Assembly (NCBI GenBank): GCA_949317995.1
Contig: OX439050.1
Coordinates: 54,251,777 to 54,315,776 of the forward strand
From: Acholoe squamosa
Lineage: Eukaryota > Annelida > Polychaeta > Phyllodocida > Polynoidae
Length of the DNA: 64,000 bases
Reading direction: 5' to 3'
This document shows, piece by piece, positions 1 to 64,000 of the stretch. Position 1 is the first letter of the stretch. Every line of letters starts with the position of its first letter. Below the pieces are notes generated by a model. That model had not been told where the DNA came from, ran no database searches, and worked only from the letters and a program-made list of their open reading frames with translations. Position numbers and translations under genes: made by a program.

Positions 1-49
1 TTGTTTTTTTTTGTTGTTTTTTTTTGTTCTCCATTCTGTTTGGCGTGTT

Positions 50-417
50 GGCCTGGTTATGTATGTTTATTGGCCAGGTCCAATAAAATATTCGCCCAAA
101 CTAGATTGGAGTTGTCGTACGTCTATTTATAAGCTACTTATATGCGCGCATATAAGTGGTGATAAATGGGCAGTAGCAGTTCCCAAATGTATTACCAGAT
201 GTCACCACTTCCATTCACCTGTTATGTAACAGGTTCCTTCACTGGTGGCCTTGTAGTCGGCCATATTGCCTAGCCCCAGGAAGGACCACCGGTCTCACAT
301 TGGAGATTTTTTTTTCTTTCTTCTTGTGTTACTTAGGCCTGGTTATGTATGTTTATTGGCCAGGTCCAATAAAATATTCGCCCAAACTAGATTGGAGTTG
401 TCGTACGTCTATTTATA
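50..417. repeat. 82-bp direct repeats bracketing a structured short repeat
   Basis: The blocks at 50-131 and 336-417 read as the same 82-bp sequence, starting GGCCTGGTTATG and ending GTCTATTTATA. Each block contains a short inverted repeat (CCTGG...CCAGG). Between them lies the structured repeat at 131-307 and a T-rich tract. The layout suggests a local tandem duplication or an insertion within a duplicated block. The 82-bp block does not start with TG or end with CA, so I do not call it an LTR. There is no coding potential. Confidence 0.75.
131..307 (+). repeat. Structured short interspersed repeat, copy A
   Basis: This copy matches 53208-53384 at roughly 93-95 percent by eye. It begins with a perfect 22-bp palindrome centred on GCGCGC, followed by an inverted pair (AAGTGGTGA...TCACCACTT) and a hairpin (ACCTGTT...AACAGGT). 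The 3' half, with CCTAGCCCCAGGAAGG, is the best conserved part. I see no Pol III A/B boxes and no open frame. It could be a MITE-like element or a structured RNA gene family; I do not recognise the family. Confidence 0.65.
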
Positions 418-1357
418 TTTACAGCTCATCTAGATCTTTCATTTGATATAACACTTGCATATTTGAACCAATAGCTCCTCTAAGGATCTCTCGGTAATTG
501 TAGTCAGATCAATTCAAAAATTGATAAAACTGAGATAATTGACATATCAAACATATAATACTTTATTATTCCTATATAGTCCCTATGTAATTTTATATCA
601 ACACAAAAACTATAACTATGTCATTTAAGCATTTATAAATTCAGTTTAGTAAGCAAGGAGTCTGAGAGATCTCTACATACATGTTGAAAAAATGCTAAAA
701 TATCAATATTGAAAAATTTGATATCTTTGACACTATATCACCTGAAAAGATGTGCGACTTCAAAACCACTTTGTAAGGATGGGTCACGATTCTTAATGGA
801 GACTCCAGTGGTATGCTCAGAATTATTACTGGAAATGTCCTATTTATGGAATACAAAAGAAACATTCATTGCCATGGTAAGATAGAAAATTGGTATATAT
901 AGGGCAATTATTGGTTGCCATTATTCTTAATGGGAATTTCTGCCACAAATGTGTTGGATATTTACATAAGGAACTCAAAACCGAAAACAGACCTAAAAGG
1001 TTCTCCATAGAACCCATTTTATGATAAAAAGATCACATCTCTTTGTTTACCTTTCCATTAAACTGTATCTTTTTGCATTGCCAATGTTTAAGCTGGGGTA
1101 TAATGTGTTTAGGGCTTATTGGGTTTTTTTCCGTTGCACACACCAACCTAGGTTTGATAAGCAATTACAGAAGAACCACCTGGAATATTTAGCTCAAGAT
1201 AACTCTTTTTATAGCCTGTGGTTTAAAGTTTAAAAGGCCTTTTCCCTCCTATACTTAAGGGTAAACGATCGAGACCATCTGCCTGTAAGATGAAGAGGCA
1301 TCGCAGATGAATAGGGGAACACAGATCGATGGCAAGCGTGAGTGGTTTACATAATGG
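418..1357. other. AT-rich DNA without recognisable genes
   Basis: The longest open frame is about 70 codons with ordinary AT-rich composition and no recognisable domain. I see no splice-bounded exon, RNA gene or clear repeat here. Confidence 0.5.
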
Positions 1358-1543
1358 GATTTGGCCTCCCTAGCCCATTCAAAAGGGTCTATTTCTTCTC
1401 TTTCCTATCCCCTTGGATGTGTGTGGTGCACATATGTGTGGGCAGTGACACATCCCTCTGTGAAATTGTGTAATGTAGTTCTCGCCATGAATATGACCTT
1501 AGCTATTGAAATGCCGTTAAACATCTATTACTCACACACATAA
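1358..1543 (+). repeat. Dispersed 180-bp repeat, copy 1
   Basis: The stretch contains AAAGGGTCTATTTCTTCTC, a segment around GGTGCACATATGTG and ends in a CTCACACAC run. Related copies lie at 18594-18775 (+), 61516-61695 (reverse) and, more diverged, 13112-13212 (+). The reverse-strand end reads GTGAGTGAGTGAG then TAGATGTTTAACGCC, which resembles short dispersed repeats of molluscs and other lophotrochozoans. No B box is visible, so this may be only the tail domain of a SINE. Family assignment is inference. Confidence 0.6.
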
Positions 1544-1832
1544 CGGGATATGATCTACAAACCTCCCAGGGCAGCCCATGAGCAGTTAAGCTTCTCCTAA
1601 TGGAAAATCCATAAAGTGCCAAACCCAGAACCCAATACAGAGCAGGGGGCTTCATGCTTATAAATAAATAAATATCCATTGAAGAATAAATCCTGCATAG
1701 GGTAAACTTCACATTGCATTGCAGGCTGGTTTAGCTTATAGATAGCCACAGGCCTGATTGTATTAGTGCTTTAAAATATCCACAGTGTAGTCATGAGTAT
1801 AGAGTATACAATATATACTGTATCCTCCCTGC

Positions 1833-2073
1833 AGGCCGTTTCACCTTGTTCATCAATCAAATACGGACGTCCATCTTTGCAACACGGACCTCCGTCTTTG
1901 CAACACAGACGTCCATCTTTGCAAAGATGGACGTCCGTGTCTCCATTTTAGGGTACGTATTAGAGATACGGAGAGGGTAGGGGGGAGTAGGTGTTCAAAA
2001 ATGTGATACACAGACGTCCGTGTTTAAATTACGGACGTCCTTGTTTATTTAATTTAACACGGTGAAACGGCCT
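1833..2073. mobile_element. Foldback/MITE element rich in GACGTC
   Basis: The terminal inverted repeats are AGGCCGTTTCACC at the left and GGTGAAACGGCCT at the right, 13 bp and perfect. The 241-bp interior is built from repeated ACGGACGTCC units separated by TTTGCAACAC spacers, followed by an inverted copy (AAAGATGGACGTCCGTG), so it can fold into a long hairpin. There is no open frame. A clean target-site duplication is not evident. Most likely this is a non-autonomous DNA transposon; the superfamily is unknown. Confidence 0.7.
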
Positions 2074-5000
2074 CCTGGTGTAGCGAATGTCTGACTATGT
2101 CTTGTATGCAAAGCACAACATAATGCAGTATCTTCAGTTTACTCTGTTTGCTGCCTTACAACCAAAAGCTGTAACATCCAAGAGTGTCTTCGAAAACTTC
2201 TAATCCTATTTAATGCAGATGTATTCCATCTATTGTCACTGGAACCTGAACTAACTTGACTGTCAAGACACACCACCTTTCATGCATTTCATGGGTCTTA
2301 TATTCCAAACCCAAGATCTGCTAGTGAGCCTGGATAAATGCTCAGACAGAGTGCCTAGTGCTACTGCAATGTTGACAACAGAATTGAAGAGGGCCATATG
2401 TTGAACTGCAAATAATTCTGGTGAGGTGTTGATTGACTAAACAGTGGGCAGCACAGCACAATTCCCTATAGAACTCAGTATTGAGGCCCAGTGGATCTGC
2501 CATTTTGAATTTCACAAGTTGAAGTAAAGCCTACAGATAAGACACATACCATGAGGGGTACGTCGTCCCTGGTTAACACCCTCTTCCAGGGACATGCTGG
2601 TTCCATCTTATCAGTTCTTAACAGTGTGTGCTGCCGGAACCAGCTGCAGACCCACTACATAGTAGTCAGTAGGCCATTCTCCTCCTGCCCAAAGCCTATA
2701 TACAGGTATACATGTGCGCTGAATGAATGGATCATTATTATTAGTGCTTTATATCCAGGATGTGAGCTTGGAAGCAGCTCTCTTTGTACTGCATGAGTGC
2801 TGGCGCTGGCCTACTTGTCATTGCTAAAGGGCAAATGTCCCAGCATCTGTGCCATTTGGCTAATGTCCATGGGTCAGAGTGCATGGTGATGGTATAAGAG
2901 GCCTTGTTCTCGTCTGTAAACGATCTTCGGAGGCAAGCCTTGGCCCACTTCCCCCTCTTAGGTATAGGCCTCAATTTTCACAAATGAGCCTGGGAGCTGG
3001 GCTAAAATACCTTTTGTTTGTATTGAGTACCTACCTAAATGTGGACTATCGATGGTACCTTAGTAACTCTAATACTGCTGCAGCATTCCTCAACAATAGA
3101 CATTCAGATATGGTTTATTATCGGCTATGCCCATATTGCACAGAGGTATCAGTTGAGCTTTTATTCCTCTAGGCAGAAGTATAGTTGGCTAGGTATTAAC
3201 TGAAGGTGATGGAGGATCTATCATGAAATCTTACTATATGTAGACTGAGTTTCGTCTGTGTCACGGGTTGGCCGTTCACAGACTGACTTCGATGTATTGG
3301 CTTTTTGGGGGCAAGTAAGATGCTACTATGGCAACTAATAGTTATGTCATATGCACGTCAAAATGGCCGCCGCTGTCTTTCCTACTGCAGGTATCATCAG
3401 AATTGTGATAATTACACTTTCGTTAATGTTATTTAGTTCTAATTTGATGTAATCCCCAAGGTGAGACAAAGATCTATCCAAACATATATCACTTATAGTG
3501 TAAAGATAATGTTTTCAATGTAATCCACCCTTTTGAAAAATTTTCCATCAAAATGAATGGGGTTCGCCCAGTAGCCCTACTTTGGTAGGGCTACGAGAGT
3601 GGCTAACTATATGAGGCACAAGGCTACCCAGTCTCAATTTGGATGTGACTTTACCGCTGTCTTTGTTAATTGTGTGAATTGGTCATTGTATAGCTAAAGT
3701 GGCTATGTAGTGAGACCATGATTCCCCTGCCCTGCAGTCATTGAAGACGACTATTATATAATGTTCAAATTGCAAAAGAATTCATTTCAACATCATGAGT
3801 ATTGGAAATGTTTTTTTTTTTTTTCATTTGCAATGGGGCAAGGTGAATAGGTAAAGTAAGCCTACGTGTGTACAGGGCTAGTTCCACAAAATCAGTCTAG
3901 TGAATTTTCTGTCAATCCGACGATTTCATATACAGCAAATGTATATGAATTGCTGGATTAGTAGAAAATGCATCTAACTGACATAGTGGAATCAGCCCTT
4001 GAGGCTAGCTAACTTGTTAATCAAAGGTTTTAATCAAACGCACACATATTTGTGGATAGCCGCAGCTTTCTAAATGAGGGCAATGTTTTCTCTCTGTGCG
4101 CTGAGTAGCATGAGCAAGCACATGGTGCAAAGAGAAAAAGGAACAGCGGTCAATTCAGAAGAGCGAATTCATAGGTTCTTCCTTTTTTGCCAGATTGTAC
4201 TTTGTTTAAATTAATTTTCCCTTTAATGCTCCTGTCACTATCATTTCGTTTTCATATTACAGCCAAAAGTAAGAATCTATGTATGCATACGTAAAGTGGA
4301 AAGTATGCGGGTTAAGACCCAATAAGATATACTACTAAATGCAGATATTGTATATGAAAAGGTAACCTTTGTCCACGTTTATACTTTTGTTCATATATTG
4401 AGTTGTATTGTTAAACCTAAGTCATATCCATCATATTACATCTTATCAAGACAGAGAAAGACATCATAATTTTGGTCTACCTTTCTTGGGTAATGTGTTA
4501 CCCTTTTTAGGACTGAAATCCATATGGTTTTATGGTTCCACAGAGCCATTTCAACAGGTCTGGTCTGTCGAGTTCTATGACCTTTCTGTTCGTTATTGTA
4601 ATGGTTGTTTTTCCAAATCCCAGACTCAGTAATCCTTGTGAGCTCAGGTCTATAGAATGCAACAACCCAAGAAGTAGAGATTTTTGAGTGCTGGTAGAAT
4701 TTGATAGTTTACATTCACTTAAGCGGTTTCAAATTATAACCTTGAGCAATTATATCTGGGTAGACTGTTAGACTGTCAGCAGGAGCTTTGCCCAGTACGA
4801 GTACCAAGCCATTATTGACACATGATTTGTTTACTTGGCAGGATAACTTTTGCATCTCTGGGTTTGGAACTTTGTCTGAGCCAATGCTGTGAATAGAAAT
4901 ACTGGTTGATTGGGGCTACAGTTTGCTCTGTTATTATCATAGTGCTACCGTTAAGCAACATGTTAGTGTCCTATGATCAAAATTCGCAGTCAGATGTAAT

Positions 5001-5799
5001 TCTTCCAGGCTCTTAATCTGCATATAACTGAGATGATATTTATGCTACAAATGTAATCTACAGATTTATACCCGAGCGAGGGAACGAAAGAACACTACTA
5101 GAATATATATGTTTCTGTTTGGCTGCATGTAACTTCATCAAGTCTACCTACATTTTTCTTTGTGCCAACATGGACAGAAATCAATTCAAGCCTAGCCCAA
5201 GGGAGGTATTAGTCGGTCAGTATGGTGTTCAGCACTGAGTGACTGACAGCCGGACAAGTGCACTGATATCCATAAAGTATTGACTGCTACAGGGCTGTGG
5301 GTTGTAGCAGGGGTAGAGTGGATTATGGTGGGGGAGCACATATGAGGTGATTCACCTATACACGGCAGGGAGCAGTGCTGTTTGACAGATCAATAGAGCC
5401 TAGACTAGAGAGGTGCCGGATTAATACAAGGATTTTATTTATAATCACATTAAAAACCCTAGTGTCCTGAAATTCCTATCTGAACTGCACCAATAATACA
5501 TTGGTAGCTTTGGGGCTGGTGAAAGTCAGGGACAGGGCAGAGGGCTAGAAGAAGAATGGTTTTAGGATGGGAATCCAATGGGTTGAGGATGGAAATACCC
5601 CCTTCCCCCTTCCCTCAAGTAAGTATAACATTGAAAGGGCAGACTGGCAGACATGGTAATTTTCAACATCTTTCTTAAATCACAAAATGGAATTATGTCT
5701 CTCAAAAGATTCAGCAATTTGTTAAAGACAGAATGATTGACCTCTCAGAACAAATAATCAAATTGTTCTGCCATTTTTTTTCATATTGAAATTGCAAAC
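2074..5799. other. 3.7 kb of AT-rich DNA without recognisable genes
   Basis: Open frames stay below 100 codons and look random. The only clear structures are a perfect 10-bp hairpin at 3571-3594 (GTAGCCCTAC, loop TTTG) and a T16 run near 3810. No RNA gene, exon or mobile element was recognised. Confidence 0.5.
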
Positions 5800-8700
5800 A
5801 AGAGACAGAGAGAAGAGAGACTGGAGCTAACTAGAGCAGTATAGATGGACAAATGCTGGAACAATGAAGCAGCATTAGAGCAAGGATCAGCTGCCTGTTA
5901 GAATAAAGAAAAGACTGTGATGGATACCTGTGAAGATGAGCATAGATCGATGCTAAGTGTGAGTGGTTTACACAGTTGGACATGATCCATGAGCCTCCCT
6001 GACTAGCTCGCAGCAGTCCAGCTTTTACTAATAGAAAATCCATATTGGCCAGCTGCAGGACCTGAAACCAGAGTGCAAACTGAATGATCATATCTACCAT
6101 GGGAATACATACTACAACGCTAGTTGTCTACCTTAAAGCCATTCAGGGGATATTTTCAACAAGATTTTTTAAATCATGTTAAGCACTGGTATCTCATTCT
6201 TATAAAATGTCTCAGCAGACCACTGACATATTTTAAGAATGTACAGGGGAGTCATGATCAAATGATGATTTCGATGCATCAGCACGGTGATCTGCTCAGA
6301 CTGAGATTGAATATGGAAAAACATCTTTTGAATCCAAATACTTAAATGTACCCATACCACAATGGGCAACTGCAGGTTTTTATTTTATTCTGATTACATT
6401 GTAATAGAGAGAATGATATTTTGGTCAGTATTTAAATAATAAGCATGGAATTTTGCCTCATGATTAGAAGTTTTGTTTGTAAATCCCTTTCTTATTCGGT
6501 AAACACAAATACATTCTTTAGGGAATTTAAATTTGACAATACTGTAACCCTTGGGCCACCCGTTGGTTAGGCCTGTCAGGTTAACTATCGGTATGAAATA
6601 TTTACTATATGAGACAACACACACAAGAAAATAGAGTTTCCCAATAATGACTTTATTACAGTTTTAACAAACAACTGTCGGTATGCGTATTGATGATTGC
6701 ATGAACCTTCGATATCACTTAGAACTAGATGAACCTACATCATAGCAAAAAGTCAGACACACAAGTTGTCCTAGAGTCTAAGACATACTAACGTGTACCC
6801 AGAAATGAACCCTTATATATGGTATTAATTACCACCATGTAATTAATTAGCATAGAAATGAACATGGACACCATCCGCATGTGGCGGGAAAGCGCCAAGC
6901 GCCAATGAGTTATATAATAAGATTAAAGTCGGCGTAGTGTGAACAACAAAGGAACTATGTGAGTTAAGGAATGCACCCAGTCGGTACATGATATTAACAT
7001 AGTAAGTATACCGGTCGGTAATTATGGATGAGCAAAGAATAGCGGAGGTGCTTAACGCCCAGACCACTACAATACCAGCATCAAAACAGCTTTCACATCT
7101 TCCGTGCAGAGTGGATAGACCCCTGGCAGTGCACAGCCGGATTTTTGAGCAGGTCCTTATTTGCTTGGTGGTTTCATTTTGATGTTATGATTCAAATTAC
7201 TGAGCCTCATGTTGTAATGCCTACATTCAGCTACACTTTCCCGACACAAAGTTTGCAAGGGTTGGGCAGAAAGTGAAGCATGTTGCAAGATGCACAAATT
7301 TACCATGCAAGTACATTCAATGAAAGAGAAAAAACATTGAATGCATGATGCATTCCTGTATTATAGCTCTTCTTCATATGAAGAATTCAAACGTTAATGG
7401 AAAGCTTCTTGAGGGAAATATTATTCTTTGTCTATTTTCTTCAGTTGGTAGTTGATTTACCTAGGGCTGGTCTTAATCCTCTCATTTAGACCCCGTTGAA
7501 AAGAGGATGAGATTTCCTGGGGCTTGTTTCAGAGATTAGTAGATTTAATTCTCATCCTATCATCTAACAATGTGCAGTGTTCATATCAGTATCAAGTCAG
7601 ATCTAATCCACACAGATCAGCTCAGGATAATTCCATTGAAGCTGATTTGAAACACGATTTGATTAAACTTATTCTAATTGGTAATAGATACGGAAAAGGT
7701 GAGTCTTGCTATGGAAATGTCAAGACTTTGGTAGCAGGCCGATGTAATTTTCATTACAAGAACAAAACCAGGGTTGAAATGTGCTCGTCAAGTTGTTCCT
7801 TATTTATGTGCTGGAATTTACCAGAGATGTTTACCAATATTCTGTATATTTTCTGTGGCTATGGATTTAAGTGTTCATTATAACATCAAGTACTGTACAT
7901 GTCCCTATTTCAATATTTTGCAGTGCCCCAAAAATGTCTCCGCTCAATAAAAAAGCCCATTCCTATTCAGTTGTTTTGGAAGAACCTATATATTAAGCAA
8001 TGTTATTAGATATCCAATTAAATGATATCCAGAAGGCAGTTCTGGTAACAAGGCCTGTTCAAGATTACAAGCACAAAACAGGCAATTGTTCTCTCACGGA
8101 ATATCTATGAAATTGACACTTTCAATGTGTCCTGTAATTGCCAGCTGCAACAAGATCCAGGAGCATATTTATTAGTGCTGCAGCCAGTGACACCTGGACC
8201 CTGTTCCTTTTACAAACCTGTATAGCCCCATCTATGTTTGCTAACCAAAGCTACTATTGCAGGCAGAGCTCAAACTGTTTCCCTTTCTTATCCTGAATCC
8301 CATTATCCTGCTGTATCCACTATAAAGATGGAATAACTACTTTGGAACACAATCAAGAAATGTAATAATGTCATTCACCACCATAGTGCAACTCTTACTG
8401 GTGTATCCATAGGGCATAACACCTATTTACTTGTGCTTCATTATAAATATATTAGATATTGAGTGTGCAGATTGGCTCCGATTGGCTTTCAAGCACTAGG
8501 TCAACATGTAACATCATCTATAGTGTCATTTTCAAAATTTCACTTTGAACTATGCCTTTAACCAGGAATGTCTGAAATGTCTTCTCACTGCGATCTCAGT
8601 AACCACCATGCATTAACATCATGATTTTGCACCATGAAGGAGGAGTCAATCTGTAATAGTAAAAGGCACTGCTCAGTGCCCCTCGCTATTGCCATTAGTA

Positions 8701-9581
8701 TGTAAATAGTAGGTCTAGTCTCAATCAAGTCTATCCCAGACACTGCCAAAAACAATAAAAATCAATCCTTGCCACTCATGGGTAAGGTAATTGTCGGTCA
8801 GCAGCACCTGGTGACCGATAGTTGGACAACTGCAGTCCTATCAATAAAGGAATGTGGGGCTAGTTGATGGGTGTGCATAGTGGTTGTGAGTTATAACAAT
8901 GCTGGGAGAGGCTCATAGTGTGCCAATATATTGACTTAAGAGAGGCTTGAGTAAGGTGAATAGCAGTAGGTCAGAATTTGGGCACTGTGGGAGGCAATTG
9001 CAAAGATTCTGACCTATATTGATGCTGCATCAATATAGATAACATGCTAAGCCCCTATGTAGTCATTATATAGGGTTTGGTAAGCAGTTGCAGTAGAGAA
9101 AAAACTGCATTCTCTCTTATATTAGGCGGTTACTATAATATGTTAAGTCTTTTCCAAGATACGGGTCATTGGTAGTCTCCCGAAACTGAGATATGCTAAT
9201 ACTGCTTGACTTAGAGTTGCAGTTGGAACCCTTTAGAATGCTGACATTCAGCCATGATCAAGCCTTGTACAATAACTACATAGGTGTTGCTTATAGGGTG
9301 TGATTAACTTTGATCATCCAATGCAAATCAGATAGTTTCATATTTTAGTGTCTGTATATAGTCATACATAGCCTGTTCAGAAATAACCTCCACAGTGCTA
9401 TAGTTCCATACGACGAGAAGGCATGATTTTTAGAGAGATGGTAAATGGGCACAGATCAATGCTAAAGGTGTGCACCTCACACACTTGGACAATGTCCATG
9501 AGACTCTAAGAGCCTCAAAGTAACCCAGCCTCTCCTAATGGAAAATATATCTAGCTCCAAATCCACACTCTTAGAATAAAC

Positions 9582-9760
9582 TGTTGAATCTACCAAGCAT
9601 TCTTGTAAAATTGAACAGGAAAGCACCAAAATTGTAATGCAGTGAAGCAATGTACTTTCTACAATGAATCCTCGGATGTCGGTACAGTGAAGCACTCTGG
9701 TACAAGGATTCTCAGGAAAGTAATGGTGAAATCGTTGTCCAAAATTGCCAGAGATCCGTC
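9582..9760 (+). repeat. Dispersed repeat P, copy 1
   Basis: A block starting GTTGAATCTACC and running through TAAAATTGAACA and GCAGTGAAGCA recurs near 10040-10190, 21800-21960 and 32695-32850. The 9582 and 21800 copies are partners in the tandem duplication. The 10040 and 32695 copies lie elsewhere, so the block is also an independent repeat. No coding potential or termini were resolved. Confidence 0.5.
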
Positions 9761-10039
9761 AGTATTTTGATGACATTCTTTTGCAGTGCAGATACCCAAA
9801 CCAGACCATGGCCTGCATAAAGTCAAGAAGTAGACTGGCTTTACTTTCAATTCATGGAACTCGATTACAAAGGCTAGTAGAAACAGATGGGGAGTTTTAC
9901 TACACTTTCATGTAGATGCAGCTGTATTGAAGAAAAAAATAACGAGAAAGGAATATAGCTGAATATACGTAATCATAGTGTGCCTTAAATATGTGTATGC
10001 TCATTAGTGTCATTTAATCTACACTGTTAAAGAATGTAA

Positions 10040-10190
10040 TTGTTAAATCTACCAGGAATCCCTGTAAAATTGAGCAGTGGACCAACCTAATTCTATTGCA
10101 GTGAACCAGTACACATAGGTTTTATAAGGAGCCCAAAGTCGCAGTGTGTTAGTACAAGGTATCCCTTGTAAAGTGCCGTTTTCATATTAG
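10040..10190 (+). repeat. Dispersed repeat P, copy 2
   Basis: It reads TTGTTAAATCTACC..., then TGTAAAATTGAGCAGTGGACC and a GCAGTGAACCAGTACAC segment, in the same order as in copies 1, 3 and 4. It is about 70-80 percent similar to them by eye. Confidence 0.45.
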
Positions 10191-11677
10191 TGCCAGGAAG
10201 TAGTAGTAGCTATAGTCTACAGGCAGTCTGTAGAAGTAAATCAAAATAGATAATCAGGAGGCTTTTTTTCAATGATGTACATTTTATGGAAATTTAGACT
10301 TAAAACTTGATCACATCTGACTGTAATAATTCTGCACATGTTTTTCTAGTCTCTGACTTACAATATATTTTAGATGTGCTAATAATAAGCACTTTTATTC
10401 CTGAGCAATGGTCCCATAGTAGACTCATACAGTATGAGCAGCTCCGATTAAGCAGGACGTGGTATAATTAAAGACTTGGCACTAATCACCTCCATTGATG
10501 AGCTATTCACCAGTTTTCTAGTAGATTCCCCCTCTAAGCTACCTAATGGTTATGATGAAGATTGTTCTCCCTTTTTTGCAATTGAACTACTGTAAGCATG
10601 ACTGTGACCAGGCAAGCAAAAACACCCCTCTGCAGGGAAATTCATTATCAAAGTTCATCTCAAGATCTTTAAAATGAGACATCATTGGGTTAAATATTCC
10701 TAGTAGTTATGTCAGAACCCCTCCTTGTACATAGGTCATTATTCATATCTGAAATCAATGATTAAGCTCTAAATATATTATAAACCATAATAATGTCTAA
10801 AAACACAATAAAATCAGCCTTTATCATCAAAAATACATAATAATATGGTGATTTTTATCATAGATTTTTTATCTAGATGGAATTTTCCATTTCTGTTTTA
10901 AGTTTTGGGTTTTTGGTGAGTATCCCCAAAAATTGGCATAAAAATCAAATTTTGATTATTGGAATGGTTGCCATGGCAACCAGGAGCAGGCATATAGGTT
11001 GATTTCTCATCAAAAAGGTTCATTTTACCATCCAAATATGGGCCATTTCTAACGAAAATGGTGCATTTTAAATTTTGAATTCTGCATAAAAAAATAGCTT
11101 AATGTATTTTTATAATGATTTTAGAGTAATTTTGCCCTCCAATGCCCCCTGGTGGCCAAATGGGGAATTAAAAATCCCCCACAGAGGGGTGTTCTCCCTT
11201 GATGGGTCACAGTTGTATTTGACCATGGTATTTTGAAAACCTGTTCCGATTTTAATTTGATGCACTTATCCTCCCATATCCTGGATATACAATAGAGTCC
11301 TTAATATTGTAATAACCAGAAATAGGCATAAAGACAGAATAGATGTTGATAACTGACGACCTCTGTGTTTATGGCTTTACTTGTCTTAACTCTAACATCA
11401 GTGCTTGACTTGCATCAGATTGAGTTCACTTGTAACTTTAATAACTTGTAACTGAGACGCCCACCCTCTTTGACCACACTTGCTGCCAGCCACTGGACAT
11501 CGGAACTAACGGCTACGTATCGGGTTATTTATATCTCATTTACAGTTGCGGCTGAGAGTGCATTGCATTTTTTATATTTATCTTTGTATCTACTGGGAGG
11601 TCCAATGTTCACTGGTCATATAGAATACCTTATACCACGTTTATCACATTTCAGAACGATTTTCGGTGCCAAAACAG

Positions 11678-11898
11678 TGTAGGGGTTCGTTCCCCCGTCG
11701 GGTGTGCAGAGCCTTCAGAGGGACTGTTCACTTGGTTGTGTCACTCCCCCTATGTATACCATACAGATCCAGGGTAGTTGGAAGGTAGAGAATGTCAGGC
11801 CAGGGGAAGTAGCTCAGGGGTAGAGCTTCCGCTTCGAAGTTGGAGGGTCCCGGGTTCGAGTCCCGGTTTCTCCATGACATTTTCCGCTGACCACTACA
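11678..11898 (+). repeat. TRIM 5' LTR
   Basis: A 221-bp LTR beginning TGTAGGGG and ending CCACTACA, so it has the TG...CA ends and short inverted termini of retrotransposon LTRs. It is identical to 12145-12365. It contains a small hairpin near its start (GGGG TTCGTT CCCC) and the tRNA gene at 11803-11874. No TATA box or AATAAA signal is obvious, so transcription may rely on Pol III signals within the tRNA or on an unrecognised Pol II promoter. Confidence 0.9.
11803..11874 (+). tRNA. Alanine-type tRNA gene inside the TRIM 5' LTR, anticodon CGA
   Basis: The 72-nt sequence folds as a cloverleaf. The acceptor arm GGGGAAG pairs with TTTCTCC and includes a G3:U70 wobble, the identity signal of alanine tRNAs. 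The D arm is GCTC/GAGC. The T arm is CCGGG-TTCGAGT-CCCGG, and the discriminator base is A. The anticodon stem is weaker (TCCGC/TTGGA, one mismatch, one G:U). The loop TTCGAAG gives anticodon CGA at 11835-11837, which would read the serine codon UCG. The A box (TAGCTCAGGGGT, 11810-11821) and B box (GGTTCGAGTCC, 11853-11863) are good. A TTTT terminator at 11880-11883 lies just downstream. CCA is not encoded, as usual in eukaryotes. A 7-bp inverted pair (AATGTCA/TGACATT) flanks the tRNA. It may act as a Pol III promoter, a primer source or both. Confidence 0.75.
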
Positions 11899-11899
11899 C

Positions 11900-11913
11900 T
11901 GGTGGAGAAACCG
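11900..11913 (+). other. TRIM primer binding site matching the LTR-borne tRNA
   Basis: TGGTGGAGAAACCG begins one base after the 5' LTR. It is the exact reverse complement of the last 14 nt of the LTR-borne tRNA once CCA is added (CGGTTTCTCCA plus CCA); the next base differs. A usual metazoan tRNA-Ala, ending GCACCTCCA, would give TGGTGGAGGTGCCGG, so the site fits the element's own tRNA rather than the ordinary host one. Confidence 0.85.
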
Positions 11914-12021
11914 AGTGGTCCTGCCTCGCAAGGGGGATCTTTAGAGAGCTCGGTACCTGGACTGGTATGGTATAGACAAGCGCTTCAACTTGCTAGTGCT
12001 GAGGAACTTGGAAACAGGTGG

Positions 12022-12068
12022 CACACACAGCAATTCCTGGGAACAGGAATTAACGCGAGCTGTGTGTG
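12022..12068 (+). other. Nested hairpin in TRIM interior
   Basis: An outer stem, CACACACAGC (12022-12031) with GCTGTGTGTG (12059-12068), encloses an inner stem, AATTCCTG (12032-12039) with CAGGAATT (12044-12051), closed by loop GGAA. Non-coding LTR elements must keep packaging and dimerisation signals, and this is the strongest candidate fold in the interior. That role is inference. Confidence 0.55.
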
Positions 12069-12132
12069 ACTCAGTACTGGTACCGTTCAGACTGGACTGG
12101 AGGACTGGTTCTGGCGGGATACGGTTGAAGCT

Positions 12133-12144
12133 GGTTGGGAGGAG
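12133..12144 (+). other. TRIM polypurine tract
   Basis: A purine-rich run (GGTTGGGAGGAG) lies directly against the 3' LTR, the place and composition expected for the plus-strand priming site of an LTR element. It is interrupted by two T residues, and the last eight bases are pure purine. Confidence 0.65.
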
Positions 12145-12365
12145 TGTAGGGGTTCGTTCCCCCGTCGGGTGTGCAGAGCCTTCAGAGGGACTGTTCACTT
12201 GGTTGTGTCACTCCCCCTATGTATACCATACAGATCCAGGGTAGTTGGAAGGTAGAGAATGTCAGGCCAGGGGAAGTAGCTCAGGGGTAGAGCTTCCGCT
12301 TCGAAGTTGGAGGGTCCCGGGTTCGAGTCCCGGTTTCTCCATGACATTTTCCGCTGACCACTACA
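12145..12365 (+). repeat. TRIM 3' LTR
   Basis: Identical to the 5' LTR over 221 bp, it runs from TGTAGGGG to CCACTACA and is followed by ACAG, the duplicated target site. The absence of any difference between the LTRs indicates a very recent insertion, or sequence exchange between the LTRs. Confidence 0.9.
12270..12341 (+). tRNA. Alanine-type tRNA gene inside the TRIM 3' LTR, anticodon CGA
   Basis: An exact second copy of the tRNA at 11803-11874, placed 467 bp downstream by the LTR duplication. It has the same cloverleaf, G3:U70 pair, internal A and B boxes and downstream TTTT. From this copy, Pol III transcription would end inside the LTR and leave only a tRNA precursor. Confidence 0.75.
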
Positions 12366-13111
12366 ACAGGATAATCTGAGTGCTTTTATCACAGGATAGA
12401 GGCACTGAGAGTTGGCACTTGAATATTGACAGTTTTCTTTTTCTATACTGTTCTTATATGTGACAGCAGCTATGACATAGCTTTGACAGTGGATCATATT
12501 GAAAACATCAGCATGGGCTGGGATCAATCCAGGGATATTCTGATCCAAAGTGCTTCATCCTCTCCATTAGGCTATGGGGCTGGTCAATGGTGTTGGGTTA
12601 GATGAGTCCTATATCTGGGACCCTATGGATACCATATATTATAATGTGCCTTTTAGGGACTGACCAGTACCTAAAAGGCACTTGTGCAAGCATAATCATC
12701 ATTTATTAAATTCCTAAAGCACTGTCAATATCTGTTCGAGCTGAAAGTACTTACCTCCTACTTCACTTGATTATTGATGACTTGTAACATTATCAGACTC
12801 ACTCAGGCTTGGCTCATAATGACAGTCCATGCATCCTCTGATGACTTGGACTCTTGTTACTCAATACAGCGTCTTTTATTTCAGATCACTTAAAAAAAGG
12901 TTGTTGACGCTAGCCTGAATGCGTTACCAACTAGTTATTTATTTTGCAAACAACGTTAAAGCACTGAAAGTCTACATCGCAGCCAATTACACTGACACCT
13001 GATCAAAAATTGTTCCTAAGGTTACCTGAAAATTGAAAAAGAATATACAAATAAAGTGATGGAGCTCCAATTGTTTCCATTCGTATTTTCTAATATTGGA
13101 TTTACTGTAGT

Positions 13112-13212
13112 AGGCTTCCCTAGTCCATATTGAATGGGTCATTGGACCCTTTTTTATCCCATCTGTGTGTCTGGTGCACTTATGTGCAGGCCCAGTCACA
13201 CATATTCATTCA
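13112..13212 (+). repeat. Dispersed 180-bp repeat, diverged partial copy
   Basis: GGCTTCCCTAG, GGTGCACTTATGTGC and CAGTCACACAT occur in the same order as in the copies at 1358 and 18594, with clear divergence and a lost 3' end. Confidence 0.45.
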
Positions 13213-13883
13213 AAAATTGTAGTTTTCTTGTCACAGAAAGGCCCGAAATGGCATAAAACAACCATAACACACATTGAATTATCTTGAATATAGCCATATC
13301 GCCCTCCACCCTTTACTGGTTTCAATGCCACCCCAGAGTGACTGACAGCTTGCAGGCTGTGACTGATGCACTGAACCTGGTACGCTGCCATTGGTCTCAG
13401 GTGAGCAGTAGAGGATTACATGGGGATTTCTCTGCTGGGGTTCTATCTCACCAAAAACTGGGTCTTGTACTGCCAAAGCTTCTTAGCTGCCGCTGGTCCC
13501 GTGATATAACAGCCAGCAGGGGTAGGGTGTGCCAAATCCTTGCTAGTGTAACAGCAGGGTATCGTGTAAGCCTCCCCCTATAACAAAAGAAAACATGTCC
13601 CTTTGATGCCCCAAAATGTTTAAAAAGAATAGATATTTCCCTCTGGCTGCAGGGAAATTTTGGTCTGAAAATAATTTTTTTTCTTCCTCTGGCTGACCAT
13701 ATTGTTTGCTGAAAAAATCCACAGTCCAAGGAATAAGAAATACATGACCTAAAGTATTAAAACTAAACTGTTAGACAGTCCCATTCCAATGCCAGATGTA
13801 AAAGATTTCAAGCTCTACCTCTAGCAGATCCAGAAATAAATTTACCCAGCCTTTAAGGTCCTACACATGGGATTCCAGGACAT

Positions 13884-14021
13884 ATTTCATACAGCAGGTT
13901 AAAAGAAAATGATTGTCTGTTTTGTCAGTACATGAGCTCTCACACAGAATCAGATGATGAAATGAGAGCTCATGTACTGACAAAACAGACAATCATTCAC
14001 TTTCAACCTGCTGTGTGAAAT
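13884..14021. repeat. 138-bp long inverted repeat (foldback element)
   Basis: Two arms of about 60 bp, from ATTTCATACAGCAGG on the left to CCTGCTGTGTGAAAT on the right, flank a short loop around 13955. The inner 36 bp of each arm pair perfectly (for example TTTTGTCAGTACATGAGCTC). The arms differ at only a few positions, so the hairpin is young or maintained. It has no coding potential and is absent from unit 2 of the duplication. Confidence 0.75.
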
Positions 14022-17000
14022 CTATACTATGATTATTAGCTACAATGCATTTCAGGAGACTGCCAATGAAACAGGACCCTTTAAGGTTGAATGCTTTTGA
14101 ATTTTCTGCCTGTATCATTCTAGGTTCTACACTTTAATATCACCAATGGTGTATCCTAATGCCACAGCGTGCTGTTAATCCAACAGGGTAGGATAGCATA
14201 AGCCCTTACTTTGCCCATATCATTAGATCAAGACATTTAGGTAAAACTCAATTTGAGATTAACCAGTAACAAGGGAATAGTACTAATTATATAAAGGCAG
14301 TGTGGCAAACCCGGTTTACATCAAAGGTTCTGAGCTTCCAACAATTACTAATCTATTGCAAAGTTTAGATCATTCACTTGAAAACCTCTGGCAAAAATAG
14401 CCAGTTTGGCATCAGTCCTCAAAATGTGAAGCTATGTATTATAAGTAAACATAATTAAAATTGACACAAATCCTGGAGGGTTGCACTAGACAATGATTTG
14501 GAGACTAGCATCACCCTTGTCTGAGGCCAAACGAATTTGGATTCCATATTGTTTCGAAGCTGAGTCGTGGCCTGTTTAAGTGCCCCTGCACTGATAGATT
14601 TCAATACATCTATGTATATTCCTCACCCATACAAGACGGCCATTTATTCAAAACATAATTCATAGTGCATGTAATTTTCAATTTTCAACTGTGATCTGGA
14701 CACTTATTTGAAACTGATGCTCACTCAAAGACTCAGCAGCTAGACAGGCCTCTACAGTGTAACAGATTGAAAGGAACACACGATTCTCCCTGGTAATTTT
14801 ATTGATCTGTTGACTATCCTGGAGCAATCAAACACCTTTTAGTGGGGGGAGCTGCTTGTGATAGGCTGTTCAGGTTTGATGTATTTGTTTGAAACAATTT
14901 GTCCCTTTCAAATTAATTTCCTTCGGGATGGAGGACCTGAAAGCAGCTGTATAAATGTGACAAGCAGACGGGATGTGCCCCTTAGCTGATACAGCTACTT
15001 CAGTATCATTATTGTATCTAAAATAGAAATGATAGTGTTGAAAGCAGTGTTTTTTTTAAAGTGATTATCATATGTCCTGTGTTCCTGTGCTCAGGCTATA
15101 TTACATCAGGATAATCTACTTCACAGTTATGCATCACATCATGTTCCTATCCAAGAAATGTGAATATCTATTAATAACAAAATGTGAAGAACATTGGCAC
15201 ATCAAATCCTATGCACCCTAGATATATTATATCTGACCTTGGGCTTACAATTGGGATGTTGTGCTATCATTAAGAAATGTAAACAGATGTACCCCACATG
15301 CTGCCGGGTATACATCTTCTAAATACCACCGTATCAAAAAAATGCCAAAAGATGAATGAGATAAAATGTCTAGCCTTACTCTTACAGATAAACAGTTCAT
15401 CTGAAACATATTGCTATATGAAAATGATCAATAACATTTACATCAGCTTTTGAATCAATGCTGTATGTGTCACTAGGCCACACCACTCTCATGCTGCTTC
15501 TAATGAGAACAGCAATTCACAGTTTCTAATAGCAACTGATCAATATTGGCCACAAACTGATAAGCTGGCTTCAAAGCTTTGCACCCTCGTTATTCCAGAT
15601 CATGCAGTGGTTCTTCATTGCCCATATTTCTACAAAGCAGCTGTTACATATTTCTCTAATTGCAGAGACTGATTAGTATAACAATACAACAGACTATGTA
15701 CTCACTTCCTTTGTAACAAAGCCATTGTTTCCTCATTCAGGTACACATGAACAGGGGGTAAACAAGGCCAAGTTCAATGATCACAGAGAGATCTTTTGAG
15801 TCCATCGCTTGAAAGGCAACTGTACCTAAAGCAGAATTTTGCTTTTTTAGTGGATCATATTAAACGTGAATAGATAAATACAGTTTTAGTCTTTTTATTT
15901 CAGTGTGAATGGTTTTGAATTTTAAAAGAAATCATGTACCAGCAAAAGGTCATAATATGCTGCTAATAGAAAAGGAAGATTATCTACCCCAATAAATAGA
16001 TGATTATCAGAAAGAAAAATAAGAGATCATTTCAAAACAATACAATTTCTCAAGTCATTGTATCAGCACACACCCTGTATTACTTAGAAGAGTTGTAATT
16101 AAATTACTAGGCAGCCACACAACCCTCAAGTCTCAGAGACGTGGTGAAAGCTCTGGGTAATTGAGAGCTATATTATTGGATTGGAAGGAGAAGTGAAGGC
16201 CTATATTACTATCGGTCGTACAGGGTGATCCTGGTATGATTCAAGAAACCAAGTCATAGAGATTTAAGAGGTGAACCATATCATCAGGGCATATGTTCGT
16301 GGTTTTACTATGGTGGGCATAGTATTTGGTTTATTGATTAATTGATTCTTACTTGACAAATATTCTTAGAGTGAGGGCAGCTTTTGAATGGAGCCAGCAT
16401 GAACTGGTTAAGAATGAGTCCTATTGCCTGAGCTTCACTAGCGGTACAGTCTAGGCAGTGTTATCCATGCGGCACAGGCTTTCCTTTGTTCTGTCTGTTA
16501 TCATTTGTAATATAGCAATTTAGAGTATCTTTTCTGTATGTCTGCTCGGTGCCAGCTGTAAATAGATACACTGTATCATTAATACATACAGAACAAAGGA
16601 AAATGGGTGTTACAAGGAAAAACACTACTTCTTGTGCAGCCCTGCTAGCACAACTCATCCAAATGATGTCTTTTTTACGTTATTCACATGAGTTTTCACG
16701 TAAGAATGATGTAAATTGCACGAGTTGTGCTAGCTGGAATATATATGTTGCAAGTGATGTATACTTAAGGCCGCCTTAGCTTAAGCCAAATTGCATCAGG
16801 CAAGGTCAATGAGGTAGAAAGGGCTGTATGAGTGCCCAGTAGAACAGCTGAGAGGTACATCACAGATGTCAGCAGAGAGAGAGAGAGATGTGCACCATTA
16901 TATTGTTTTAATGTTGATGCTTAGTGCTAAATATATCAAAAATTCACAGCATAGTTGAACATTAGGGATCACTTTCACTGTGGCACTGTGAATTTAGTTA

Positions 17001-18240
17001 GTACTCAACACTTGTTGTGTTGCTAGGATAAGCGGTTGCCTAGCAACAGGCGTTTTATGTCATAATTCCTTAGAAACCAGGTGAAAAATCATTTATTATC
17101 TACCCGTACCTACTCCATTCAAATTCAGCCTCAGGGAGTTTATGGTGATAGGGTTGTGTTGCCATGGTTCATTGTTGCCTAGCAACTAATATATCGACAT
17201 AGCAACCAATGAAATTTACAAATATTACTGTAAAATCCAAATTCCCCTTTGCCAATAGTCATTTAAAGTTGCGCTATCAAAACTAAATTCTTTCAACGAA
17301 GCTGGTTGAGGGGCAGAAAAGGGTATAAGTGTTTGTGTTATTAAGGGCTATTTGAGGCTGTTTAAAGACCATCCTACAGCAACATCATGAATTCAGACCT
17401 TTACTGAGACGTTTGTTTTTCTTCCGAAGCAGAAGGTAACCTCACATACCGTCTAGCTATAACCCGCACTGACCACTAGACAGCCTAGTAGCCCTCAAAC
17501 TGCCTTCCTCACACAACCCCTAGTGAGCTCCAGACAGCCTTACATACCATCTAGTAACTATGAAATTGTCTCACATACCCCCTTGTATCCACCAGACAAC
17601 CATGGTAGCAGATGTATTGTGTGGTAGCTATGTGTTGGTTCAATGCCATTGATCAACCTACAGAGTGAGCTAATGAGCAATAATTTGGGAGAAGCTCAAT
17701 TATAGTGGTTATGCAAACTAGAAAATAGTGACACTATAAACAACATTGGATTCATGACAGATCATATAGAGATGTAGCATACATTTGCAAGATAGGACTG
17801 AAATAAGGCAAGAAACACTTCAACAGACAAGAACTAAAAAAGGCACAACTTGACACACCAACTGGCTGACCTTTACAGGAAAACCTTTTTTTGGCAATAC
17901 ACAGTTATACAGCAACACTTGTGTCACTATCAAGGAGTAGACTGTCGTCACTATCCGAGGCGTAATCACTCAATAAATCACCTCTTTCCATTTTCCATGT
18001 CTCTTCCAGGTGGGTCCCTATCAACAAACATACAGCAAGCGATTCATCCAAAACTAACAGGAGTATCTTATCATGCAATATAACACTGAAAAGTTAGTGG
18101 TCTGAATTTTAAAGTTAACTTTTAGCACGGAGTACCCTTTCTCCTTGCCCCTATTTCAATAATGACAATATGAAAGGGATTCAACCTTGTGTAATGCGAA
18201 CAAAAACATCTGTAATAATTGGTGTGTTATCTGATTTCAA
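14022..18240. other. Non-genic DNA, mostly duplication unit 1
   Basis: I see no gene. Open frames are under 80 codons. Small structures are a 15-bp inverted repeat (TTTCCTTTGTTCTGT near 16480 and its complement near 16587) and two GTTGCCTAGCAAC palindromes at 17035 and 17174. The part beyond 17710 has no match in unit 2. Confidence 0.45.
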
Positions 18241-18258
18241 CAATATGTTCTGCTTAGT

Positions 18259-18259
<1 letters not shown>

Positions 18260-18309
<50 letters not shown>

Positions 18310-18402
18310 ACACACACACACAGACAGAGACAGACAGACAAAGACAGATGAACAGAGACAGAAGGATAAAGACAGATGGACAGACGGACAGAGAGAGAGG
18401 CC

Positions 18403-18449
<47 letters not shown>
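18260..18449. repeat. Compound (GA)n-(CA)n-(CAGA)n-(GA)n microsatellite
   Basis: A (GA)n tract at 18260-18306 runs into a short (CA)n, then degenerate CAGA/GACAGA units to about 18404, and a second (GA)n at 18407-18449. Open frames of about 100 codons across it on both strands are low-complexity by-products. It sits at the left edge of duplication unit 2. The equivalent point in unit 1 (near 5805) has only a short AGAGACAGAGAG remnant. Confidence 0.9.
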
Positions 18450-18452
<3 letters not shown>

Positions 18453-18593
18453 TGAGAGACGGGAGCTGAGAAGTATGGACTAGTATAGAGCAAATGCTGG
18501 AACAATGAACTAGTGAGAGGTAGAAAGCAAGGATCAGACTTTGCCTCTTAGAGTGAAGAAAATACCTCTGAAGATGAGCACAGATCGATGCTC

Positions 18594-18775
18594 AGGCTTC
18601 CCTAGCCCACTTAAAAGGGTCTATATCTCCTCTTTCCTATCCCCTCAGGATGTGTGTGGTGCACATATGCGCGGGCACCGACACATCCCATTGTGAAATG
18701 TGTAGTTTAGTACTTCTCACCATGAATATGACCTTAGCTGTCAAAATGGCTTTAAACATCTATTACTCACTCACA
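18594..18775 (+). repeat. Dispersed 180-bp repeat, copy 2
   Basis: It matches 1358-1543 closely: CCCTAGCCCA, AAAAGGGTCTATAT, GGTGCACATATGCGC, then ATGAATATGACCTTAGCTG and CTATTACTCACTCAC. The flanking GAGCACAGATCGATGCT segment also recurs near 5938 and 18577. A GAGCATCGATCTG motif is common in molluscan short repeats as I recall them, so the taxonomic hint is weak evidence. Confidence 0.6.
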
Positions 18776-21700
18776 GATCGATGCTTAGTGTGATTGGTTT
18801 ACCAAGTTGGACATGATCCATGAGCCTCCCTGACTAGCTCGCAAGCAGTCCAGCCTTTCCTAATAGAAAATCCATGCTGACTAGAACCTGAAACCAGTGT
18901 ACAAACTGGATCATTGTAACGACCTTGAGGATATAATTATCCTCCATAATTGTAGTTGTCTATACCATAAAGCCATTCAATGGAGTATATCCAACACAGA
19001 TAATCTTAAGCAGTTGGTATCTCATTTCTCTAAAAGGTCTCACCAAATACTTAATCTGCCCAGACTGAAATCAAAAATGGAAAAACATCTTTGGAATGCA
19101 AATAATCAAATATGTTGATACCACAATGGGCAATTGCTTTTTTTCTGATTACATTGTAATAAGGTATTTTGGTCATGATTTTAATAAAAATGCATCGTTA
19201 TTTTGCCTATCATATTTTGGTAATCCCTTTCTGATTGGGCACACACAAATTTACAAATCCTTTAGGGAATTTAAATGACCCTGGTAAATTTGACAATAGC
19301 TACCAGCATCAAAGCAGGGTCAACATCTTCGGTGCAGAGTGGGTAGACACCTGGCATTGTATAGCCAGAGTTTTGAGCAGGACCTTATTTGCTTGGTGCT
19401 TTTCACTTTTAATCTCATGATTAAAATTACTGAGCCTCGGATTGCAATGCCTGCATTCAGCTTGTCTTCTCTTACACTTGCATGTCCTTAAGTTTGTAGG
19501 AGATGGGCAGAAAGTGCAGCATGTTGCCAGAAGTGTAAATTTACCCTGGGAGTAAATTCAATGAATGAGAAAATCATTGAGTGCATGATGCATTCCTGTA
19601 GTATAGCTATTCTTCAGACATAAAATCGAGTATTGGTCAAAGATATTATGGAAAAATACTTGCATCACAGTTTATCACAGTTACATTTTGTTAATTTTTG
19701 TGGTGCCTGTTTGTAACAAGGTAGATATCATAACATAAAACATCTGCTTTTCTAGAATTGGTTTAAATCCTCTTATTTCCGCCCTATTGGAATAATGATG
19801 AGATTTGGTTGTGCTAGTCTCTTTCTCCATAATGATATCCTATTAGCCATATTGGTTTTATGTATCAGAGATTAGTAGATTTAATTCACACCCTTTTATC
19901 CAACCATAGGCAGTGTTATATCAGCATCAAGTCAGGTCTAATCCACACAGAGAAGCTCAGGATATTTCCATTAAAGTTAATTTGAAATAAGGGTTGATTA
20001 AACTTATTTTGATTGGTAATAGATACTGAAATAGTAGATCCTATTGTGGAAATGTAATTTTCACTACGAGGACAGAACCAGTGTTAAAATGTGCTGGTCA
20101 GATTGTGCAATATTTATGTGCTGGAATTCACTGGAGGTATTAACCATAATTCTTTATAATTCTTTATTCTGTCACTATACAAGTGTTCCCCATAACCACA
20201 AAATATACTGTGTTGCTATTTCAATATCAAAGTGCCTGGAAAATGTCCCCCCTGGACAAAATAGCCCAATACTCATCCATTATTTTGGAAGAAGCTTGAT
20301 ATCAAACAAAGATATTAGATATCCAATTTCATGAGAGCCACAAGACAGTTCTTATAACAAGGTCTGTTCAAGATTACAAACACAAAACAGGCAATTGTTC
20401 TCTCATGAATTATCTATCAAATTGCCACTTTCAGTGTGTCCTACAAATGCCAGCTGCAATAAGATTTAGGAGCGTATTTTTAGTGCTGCTGCCAGTGACA
20501 CAGGGACCCTATTTCTGTACCTTTCAAACCTGAATCGCACCATCCATATTCGCTAATGCAAATCTACTATTGCAGCCAGAGCAAAAACTGTTTCTGTTTT
20601 TTATCCTGAATCCTATTCTCCTGCTGTGTCCAATATAGGGATGGAAAGGATATCTTTGGAACTCATTATTATGAAATGAAATGGTGTCACCCACCTCTCT
20701 ATTGCACCTCTTACTTGTGCATTCTTAGAACAATTATAATACCTATTCACTTGCACTTTATTATAAATATAAGAGAATATAAGTGTACAGCTTGAAAATG
20801 GCTGCCTTGGTTTTCAAACACTATGTCAACATGTAATATCATTTTTAGTGTCACTTTCAACTTTTACCCTTAAACTATTTCTTTAACCGGGCATAATCAT
20901 CTCAAATGCCTTCTCACTCTGATCCCAGTAACCACCATGCATTAACATCATGATTTTGCGCAATGATGGAGGAATCACTCTGTCGATAAACATACATCAT
21001 ACTACACATTATACTCCTAGTAAAAGGCACTGCAGTGAGCCCCTCAGTATTGCCAGTAGTGTATGGAAATAGTAGGTCTAGTCTCGATCGAGTCTATCCC
21101 AGATATTGCCAAAAAGAATAAAAATCAATCATTGCCACTCCCGGGTGAGGCAATGGTTGGTGAGCAGCACCCAATGACCGATAGATGGACAACCACACTC
21201 CTATCAATTAAGCAATGTTGGGCTGGTTGCTGGGTGTGCATGGTGAGTGTGCATTATAACAATGATGGGAGGGGCTCATAGTATTCCAGTATAGTGAATT
21301 AGAAGACACTTGAGTATGTTGAATAGCATTTGGTTAGAATTGAGTCACTGTGGGAGCCAATTGCAAAGATTATGACCTATAGATATATTGTTAGTGGGTC
21401 CTCGGTATGGGACTACTGTTATGCATGTTTATTCTTGACAATTGGTGTTTATTCCTATTTCTTTACACACTAAAAATTCACATGTTTCCTTCAACTTGAA
21501 ACTGTATCATAATGGATGGCCATGGGAAGTAACATCCAACTGCAAAGTGCGGTTAGCATGCATGTAGCTGTCACAGAGGATTTGGTACAGTACACCTGCA
21601 TTGGCACTGATATAAGGTTGTAATGTCAGTAGTTGCATGGTGTGAAGTAACCTCCCAAAGAACCAAACCAAATGAGTGGAAAAGGGTCTAACACATTCAG

Positions 21701-21799
21701 ACATTATCCATGAGACTCTAACAGCAGCCTCAAAGAAGCCCAGTCTCTTCTAATGGAAAATATATATCTTATACCATAACCACACTCTCAGAAATAACA

Positions 21800-21960
21800 G
21801 TTGAATCTACTAAGCATCCTTGTAAATCTGAAAAGTGAACAACTATTACAGCAATACAGTGAAGCAGTGTAGTTTCTACAATGAAGCCCCAGATGGAAAT
21901 AGAGTAAAGCGCTCTGATACAAGGATTCTCAGGAATATAATAGTGAAATCATTGTCTGAA
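21800..21960 (+). repeat. Dispersed repeat P, copy 3
   Basis: Partner of 9582-9760 in the tandem duplication: GTTGAATCTAC, CATCCTTGTAAATCTGAA, then GCAGTGTAGTTTCTACAATG. Confidence 0.5.
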
Positions 21961-23358
21961 AGTGTCAGAGATTTATTGTCATTTTGATGACATTCCTTTG
22001 CAGTGCAGATACTGAAACCAGAACATGGTCCGCATAAAGACTTTGAAAATGAAGCAGACCTCTGGTAACTTTGGGATAAGGATTCCACCCTTTCTCCATT
22101 GTATGTTGAGGTTTCCCATACAATAGTTCCATAGTAAAGTCATATAGGTTGAGCAGCTCCAATCAAGCAGGTGCAAGTAGTGGCATGAATGACTGATCGG
22201 CACTGATCACCTCCATTGATAAGCTAATAAAGATCTTCTCGTTTTTGTGCAAGTGAAAAACTGTAAGCATGGATTTGAGCCTGTAAGCACAATGTTGCCA
22301 AGACCTGTCTCAAGCTGCAATCACTTCCCTCTTTCTTCACTTGATTATTTATGACTTTTAACATTATCACATTCAAACTTCAGACCTGGCTCATGATGAC
22401 AGTTCATTATCCATAGCATTCCCTGATGAGTTACTGTTACTCAGTATAGCATCTCTTATATTTTAAGATTTCCAGAGCATTTGAAAACGAGCTGGTGATG
22501 CTAGTACTGCTGGTTACGTGCATGCCAAAGCACACGTATTCATCCCCAGACTAGTTTTCTTTTTTTGCCATGTAGTTTCACGTCTTAGCTAGTACACTGC
22601 CAGTGGTCTCAGGTGAGTGTTAGAGGATTACATTGGGATTTATCTGCTGGGGTTCTATGTCACAATAAAAGAACCCCATAGACCTCTCCCTTATTCTAAG
22701 ATCCATAGTCTATCCTGGAGCATCCTGGATAGGCTGTTCAGGTTTGATGTATTTGCTACAAGAATTTGTCCCATTCAAAGAATTTTCCTTCAGCTGAATA
22801 GAGGACTTGAAAAGGGCTATACAAATGTGAGGAGCGGACGAGACATGGCACTTAGCTGATAGGGCTACTTCAGTTTTATGAACACATCTAACACATTGAG
22901 ATGTATTCTGCTATCTATCACAGAGTTCTTATCATTGTATCTACAATTGATATAATGGTGTTGCAAGCAGGGTATATTTTTGAGTGATATGTCCTGGATG
23001 CCGGTAATCTACTTCACTGTTATGCATCATATCATGTTTAATTCCAGGAAAGGTGAATGTCTACAAGGAAATGATAAAAACATTGGCACATCAAATTCTA
23101 AGAACCCTCGACTAGATGTATTTCCTCTGACCTTGCGCTTATAATAATAATATTGTGCCACCCTAGTCTTGTAGCATGACCATTTACCACAATGGAGTAT
23201 GGTTCATGGTGATAGCAATAGTCTGTGACCGCTGGTTGGTTGGCTATAAATATCTCAGAATTTTCTGATTGTTATACTTCTGGTAGAGAATCCTCCCATA
23301 AGTGATGTCATACCAACCATCATAATGGTGCTGCTGACTATATCTACACTAGCCAGAA

Positions 23359-23671
23359 GCAAACCTGTACCGCCGTGATAGGTTAGGCCGTACTAGACTA
23401 GTGCAGCAAACCTGTACCGCCGTGATAGGTTAGGCCGTACTAGACTAGTGCAGCAAACCTGTACCACCGTGATAGGTTAGGCCGTACTAGACTAGTGCAG
23501 CAAACCTGTACCGCCGTGATAGGTTAGGCCGTACTAGACTAGTGCAGCAAACCTGTACCGCCGTGATAGGTTAGGCCGTACTAGACTAGTGCAGCAAACC
23601 TGTACCGCCGTGATAGGTTAGGCCGTACTAGACTAGTGCAGCAAACCTGTACCGCCGTGATAGGTTAGGCC
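23359..23671. repeat. 47-bp tandem array, 6.7 copies
   Basis: Units start GCAAACCTGTACCGCCGTGA and end ACTAGACTAGTGCA at exact 47-bp spacing (starts 23359, 23406, 23453, 23500, 23547, 23594, 23641). Copies are nearly identical, with one base change in the third, so the array is recently amplified. The last unit stops after 31 bp, where the composite element begins. The missing last 14 bp of the unit reappear at 24891-24904, after that element. There are no spacers between units, so this is an ordinary minisatellite. Confidence 0.92.
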
Positions 23672-23888
23672 ATATTATTCCACGATTTCTGGGATTCTGG
23701 GTGCTTTTCCTGGATATTCCCATGCACATACCTGTCGATATTGCACACCATGATGCCTGTATCATGACTTTTGTAAGGTGTGTGGTAATTCAAGGATAAC
23801 AGGCAACCAGTGCTGTTATCCATGGACATGCACACCTTACATGTCCCTACATGTCATATGTTACATATTAAAACCCACGAAATTTCAT

Positions 23889-23963
23889 GGCCAGGGCAGG
23901 GCTTGAACCTGCAGTCTCAGATCCCAAATCCAACTCCCTATGCACTGCTCCACAGAGACTGAC
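23889..23963 (-). other. tRNA-like module, reverse strand (Arg-like)
   Basis: On the reverse strand it reads CTGTGGAGCAGTGCATAGGGA, then GTTGGATTTGGGATC, and a B-box-like GGTTCAAGCCC followed by TGCCCTGG. The order resembles a tRNA-Arg body (TGTGGCGCAATGGATAGCGC...GGTTCGAGTCC). The acceptor arm does not close properly, so this is a tRNA-derived sequence, not a working tRNA gene. Confidence 0.5.
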
Positions 23964-24188
23964 GAGAGGTGGTTGGCTAGAACCAGGTCTTGATATGATA
24001 CAAAGCCTGGGGAGGTCACTCACATATAACTACTATACATTCAAAGTGTGAAAATCCCCAGCAGTCTGGATTGTGACCCCCCTCCAGCTTTGTCACTACT
24101 GCTCGCATAACAGCTGGCTGTCCGCTGCCATAACCGCGAGACGCAGAAGCATTCAAACCAAAGCAAGCCAGGCTGGGCGCTGTAGAGG

Positions 24189-24268
24189 GAGACGCCGTGG
24201 TCTAGTGGTTAGCGCACTGCGCTCAGCCGTCAAAAGTAGGCAGGTCGAGTCCCGGTCTGGGCACGTCT
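24189..24268 (+). other. tRNA-like module, plus strand (Glu/Asp-like D arm)
   Basis: It shows an A-box-like TGGTCTAGTGGTTAGCGC and a B-box-like AGGTCGAGTCCCGG, followed closely by a run of seven T residues. The arms only partly close. It points away from the reverse-strand module at 23889-23963, so the two promoters would fire in opposite directions. Confidence 0.5.
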
Positions 24269-24763
24269 TTTTTTCGCCGTGTGCCCGCTGCCAGCCGGGT
24301 GCAGAGGTGTGTGTACCGATCATGTATACATAACCGCGAGACGCATTCAAAGCAAGCCAAGCCAAGACGGACGCTGTAGCTGTCCGCTGCCGGGCGACAA
24401 GGTGTGTGTACAAACACTATTTTTTGCCGTGTGCCGCTGCCATAACCGCGAGACGCATTCAAAGCAAGCCAAGCTGAGACTGGGGCTGTAGCTGTCCACT
24501 GCCGGGTGATGAGGTGTGTGTACCGATTGTGTACAAACACTATTTTCCACCGTGTGCCACTGCCATAACCGTGAGACACATTCAAAGCAAGCCAAGCCGA
24601 GACAGGGGCTGTAGCTCTCCGCTGCTGGGCGACGAGGTGTTTGTACGACGAGGTGTACACACTATGGCTGGCTTCGAGTCCCGGGGAGGGGGGAACAATT
24701 TTTGTTTTCAACTTGAATTTGTTGATATTCTGTTGATTATCTATTGGTATCGTGGAATAAAAT

Positions 24764-24886
24764 AAGTAGTCAATGGATAATTCATGACTTGTGTGTGTTA
24801 GCAAAGGATAATTACACTCAGGCCATGCCCTCATGTAATTATCCTTTGCTAACACACACTCGTCATGAATTATCCATTGATTACTT
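24764..24886. repeat. Terminal hairpin of composite repeat, copy 1
   Basis: The 53-bp arms pair at all but about three positions, from AAGTAGTCAATGGATAA on the left to TTATCCATTGATTACTT on the right, with a short loop near 24825. The outer 17 bp match copy 2 (56192-56313). The inner stem differs between copies, yet each copy pairs with itself. Confidence 0.85.
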
Positions 24887-24904
24887 GTTCACTAGACTAG
24901 TGCA

Positions 24905-26356
24905 CCATAGCATCCAGCCGTATGTCTCTGGTTCTACTGCAGTGGGCATTGTGTTTGATTGATACATTGATTCTCATTCAAACATTCTCAGAGTAAGGAA
25001 AGCTTTTAAATTGAGCCAGCATGTTCTGTTTAAAAACGACACCTGTATAGTACTTTAGAGTATCCCTTCTGTATGTCTCCTCAGTGCTAGATGTAGATAA
25101 AAACGTACAGAACAAAGGAAAGTGAGTGTTACAAGGAAAACCGCCGTGGCTGTGCTGCTAGTGGAACACTGGCTTGTATGTTGCAAGTGAAGTATAATCA
25201 AGGCAGCCTTAACTCAAGCCAAATTGCATCAGGTAAAGTTAATGATCTAGACAAGGATGTTTGAGGGCCCAGTAGAACAGCTGCAACAGCTGCAGCCCAC
25301 TTATCGAAGAAGTAATGTATGGCCGATCCTCTTCTTGAATTTCAGTACGTCATTGGCCCCCCTCTTTGCTTTCTGCTGTGACAGCAGTATTCCGCCCCAG
25401 TAAACCTAGAGCAGCTAAATAGGCCCAATTAAAGTCCTAACTATAGTCGACACCATGGTGGGCCATCAAATTAGAACCCGATTGACGCCAGTTTTATGGT
25501 GGAAGATGGGGGGGTGGGTTCAGAACGTCATCGGCCCTATTAGTGCCGTGACACCTTAACTGGGTGGCTGGGTGGGGTGATTGTCTGGCTGCAGTAGTGA
25601 TAACAGTAGTGCTATAGCATTTCGACTCCCTTATCATCTAACTTGTGGCTATTAAGGAGTGATTTCCACAACAGTACAGTTCAGTTATGTGGAAGAAGTT
25701 TGTACAGAACCTATGATAGTAAATAGCTGTCACTAAGTGAAGGGCGTGCCTTATTTCCCTGATCGGCTCATTATTAACAGGTGTGATCAACTCCTGTTGA
25801 CTCATGTGTTGGGGCCTTTAAAGGTGCCTTAGGCCTCTTGGCCCCAGAGAAAAAAAAAGCCCTGCACTCCATTAGACAAGATCAGCATCAAATTCCCCAC
25901 ATATGCGTCTGCAAATGAGGGCCTTAAAATCTAACACTCCTAATCTAATTGTTTAGTTGAAGGTAAAGGGTAGGTCTATTGTAATCTTTTTACCCTATAT
26001 TCCCCTCCTTTCATTAGCCCACCATTGAAGTGAATTAGTTCTTTGCTGCTTTATTTCACTAAGAATCACATACATTTTATCTGCGTAAGTCTTTTATTTC
26101 TTTTTTTATAGTAATTTCTCTGAACAGCTCAGATTGTGGGTGACTGGCAAATAGGATTACTCGACTTACTTTGTCATTTAAAACATGAAAAAAGATGGTA
26201 ATTTCTCTTCGAATATTTACGACATTTCCTGCTTATTGGAACGTAGGGTAGATTTTCTTCTCTTAATTTCGTTAAAAGGTAATGAAGGGCTTCACATTAT
26301 TAAAAATATGACCCAGATCACACTACCAAGTCATAAAATTGTTTGTAACACATGAA

Positions 26357-26358
<2 letters not shown>
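24905..26358. other. Non-genic DNA of duplication unit 2
   Basis: The stretch to about 25280 matches 16290-16830 of unit 1. The rest has no gene, RNA or element that I can recognise. Confidence 0.4.
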
Positions 26359-26433
<75 letters not shown>

Positions 26434-26446
26434 GTGTGTGTGTGTG
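26359..26446. repeat. (AT)n microsatellite followed by (TG)n
   Basis: An uninterrupted (AT) run of about 73 bp is followed by a short (TG) run. The frame of alternating Ile and Tyr codons across it is an artefact of the repeat. Confidence 0.95.
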
Positions 26447-27125
26447 TCTCCACTTCAATATGCAAACATTTTAACATGACTATGTTCAAACAGATGAGAA
26501 CATACCAAGCCAGCACAATATTACAAAGTCTCTCCCTCAGCTATCTCCCTACCATTCTAACTACAACTATGACAGATGTCAAGTTAGCTTAGAAGGAAGA
26601 ACATTAGATTCTATATCAAAATGTTGATGGTTTTAGTCCATAGAGATCCTCGCCATTTTTCAGGTGGAGACCTATTCCTACTTAGTATAGAATGCAAACG
26701 CGGGCCAGCATCTGAGTTAACCCAGAAGGCCCAGAGGAATCCCATCTAGGGCCCTTGTGGACGTGCTGGCTGGGGAGGTATGTGACATTTGTAGAATATT
26801 GTAATGCATTGGTCACCCTAATGAGACCTACCTTAGCTGCAATTATCCTTGTCACCCCCATATCCGGAGGCCCCCCTCATTAGCTTAATCTGATTCCCCG
26901 AATATAATTATCCTGGATTTCACTTATATTCAAAGCCTCAGTGTGGAAACTCCATGTTGTTTTCACCTCTTTCAGCCCTAACCTATGTTTTACCTGACTA
27001 CCTCATTACGCTTTGGTATCAGACATGTTGTGCAGTGCCTGTGAGTTGGTTCACTGCCATTGATTAACCTACAGAGTGAGCTAATGAGCAGTAAGTTGAG
27101 TTAATGGGAGAAGCTCAATTATAAG

Positions 27126-28519
27126 CTGCTTTGAGAGATAGGATAATGTAAGCTTCTTGTTGATATTTCCTGGGATTATATGAGGGGGGTAGTAGCAGTG
27201 GAAGGGTGCTGTAAAGGCATGTGCAGCCGGGGACCTATTTCATAACATGTTACAATCACACAGGTCCGGCTCAGAACACATGCAGCCACATGGCAAGTTA
27301 GATCAAAGTGATCAATTTAAAATGATATTTTCTTCCTAAAACGAACAAGAAGTATTCCAGTAAGATGGGAGCAGAGAAACAGTCTGTTCGTTCTCAAATA
27401 CACACATATTTAAACACTTTCTTGTAACACTTTGCTAAACACTTTTTTTGGTAAATCACTTTTTTTGTTAAAATTCAAAAATTTTTTTTATTGAAATGTG
27501 CTTTAGTTAAAGAAATGTTTAAATGATTCTGAGAATAAAGTGTTTAAGTTCAGAAAGTGTTTAAAATGAGTTTCAGGCAAATTAATGTCCTAGCTAATAT
27601 TTCATTTTCCTAATTAACCCCTGGCCCCAGTTTTAGAATTAGTGAGACCTTCCTACCACAAATTGCTGTCTCTCTGCAGGTAAAGAATATCAAATTAATG
27701 TTGATAGCAAGTTGGTGAATCTTGATCATTCATTAATCTTATCAACATTGATGCTGTGCCAACAAGGCTGGGCCTATAGTCAAGATGAGTTCACATTGAT
27801 GCACAGAGTTAGTCAGTGAGTTTAGAACTGGGATGTATGTACTAATCCTGAATGTTACAAAATGGGTGTTTATCATGGGTTTCATTGGAATCAAGGTAAT
27901 GAAAAGGTAATTTTTTAGACATTTCTTTACAAATTGATTCTAAGATAAAGTGTCAATGTTATGTTCTATCAGGATGTTGTGTATCATTAGCATTTATACT
28001 TAATTTCAGACATTTGTGTCCATGTGACTGTTACAGTTGTACCATCATAGGTGGTCCCTGCAACCTAGTGAGTTGGGTTGGAATCAAGTATCAAAACACT
28101 TTTATAAACCTAAACACTTTGCAGGAAAAGTGTTAATGTGTTTTACGAAATGTGTTTAGATGATTAAAAAAAACATGTTTTACCAAAACGTGTTTAGGTA
28201 AAATGTGTTATAGTTTAAATACGTTTTTTTTAGCGCCTCCCACGCCGCGTAGCGGCGGTACCGTGAAGCGATACGGGAGTGCGCTATGATGATTTCATTT
28301 GCCCCATGTGATGAGGTCTCACAATACAAAATTACTGAATACCGACATTAACGGCGGGAGGCGTTTTTTTACGCGGTCACAACTGCATTTCTTGTTAGAG
28401 TGTTGGTAGATTTGACAAGTAGTCTTTTTCTTATAGAAGCACACCTTCTTCGTTAAGTTAAATCCTTCTAACTTACCATCATGTTGAAGTCTTTCTTCCT
28501 TACCACATTTCATCATCAT
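27126..28519. other. Spacer with several AT-rich foldback repeats
   Basis: A pair of inverted ends, ATTTAAACACTTTCT (27408) and AGAAAGTGTTTAAAAT (to 27567), bounds a 160-bp AT-rich block. A second pair, ACCTAAACAC (28108-28117) and GTGTTTAGGT (28190-28199), bounds a 92-bp block. Several extra AAACACTTT/AAAGTGTTT copies lie between. These look like small MITE-like foldbacks of one family. No gene is seen. Confidence 0.5.
28233..28363. mobile_element. 131-bp MITE with GC-rich ends
   Basis: The ends GCGCCTCCCACGCCG and ACGGCGGGAGGCG form an imperfect inverted repeat flanked by T runs. A small hairpin (GCCGC-GTA-GCGGC) lies just inside the left end. Base composition differs sharply from the AT-rich surroundings. 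No open frame or clear target duplication is seen. Confidence 0.5.
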
Positions 28520-31500
28520 AATTGTTTAAGCAAAGTGCATCTGGCTGTCTCATTTCACTCTTGGTTGGTAAATTTACCCCTTGAGTGAACCAGGGAGAAT
28601 CTTTCTATCATATTGGAAATAATGAATGACAAAACAATTGGATCTGAAAATCACCCCTATTTAGTATTGGAATCAACAAGACTCTTTCAAGCAAGCAAGC
28701 TGATGCAAATGTGCATGTAGTGGTGCAGTTTGGCCTGTAGCCTATGTATGGAGCCCTGATTGTGAGAGGAATTGACCACGACTCCTATACATGTACTCCT
28801 GAGCTCCCCTTAACTCTTGCCAAAGCCGCTCAACCTCACTCAGCTTTGTTGTCATATGTAGGCGGCTAGAATCTGATCTGACTACATGTATGAGGAAAAC
28901 AGCTGATTGCAGGTACGAGGAAAAAAAGCTGATGCTACCAAAGGCAGTGATTTTGACAATCTCAATTGATCATGTAAATCACTATATATAGTGGGCAAAG
29001 GGTTTGAAAGTACTAAGCCTGCTATTGTTGATTGGGAGACATGTACTTCCCTTCACTTTCTCGGTTTTTTTTTCACAGGTGTGGTTGCTTGTTTTTTTTC
29101 TAGAAAGCAATGGACTTCATAATTTGTCAAAACTATAAATAGATATACTTATTTTTGTTCACATTATCTCTTTAGTCTTAGTAAGAATACCCAATATAAC
29201 CAACCAGAGAGTGATTGTAGGAAAAAAGGTTGTCTCATCAATGAGCAGGTCTGGGCTAGGAGGCTCATCACTAATCATCCCAGTTTAATGAGCTACTCAC
29301 AGAACCTGTCAAATAAGGTCCCTCGAGGCTTATTATGAAGCCTGTTTCCCCCAACCATTGAGAGGCAATCAACGGTATATGATATATTGAACCCTGATAG
29401 TATCTACAAGGCCCATAACTCATTTACTTTTTCCTACAGCAAGCATTGTCTATGAATGGGTTCTGTAAACAGAGTACTTCCTCCTCAACCTTTTGTTCAT
29501 GATTTAATTGATATATATCTGAAGCTACCCTAATGATGCATAAATACAGTGTTGATGTAGAACTTGTCAGTGGAGCATTAATTTCATGCATCTTGCTGAC
29601 TTCAATGAAATAAAACAGTGCTATAGCGAGTGGATATATAATTTACATAATATCATTAAATGAAAATGAATCATGTTCATGATCTTTAAGTATGGTTACA
29701 GTAGTGTTCTGTTTTGGCACTAAGAACGATATTCAAGTAAGTGCATGTCTCATATTGGGGGTACATTGTCAGATTGCTTATATGGGCCACTATTAACTAT
29801 GTTAAGAGGGAGTTTATTTTAACACCTCTGATGACAAGAAGTAAGGATATTAAAACAAGCCTCAGACCTGCTGACAGCAATTTGTCACTAGATGCTGAAC
29901 CAAACCTGGCATGTACCCTGCAGTCTCGTGAGCGGTGGAGGATTACACGAGGATTATTGTGCAGGGGTTCTATCTCACAAAAAGCTGAGCCTCCTGACTA
30001 TGGATGCCTCTTAGCTGCTACCACATACATCCTCCTCTGGCATCTGTAGTCTCTATTCAATTCACTCTCGTCAAGTGTTCTGAGCATTTTAGCTGTAACT
30101 GAATGAATATGGGGCAAGCTTATTCTAACCAGTGATTGTAAGAAAAACTGCCTGATAAAAATACTGATAATTCTTTCTTAATTAAGTAAGATAGCACCCA
30201 TCTTTTGTGGTCTGTCAATCACTATGGTAAATAAATATTCCATTATCATCAAAACAGCCATGCCACACAAACAAGAATAGATTTCTCTGACTATAATTAG
30301 GTGTTGGTGCCTCAATAAGGAAACAGATATTTCCATCTGCTTCTAATCGGACTCACCACAGTAGCCTGTGTCTAACCACAGCTAGAGACTAGAGAGAAGG
30401 AGAAATGTCAAATAATTGCAGAGTTCACTTAGTTAAGATAACCAGCTGAGGTGGCCTTCCTTTACAGAAACAATATTTTGACATGGAATCCAAAACAAAA
30501 CAAAATAGGTTAGTCTGTTTGTCATGGAAAAGAAAATATAAACAATTTTCCTCCATACCATAAGGCATATTGCTATTGACACTAAAACAATTGATTGATA
30601 AAAATCTGACTTCACCCTTACAAGCTTGTTTTTGTTTCTATACATTGTAATAACTGGATTCATTGGAATTTATATCTCATTCCTTCACAACACTTTGTAT
30701 TTATCCAGCAAAGACCATTCATACCTTGAACAACCTATTTATTACTGAGGGCAGCATCAGCTCCTTTACAATCTGTTTTGATAAGATGTAACAAAGCATT
30801 TCAATATACTGTATGATAACACAGTTTTCCACTGTTAGCTTCAAAATCCAAACAATAAATTAGAAGTGGATATTCCCAGCTTACAGAGCATAATAGTATT
30901 TCTGCAGCATGTATAGCTGTAAGAGACCACAGTTACTATTCAAATTGAAAAAATATACATGAGTCTGAAAAAATGGTGATTAAGGACAAAGGGGTGCATT
31001 TGATTATTATGTGGAAGAGTGAATTGGAAGCATGCATTGCGAGCAACTCTACTAAATGTCTATTTCTGGAAATGATTGGACAAATAGTAACTTTTTGAAA
31101 ATTGAGACTAATATTTATAACTATTCTCCTGAGCAACAACGATAGGACAATCAGTGTGATTGGTGGAAAGAAAAACCATGAATTGTCATGTAGGTTCTTT
31201 GCAAAATACCACCACGCAAATATAGTCTTCAGAGTGTGCTTCTGTCTTGTACTCATTTCAATTGGACAAAACCAAGCTAGGTGATTATCATATGCTCCCA
31301 TAAGCAACGTACATTTATTCAAGTACCATGAAGTAACATACACTGTCCTTTAACTATACTCATATGATGTAGATAAGGTGTTGGTATGGGCGGGGCTGGC
31401 AGAGGTGATTTACAGGTACACTAAAAAAGTCTTCCTGACAAAGTGACATTTATACCCATGTCAACTTGATTTGACACAGAGAGCACACATCATTGGGACA

Positions 31501-32694
31501 TGCACACATGTAGCACACAGTAATCCTTATATGATTTGACATGCCTTAAAATGCCATGTAATCTGTGAGTTGACTAGGGTCATGGCCATGTCAAAGGCAC
31601 TTGACATGTGATGGTTTGACATACATAATTGTTCTTGGATATTCCACTAGATGGGGCAAACAACCATTTTGGTACTAGGATTTATCACTACCAAGAAGTA
31701 CTACCAACACTTGAGGCATTTGATGTATCTGTGTCATTTTGTTTTGATGAAAAATAGATCACTATGGTCTGTAAATACTATCAATGAATGGTAGTGAATT
31801 CTATTTCATTGTTAAATTTGCATTTGTTTTTGAATATCAAAATAGACACCCATCATCCTGAATACTTCAACTGGAGAGGTTAGACACCTTATGTGTGGGT
31901 CAGTGAAAATACCAAAGGACTGTATTCTAACCCACAATCTATAATCTCAGTATCTACAGTACAGGGAGACATATGGCATTGCCATGCGACTCCATGCCCT
32001 TGTCTTATGGACTGCATAGAGGTCCTCAGTCAAGTAGAAGTTCTGTAGATAGGAAAAGGTGCCTTAGTGTTGCAGGCATGTGGGACTATAATATCCCCTG
32101 CCTTCTATAATAGGTCTGCCTTGATTGAACCACTGGTACATAGCTATTGACTGCTCTTGACCTTTACATAATTGTCTCACAGTATTACCTAGCACTCAGG
32201 TGAATGGATCAGAAATATGTGACATGTCTTCATTACGTATGTCAAGTGATGTTGACGAAACAAATATGAGAGGGTCAACCTCATTCAACATGCCTTCATA
32301 CATGTCATGTGGGAGACAAATTGTGACCTGTGCAGTATGCGTCAAAGCGATCAGTGTTCTTCTCTCTGTATATACACAGAGGTTATTGATTCTCCAACTT
32401 CACCTTGTAATAATCACTGATGGAGTCTATTCATACAACTGGAGCTATCTGCTTTCATATAATATTTGACATTAGTATTTTTTATCTTCTTCCAATGAAT
32501 CTTAAATTGTGTGCACATACTTGTAATGTAAAATGCAACCAGGGAGCATACGATTTACTCTGTATAAATGGTATGAAAAACTGATGTGACATTCTTCAAA
32601 ATAGCTCTGTTTCTTGTTTTGTACCACATCAATAAACTGTAAACTCAAATTCAACCCTGAACACTAGTTACCATATCGAACTGCAAAAATAACG

Positions 32695-32850
32695 GTTGAA
32701 TCTACCATGGATTTTCATAAAACTGAACAATGAACCACCATAATTGTATGCAGTGAACCAGTGTAGTTTTTACAGGAAGCTCAAGGTTGCAGTATAGTGG
32801 TACAATGACTCTCTATGAATATAACCATGGATCTCTGGTATTTGTTCTGG
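32695..32850 (+). repeat. Dispersed repeat P, copy 4
   Basis: It reads GTTGAATCTACCATGG, then AACTGAACAATGAACCACC and GCAGTGAACCAGTGTAG, in the order seen at 9582, 10040 and 21800. It sits in duplication II and therefore links the two duplicated regions only through this repeat. Confidence 0.45.
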
Positions 32851-34359
32851 ACAAGGAATCCGACATTATTTCGACAACATATTTTTACAGTGCACTTCTT
32901 GGTGCTATGGACTGCCAACAGAATCTCCATCTTAGTCTTACTCCAGGGCTGTTAACACGTTCAATGGCAACACCAATATCCCATTTATCCTTCCCACATA
33001 CATTGCTAAGGGCTACTGACAATACTGCATGGTGAAAGGGTCTAAAGGTTGATACATATGGCCATCTGAATATATATGGACACACCTTGAAACTGGATGC
33101 TAGCAATTTCTGCATAGATCCAGTTGTGGCTTATGCACAAAGAGAGACGCCTACTGTGCCAGTCAGCCAAAGTTAGGCATGCACCTTATAACTGAGGATA
33201 ACAACTGTCCAACTAAAGACTGACCAAGGTTTGACTTCAGGTCCACCGTGTAGGTTGGGGGTGCGTCTTACATGAGGTGTGTGTCTTATACGTGAGGTTT
33301 AGTGTATAATATCAGCTGACAATGGAGTCTTCCATTCAGGTTTGTTATATTGAGTTTGAGTTTTCAAGAATTTTATTTCTCACATCACAACAAAACATAC
33401 CGGTACATGTGGTTTCCCTGTTTTTGGACAAAACAGGGAGACCACATTTTAAAGGGTAACACATGGTATTTATTGTCCCTCTGTTTATTTCCCACCCCAT
33501 TACATCCTCAATGAATTCTGTTGTAATTTATTATGAATTATTTACTTTTTCTTTTCAAAGTCAATTTAGAAGGGGACACATTTCTCGAAAATGATGTTTC
33601 CACTTAGAAATGGATTCAGCAAGTTCAAAAGCCCCTATGTGCATATTTTTATGCTTTCTGCCAAAAGTGCCAAGGTCGGTCCAAAATCATGCTATATCTC
33701 CTAGACTAATAGTGCGTAAACAAGGCAAGAACAAGAAAAGACAAGAGCTGGATAAAAGGATGTGTATAAGCAAATAGACATATAATGTGGTGTATAATTC
33801 AATATACATTATAAGGAATAACAATTAAAGGATTTAAAAGATGTCGACCAATAGATTTTGTTCTGTTCGTGTGTATAACACAGAAAGATGGAGGATCATT
33901 CTCATGTGGCTTTGTTTATTTGTTCTTAAAAAATAGTTCACTGTGATATGATCTTAAGATAAATATTGAGGGCTTGGTGGAGGGGGGGGGGTTGTGTGGT
34001 TAGGCGGGAGCTTCTTAGTCACTACCATAAGTCAACCAGGAGATAATGGTGTAGTGCCTCAGTAGAGTAGGTCTTTTATTGTTGCCTGGTATCTTTTTCA
34101 TTGTAGCCTTCTCACACGTATATCATCAGGTCACCATTATAAGTCAACCTGTTGTCTTATAGATTGCATAGTGATGGCATGTAGGTCTTGTGTCTTTCAA
34201 AAGGCAATCTGTCCGGGGTCATTTCATGTGTAATGGATGAGCGAGTTAGTAATGAGGCATTGAGGGAGGGGGGTGGGGGTGATCTATTTCACCAGCGCAA
34301 GTAGATCACGTTTTCTTATGGCTATTTTGAATTTATCTTTATCTTCTAGCTTTTGTGTT

Positions 34360-34930
34360 TCAGCACTCTAACATGTGATTAATAATATTTTTGTGTACTA
34401 TTTTTTCTGATAATCTATCCGGAGAGGGGAGGAGATTTATAGGTCTCCAGTTGCTTATATTGATCAGATCCCCTGTCTTGGGAATCGGTACCACCTTGCT
34501 GGATGCCCATTTATCAGGAAAAGCACCACTATTCAGAGAATTCTGAAACATATCGCAAACTTGACACAAAAGTGTATTAAAAGCATCTTTTAAAATTCTA
34601 GCATTGACTCCATCAATGCCACTTGATTTATTAATGTTTCTTCCATTAATTACCCTTTGAGTGTCATCTAAGGTGAGTTTTATCTGATTGTTTTGTAAGT
34701 TGACCTCATCATGTATGTCAGGAGTTGCATTCACATTAAATCTCTTTTTATCCTACAGTTGCAAAGAACTCATTAAAGTAATCCGCAGACTTTTCAAGTG
34801 GTACCTTCTCCCCAGTCAGGTGATGAACAAATACTGCTGTGCTTCCTGCCTTTTTGGGCTTAATTAATTCAGCTATTTTTTTCCAAAATGACCGGTGGCC
34901 ATCTTTGTTATTGTTAAGACAATCTCAGTC
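34360..34930 (-). pseudogene. LINE (non-LTR retrotransposon) reverse transcriptase fragment
   Basis: The reverse strand encodes the linker and start of the RT domain of a non-LTR retrotransposon. The upstream part reads NNNKDGHRSFWKKI, then AGSTAVFVHH and ADYFNEFFATVG. A one-base frame change near 34755 follows. The next 124 codons (34734-34360) contain SSGIDGVNARILKDA (fingers), FPDKWASSKVVPIPKTGD and SNWRPINLLPSPDRLSEKIV, typical of RT blocks 1-2 of Jockey/CR1/Rex-like LINEs. The RT active-site half and the 3' end are missing; a stop follows HMLEC. There is no endonuclease nearby. It is a dead, truncated copy and may lie inside a larger repeat reaching to about 35600. Confidence 0.85.
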
Positions 34931-35610
34931 ACAATAACCAATTATATTTAAACTTTCCGCAACTTTTTTTGTCCTTAAGAACTTCCTTAACCAGTTAAGG
35001 ATATCCTTAACATAGTTTCCATTACAATTTGCAAAAATCTTAACTTCTTTTGGAAGTTAAGGCAGTGAAGTTTCCGTGACTTTTGTTTTTTTCCAACTTA
35101 GGATTGTTTTATCAGGGTAATCTCTTGTGGAATTAAACTTTAAGTGTTTTGTTATCTTTTTAGCATTTTTGCACCTGTTTAATCCTACCATAACCTACTT
35201 TAAATTGACCTTAAACTTGACATATAAAAAATGGCAAAATTAAGGATTCCTAGGCATGTTGTTGCTATACAGTACCAATTGTGGTGCTCACTACCATAGT
35301 TATACATGATTAGATATGGTTTAGGCACTTTTAGATGGTGGCAATTTCCTTAAATGTTGAGACAATTTCCTTAAAAGTTGAGACATAAGTAGGGGATTCC
35401 CCTTGTGACATCATAAATTTCCTTTACTTAGCAGTGTTTTCCTTAACTTTTGCAATTTTTGCCTTAACTTTGCAATTTTTGCCTTAACTTTGCAATTTTT
35501 AGGGAACTTTTAAGGAATCTCCTCAACACTAAAGGGGACCTAAAGGCAGGATTATGTAAAGGTCAGTTAAGGTTTCCTTAACATTGGCCTCAACTTGATA
35601 AACGGGCCCC
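34931..35610. repeat. CCTTAAC-rich repeat block
   Basis: Many CCTTAAC/GTTAAGG motifs occur, including three near-identical 20-21-bp tandem units (CCTTAACTTTGCAATTTTTG) at 35441-35501. The block ends at CTTGATAAACGGGCCCC, which resembles the terminus of a MITE, but I could not find the matching inverted end. It is absent from duplication unit 2. Confidence 0.45.
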
Positions 35611-38600
35611 TGTGTGATCATAATCAGACATGTAATTATTTCTTTCTGTGAATGCTTCTCTAGTACCCTGAGTAAGTCAAGGAGAATTTCAACCTTTAAT
35701 TTTCATATTTTTCAGCGGACATTTTTTTTTCTAAATATTACAGAATTCGTTGTAGCATAATGTGCTTATTGGGACACTTCTCTTTGTAGAAGTCATTCCA
35801 GTTGAAATATAACAAATGTTGTTGGAATTCTAGGGGATTGGCCATATGCATCTTAGATACTTATATACAAATTTTAGAACATGCTACATATATATAGTTC
35901 ATATCTAGCAATATTGATTTGAAAAGGGAGGTAAAACGAGGAGGGAATGCATAATGAACATGTGAAGTTTTATAGCTATAGTATGGTTCAAACAGGAATC
36001 AATCAGTACCTGCCAGCCCTTAATCGGAAATTTTATTACATTTACTCTTATATAGGTCTTTTTAGATGATACTTCCCCAGTCGCTCATCGTAAAGGAAAC
36101 ACTGAACAAGACAACTTAACAGATATTTTGATTGGTATTCAAATTTCAGAAAAGATAAGAGTACCTTTGTCATGAAGTATTTAATTTTAATACTAAATCT
36201 AGAGATTTCATGATCCAAATAGTTTGTCGTAAATTATTTCCGGTATGATTCTCCCTGGTTCACTCAAGGGGGAAATTTCCCGGCCACTACTGACATGAGA
36301 CCACCAGACAGATGCACTTGCCTTAAAACAAGCAAGCAAGGTGATGCAAATGTGCATGTAGTTGTGCAGTTTGGCATGTATGTATGGAGAAGCCCCTGAT
36401 TGTGAGAGGATTTCACAATGGCTATGGACAATATATGTACTCCTGAGCTGCTTTTAACTCATGCCATTTTGACTTAACCTCAGTCAGTTTTGTCATAACA
36501 ATTATGTGGGCTAGAACCTGATCGGACTATGTGTCGAAGAAAAGATGCTGATGCTACAAAAGGCAGGGAATCTGGAAATCTCAATTGATCAATCTCAATT
36601 GATCATGTTATTCATTGTTTCAAAGGGTAGAAGGTTTAAAGTACTAGTCCTTCCTGGGAGATCTGTCAATCTCTTCACTTTTTTTTTGTTGGTTGGAGTT
36701 ATGGTTTTCTGAAAGCAATAAAAGACTTCCATCATTTGTCACAACTATCAGTAGCTGTATTTATTTTCATTCACTTTTTTAGACTTAGTAAGAATACCAA
36801 ATATAACTGACTAGAATGATCGTAAGGAAAAAGGTTGTCTAATCAACATGATTTGCAGAGCATCTCCAACCTATGAGGCTCATCACTAATCATCCTATTT
36901 TAATTAACTAATCACAGGACCTGTCAAATGAGGTCCCTCTAGGCTGCATTATGAAGGATGTTTCCCCTAACTATTGAGACGCAATCAACAGTGCATGATA
37001 CATTGAACCATGATAGTATCTACGAGGTCCATAAGTCATCTATATGGCTTCGAATAAGTGCTAGTCTCAAATAAGCACCTCAGGTATGACGATTCTTAAG
37101 CGCTAAAAACAGCATTCAAATAAGTGCTTGTCTTGTATTAGCAATGGGGGTACAGTGGCAATGGGTGCCACAGTGCTTATATGAGCCACTACAATATCTT
37201 AAGATGTGGTCTTTTCAATCAATGATTTCAATCAATGATTATCTCAGGGTGTTCTTAGCATTTGGGGTTCTGTAACTTACAAAATATGGGGCAAGCTTAT
37301 AATTCTAACCAGTGTTTGTAAAACAACAGCTGGAAAACTAAAGTAGAAATAATACCTTAACTAGGTCACTATGAGTTCCAAAATATTATAGTATCCTCAG
37401 AACAACCATACCACATGAACAAGAATAGATTGCTCCGACTACAATGAGGTATTGTTCTAGTGTAGGCACCTCTATGAGGAAACAGCTATTTCCATCTGAT
37501 TCTAATCAGGCAAGCTGCAGTAGCTTGTGCCTAACCAGAGCTAGCAGTTAGCAAGGAGGGGAAACATCAAATAATTGCTGAATTCACTTAGGTACAATAT
37601 CCAGCTCAGGTAGCCTTCCATTATAGAAACAATATTTTGACAAGGAATCCAAAACAAAATAGTTTGGTCTGCTTGGCCAGAATATGGAAATGTAAACAAT
37701 AATAGTCCTTCATGCCATAGAGCATAGTGCTATTGACACTAAAACAATAAACCAATAAAGATCTGACTCCATCCTTATTGTGCATCATTTGCTCAAAATG
37801 TATCTTTCTGTGTATTATGATTGATTGGCATCTCATTCCTTCTTTAGACATTGAAGACTATTCATACCTGTCAGACACTCAGAAGGAGTGTATCAGAAAA
37901 TCCATAGTGCTGGTTACTCCAATTACTGTGTGGTTTTACTCAGTAATGCTATACATACAGGTATGATACTTGTTCTTTTACAAAGACGAGTAAATACCTT
38001 TTTCCGGTGCCGACAGGCAACATTGTAATGGTAAATCCATTGTACTGCTCTGACTGTCAAGGATTTACTTTCAGAAATGTCCAACTATCAGCATTAGATT
38101 CCTTCATCATATATCTTATGACACAAGAAATTCAAATCAACAACATTACTCTAAAAAAAAGATTTTGATTATGGACAAAGGGGTGTATTTGATTCCCTCA
38201 TAAGGAAGAGTAAATTAGAAGCATGCATTGAGAGCAACTCTACTAAATGTCTATTTCTGGAAATGGTTGGGAAAATTTAACCTTTAGAAAATGAGACTGA
38301 CATTCATAACTATTCTCAAGGGCTACAAAGATAGGATCAGTCGATGGGAGAAATGGAGAGCTATGAACAGTCATGTAGATTCTTTTGTAAAATACCTGCC
38401 TCGCAATTCTGTGTCTTTTGCAATCAATTCTTTCATATCAGACCTCAATGTTTATGATATTTTTGTATACAGGACTATGTATCAGTAGTATCATATCTTG
38501 TGTTTTCATTTTTTCCAAAAAGCCACACTTCAATCAAATGGTAGGCAAGCTTGACAATAGCCAGATTTGAGTGTATCAAGTGTGGAGCACCGACCTAGGA

Positions 38601-38786
38601 ACAATATATTGGCAGTACTTAAGGTTTTCTGACTCTTCAACTGAGAAGGAAAATCCAATCGATTTACCTGTTCTGTATTTGATGTTGAATACGGGATATT
38701 GTATGCCACGCCCATGGGCATACAGACTTCAGTGCTATAGATATATGATTTATTCTTAGATGTAGAATAAGAGGTAATGCACTACC

Positions 38787-39026
38787 CTGAAAAAACTGAG
38801 AGGCACGAACGTAGTCAGTGCAGACGACTTTAAGTCCTCAGGTTGACGATACCTAAAACTACAGCTCTAGGTCGTCAAAGTGACGACTTTAGGTCGTCAT
38901 CCTGACCACCTTAGTCGTCAGTATGACGACTTTTTATTGTCAGTTTGACGAGTTTAGTTTGTCATTTGCCTTGACTACCCTAAACTTGTCTGTATTGACG
39001 AGTTTTAGGCGGCGGCATGTTTTCTG
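38787..39026. repeat. GACGAC/TAGGTCGTCA foldback-type repeat, copy 1
   Basis: The segment GACGACTTTAAGTCCTCAGG through TAGGTCGTCATCCTGAC matches the left arm at 50262-50345 at about 80-85 percent. The right half has further GACGA/TCGTC motifs but no long matching arm. The left edge (CTGAAAAAAC) and right edge (CATGTTTTCTG) are weakly inverted. It is a diverged relative of the element at 50224-50504. Confidence 0.55.
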
Positions 39027-39335
39027 TGTATGACTAAACAGTATGTACATGTATGCTCACTGTCCTTTAACTATAGAACACATAGTTATAGGTAAAGTGT
39101 TGGTATAGTTGGGCTGGCAGAGGTGATTCACAGGCACACAGAGGTTATTGATTCTCCAACTTCACCTTGTAATAATCCTATCACTGATGGAGTCTTCTCA
39201 TGCGACCAGAGCTACCTGTAGTTCTTTTCCTTGTTCACATTCTTTCTATTGGCCTTAATAATCATGCATGATACCTGTACAGAAAGGTGCATTTTGGTAG
39301 CCAAGGTTATAGTATGTATCAATAGTATTAAGTAG

Positions 39336-39782
39336 TGTAATGGAGACGGTTATACGAGTACGGCGGGGATAGACGGAGAGTCCGGCGGGAGATTCAGGTG
39401 TTAATGTGCGGAGCCGACACCGGGGGGCGCCCCGGAGGGCAGAGGTGGCCTTATTTGGAAAAGGGGGTGGGGCATGGCGTATGGTGTGACGTCACAAGTC
39501 CGGATGGTAGTATATAAGGAGGTGCAGAACGGAAGGAGGGGGTCGGTGAGTTTGGAGTTTGACAGAGCAGATGTATGGGGGCGGAAACCGGGAGCAGATC
39601 CGCCGGAGCGTAAGCAATATAGCCGTCCGCCGGAAGAGCTGAAGCGAGCTGGGTGGCCCGATACATAGAGTTATAAGTGATAATCGATGTCCCAAGCCCA
39701 AGGGCAGGCCGGGTTGTGGCCTTTGAATAAATAATCACAGTAGTCTTCGAACTTTACTTGGCGTCAGCCTCATTTTATTACA
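39336..39782 (+). repeat. Ty3/Gypsy 5' LTR
   Basis: It begins TGTAAT and ends ATTACA. A perfect cAMP-response-type palindrome TGACGTCA (39487-39494) lies 16 bp upstream of a TATA box, TATATAAG (39511-39518). An AATAAA polyadenylation signal is at 39726-39731. These three signals give a plausible U3-R-U5 layout, and all three are kept in the 3' LTR. Confidence 0.95.
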
Positions 39783-39783
39783 G

Positions 39784-39800
39784 TGGTGACAGCGGTGTAG
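39784..39800 (+). other. Ty3/Gypsy primer binding site
   Basis: TGGTGACAGCGGTG starts two bases after the 5' LTR, the expected place and TGG start of a tRNA primer site. I could not assign the tRNA with confidence. The first seven bases would fit tRNA-Trp, but the rest do not. Confidence 0.65.
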
Positions 39801-39846
39801 TCCGAAACAGGCGGTTTCGAACCCGCGCGGTGAATATAGAACGGGG

Positions 39847-41157
39847 ATGGCGTCAAGGAAAACCCCGGCGACGGGGGAGGCTAGAGCGCGCTTAGAGGAG
39901 GCTTTGGGAGCCGGGTGGCACGGGAGTTTATTGGATATGTCGGAAGAGGGTGTTCTGCTGAGACGGCCCCTGGTGGGCGATAATAGGGATGCGACACCGG
40001 GAAATAGTAAACAAGGGACTCCGGCGGGCCGGCGGGAGGAGGTTCAGAGTCAGTTCAGGGATGTCTATGAGTCTTGGAGGCGGGGACTGGCGGGCTCGGC
40101 GGGGGAGCAGGCGTGGAGCTCTGGGGACCCACAGGGGGAGACAGGTTCGTCCGGGGCAGTCAGAAAGTACGGAGTAGGCGAGTCGCAAGATCGCCGGGAT
40201 TCCGGTGGTAGGAACGGGCACAATGACGCGCCTGAACCCCGTCAGGATCGGGGCAGTGAGGACGGCTGGCAGGCATTACCAGGAGATCCCTCAGGTGGAC
40301 AGTCGGAGCGGGGGTCCCGGCCCTCTGGAGGGGGCAGTGATACCAGGAGGGTGGAGAAACCAGCGGTCATGCCTGGTAAATATGATGGGACGACGAATTT
40401 GGATGAATTTTTGGCCCATTTCGACCTGTGTGTTAAGGCGAATTGTTGGACATCGGAGGAAGCTGGAGTTTTTCTCGGGATTAGCCTGTCGGGGGTTGCA
40501 CGCCAGTTGCTCTCGGCTGTTAACCCATCGGAGGTCGACGGGTATGTTAAGTTGCGGGGTGCCCTGGTTAATAGGTTCCAGCCGCCAAACCAGGTCGAAA
40601 GCTATAAGGCGTTGTGGAGGACGAGATATAGGCAAAAGAACGAGTCCCTCCACATCCTAGCAGATGACATTACACGTCTCACTCGATTGGCTTACCCGGC
40701 CGCCGACGCCTCTACCCAGGATACAATGGCTAAGGATCGGTTTTTGGAGAGTTTGAGGGATCCCCAGCTGAAGGCGTGGATCTTTCAAACGAGACCTAGG
40801 AAGCTGTCTGAGGCATTGGAGACGGCTGTGGAGGGGCAGGCCTTCCTGGACGACAATCAGCTGTCCGACAGTAGGGTGAGGGCCGTCGACGATCCGCCGT
40901 CTGCGATGTCTGCCCACCCCAGCCCGGGGATGGAGGACTGGTTGAAGTCGAAGCTCGATGCTTTCATGGCCACCGTGGAGGCCAAGTTCCAGGAGGGCAC
41001 CGGACGCTCGCGCTTGTCGGCCCGGCCGAAGGGCTGCTTTGAGTGTGGGGAGGAGGGCCATTTCCGGCGGAGTTGCCCTAAGTTCAAAGCTCGGTTGGCG
41101 CGGGAGAGTCCCAGTAACTGTCCGGCGGAGGTGAATCAGGTGACGGGAAACTGGTAG
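39847..41157 (+). CDS. gag: Ty3/Gypsy gag (capsid-nucleocapsid) open frame
   Basis: A 436-codon open frame begins at the first good ATG after the primer site. Residues 1-170 are Gly/Arg/Ser-rich and low in complexity. Residues about 175-340 (from VMPGKYDGTTNLDEFLAHFD through DTMAKDRFLESLRDPQLKAW) have the pattern of a retrotransposon Gag/capsid domain. A CCHC zinc knuckle, CFECGEEGHFRRSC, sits at residues 397-410 near the C-terminus. This protein would form the particle and bind the element RNA. Pol follows in another reading frame, and Ty3/Gypsy elements commonly reach pol by programmed frameshifting. Confidence 0.9.
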   Translation: MASRKTPATGEARARLEEALGAGWHGSLLDMSEEGVLLRRPLVGDNRDATPGNSKQGTPAGRREEVQSQFRDVYESWRRGLAGSAGEQAWSSGDPQGETGSSGAVRKYGVGESQDRRDSGGRNGHNDAPEPRQDRGSEDGWQALPGDPSGGQSERGSRPSGGGSDTRRVEKPAVMPGKYDGTTNLDEFLAHFDLCVKANCWTSEEAGVFLGISLSGVARQLLSAVNPSEVDGYVKLRGALVNRFQPPNQVESYKALWRTRYRQKNESLHILADDITRLTRLAYPAADASTQDTMAKDRFLESLRDPQLKAWIFQTRPRKLSEALETAVEGQAFLDDNQLSDSRVRAVDDPPSAMSAHPSPGMEDWLKSKLDAFMATVEAKFQEGTGRSRLSARPKGCFECGEEGHFRRSCPKFKARLARESPSNCPAEVNQVTGNW

Positions 41158-41201
41158 GGGTCTCTTCTGGCGGCCAGGAGGAGGCCTCAGCTTCTAGGCC
41201 G

Positions 41202-44200
41202 TTGGAGTGGCGAGGGCGCCAGGAGCGCACCAGGAATGGATTGGAATTGACAGGGCAGCTGTGGGGTAGGGACATACAGCTGCTGGTGGATACAGGAGCT
41301 ACGGTTAATCTGCTGTCGGCTAAGTGGTGGCATGGAGCTGGTTCTCCTGGCAACTTGCAACAGCATAATGGCCGCCTGACAACAGCAGATGGCACGCCCA
41401 TCGAGGTGGAGGGGAAGTTAACTACACTGTTGAGCGGCGGGGAGGCAGAACGGCCTATCAATTTCTTGGTGGCGGACATCGGTGCGGAAGGGATTTTAGG
41501 GGCCGAGTTCGTCAGGCAGGAGAGGGCAGTGGTGGACTTGGCAGGGGAAAGGCTGTTGTGGACAGAGTTTTGCACCACCAAGTGTAGGGTGGTGAGTGAC
41601 ACGACTACGGTGCTGCCTGGTCGGCAGGAGACTTTGATAGAGGGGCGGTTGGAGGGGCCATGGGCGCCGGGACGCACAGGTGTGGTGGAAGGCGTAGGGG
41701 AAGTGGAGCTGAATCGGGGATTCAGAGTGGGACGGACCTTAGTAAGCCCTGACAATTCTCTGGTACCTATCTTGGTGTTCAATCCGGGCCAGGACCCGGT
41801 GACACTGTATGAGGGCATGAACTTGGCCACTCTGGATGGAGTAGAGATGCCCCACCTGGTGGAACAGGAGGACTCGGTGCGGGTCGTGGGCTCCGGACCA
41901 GGGGGAGGCGAACCGCCTGGTTGGTGTGTGGAGTTACTGAAGGAGTCCCGGCTGGAGGACAGGGCGCCGTGGGTAGACATGCTCTGTCGCCGCAGGGGAG
42001 CATTTCAGCTAGCGCCGGGAGAACTGGGGCACACTGCCCTAGTCTCCCACCGCATTGACACCGGGACAGCCGCGCCGGTGAAACTCCCTCCTAGGCGATT
42101 GGCACCCCACCGCCGGGAAATCGTCGATGTTGAAGTAGACGCTATGTTAAAGAAAGGGGTCATTGAGCGCAGCCATGGACCCTGGGCGTCGCCGGTAGTA
42201 CTGGTTAGGAAGAAAGACGGCAGTATGCGGTTCTGCGTTGACTACAGGAAGGTCAATGAGGTCACCGTCAAGGACGCCTACCCCCTGCCGAGGATTGACG
42301 ACTCTCTAGATTCCATGGCGGGAGCACGGTGGTTCTCCACGTTAGATTTAGCTTCAGGGTACTGGCAAGTGGAGGTCGACCCGGCGGATAGGGAGAAGAC
42401 TGCGTTCACAACCCACCGTGGCCTATACCAGTTTAAGGTGATGCCCTTTGGCCTTTGCAACGCTCCCAGTACCTTTGAGCGGCTGATGGAGGTAGACCTG
42501 GAGGTAGACCTGGAGACCCATCTCCGGCGGTTGGAGGAGGTACTGAGGCGCTTGGAAGACGCCGGGCTAAAAATAAAGCCAGGGAAGTGCCAGTTGGTTC
42601 GGCCCAGCGTAGCCTTCTTGGGTCATGTGGTGGATGAGAGGGGGGTTGGCACCCACCCTGAGAAGGTCTCGGCGGTGGCTGAGTGTCCCACACCCACCTC
42701 TGTCTCCGAAGTTAGGAGTTTTTTGGGGCTGTGTGGGTACTACAGGGGGTTTGTGGCCGACTTCGCAGCTGTGGCCAAGCCGCTGTCCACACTCACGGAG
42801 AAGAACAAGGAGTTTCACTGGGATAGGAGCTGCGCTGAAGCTTTTCATGCCCTAAAGGCGAAACTGGTGGAGGCACCCATACTAGCATACCCTGCCGGAG
42901 AAGGCCATCTGACTCTCGACACCGACGCCAGCGACCTTGGCCTGGGCGCTGTCTTATCGCAGGACCAGGGGGGCCAAGAGAAAGTCTTGGCCTATGCCAG
43001 CAGGACTTTGAATAAACCGGAACGTAACTATTGTGTCACCAGGAGAGAAATGCTGGCTGTGATGTTTGGTCTTAAGAAGTTCCGCCACTACTTAGTGGGC
43101 CGACACATAAGGATACGAATGGACCACGCCGCCCTGCGCTGGCTTATGAGCTTTAGAGAACCGGAAGGGCAGGTGGCTCGGTGGTTACAGTTGATTGGGA
43201 TGTATGACTACACCATAGAACATCGGCCGGGTAGGTTGCATGGAAATGCGGATGGACTGTCGCGCCGACCATGCCGTCAATGTGGATAGGGACCGGAGGG
43301 AGGCCTCCAGGAGGGCTGCTGCAGGGTGGTGACAAGGGCTCATGGGCCGGTGGAGGATGACAGCGAGACCGGGTGGAAGAGGGCACAGGAGGATGATCCC
43401 CTCCTGGCTCAGGTGCTAGCCTGGAAATTGGGGACGGCGGAGATCCCGGCCGACGGGGAGTTGGCCAGACAACCCTATGCCGTGAGGGCCCTAGTGAACC
43501 AACTGGAGAGATTGGAAAGGAGAGCCGGGTGCTTAGGGCGGATCTGGTGGGAGCCAGGCGGTAGGTCTACCTTTCAGATATTGGTGCCAGCAGCGCGGCA
43601 GGAGGAGGTGATGGGGGAGTCACATGGGTCACCCCTATCGTGCCATTTCGGCCGCGACAAGTCAATCCGGCGGCTTCAGCAATCTTACTACTGGCCGGAC
43701 TATAGGAGAGACATGACACGGTGGTGTGCGTCATGCACCGCTTGTCTGCGCCGGAAGAAGCCTACCCATCCCCCCAAGGTGATGATGAATCACCAGCCGG
43801 TGGGGTGGACTATGGAGCGGGTGGCTATGGACCTGATGGGCCCCTTACCTAAGACCCCCAGGGAGAACAAGCACATACTGGTGGTGATGGATTACTTCAC
43901 CCGATGGGCGGAGGCGGTGGCCCTACCGGATCAGGAGGTGGCGACGGTAGCTCGTGGTTTCGTAGCTGAGGTGGTGTGCCACCTGGGACCGCCTGCCGTG
44001 GTGCATTCTGACCAGGGGCGGAACTTTCAATCCGCCCTGTTCAGGGAGGTCCAGAAACTTTTGGGGTCAGTCCAGACAAGGACCTGTCCCTATAACCCAA
44101 AGTCTGACGGCTTAGTGGAGCGTTTTAATAGGACTCTGGAGGCGATGCTCGCAATGACGGTGGAGAGCAATCACACCGACTGGGACTTACAGTTGCCCTT

Positions 44201-44660
44201 CGTGATGTCTGCATACAGGTCCTCGGTGCAGTCGTCAATCAACCAGACGCCGAATTATCTGATGCTAGGCCGGGAAACCCAGGCTCCACTGGCGCTGCTC
44301 TATCTGGAAAGGCGGGTACCTTACCCCGTGGACCCCCGTGACTTTGCAGCGGAGATGCAGTATAGGATGGCCCAGGCTCATCAGTATGCCAGGGAACAAT
44401 CAGGCGCAAGTGTGAGGCGACAGGAGAGATCTTACTCAGGGAAGGTGAGGCTCTGGAGGTGGGGGACGAGGTGTACTACCTAGTACCCAAGAGGGAGATA
44501 GGTAAGTCTTCTAAGCTCCTCCTACCCTATACTGGTCCGTGGACTGTCGTCAGAGCCCTAGGCGGCCCTGTCTTCGAGATCCAAGACGGCAGGAGCAAGA
44601 AAGTTGTTCACCGGGACCTACTGAAGAAGGTCCCCTGCCGGGATCCTGAGCGGGAAACGA
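41202..44660 (+). pseudogene. pol: Ty3/Gypsy pol region (protease, RT, RNase H, integrase), broken
   Basis: Recognisable domains in order are: an aspartic protease (LLVDTGATVNLLS, near 41283); reverse transcriptase fingers and palm (FCVDYRKVNEV near 42231, LDLASGYWQVEVD near 42341, MPFGLCNAP near 42440) with its thumb and connection (VSEVRSFLGLCGYYRGF); RNase H (LDTDASDLGLGAVLSQ near 42918, ending HGNADGLSRR); an integrase HHCC zinc domain (43620-43745); an integrase DDE core (near 43828, 44008 and 44117, with VHSDQGRNF and SDGLVERFNRTLE); and a GPY/F-type C-terminal domain (YTGPWTVV...VVHRDLLKK, about 44460-44640). The order defines Ty3/Gypsy. This copy is not intact. Confidence 0.9.
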
Positions 44661-45267
44661 TTCGGGTGCTGCGTTCCTGTCCGCCCCTGCCGGGCTCCAG
44701 CGAAAATCCGGGTACTTGGCCGTTTCCCGCCCTGCCGGTTGTGACGTCACCAGGAGACGTCATGGACGTACGTCGGGTAGATGACCTGTGGATCGGCCGG
44801 GGCGCACGTCTCTGGGCTTCCTACATCCCGTGGGTTCTGAAAAAGAAAGAAGGAAGTGTAATAATTGCAGAGAAACATATCTCCGTGCTAGAGTTGATTG
44901 AACGGGAGGGGCCAGCCGGTGTGAAAGGGGCGCACGTTGGCGCCACGGGCATGGGGAAAGGTAGAGGAAGGGTACACTTACCTGAGAGGGGTGCTGGCGA
45001 CCTTGGGGGAAGGAAGGGTGGAAAGGGCCACGGGTGCCCAGATTTTTCTAAAAAGGACTTCTGTGAAGGGGGAAGGGGGGTCCGCAGGGCTCCTAATCCC
45101 ATCTCTGGTGGGTCAGCTGCCCCCCGGGAGGAGCTGCTATACGCCAGAGATAACGAAGAGGCACCGGGGAAGTGAGGTTCAGGTCCTGCGGTTGATCCCG
45201 GCGCTGGAGCCCCCTCCGGCGGAGGGGCACTGGTATAAGGGGGGAGGAAAAGAGAGTCGACACGCCA

Positions 45268-45722
45268 TGTCTATTCGAATAAGGGACATTGTTTTAGACA
45301 AGAAGCGGAGACACGAACAGGAGGACCGCCGCAGACGGGTGTGGGGCCGCCGGGAGCTCTACCGGGAAGACGTCTGGCGGCGTGACCTCTTTCCGCGAGA
45401 AGTAGGTCACCGCCAAGAACGAGGCCAGCGGCCATATTCAAACTGGCGGCAGGCAGAGTACGACCGGCGTGGCGGCGGAGACAACGAGAAATCCAAGTTT
45501 GTGTCGGAAATGGGCCCCAAAAAGGACGTCAAGACCAAGAGGGGTGACAAGGAGAAGACTCCTAAGAAGAAGTCGCCGGCCAAGAAAAGGTATGCGTGTC
45601 CTGAGCCCGACTGTATGGTGAAAACGGGGCGACTTGATACGCTCAAGCGTCACCTCACTCTGCATGCGGGAGAGGGCCCCGGGTGGGAAACACCCCACCC
45701 ACCCTTGGAGTATATATGCTAA
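45268..45722 (+). CDS. Accessory open stretch with a C2H2 zinc finger
   Basis: After pol, an open stretch starting MSIRIRDIVLDKKRRHEQED encodes a very basic protein (runs of Arg, Lys and Glu, then PKKDVKTKRGDKEKTPKKKSPAKKR) ending in one C2H2 finger: YACPEPDCMVKTGRLDTLKRH with the second His three residues on (about 45597-45665). No signal peptide or membrane segment is present, so it is not an envelope. A nucleic-acid-binding role is inferred from the finger and the basic tract. The frame is also open upstream of this Met, to 44937. A known function is not recognised. Confidence 0.6.
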
Positions 45723-46217
45723 CGTCCCCGACCCGGCCGACATCAGATACCGCCGTAAGCTGCCCGAACCCTCCCCGTCGGAGGCAGAAGAGGAGGACGA
45801 GCCGGGAGACTCGGGTCAGTCGTCCCAGCAGGCGGTAGCCAGCGTTGTGGTGGGGCCCGGCGCCAAGGGGAAGAGGACCGTCGCCGAGTCGTCGCAGCGG
45901 GGTAGGGGAGAGAAGAGGGGTGCCTCATCATCCCGGGAAAGTAGTTGGGAGCGGGACTCCGTGTGTGTCATTGGGGACGCCGGAGAAGAGGACGAGGTGC
46001 CCTTATCAGAGAGGAGGGGGCTGTCTCCCGCAAAGAAGTCACCGCGATCCTCCAGTGCGGTGGCAGTGAAGAAGGCCCGGAAGGAGGAACAGTCCGGCGG
46101 AGAGGCGGACACGGCGGTGGGTACAACCGGGGACCTTGACGAAACGGTGCTCACCGACTTGCTAGGGGGGGGCAAGATGGACACCCTGCGGCGACGGGTG
46201 GGAAGGAGACCAGGTCC

Positions 46218-48344
46218 ATGGTGACCCTCACCGGCGCGGAAGGGGGAGGGGCGACCTCCGCCGAAGGGCCCAGTGTGCAGCAGCATCGGGAGTGGCTGGC
46301 CTCCATGTTCCAACTGCCGGTGGACCATCCTATCCTGGCCATGGTATCGCCGCCGCCACGGTCAGTCCTAAAAGGGACGGATGGGAAAGGCAAGTTCCCC
46401 TGTAGCCTGGGTCCCCAGGAGAGGACCCCACCGCCGGAAAGCCGCCTGCAGGCGCTGATGAGTAGCCGCCTGATATCGCCTGTCCACAGGTCAGACTCCC
46501 AGCAAGTCACACCCCGCTGTGATTCGAGTCCAGCACCGTCGGAGGGGGCCTTGGACCAGGAAATAGACAGGACAGACCGGGAGCTGGCCCAGCTGGGGGA
46601 TGAAGCAGCGAGGAGGCGTGTACTGGCGGGCGACAAGAGAGCCCTGTCGGTGCTGCGGTCTGGGCACACTCAGGACGAGGGGACAGGAGAGGCCATGGGC
46701 ACGGTCCAGGCGCCGGCTACAGCTACCGCCGTAGGTACTACCTCCGTCGTGGGGGAGGCCTTGTCGGGCGGGGCGGACACGGCGCCGGCACAATCATCCC
46801 TGCCGAGCCTGACAGCTTTTGCAGTCCCCGACGCCTCCCCAGGTATGAGCCCAAGAAGGAGCCCCAGGCGACAGATGGCCAGGGGTGAGTTGACTCGCCA
46901 GGTACAGGCTAAGAGGGAGGAGTACATCAGGCGCACGTCTGAAGCTAGCCAGACCACACCGGAGTCGAGTGAGGACGAACGCTCGGGCCAGGCAGTGGTA
47001 GCCGGAAAAGGGGGGCCGTTGAAGGCGCTGGAGAGGTCACACCTTTCCTCTGAGAGTGGAGGCTCGGCGGAGGCGGAGACGGAGGCACCCGGTGTCTACC
47101 TTCAGGGTCAGGTGTCAGGCGGGCCATACCCACAAGGGACCGGTGGGAGGGGAGAAACGGAGAGGGACGCTAGTAGCAAGAAGACAGATGAGGGGCGGCC
47201 ATCTAAAGAGGAAGAGAAGGCCAGTAGGGAGAAAGGGAGTGTGGAGGAGGAGGACGCTCGCCAACAAGGGGGAAAGATAGAGGGGAAGGAACTGCCAAGG
47301 AAAAGGGGCGAGAAGAAGGCAGAGGAGGAGAAAGAGAGAAAGAAGGGGAAGGAGGATAAGAGAGTGGCTGATGAGAAGGAGCAGAAGAAAAAGAAAGAGG
47401 AAGAGAAAAAACAGGCTGAAGAGAGAGAGCAGAAAAGGAGGAAAGACGAGAAGAAAGCGGTGGAAGAGAAAGAAAAGAAGGCTGCGGAGGAGAAAGAACA
47501 GAAGAGGAAAAGAGACGAAAGGAAGGCAGAGGAGAAAAGACAGGAGGAGAGAAGTGTGGCAGGGGAGAAGGAAGAAAGAAAAAGAAAGGAGGAACTTAAG
47601 GCGGCGGAAGAGAGGGAGGATAGAAGGAAGAAAGAGGAGGCAAAACAACTAGAAGAGAGGGAGGAGAAAAGACGGCGGGAGGAGAGAGAGGATAAGAAAC
47701 GCCGGGAGGAGAAGAAGGCAGAACGGGAAAAGGAGGAGAAGAGACGTCGTGAGAAGGACAGGGAAAGACGCCAGAAAGAGGAGGAGGAGGATAGACGATG
47801 GGCAGAGAAAGAAAGATCACGGGAGCGCGACGGCAGAGAGTACTGGCTCTCGAGTGGGGATGAGGCGATGGGGGATGCCGGTGTGTCACGGCCGGGTAGT
47901 AGCCTGACTCCGGGCGGGCCCTCGACAGGGGCTATGGCTCCACCACCACCCCCACCACCGGTAGTGCTGCCCATGGGGCCCGACGTGTGGGGTCAGCTAC
48001 AGAGGCCAGTACCCGGAGTAGGAGACGGTTTCCCCACCTACCCGGTGATGATACCATGGCTGGAGGACAGCCCGGCGGTGGTGGATAGATGGAGAGCGGG
48101 GAACCAACCGGGCGAGGAATGGGGAGCAGTTTCCCCTGTCTCCGGTCGACAGCACAGGTGGGAGGATGTAGTGGGGGAGGATCTGGTCCAAGTCACCCAA
48201 TTGTACCAGACGGTCTTCCGCCGGCCGGTGAGTACGCACCCATCACCTCTAGAAAATAAGAGTAGTGCATCACCTCTAGAAAATAAGAGTAGTGAAGCGA
48301 GGCTGTCTGTTGATGAGAGAATCAAGGAAATGTTGTCAGAATAA
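46218..48344 (+). CDS. Accessory 708-codon open frame with Lys/Glu/Arg-rich coiled coil
   Basis: The longest frame in the window. Residues 1-320 are Ser/Pro/Gly-rich and look disordered. Residues about 325-540 are almost entirely Lys, Glu, Arg, Ala and Gln in heptad-like patterns (for example EEKEQKRKRDERKAEEKRQ), predicting a long charged coiled coil or single alpha helix. A run of seven prolines follows near residue 577. The C-terminus has a 9-residue tandem repeat (SPLENKSSA/SPLENKSSE) from the 27-bp duplication at 48241-48294. No membrane segment, cysteine-rich envelope pattern or enzyme motif is seen. The preceding frame at 45634-46224 is similarly disordered and acidic. Similar charged proteins tend to be labelled trichohyalin-like, which says little about function. 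Confidence 0.6.
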   Translation: MVTLTGAEGGGATSAEGPSVQQHREWLASMFQLPVDHPILAMVSPPPRSVLKGTDGKGKFPCSLGPQERTPPPESRLQALMSSRLISPVHRSDSQQVTPRCDSSPAPSEGALDQEIDRTDRELAQLGDEAARRRVLAGDKRALSVLRSGHTQDEGTGEAMGTVQAPATATAVGTTSVVGEALSGGADTAPAQSSLPSLTAFAVPDASPGMSPRRSPRRQMARGELTRQVQAKREEYIRRTSEASQTTPESSEDERSGQAVVAGKGGPLKALERSHLSSESGGSAEAETEAPGVYLQGQVSGGPYPQGTGGRGETERDASSKKTDEGRPSKEEEKASREKGSVEEEDARQQGGKIEGKELPRKRGEKKAEEEKERKKGKEDKRVADEKEQKKKKEEEKKQAEEREQKRRKDEKKAVEEKEKKAAEEKEQKRKRDERKAEEKRQEERSVAGEKEERKRKEELKAAEEREDRRKKEEAKQLEEREEKRRREEREDKKRREEKKAEREKEEKRRREKDRERRQKEEEEDRRWAEKERSRERDGREYWLSSGDEAMGDAGVSRPGSSLTPGGPSTGAMAPPPPPPPVVLPMGPDVWGQLQRPVPGVGDGFPTYPVMIPWLEDSPAVVDRWRAGNQPGEEWGAVSPVSGRQHRWEDVVGEDLVQVTQLYQTVFRRPVSTHPSPLENKSSASPLENKSSEARLSVDERIKEMLSE

Positions 48345-49228
48345 GGGGTGGTGACTGAGTGGGGGAGTGATCCGGGGAGCGCCGGGAAGGTCTCAAGGGA
48401 GGGCTGGGAGAGGAGCCTGTCAGGGGAGCTGTACAAACGGTGTCTGTTGCATTGCAGGTGAGCCGGAGAGGAGGACAGCCGGCGCAGTCGTCCGGGAGGG
48501 AGACGCCTGGGGGCAGACCGGCAGGAGAGGAAGCCACCGGAGAAGGGACGAGCCGTGAGGGTCGGCGTTGAGGAGGTTCACCCCCAGCACTCAGGGCGAC
48601 GACGTCTGTAGGCCAACAGTGGCCACCTGTATATAGTTCTGTTCTGAATGTTGTTAGGCGGGACTTGTGTAATGGTGGATTTCCGCCGGAGGACAAGCCA
48701 AGGCGCACGCCGGTGCCGGTAGGATTAGGAAGACGTTGGACATTTTTATTTTGTGTATAAAGAGATGAAGGAGAGTTATTTAAGTCATGCTACGATGTTA
48801 CCAGAATTACTTGTACTTAGATGTTAAGTGTTATGACAACATACCTGTCATTGTAATCCGATGAGGTCGATGTTGTAGAGGTGCCGTCAGGGGAGGAATG
48901 TCCAGGCGCCGGGCGGGACGGCTTAGCTGTTAAGTGTTAGGAAAACATACCTGTCCTTGTGAACCGATGAGGTGGATTATTTATGCGGGTGTTGTAAAAG
49001 TGCCATCGTAAGAGGAATGTCCAGTCGCCGGGCGGGATGGCTTAGGAGTTAAGTGTTATGGAGCATACCTGACGTTAGAGAGAGGCGTAATTTGATACCT
49101 ACAGAGGGTACATCGCCGATGTTCCTGTACCCTGTCATTGTTACCATAAGATTATTGAGATGATTGGTTATTTTAGTATGGAGAAGGACGGACACCCAGG
49201 CCGCTAAGGCACCCCGGCGGTTGTGAGT
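48345..49228 (+). other. Ty3/Gypsy 3' untranslated region with tandem repeats
   Basis: About 0.9 kb without a convincing frame. A degenerate tandem repeat starts with GTTAAGTGTT at 48823, 48929 and 49048 (units of 106 and 119 bp, then a partial), sharing ACATACCTGTC, GATGAGGT and GAGGAATGTCCAG motifs. Such internal repeats are common in the 3' leader of large LTR elements and may hold cis-acting signals; the role is inference. Confidence 0.65.
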
Positions 49229-49241
49229 AAGGTGGGAGGAG
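49229..49241 (+). other. Ty3/Gypsy polypurine tract
   Basis: AAGGTGGGAGGAG directly abuts the 3' LTR. It is purine-rich with one T and fits the plus-strand priming site. Confidence 0.75.
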
Positions 49242-49694
49242 TGTAATGGAGACGGTTATACGAGTACGGCGGGGATAGACGGAGAGTCCGGCGGGAGATT
49301 CAGGTGTTAATGTGCGGAGCCGACACCGGGAGGCGCCCCGGAGGGCAGAGGTGGCCTTATTTGGAAAAGGGGGAGGGGCATGGCGTACGGTGTGACGTCA
49401 CGAGTCCAGATGGTAGTATATAAGGAGGTGCAGAACGGAAGGAGGGGGTCGGTGAGTTTGGAGTTCGACAGAGCAGATGTATGGGGGCGAGGCCGGAAAC
49501 CGGGAGCAGATCCGCCGGAGCGTAAGCAGTATAGCCGTCCGCCGGAAGAGCTGAAGCGAGCTGGGTGGCCCGATACATAGAGTTATAAGTGATAATCGAT
49601 GTCCCGAGCCCAAGGGCAGGCCGGGTTGTGGCCTTTGAATAAATAATCACAGTAGTCTTCGAACTTTACTTGGCATCAGCCTCATTTTATTACA
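49242..49694 (+). repeat. Ty3/Gypsy 3' LTR
   Basis: A 453-bp LTR from TGTAAT to ATTACA. It is colinear with the 5' LTR, with 9 substitutions (mostly transitions) and one 6-bp indel. TGACGTCA (49393-49400), TATATAAG (49417-49424) and AATAAA (49638-49643) are all preserved. It is followed by the GTAG target duplication. Confidence 0.95.
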
Positions 49695-49698
49695 GTAG

Positions 49699-50223
49699 TT
49701 TATACAGTGGACCTAACCTGTATACTGTGTGCTGACTGAGTATTGCATTATTAAATTGTACTCATGTGAAGTCAGCCCTGGTAAGCATGCCGTTGACTGA
49801 TTTAAGATCATAAATTTCTTCTCTTAACCACCCCATCCTTTATGCTGCTGGGAAGAATTTGCCTCATAGGGATGTGAAAGTAGCTCATTATTCTTGATAC
49901 TAAGAGTAAGATATTAGTTACTGAATCTTGAAGTGTTTTTTTTATTATTCTGCTTCTAAGATCGTTGGCTATGTATAAACACTAATTGCAGGAAGAGAAC
50001 CCTCAAAATAATGTACTCTCCATCATCACATCTGCTGGTTAAGCCACATTAAATCTACTTTACCTCTACTTAATGACACTTGATTCAAACATCCCTAGGT
50101 CCTCACTGATGATTAATGTGAGCAGCTCCCCATCTGTGCATGTGCCTGAAAATAACCCTTTTTTTAATGCACTATGTAGAACTTATAGAGAGTTAATCTC
50201 TGCCCTACAACCCAGTTCACCAC
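49699..50223. other. AT-rich DNA between Ty3/Gypsy element and foldback element
   Basis: No open frame of note, RNA gene or repeat was recognised. Matches to duplication unit 1 are weak here. Confidence 0.4.
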
Positions 50224-50504
50224 ACTAAAAACATGGAAGATCCGAAACTAGTCAGCGGTGACCACTTTAGGTCCTCAAGTTGATGATACCTAAAACTACA
50301 ACTTTAGGTAGTCAAAATGACAACTTTAGGTCATCATCCTGACGACCTGAGTCATCAACATGGCGACTCTGTACGGTCAGTATTGTCAGGATGATGACTT
50401 AAAGTCGTCATTTTGACTACCTAAAGTTGTAGTTTTAGGTATCATCAACTTGAGGACCTAAAGTGGTCACCGCTGACTAGTTTCGGATCTTCCATGTTTT
50501 CAGT
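50224..50504. mobile_element. 281-bp long-inverted-repeat element, GACGAC family, copy 2
   Basis: Arms of about 120 bp run from ACTAAAAACATGG on the left to CCATGTTTTCAGT on the right and are almost perfectly complementary, leaving a loop of only about 40 bp. The arms contain repeated TGAYGAY/TAGGTMRTCA units. Such near-perfect arms imply recent origin or arm-to-arm copying. No open frame is present, and a target duplication is not evident. It is related to 38787-39026. Confidence 0.8.
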
Positions 50505-51421
50505 ACATCATGTTTTATGTAAAACCTGTTGCTCTCATGTGTTCACCAGTATCTCACAGACGCTATTGCCCTTTGGTCTCATACTGTCTTGCACTGTTTA
50601 TAAGGCAACCAGTCCCAGAACAAGAACTTTAATTTAGCAAAAGACTTTGACCACAAATTGTAATTTGTATTACCAGTGATCTAACCAGTGAGAGATCAGT
50701 GAGTTATTATCCAGGTAGAGGGTCAAATAAAAGTGATTCGCTCAGTTTGCTTTCTAACATTCGTTATAGTTTTCTGCAACGCCCGAGCCTATTATTGTTA
50801 TACCAGCAACAAATGGTATCAGTACCTTCCCTTCACTTAAACATCTTCCCTGAAAGTCTCATATGTTTAATTTGAACAATTCTTTTTTATATTTGTTCAT
50901 GGCAGATTACAAGAGCATTGTGGTAGTAGTTTGGGATTGTTTTAAGCTGATTTAATTAGATGAATCATAAAATCCTTTCACCAATGGCGTCCATAGCAAA
51001 TAATGAATTGGTTGTTAAAATATTATCACTCCCATACTCCTCTATCCATTCCTAGTCTTACTCCAGGGCTGTTAACACGTTCAATGTTAACGTACCAATA
51101 TGTGTCATGTGTCCTTCCCATAGACTGTGCTAAGGGCAACTGTCAGTAATGTGAGGTAAAAGGGTCTAAAGGTTGATATATATGACTTTCTGAATATCTA
51201 GACACACCTTGAAACTGTATGCTAGCAAATTCTGCATAGATCCAGTGTACTACAGTTAAACCCCAAGTATAAGGTGTGGCTTATGTGTGAGGATAGACTC
51301 TGATGCAAATTTAGGCATGCACCTTATAGGTGAGGAATTTGACTTTAGAACAGTGCTAGACTAACCGAGGCTTGATCTCAGATCCACCTTGTAGGATCTG
51401 GCTAAGTAAGGGGTGTGACTT

Positions 51422-51643
51422 CCCAGCAAATTGTCGTCATCTGTCGCCATGATTGGTCATCAATGGTGACTCCTTTTTGAGTGATAACTCATTCCGTCAT
51501 CTTTCGCCACTGTGTGTTAGACTCACGTGGCATAGCAATTGCTATTTCTGGTGATCTTGTGCTATAACGATGTCGTGTTATATATAGCGACATGTGTGAG
51601 CCACTTCACACAGGTTGACGAGGACTCACGACAATTTGCTGGG
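51422..51643. mobile_element. 222-bp MITE with 16-bp perfect terminal inverted repeats
   Basis: The ends are CCCAGCAAATTGTCGT and ACGACAATTTGCTGGG. Duplication unit 1 has the matching empty site near 33285 (TGTGTGTCTTATACG) where this copy has TGACTT, then the element, then TTATATG, consistent with a 2-bp TT target duplication. The insertion is therefore younger than the segmental duplication. No coding capacity is present. Confidence 0.85.
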
Positions 51644-51990
51644 TTATATGCAAGGTTTCCAGTATAATGTCAGCTGACAATGGAGTACCCCTTTGTTATC
51701 TTGGCTATATGCCTTTATACATATATAAAAACTTTAGAACATGCTACACATAATTTATAGTTCATATCAAATGATACAAAAAAAAGAGAACAGGGATCAA
51801 ATGATGAAGCAATGCATAATGAACAAGTTTCGTAGCTCTAGTATGGTTCAAACCGGAATCAATCAGTGACCACCAAAAACATAGGCAATGTGGTTCTGTT
51901 AAATTACCTCAGAGATGTTGGTCATCATAAAAGAAACACTGAACAAAACATTGTGATTGGTAGTCAAATTTCAGAAGTAACTACATTTGT

Positions 51991-53207
51991 TGTTTCCAAT
52001 CACCAGGACACATGCACACTCACATAATATGCATGCCACTTTTGTCGTCTCCTAGAGGCCCATTAAGCTCTACATCACGTATCTCATTACCCCGTATCTC
52101 ATTAATGATTCAGTCTTTGATGTTGAATACAAATTATTGATTAAAACATACCTCATGAGGTCCTCACTAGGGATGTTTATCAGAGACAGCTCTCAAGACA
52201 AAAATAACAAGCACATCATATCTAACCATTTAATGCTGCATGAATTCAAGCTCCTCTCTACACTTGATGCCCCATATACAGTACTAGAGTCTTACACCAG
52301 ACTGACTGCTTTTGAGTGAATAAGTCCCACAATGATTTATGATCCATAAATCCAGTCACCATGATCAAACCTGCCAGAGCGGTATCTATGCTTTATAGTG
52401 ACAAATGGTCATTTATATTTTAAAAGCACTGTGCGGCCTTTAAAAGGCCAAGCTGCAGATTCTTTGAAGTTAATCTGCACTCTTAAAAAAAAACTTTGTC
52501 AAGATAAAGGTGAAATCTGTGGTCCAGAGATCCAATGTTATTATCACAGAAATACCTTGTACCGCAGCGTGAACTGTACCGCTTAATAGTAGAAACAATA
52601 CAGCTTCACTGTAATCAGTTACGGTGATAAATTTACTGTTCAGTTTCATGATGTTCAGTTTTAATTCAACATTTATTTTTAGAGCGTGTGTATGGCCGCA
52701 TCATAATACTGATTCTCTCAATTTACTCCATTTATTGTTGCCCTAGTATCCCATATTGCCTTATATTAATGACTAATACCATGCAGATAGCCTTGAGATA
52801 TGGAGGCCTCAAAGCAGGACTGCATCCAGTATCTCCACCCCAAAATCAATACGATATATAATTGATCACAAAATCATAGTTAGTATAATTGCTATATAAT
52901 TAGTGAGTATAGATTCACTATCTAGCGAACAAACGTGTACAGTTCAGTCATAAAGATGAAGAAATGCCATCTAGAGCCCATCCCTGGATCATGGGGTGCG
53001 CTAAGAACTTAGTACACTTGTTTATCATCAGATTTCTCTTACTTCTCTATCAAAATACGTTATTTTGAAGTGACCATAAGTAGAAGGGGTCTATATTCTA
53101 CATACACACTTTTTTGCAGAACTAAATTTGGAATATTTTTTGAGAAATAGCTGTATTTACATTCTTCCCCCGTCTTGCTATACTAAAATTGGTTTGCTAT
53201 TTTTTTT
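51991..53207. other. AT-rich DNA without recognisable genes
   Basis: Open frames are about 60 codons. No repeat, RNA gene or exon was recognised. Confidence 0.45.
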
Positions 53208-53384
53208 AAGCTACTTATATGCGCGCATATAAGTGGTGATAAATGGGCAGTAGCAGTTCCCAATGTATTACTAGATGTCACCACTTCTTTTCAGGTGTTA
53301 TGTAACAGGTTCCTTCACTGGTGGCCCTTGTAGTCGGCCATATTGCCTAGCCCCAGGAAGGACCACCGGTTGCACATTGGAGAT
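53208..53384 (+). repeat. Structured short interspersed repeat, copy B
   Basis: Matches 131-307, including the 22-bp palindrome, the AAGTGGTGA/TCACCACTT pair and the CCTAGCCCCAGGAAGG core. One base of the ACCTGTT/AACAGGT hairpin is changed. It lacks the flanking 82-bp direct repeats of copy A, so the 177-bp unit moves or is copied on its own. Confidence 0.65.
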
Positions 53385-55320
53385 GTCAATTTATTTTAAT
53401 TTGCTAATAAATATGAACCTACAAGATTAAAAAATAGATAACTGCCTACAAACTGACGTTTTCATTTTAGCAAAGTGCTGTTTAATAAGGGAGTGTGTGT
53501 ATCATTTAATGTTAATAATTATAAGTACCAAATGGTGGAGTGGTTTCACCATCCCACCTTTGACCCCAATTATGTATGTGCAGGTAGGTGTCACGGTCCT
53601 GTGACCAGGGCTCTGATTGGCCCATACACCTGTAGAGGTGAGTGTCATGGTCCAGTGCACACACAAGGGTACTAAGATCCTAGTACATCCTAAGACTGTG
53701 CATGGTATCAGAATCTTAGTACTAATGTCAGACTGTTGTACTATGATCCTGGTGTGTCCCAACAAGGTATTCCCGTCCCCAACCTATGAAAAGGCTATGG
53801 TTAGTCTTAATTAAGAGTAATACTATTTCAATCATTGGACGACAAAATGTTCCTGATAAAACATCTTTCTGCCTCCCACTGCTCTTCCTCCTTCCCCAAC
53901 CCAGACCTCAATCCCACTCCTCCTCCTCTTTGGCCTGCTACTCATTGCACAACAAATGCCTTCCTCATGTGCACTTTGTGACCATTTTGTACAGCAGGGT
54001 CCCTCTAGCTACTGTGTGTTTGATTTTTTGTTGTTGTCTGGGGTGGGGGTGGGGGATTCTTTTTGGTTTCTTGATTGAGTTTGATTATTTTTATTGTCCT
54101 CAAAAATATCACATAGGGGGCTTTTCAATAATTTGCCAAGAATTATATATAGAGAATGTGCAGCTTCATTGTTCATGTTTACATGCATTTGGATAACTCA
54201 TTGTTCAGCTATACATTGTAACCAATGCTACTAATAGATCCATTGGTCTTAAATCATCAAGAGCTTTGGCAAAGTCTTATTTTACATCTCATGTTACTTC
54301 TCTGCCTCTAATCTGTTCCAATGCTGACTGGCTACAAGTGTCCACACAGTCCGCTTTTTTGATAGACGTCTTTCTCAGGCCAGTCTACTTTGTTTTTAAT
54401 CTTCACATTTCCTTGTAGGTTTCTACACGAACCCCTTGTGCCGTTCCATATGCATATACCAGCATGTCCACATCATACAGCTCATAAAGGGCCTGGTTTA
54501 TCTTAGTTTTTGTTGTTTTAAATTACATTTTGGCTTTGGCATTTCAATGTCTGTGTGTAGATAATAAGGACCTATGTCACAAATAAAAAGTGGCAATATG
54601 TGACCTGAACTGGGAAAGGGGGTCTTCTACCCCCTGCACTAAGCCCCCTTTTTGCAGATCATGACACATATGGGTATTCTGTTCCTCAATATATTATATT
54701 AATATACATGAATGTATAATAGTTCCATATCTAACATTGATCAAATTGTTATGATAACGAATTTTCTACTGAATGAGGGTCAAGATTATCTTCAGGGAGG
54801 GATATTCAGCTCATTATGACTGTTGATTAATGCATCAATTCTAAAACTTAGAACTATGCTGCAGTGAAAGCAGAACCTTGTTTTGAAACAAGGTTCTGCT
54901 TTCCAAAGGAGCAATTGTAGATATTTGCTCTTTATGGCAAAGTTTTTCATTATTATGTATTTTGTCTCTAAACCTCCAGCAGATGGTATTATGGAATGGT
55001 TATTAAATCACCACTACTGTATACATAATGCTCCGAATATCTATAATGTATTGATTATACACCTATCCATCACCCAGAGACAAACAGACTTTTTACCTTG
55101 ACAGAAATCCACTTGTATAAATAAAGGTCAGCATTGCAACAGAAAAACTGCTGCTTTCAAAATCACATGATCGATTGTATTTCCTCAGGCAGGGAAAAAT
55201 GGTGCATTTGGATACCGAAAGCGCAGTCAGAATTTCAGGAGCTGGCCAGAAAGGCAAAATAGTTTTCTGATGACATGCCGCCCATCAGATCACGTCATAG
55301 TTGCATTGAAATATCCAGGT
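53385..55320. other. AT-rich DNA with one perfect palindrome, no genes
   Basis: The only clear structure is an inverted repeat at 54865-54903 with perfect 18-bp arms beginning GAAAGCAGAACCTTG. The longest open frame (136 codons, 53786-54196) has no recognisable domain or codon signature, and I do not call it a gene. Confidence 0.45.
54865..54903. repeat. 39-bp near-perfect palindrome
   Basis: Arms GAAAGCAGAACCTTGTTT and AAACAAGGTTCTGCTTTC are separated by a 3-base loop. It could extrude as a cruciform or be the core of a foldback repeat. Confidence 0.8.
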
Positions 55321-56317
55321 TTATACCACGATTTGTGGGTTACACAGTGCTTTTTGGTGTCTATTCCCATCCACATATCTGTCGATATTGCACACCCTAT
55401 AGGCTGTAACATCAATTTTGGAAGGCGTGCGGTTATCCAGGTAAGGCGTGCGGTTATCCAGGTAAGGCGTGCAGTTATCCAGGATAACTGCACGCCTCTC
55501 CCATGTCACATATCACATGTGACATGTTAAAACCCTCGAAATTTTCCAGGCCAGGGCAGGGCTCGAACCTACAGTCTCAGATCCCTAATCCAACTCCCTA
55601 TGCATTGTGCCACAGGGACTGACGGGAGAAGCTTGGTTAGAACCACGTCTCGATATGATATGGGAAGGAGTCGACTGCGGGCTCACCTCTACCATAACCG
55701 CGGGACGCATTCAAATATATCCAAGCCGACACGGGCGCTGAAGGAGGAGACGCGGTGGTCTAGCGGTTAGCACGTTGCGCTCAGCCGTCAGAGGTACATG
55801 GATCGAGCCCCGGTCCGGGCGCATCTTTTTTCGCCGTGTGCGCTGTCGCTGTCCGCTGCCGGGCGCAGAGGTGTATTATACACAAACATAACAGCGAGAC
55901 GCATTGAAATCTTTTTTCGCCGTGTGCACTGTCGCTGTCCGCTGCCGGGCAAGGAGGTGTATTATACACAAACATAACAGCGAGAAGCATCTTTTCTTCG
56001 CCGTGTGCCGCTGCCAAGCCTAGCCGACACCGGGGCTGCCACTGTCCGCTGCCGGGGAAGGAGGTGTATGTACCTGTGTACACACACTATGGCTGGCTTT
56101 GATCGAGTCCCATGGAGGGGGAATAATTTTTGTTTTCAACTTGAATTTATTGGTATAATATTGATTATTTATTGGTTTTGTGGTATAAAATAAGTAGTCA
56201 ATGGATAACTGATGACCCGTGGGGGTTATCGACGATAATAACACTCGGCCTACGGCCTCGTGTTATCATCCGTCAATAACCCCCACGCGTCATCAGTTAT
56301 CCATTGGTTACTTGTTC
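55321..56317. mobile_element. Composite repeat with divergent tRNA-like modules and terminal hairpin, copy 2
   Basis: Shares with 23672-24890 the opening block (ACCACGATTT), a small inverted repeat (here three 21-bp units of GTAAGGCGTGCGGTTATCCAG followed by an inverted copy, about 55423-55497), a reverse-strand Arg-like tRNA module (55548-55623; B box GGTTCGAGCCC, better kept than in copy 1), a plus-strand module (55747-55831, ending in TTTTTT), GC-rich units with AACAGCGAGACGCATT, and the hairpin 56192-56313 ending TTACTTGTTC. It is shorter than copy 1 because it has fewer GC-rich units. No coding capacity. Confidence 0.7.
56192..56313. repeat. Terminal hairpin of composite repeat, copy 2
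   Basis: Arms of about 54 bp, from AAGTAGTCAATGGATAAC to GTTATCCATTGGTTACTT, with a loop containing GGCCTACGGCC. The outer bases match copy 1. Many inner-stem bases differ from copy 1 on both arms together, so pairing is kept. Confidence 0.85.
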
Positions 56318-59300
56318 AATACAAAGATTGATTTTTGAATCTAATGCACACCTCGAGTTGACCACTGAAATATATTATATCTAATTCCTATGCAAGAATG
56401 AATTAAATTGTCCAACACAGATAAACATCAAAGGCTGAATTTAACATCAATCTGTGTTGAATATATCACATCACATTTTGTTATGCTGAAATATACCTGG
56501 TGCATATAGATATTGTGTATCAGTCTGCAATTTGAATGTTGATAAACAATGATAAAATATTGTTCTGTGTCCATGTTATCATTCTCCTTTTCCTTTCAGT
56601 GAGGAGCTGATGTGAGTCGTACCATGAACCATATAAATGAAGCATGATACCTAATGGGTTCGGTCATGGTGTACAGTAATGCAGTTACAGCGCTGGGGGG
56701 TCTTCTAGGGCTGTGCTGCAGTGATGCATCATGCTGACTCTACTATTAATCTTTGCACTAAGTATGGGACTGATCTACCATATGTGTTAACTGAAGGGAA
56801 TTTTCAGCTTAAATGCATCTTTGCCACTCATTTCTGTTTATATCATACAGTAGAAGCCTTGCACATAATTTCCAAGCAGAATTGATGTGAAATCAGGAGA
56901 ATATTTCATTTTTACAGCTAAAAGGTTGATAGGAATAGCTTAAAATAGGGGTAGCTTGGCCTATACATGCTTATATACTGCCATATTTTTTAACTTTGCG
57001 AGGCATCATATGTGCGACAGAGAGGGTGTTACACCATTTATGCAAACACAGATTTTGCAGTTTTGGTACAAACTTCATACTTATGTATAATGATATGGTA
57101 ACTTGTAATTGAGCTAACTGGGACAGGCAAAACATCCTTCAGTTGTGAAAATGAGCCCATTACTTCCCTTTTGGCCCCATTGGCATTGTAGCTATTGCCT
57201 CAAATTTGCACCTAATGTGTGACATTCCAGAGATTTTAACATTATATTCTGTCCAATCATTGGAATACGTCATACTTGCATCCTGTTGATGTCTCAGCAA
57301 TCAATTTAACAAGGATTAAAGGCATTTGAATGGGAAGAAAGTTCAATGTCTGGGTGTTTCCCAGGGCAGATTCTGGTGAAAAATGGTATCAAAATAGTCT
57401 CCTTATACTACTTCGGTAGACCTCCCATGTGCACACTAAAATAAGTTTCCTTTCAGTGGCTGTGAGAGTGGTGAAAGGTAGAGAAAAAAAGATTTCAGAA
57501 AACCTTGGCCATAGTTTCAATGGTAACCGGTCACTTGATCTTCAGAATATGGATGTAATGATCCTACTTTAAATAGCCTTTTATCTTAGCTTTGATATGA
57601 TGTATAGATCAATATTGAAGCTTGTGGGGAAAATATCAATAACCTCTCAAAACAAGTCAGGTTAACTTTAGGTTTCAGGCCAATAATTGGTGAGAACATC
57701 TATAGATCTGCACCAATCCAATCTCGCCACCTGACACATTCTAAGAAATGCCTCTCTCACATTCAGGCATTATGGTTCCCTATTTGGGAGGGGGACTGTC
57801 GCTATGAAGCGTCACATGGTTGCCATTGCCTGCTCACTATGCATTTACAAACACAGAAATCCAAATGCCAAAGCCAGGATGATAGAATGATACAAGCTGG
57901 TTTGTTATTAAAATGTCTGGATACTCATACTGCTACCATAGATATTGGATGCTGTACCGCCCGCTCCTCCCACCATCATAACTTAAGTCCTACCTCTCTC
58001 TTATTTATCCGTCTGGTGTCATTTGTGCACGATATTGAACTGCAAGTTACCTACTGGTCATCTGTCCTGGCATGTGTTTCCCAAGGTGTGTTGCCTTATC
58101 AAAATAAGCCATAATATCCGGCAAAAAGATCTTGAGTGAGAAACTTTCATTGAAACTCAGAAATAACTTGCACATATTGGCAATCATTAGTTTCTGGCCC
58201 ATTTTCACGTAATAGGCTTTGGTACATAATTGGCATTGGCAGCACAGGATGTTATTTAAAATGCCCTAGATCAAATTGAGGGTTCAAATCCTTGTCCATT
58301 GGACAAGTTGTGTTTCACCAGGTCGTCTCTTTGCCTGAGTATAGTGCATGTATAGTGTATCGGCTTTTTCTAATCTCCACAGAGGTAGTGTGAGTAATGA
58401 GTCTGGCAGCTAACCACCCCCCCCCAAAAAAAAAAAAAAAAAAAAGAAAAAGAGGGGGACCATAGAAATGAATTAGATGATGTTGCTAAAGAACTGGGTA
58501 CACTGTCCGCCTGCCATAAGGGTGTTGCAGTAGAATACTCCTTATTCTGAAATACAGATGTGCCTGCCTGTAGGTATAAAAACCAATGAGCTGAAGGGCA
58601 TTTTGCTGTAGGCACAATAGGGGTATCTATAGCCCATTTACAATTGCGGCTGAGAGTGTAGCAACCAGAACCCCGCACCATCGGATTACTTGGTATGGCT
58701 TTAATGGGGCCAGGCAAACTAAAGAACAATTCGAAATTATTTCTTTAAATGGCCTAAACTAGGGACTTTTATGACAACTGGTAGGTTGCTAAGAAACCAT
58801 CAATATCCTCACTTTTCCGTGGAAGTGGCTGACAGGGACAGGATGGGTACAGGAACGAGGCAGAAATGAGTAAGGAAGAGGTACATGTCGCCATAAACAC
58901 CTAAAGGCAAAAGGGATTTACTAGCAAATGGAAATAGTCCTACATGTCTAAATATGATGAGGTTGGTAAGGACTTTTAACTACAACAACGCTGTTCCTTG
59001 GCAAAAATAATTTGTGTCTCACTCTACGGGGAAACAAACCAATGTACCCCACTGACCTATAAGGGTAAGTGGAGTACATTGGTTTAAGGAAATTCTTATT
59101 GACAATTTTAGGCTTAACCAGAATCATTACCGACATCTCTGACTGGTAGGGCATATTAACGTTAAGATAAGGTCGATAGCCTAGTGGCAGACAACAAAAC
59201 AAGATGACAGTTCAGGGGACTGGTCCCCACTCCTCAGCAACTATTGCTGCTTGGAGAATCACTTCAATAAATTGAAGTACATGCATTTTTTCAATTTCTG

Positions 59301-61515
59301 TACAATCATCAGGTGTTTATTTCCTCCTAAAGTAACCCTACCTCAGCTCTTACAGGCTACCTTATATAAATGCCTACTCCTTCTTCACTGTCAGTGCCTG
59401 GTGGAAGTGAAATGGCGTGACTTAATCACCAGTTCCCATGGCAACACCAGGTCTCATCACGACAGATGTTACCCTCGGAAAGATGGCATAATGCACTGGC
59501 ACAGCGTGTCATGCAATGGTGAAAGTGTTAAAAAAGTAATATTGAAAAGGGTTGTCGTCCACAATGGTTGGGGCACAGATTTCTCTAATTTAATCACATC
59601 TAGGACAAAATTATCCCAACAGATCAGAACGTATTGATCGTGATATTAATGTTCTTTTGTGATTACTGTTGTGTTATTACGTATAGTTTTTTTTCTGAAA
59701 CAACACTTTGATGCCACTCCAAAGAGGATCAGTTTGGACGGTAGCTAACTGCACCTATGTAGTATGTTGGCAATAGTATAACCCTGTCCTAGAAAACGTT
59801 TGCAAACTGCGAACATTCCTGCAAAAGTTCATCTTAAAGTAAAGGGGGAGACTACATTACTCAGGTTATCATAGTATTACAACATCCCCACGGGAAAAAT
59901 TATAAATGAGGGGCTTCAAATTCTTTTGAACAAAAGAGGGAATACCTGATAGATGATATTTGGGTCATTCCCCAGTTTTTCAACAGGTGGTCCCTGTTTG
60001 ATTCTCTCATATCTGAATAATTTTCCCTCCATATAAAGATGCATATAGGTTATTACCACACACGAAAATGTAGCCTCCTCCCATTCTTCCGCTCAAGGGA
60101 ACTACAAGAAGGGTACAATAACAGCTTAGACATGTATATAGGGTCAAAGGTCATAATATTCAGAGTTTTGCTGACCTGTGAGCCAATTTTGATCCCTAGA
60201 TCATTGCAGTTTAAAAATATTCAGATCTGTGAGGCTCATGCAGAGAAAGACCAATCTGTTTGTTTAGAATGAAATGACCTATTTTGATTTGTAATTTGGG
60301 AAATGGCGATGAAAAGACAGGCAACTCCGTCACACTAAGACTTTTTGTACTTGACACTAAATCTCTGTGAAAATTGATCACTTGATAGTCTTTGCCAGAC
60401 AAAAAGTGCCTCAACCTTTTTAGGAGGAGGATTTAATCTTGTCAGCGTATCTCAAGTGTTCACTCAGCAGTCTCATCCTTCATATACTTTTTTTAATTGA
60501 TGTGCTGCTAAAAACTCCTAGGGGATCTGGTTTAGAAAGGGTAATGCTGATTCAAATTCTATTTTAGGATGAAATAACACATGGAGAGGATTACTTATGA
60601 TTTGACTCTCATACCCTTTCCTTGACTCATGAGTAGGACTAATTTTCATAGCCTGACCTTCTTCAATTTACTGTCTTGGACAAATCCAAACCATGTAGCT
60701 TCTAAAATGTGAGGGTTACTATGACAAAATTCACTCAAGTGATAATAATGTGATTTTTCATTATCTGGATAAACATCGGATTCAACGATTCTTTGGTGAA
60801 TTTAAAATAATATCATTGTCTATTCAATGGGGCTTACGAAATATCACTGGCCAAAATATGTTTTTCATACCACTCCCCATTGCTCAAGTATCAAATGAGT
60901 GTTACTGATCAAAGTTGATAAAAAAAACTTACAATCATTCAACACAAATGTCCATTGTGCTTCACTGAGCAGTATCTCAGGGCGAGAAATGCCAAGAAAT
61001 TATATGCATCCTTTTAGCTGGTCTATAGGATGTGCAATTTATTTTAGTTTGAAATTTATATAGAAGTGTGTCCATTTCAAATACCTTTGAAGATACTAGT
61101 GATGATGTATGGCCTGTTTCTTTGTTATCAACAACATTTGTTCATGTTGCTTATGCCTTTCCGATGAAGGTTATTGCAATACTTTCAGCATCAAAAGGAT
61201 CTCCTCTCTAGTCAATTAATGGGTTTCCTTCATCCTCTGTATGCATGAGAATCAATATCCCTACGTTCTTTTCTCTCATTAGGCTCTATATCGTGTTAGT
61301 TTCCCACCCACACACTGGGATGTTAAAGGTTATGCTGTCACCATCTATGATATATAACATAAATACAGCAACACTTCTCTGTCACTGCTAGAGCAGACCA
61401 CATTTAGACGTTGTCTCAGCCTTCCAGTGACAGGGATCAAATTGAAAAAGTAAGATAATTAGATAATGTATCACATCCGCAGTCCATAATCCAAGGCCAC
61501 AGCCAGAACAATGAG
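56318..61515. other. 5.2 kb of AT-rich DNA without recognisable genes
   Basis: Frames up to about 128 codons are present but none shows a domain. Visible structures are a poly-C/poly-A tract near 58417-58445 and a 50-bp inverted repeat at 59036-59085 (arms starting AAACCAATGTAC, one mismatch). No RNA gene or transposon terminus was recognised. Confidence 0.45.
59036..59085. repeat. 50-bp inverted repeat
   Basis: Arms AAACCAATGTACCCCACT and AGTGGAGTACATTGGTTT pair with one mismatch around a 14-base loop. No coding context. Confidence 0.7.
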
Positions 61516-61695
61516 TGAGTGAGTGAGTAATAGATGTTTAACGCCATTTCGACAACTAAGGTCATATTCATGGCCAGAACTACATTACTATTTTACAGAA
61601 GAATGTGTCAGTGCCCGTGCATATGTGCACCACACACATCCGAGGGGATAGGAAAGAGGAGAAATAGACCCTTTTAAAGGGCTAGGGAGGCCCGA
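61516..61695 (-). repeat. Dispersed 180-bp repeat, copy 3 (reverse)
   Basis: Inverted relative to 1358-1543. It begins GTGAGTGAGTGAGTAATAGA, runs through TTCATGGCCAGAACTACATT and ATATGTGCACCACACACAT, and ends at AAAGGGCTAGGGAGGCC. The GTGA run at one edge is the usual variable tail of this repeat type. Confidence 0.6.
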
Positions 61696-61711
61696 GAACA
61701 ATGAGACTTTG

Positions 61712-61794
<83 letters not shown>
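61712..61794. repeat. (TA)n microsatellite
   Basis: A run of about 83 bp of alternating T and A with a single interruption (TAAATA) near its start. Any frame across it codes Ile-Tyr repeats and is an artefact. Confidence 0.95.
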
Positions 61795-61795
<1 letters not shown>

Positions 61796-62287
61796 TCCTT
61801 TGTCAGGGAATTTACCTTTTGCCCTACATTTAAATGAATACTTAAATTATCACATTGAGTTACTATCCTCAATGAAATAGTTTGGATGAGCCCTCACCTA
61901 TGGTAGCTGCAGGTAAGCACTCTTTCATTTAACGCACACCATGCATCAGGTGGTTTCCATCCTTCATGTCAGGACTACTGCAATAATACAAAGGCTTCCA
62001 TCATCGCCAAACAAATTCTGTCTTGACTGACTCTGATGATCCACATTGCTAACCAGAAATAGCACACACTCTCTCTCTCTCCCTCTGTACACCATTTTCA
62101 TACATTCACCGTTTTACCTTTGTTGGGGTTATTGGTTTGCTATTGCTTACCTCTATGTCCTTATTATATTATATATATAGTAAGTAGTGAGGTATGGGGG
62201 TATGTAGCAGTCACCATGCTATAGTATACACAGTACTTGGTAAAGACGGTAGGAATGCTCGATATATGTATATAATTATGTATATAC

Positions 62288-62323
62288 AGCCTTATTCTCT
62301 GTGTATACACAGAGAATAAGGCT
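62288..62323. repeat. Perfect 36-bp palindrome
   Basis: Two 18-bp arms, AGCCTTATTCTCTGTGTA and its exact complement, meet without a loop. A repeat-free perfect palindrome of this size is rare by chance. Confidence 0.9.
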
Positions 62324-62900
62324 AGTCAATAGTTCTCAAAAATGCTAATCAAAATTGTTGGGAGATACCCTCTGGGTCAATACAGGGATCGAGAATATTT
62401 TTTGGCCAGAATGTTTGGTATGATGGGATTATGGCAGAAGGGGGCACCCTCCTGATTGGAGCAGACCTTAAATAGTGTATACTTCATTTCTCTTCAACTC
62501 TACCACAAGGTAACATAGTTGTTAATATCGGGCAAGATAAATAGATAGGTAAAAAAAGGTCATATGCGGGATCTATGCACATACAGCCCTGACAGATGAG
62601 TTATGGTGAAACTGTGTCATTTGGAAGGGGATTGTATGTAACAGCTGTGCGTAGTAGACTGTATGAAAAGTGCTGTCGAGCCCCCTCCAAAAGCCAACTC
62701 CAAGAACAACCAGTGAAGTGTAGTATCAAGGCTTCTACTTGGTATTTACTGACATCAGTACGTCAGTAGGGATAGTATTTTTGGTCCTCAATGTGCCTGC
62801 TGCCACATAATGTGTCATAGAACGAGTTTCATTAGCCGTCTGTCTTAACTATACCTCAGATTTGTTCCACCTTGAAACTTGTAGTATTGTACTCGGACAA

Positions 62901-62964
<64 letters not shown>

Positions 62965-64000
62965 GTTATTGTTTCTTATTGTTATTCATTCCAGATTTAG
63001 TACTGGTCTGCTTTATCAAATTCCCCTTTAAAAAACCAACACCAATGTTAGGCTGTATCTGGGTGTTGCAGTTAGATAATTGTTAACTTACCATAATCAG
63101 ACCAACAAATGAACTCATCTAAGAAGCACCATTTACATATACCTGGCAATCACTTTTCATCATGGCATAAGGTTTCAAGGTCAACATAACATCCATGACT
63201 TGCTTACAGAAATCCATGTCTGGAGATTCTTTACCTCAGAGTATATGTTAGGGCCTTTGACAGAAATAAACCTTGGTTGGATATCGTTTTACCTTGCGAG
63301 GACTGTTCAGACTTCCTGATGAGAAGCTGCTGGGCATATCAGGTTACTTTAGAAGTAGATGGTGTAGCCATTCAAGCTCTCTAAGATGGTCTTCTGGATC
63401 TTGGGTTACACCCCTGGGACTGTGTAAATGTACTTCTTCAATGATAGGATCATAGTAGGAATAGCTAATTGCAGGTTCTGCCTATTAATGACAGAGTTTG
63501 ACATCCTGTGAGAAATTTTTTTCTGGTTGAAATATTTTAGGGCAACTTTATTCTTCTCTCCGAGAAAGATATAGGCACAACACATACATTTCAAACAGTT
63601 GTAGATTTGAATAAGGCATCCTTCCTGTTGATGCAAAATGTAGAACAACTATACAGCTATGCTGATGTATAATATGTAGGTCAAGAGATTCTTACGACTC
63701 ATTTGAGCAATATATATGGGTGACTGTATTTCATAAATATAGAGGTCCATATTCAAATTTTCTGGTCTGGTTTATAGATATGCAGGGGGTATGGGACAGG
63801 CGGTTTTCATATACGGATCTAATTTTGAAATATGTACCTGCAATTATGGACTTCCCTATACGATGTGTAACAACTTGCAGACCTGTATGTAAATAAGGTC
63901 TTGATATGCCTTCTATATGGAATAGGGATCTTCATTGTGTGGCACACGCAGGTGAAACAAATTGTTGTTTAAACCTTTATCTCTTGACATAGAAGCAGTT
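62324..64000. other. AT-rich DNA with a (TA)n tract, no genes
   Basis: An uninterrupted (TA)n of about 58 bp lies at 62904-62961. Frames are under 80 codons with no recognisable domain. No RNA gene or transposon end was seen. Confidence 0.5.

Follow-up and report, generated by a model that had tools for sequence, protein, structure and literature searches.

In most LTR retroelements and retroviruses, reverse transcription starts from a tRNA taken from the host. Tf1 does without one: the 5' end of its own transcript folds and acts as primer; this self-priming is named in the pertinent part of PMC6934838. RNA polymerase III (Pol III) gene sequence inside the LTRs of a TRIM is known from Cassandra and Ajax (TRIMp3), and the primer site (PBS) of Cassandra is of the methionine-tRNA type according to the portion of PMC10853983 that treats it. 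The closest described elements are the Helenus TRIMs, which bear tRNA-derived sequence in their LTRs. As portrayed in the Helenus passages of Kojima 2024 (PMC10886601), they are under or about 1 kb long and have a PBS, a polypurine tract (PPT) and, in animals, a 4-bp target site duplication (TSD); the anticodon and the body of the LTR tRNA often disagree, and in animals the elements are presumed to be moved by Gypsy. In the same passages, the PBSs of Helenus fit host tRNAs, and complementarity between LTR tRNA and PBS was sought with none found. Finally, PMC3185771, where it cites Lund 1997, describes engineered retroviral vectors in which an artificial PBS, fitting no cellular tRNA, is complemented by a designed, matching tRNA-like primer.

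The window analysed here, a stretch of 64,000 nucleotides from Acholoe squamosa, contains an element of 688 bp at 11678-12365, with two identical 221-bp LTRs (TGTAG...CTACA) around an internal part of 246 bp. Its features are as follows.

11674..11677, no strand: left target site duplication ACAG, 4 bp (from the sequence)
11678..11898, forward strand: 5' LTR, 221 bp, TGTAG...CTACA, same letters as the 3' LTR (LTR comparison)
11803..11874, forward strand: tRNA gene of the 5' LTR with Ala-like body, G3:U70, anticodon CGA and 3' end CGGTTTCTCCA (ARAGORN, Rfam, comparison with host tRNA-Ala)
11810..11820, forward strand: A-box-like Pol III promoter segment within the tRNA (from the sequence)
11853..11863, forward strand: B-box GGTTCGAGTCC within the tRNA (from the sequence)
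11880..11883, forward strand: TTTT, candidate Pol III terminator, 5 nt past the tRNA end (from the sequence and the listed junctions)
11899..12144, forward strand: internal region, 246 bp (LTR limits, ORF list)
11900..11913, forward strand: PBS TGGTGGAGAAACCG, 14/14 complement of the LTR tRNA 3' end plus CCA (from the sequence and the junction pattern)
12136..12144, forward strand: PPT TGGGAGGAG; the Gypsy element at 39336-49694 has the same PPT letters, the next TGTA included (from the sequence)
12145..12365, forward strand: 3' LTR, 221 bp (LTR comparison)
12270..12341, forward strand: tRNA gene of the 3' LTR, identical copy (ARAGORN, Rfam)
12347..12350, forward strand: TTTT, candidate terminator of the 3' LTR (from the sequence)
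12366..12369, no strand: right target site duplication ACAG, 4 bp (from the sequence)

The LTRs, the ACAG duplication, the PPT and the complete tRNA gene per LTR that an earlier note on this DNA had claimed were all located at these positions. With two LTRs, a TSD, a PBS, a PPT, a length below 1 kb and no protein genes, the element has the make-up of a TRIM; the internal region 11899-12144 holds no listed ORF of at least 110 aa. The putative Pol III signals in the LTR, read from the sequence, are the A-box-like and B-box-like segments, labelled by box consensus motifs, and the TTTT, which lies 5 nt past each LTR tRNA and forms the sole T4 runs of the element. None of AATAAA, ATTAAA, AGTAAA and TATAAA is present in its LTR. 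ARAGORN calls the LTR tRNA a tRNA-Ser with anticodon CGA, and Rfam scores it as a tRNA with 51.3 bits (E 4.3e-8). Its body is Ala-like, with a G3:U70 pair, the Ala identity element; 53-54 of 72 positions are identical to three host tRNA-Ala genes. The PBS starts after a 1-base gap from the 5' LTR and can pair with the CCA-extended LTR tRNA at 14/14 positions, with a mismatch at position 15, so that the complementarity of 11900-11913 to the last 14 nt of the CCA-added tRNA is exactly as claimed.

By published description the locus resembles Helenus in its tRNA-derived LTR sequence and its 4-bp TSD (PMC10886601). In contrast to the PBSs covered in those passages, its PBS complements the LTR tRNA over 14 nt and co-varies with it between families; the lack of such complementarity is a reported trait of Helenus that stands outside its definition. 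The earlier note's suggestion that an element with its own primer gene is unprecedented holds in part. LTR tRNAs in TRIMs had already been described for Helenus, but the self-complementary PBS is new because Kojima, in the passages concerned (PMC10886601), tested for this complementarity and found none. Searches of open-licence PMC papers for a tRNA in the LTR or a self-encoded primer listed no earlier description of a match between LTR tRNA and PBS, most subscription papers lying outside that scope. Cassandra and Ajax differ in having 5S rRNA rather than a tRNA. The locus shares with Tf1 a lack of need for a host tRNA primer, if read as below, but has a separate tRNA gene and a PBS beginning with TGG. 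The vectors of Lund 1997 are man-made with the primer supplied in trans, whereas here the pair is natural and encoded by the element (PMC3185771, in the part citing them). We regard the element as probably a tRNA-carrying, Helenus-like TRIM that supplies its own reverse-transcription primer. The earlier note had proposed such self-priming, and the co-variation of the PBS and the pattern searches for host tRNAs described below both speak for it.

Co-variation was assessed across the host genome (1.48 Gb, 63 contigs) with a junction pattern in which tRNA triplet 66-68 and the PBS triplet opposite may be any letters, which avoids selection on either side; the pattern prescribes PBS bases 1 to 8 as well as tRNA positions 69-73 and is blind to co-variation there. 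It was matched by 1372 LTR-PBS junctions, and controls gave 0. Among the 100 junctions listed, of which two are the earliest on chromosome C2 and the others lie on C1, the tRNA triplet exactly complements the PBS triplet in 97, as compared with a mean of 63.6 and a maximum of 75 in 2000 shuffles. Three complementary types occur (TTT/AAA 77, TGT/ACA 18, TAT/ATA 2), and the non-complementary junctions are TAT/ACA, TTT/AGA and TGT/GCA, one each. Position 67 alone is Watson-Crick paired in 98/100, and a TTTT follows the tRNA within 15 nt in 99/100. Genome-wide, G67 combines with a PBS C in 185 junctions. The co-evolution of tRNA and PBS proposed in the earlier note is thereby supported among the listed junctions, where the PBS follows the LTR tRNA in all three types. 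A prediction pointed the same way. The LTR tRNA of locus L063 ends in CGGTGTCTCCA, and the PBS TGGTGGAGACACCG had been predicted for its family before PBSs were searched. A search for PBSs with a changed middle base gave 271 matches (140+131; reversed controls 2 and 4), and most of those listed were TGGTGGAGACACCG, as the L063 end had predicted. TGTCTCCA stood just upstream in the LTR at 23 of the 30 loci listed from this search. The other seven were L073 (TAT/ATA), L076 (altered), L085 (TAT/ACA), L087 (TTT/AGA), L088 (CAT/ACA), L090, which is not a TRIM, and L101, where the tRNA is deleted from the LTR before an ACA PBS. Mismatched joins, which count against the proposal as the three non-complementary junctions do, occur in L063 and L101 (TGT LTR, AAA PBS) and in L085 and L088 (TAT and CAT LTRs, respectively, with an ACA PBS), loci that resemble recombinants and may have arisen as such.

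A further test used an alignment of 57 distinct tRNA-to-PBS segments, a biased sample with many members found through PBS or tRNA patterns. Pairing in the tRNA-PBS helix amounts to 97.0%, as opposed to 92.8 on average after shuffling (0/500 as high) and 42-59% in six slid controls. On the other side of the balance, pairs changed on both sides number 1 versus 1.2 in shuffles (500/500 reach it), and further pair types in this helix are no more numerous than in shuffles. Pairwise comparisons of elements separate the tRNA from the rest. A TGT/ACA element, L072, is 95% identical to the window element in U3 and 94-98% in the internal part, but 80% in the tRNA plus tail, and its PBS differs from the window PBS by the base that restores pairing. 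Conversely, L032, L034 and L057 align only partly in U3, are 89-95% like the window element in the tRNA plus tail and have an identical PBS. Thus, the PBS travels with the tRNA and not with the backbone. The co-variation nevertheless represents few independent events, because it concerns mainly position 67 (three states) and a fixed difference at position 66 in related copies.

LTR copies are numerous in the genome: a search gave 1380 candidates, and the 40 matches scored among them show 98-100% identity with the window LTR. In 20 regions inspected around high-identity LTR matches, full-length copies retain tRNA and PBS; single bases have changed in some, affecting the PBS in L011, L014 and L027 and the tRNA in several. 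The tRNA-end pattern (CGGTTTCTCCA, next base not T) has 2325 genome matches and its reversed control 0. All 30 loci listed of these matches belong to related TRIM subfamilies, as LTRs or as rearranged fragments, and differ in U3 regions, lengths and anticodon loops; the 30 are the first places on C1, and several are near copies or the two LTRs of a single element. This cautions that, in a genome like this one, very many tRNA gene predictions are portions of mobile elements. Three loci (L013, L014 and L015) are tandem arrays of the form LTR-internal-LTR-internal-LTR, and a paper on Cassandra (PMC7215508) has tandem arrays in its title as well. The loci L102-L111 form a further subfamily, seen in 190 bp of each, with mostly a GCA loop, a GGTTCGATCCCC-like T-arm and trailers of the GATTCGTTTT or GAAACGTTTT type. 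Three scans of IMG/VR for the element or the junction gave 0 matches.

One alternative is that of an ordinary Helenus TRIM, whose LTR tRNA is a Pol III promoter only, whose primer is a host tRNA (tRNA-Ala or other), and whose match between tRNA and PBS reflects tRNA-Ala ancestry. The description of Helenus LTR tRNAs as likely promoters only, in the passages of PMC10886601 devoted to them, favours it, as does the Ala-like LTR tRNA with a host tRNA-Ala that pairs with the window PBS at 12/14 positions. The predicted pairing to this PBS is stronger for the element's own tRNA end (-26.5 kcal/mol) than for host tRNA-Ala (-20.6 kcal/mol), and overall the own tRNA is ahead by a predicted 6 to 8 kcal/mol. 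An ordinary tRNA-Ala pattern recovered 89 host genes, with ends CGGCGTCTCCA (one), CGGCAACTCCA (three), CTGCATCTCCA (two) and CGGCATCTCCA (the rest). The tRNA-Ala site given in the earlier note, TGGTGGAGGTGCCGG, was therefore wrong for this host, since the usual CGGCATCTCCA ends give TGGTGGAGATGCCG as the expected site. The deviation that the note had deduced persists after this correction: PBS and LTR tRNA leave the usual tRNA-Ala at the same two bases, positions 66 and 67, and both vary together between families, contrary to what the host-primed model would lead one to expect. In this pattern search, 0/89 host tRNA-Ala genes have TTTCTCCA, TGTCTCCA or TATCTCCA ends. A dense cluster of host tRNA-Ala genes, mostly with TGC and CGC anticodons in turn, lies at C15:5088351-5141531 of the genome (G000).

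A pattern for TTTCTCCA-ending tRNAs that excludes G at position 44 had 68 matches, all TRIM; 67 carry a TRIM tail or upstream signature (tolerant script and inspection by eye), and the 68th, at L150, is the complement of an extended TRIM PBS. The search for TGTCTCCA ends not before G yielded 33 matches, as opposed to 0 and 1 in the reversed control, and the majority have the T-arm letters of the family. These searches assume standard T-loop and variable-loop letters. The earlier note had named as counter-evidence a conserved host tRNA gene with the same end, together with relatives whose PBS does not follow their own LTR tRNA; by pattern there is no such gene among the 89 tRNA-Ala genes or the 68 matches, with the 33 TGTCTCCA matches outside this check. 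This absence from the searches made is a further point against host priming. A separate search for a non-TRIM element sharing the window PBS led to 13 sites, where TRIMs account for 11 and chance for 2; it is not a full negative because the pattern skips sites before A or NG.

The tRNA fold bears on the same alternative, as a promoter needs no paired acceptor stem. In the alignment of 57 segments, the acceptor helix is 98.7% paired, the D helix 99.1% and the T helix 96.5%, as compared with 75.4% for the anticodon helix, in which pair 31:39 is mismatched in 57/57 segments. Pair 6:67 is altered on both sides (AU 33, UG 20, UA 3, other 1). Over the cloverleaf as a whole, pairing reaches 92.7% versus 90.1 in shuffles (0/500 as high), but cloverleaf pairs changed on both sides number 3 versus 4.6 (500/500 reach it). 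A tRNA that serves as primer accounts for these helices better than one that decodes, or than a promoter alone, and we consider host priming of an ordinary Helenus TRIM improbable. Speaking against a tRNA fold, the cloverleaf as minimum-energy fold of the window tRNA had to be rejected, with a predicted optimum of -28.1 versus -20.6 kcal/mol for the cloverleaf; in three host tRNA-Ala genes the predicted gap is about 2 kcal/mol.

Pairing in cis provides another explanation. CGGTTTCTCCA of the 5' LTR could pair with TGGAGAAACCG 28 nt downstream as a structural hairpin or for Tf1-like self-priming, or template switching could keep the inverted repeat alike, with no separate tRNA involved. The two arms indeed constitute an 11-bp inverted repeat, and the co-variation of tRNA and PBS would appear identical under such a model. 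The PBS, however, runs into TGG, the complement of a CCA that is absent from the LTR, the 5' strand of the acceptor co-varies as well (6:67), and the TTTT between tRNA and PBS in 99 of the 100 listed junctions would tend to separate the two in a Pol III transcript. On balance, cis pairing seems unlikely. Template switching could also yield the extended PBSs of two loci. In L150, past the LTR end, the complement of a GACTCC-type LTR tRNA plus CCA continues for 27 nt and then gives way to other DNA. In L100, the complement of a TGT-type tRNA plus CCA extends over 52 nt (50 identical) and breaks off within the tRNA, where the end of an antisense LTR adjoins it. Host tRNA-Ala fits both less well, with 25-27 of the first 52 positions in L100 as opposed to 50, and with mismatches within the 27 nt in L150. 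Extended PBSs make up 2/80 distinct PBS sites among the loci examined, and each stops inside the tRNA. Under self-priming, L100 and L150 could be fossils of copying into CCA-bearing primers of the LTR tRNA type; they are no more than suggestive, because recombination of a PBS with an antisense LTR tRNA (11 nt in common) looks alike. Overlapping coordinates imply a third extended PBS at C3:60118900-60118928.

The window also contains a Gypsy element of 10.4 kb (39336-49694) with LTRs of 447 and 453 bp (96.5% identical) and the TSD GTAG, which codes for a gag zinc knuckle, protease, reverse transcriptase, RNase H and integrase, spread over several frames. Gypsy and TRIM agree in several features: TGGGAGGAGTGTA stands where PPT and LTR meet, the ends are TGTA...TACA, the PBS is 14 nt long and set off by 1 nt, and the TSD measures 4 bp. 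An element of this Gypsy type is a candidate helper of the TRIM. Its PBS, TGGTGACAGCGGTG, served as a positive control: the corresponding pattern finds 14 host tRNA genes with a matching end, and the 12 with letters listed are all GGTTCGAATCCCACCGCTGTCA, with a match of 14 nt followed by a mismatch. Downstream of the Gypsy integrase, long open frames with charged low-complexity stretches occupy 45622-48344, and the longest of them (46140-48344) has no Pfam match. Elsewhere in the window, 5941-17704 and 18772-27123 are a diverged tandem duplication of about 8-12 kb in separate pieces, mostly 75-87% identical, and 28522-32451 and 36247-39218 form a second similar pair. An empty site in the second duplication copy was considered, but a TRIM-bearing block of about 2.1 kb (about 10622-12722) is without counterpart, which leaves no clean empty site. 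A 47-bp minisatellite (6.7 copies, 99% matches) is found at 23358-23671, and a B-box-like sequence with 1 mismatch to the TRIM tRNA at 24670-24684, near 123-bp tandem repeats.

Least probable of all is that host tRNA genes with such 3' ends, the source of both LTR tRNA and PBS, were missed through an assembly gap, a G44 or an odd T-loop: the patterns presume standard T-loop and variable-loop letters, 30 of the 2325 matches were examined and 33 TGTCTCCA matches lie outside the TRIM check, but the same kind of pattern recovered the host genes for the Gypsy PBS and 89 tRNA-Ala genes, and up to three such tRNAs would be required, one per junction type.

If the TRIM does supply its own primer, Pol III would transcribe the LTR tRNA gene and halt at the TTTT just downstream, and the transcript would be processed like a tRNA and gain CCA. 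Once packaged, it may pair through its last 14 nt with the PBS and thereby start minus-strand synthesis by a Gypsy-type reverse transcriptase acting in trans. As a further step, this Pol III promoter might also give rise to the element RNA, if transcription passed the first TTTT and ended at the second. Depletion of T4 runs was considered as a sign of such full-length Pol III transcription. The stretch between the first terminator and the second tRNA is T4-free in 57/58 elements (1 run; 24 expected from shuffles), but this is unspecific, because A4 is also rare there (absent in 55/58 elements; 3 runs, 13 expected) and the copies are related. In retroviruses, the PBS is renewed when the end of the primer is copied during plus-strand synthesis, and Ty1 differs in this respect. 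If the plus strand of the TRIM copied the primer end, the PBS would take on the letters of any new tRNA, in line with the swap of tRNA and PBS between the window element and L072. A more far-reaching model, towards which we are inclined to be sceptical although it is by no means implausible, would have the element free of host tRNA altogether: one Pol III promoter in the LTR would yield the primer (first TTTT) and the template (second TTTT), and primer swaps would rewrite the PBS and create families with private primer-PBS pairs; L100 and L150 would then be fossils of copying into the CCA-bearing tRNA of the element itself.

Should the self-priming of this TRIM be true, an element with its own primer would break the dependence on host tRNA that characterizes most LTR retroelements and retroviruses. 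This would explain why a full tRNA, and not a mere promoter, is retained in the LTR, and it would make the TRIM a natural case of joint evolution of primer and PBS.
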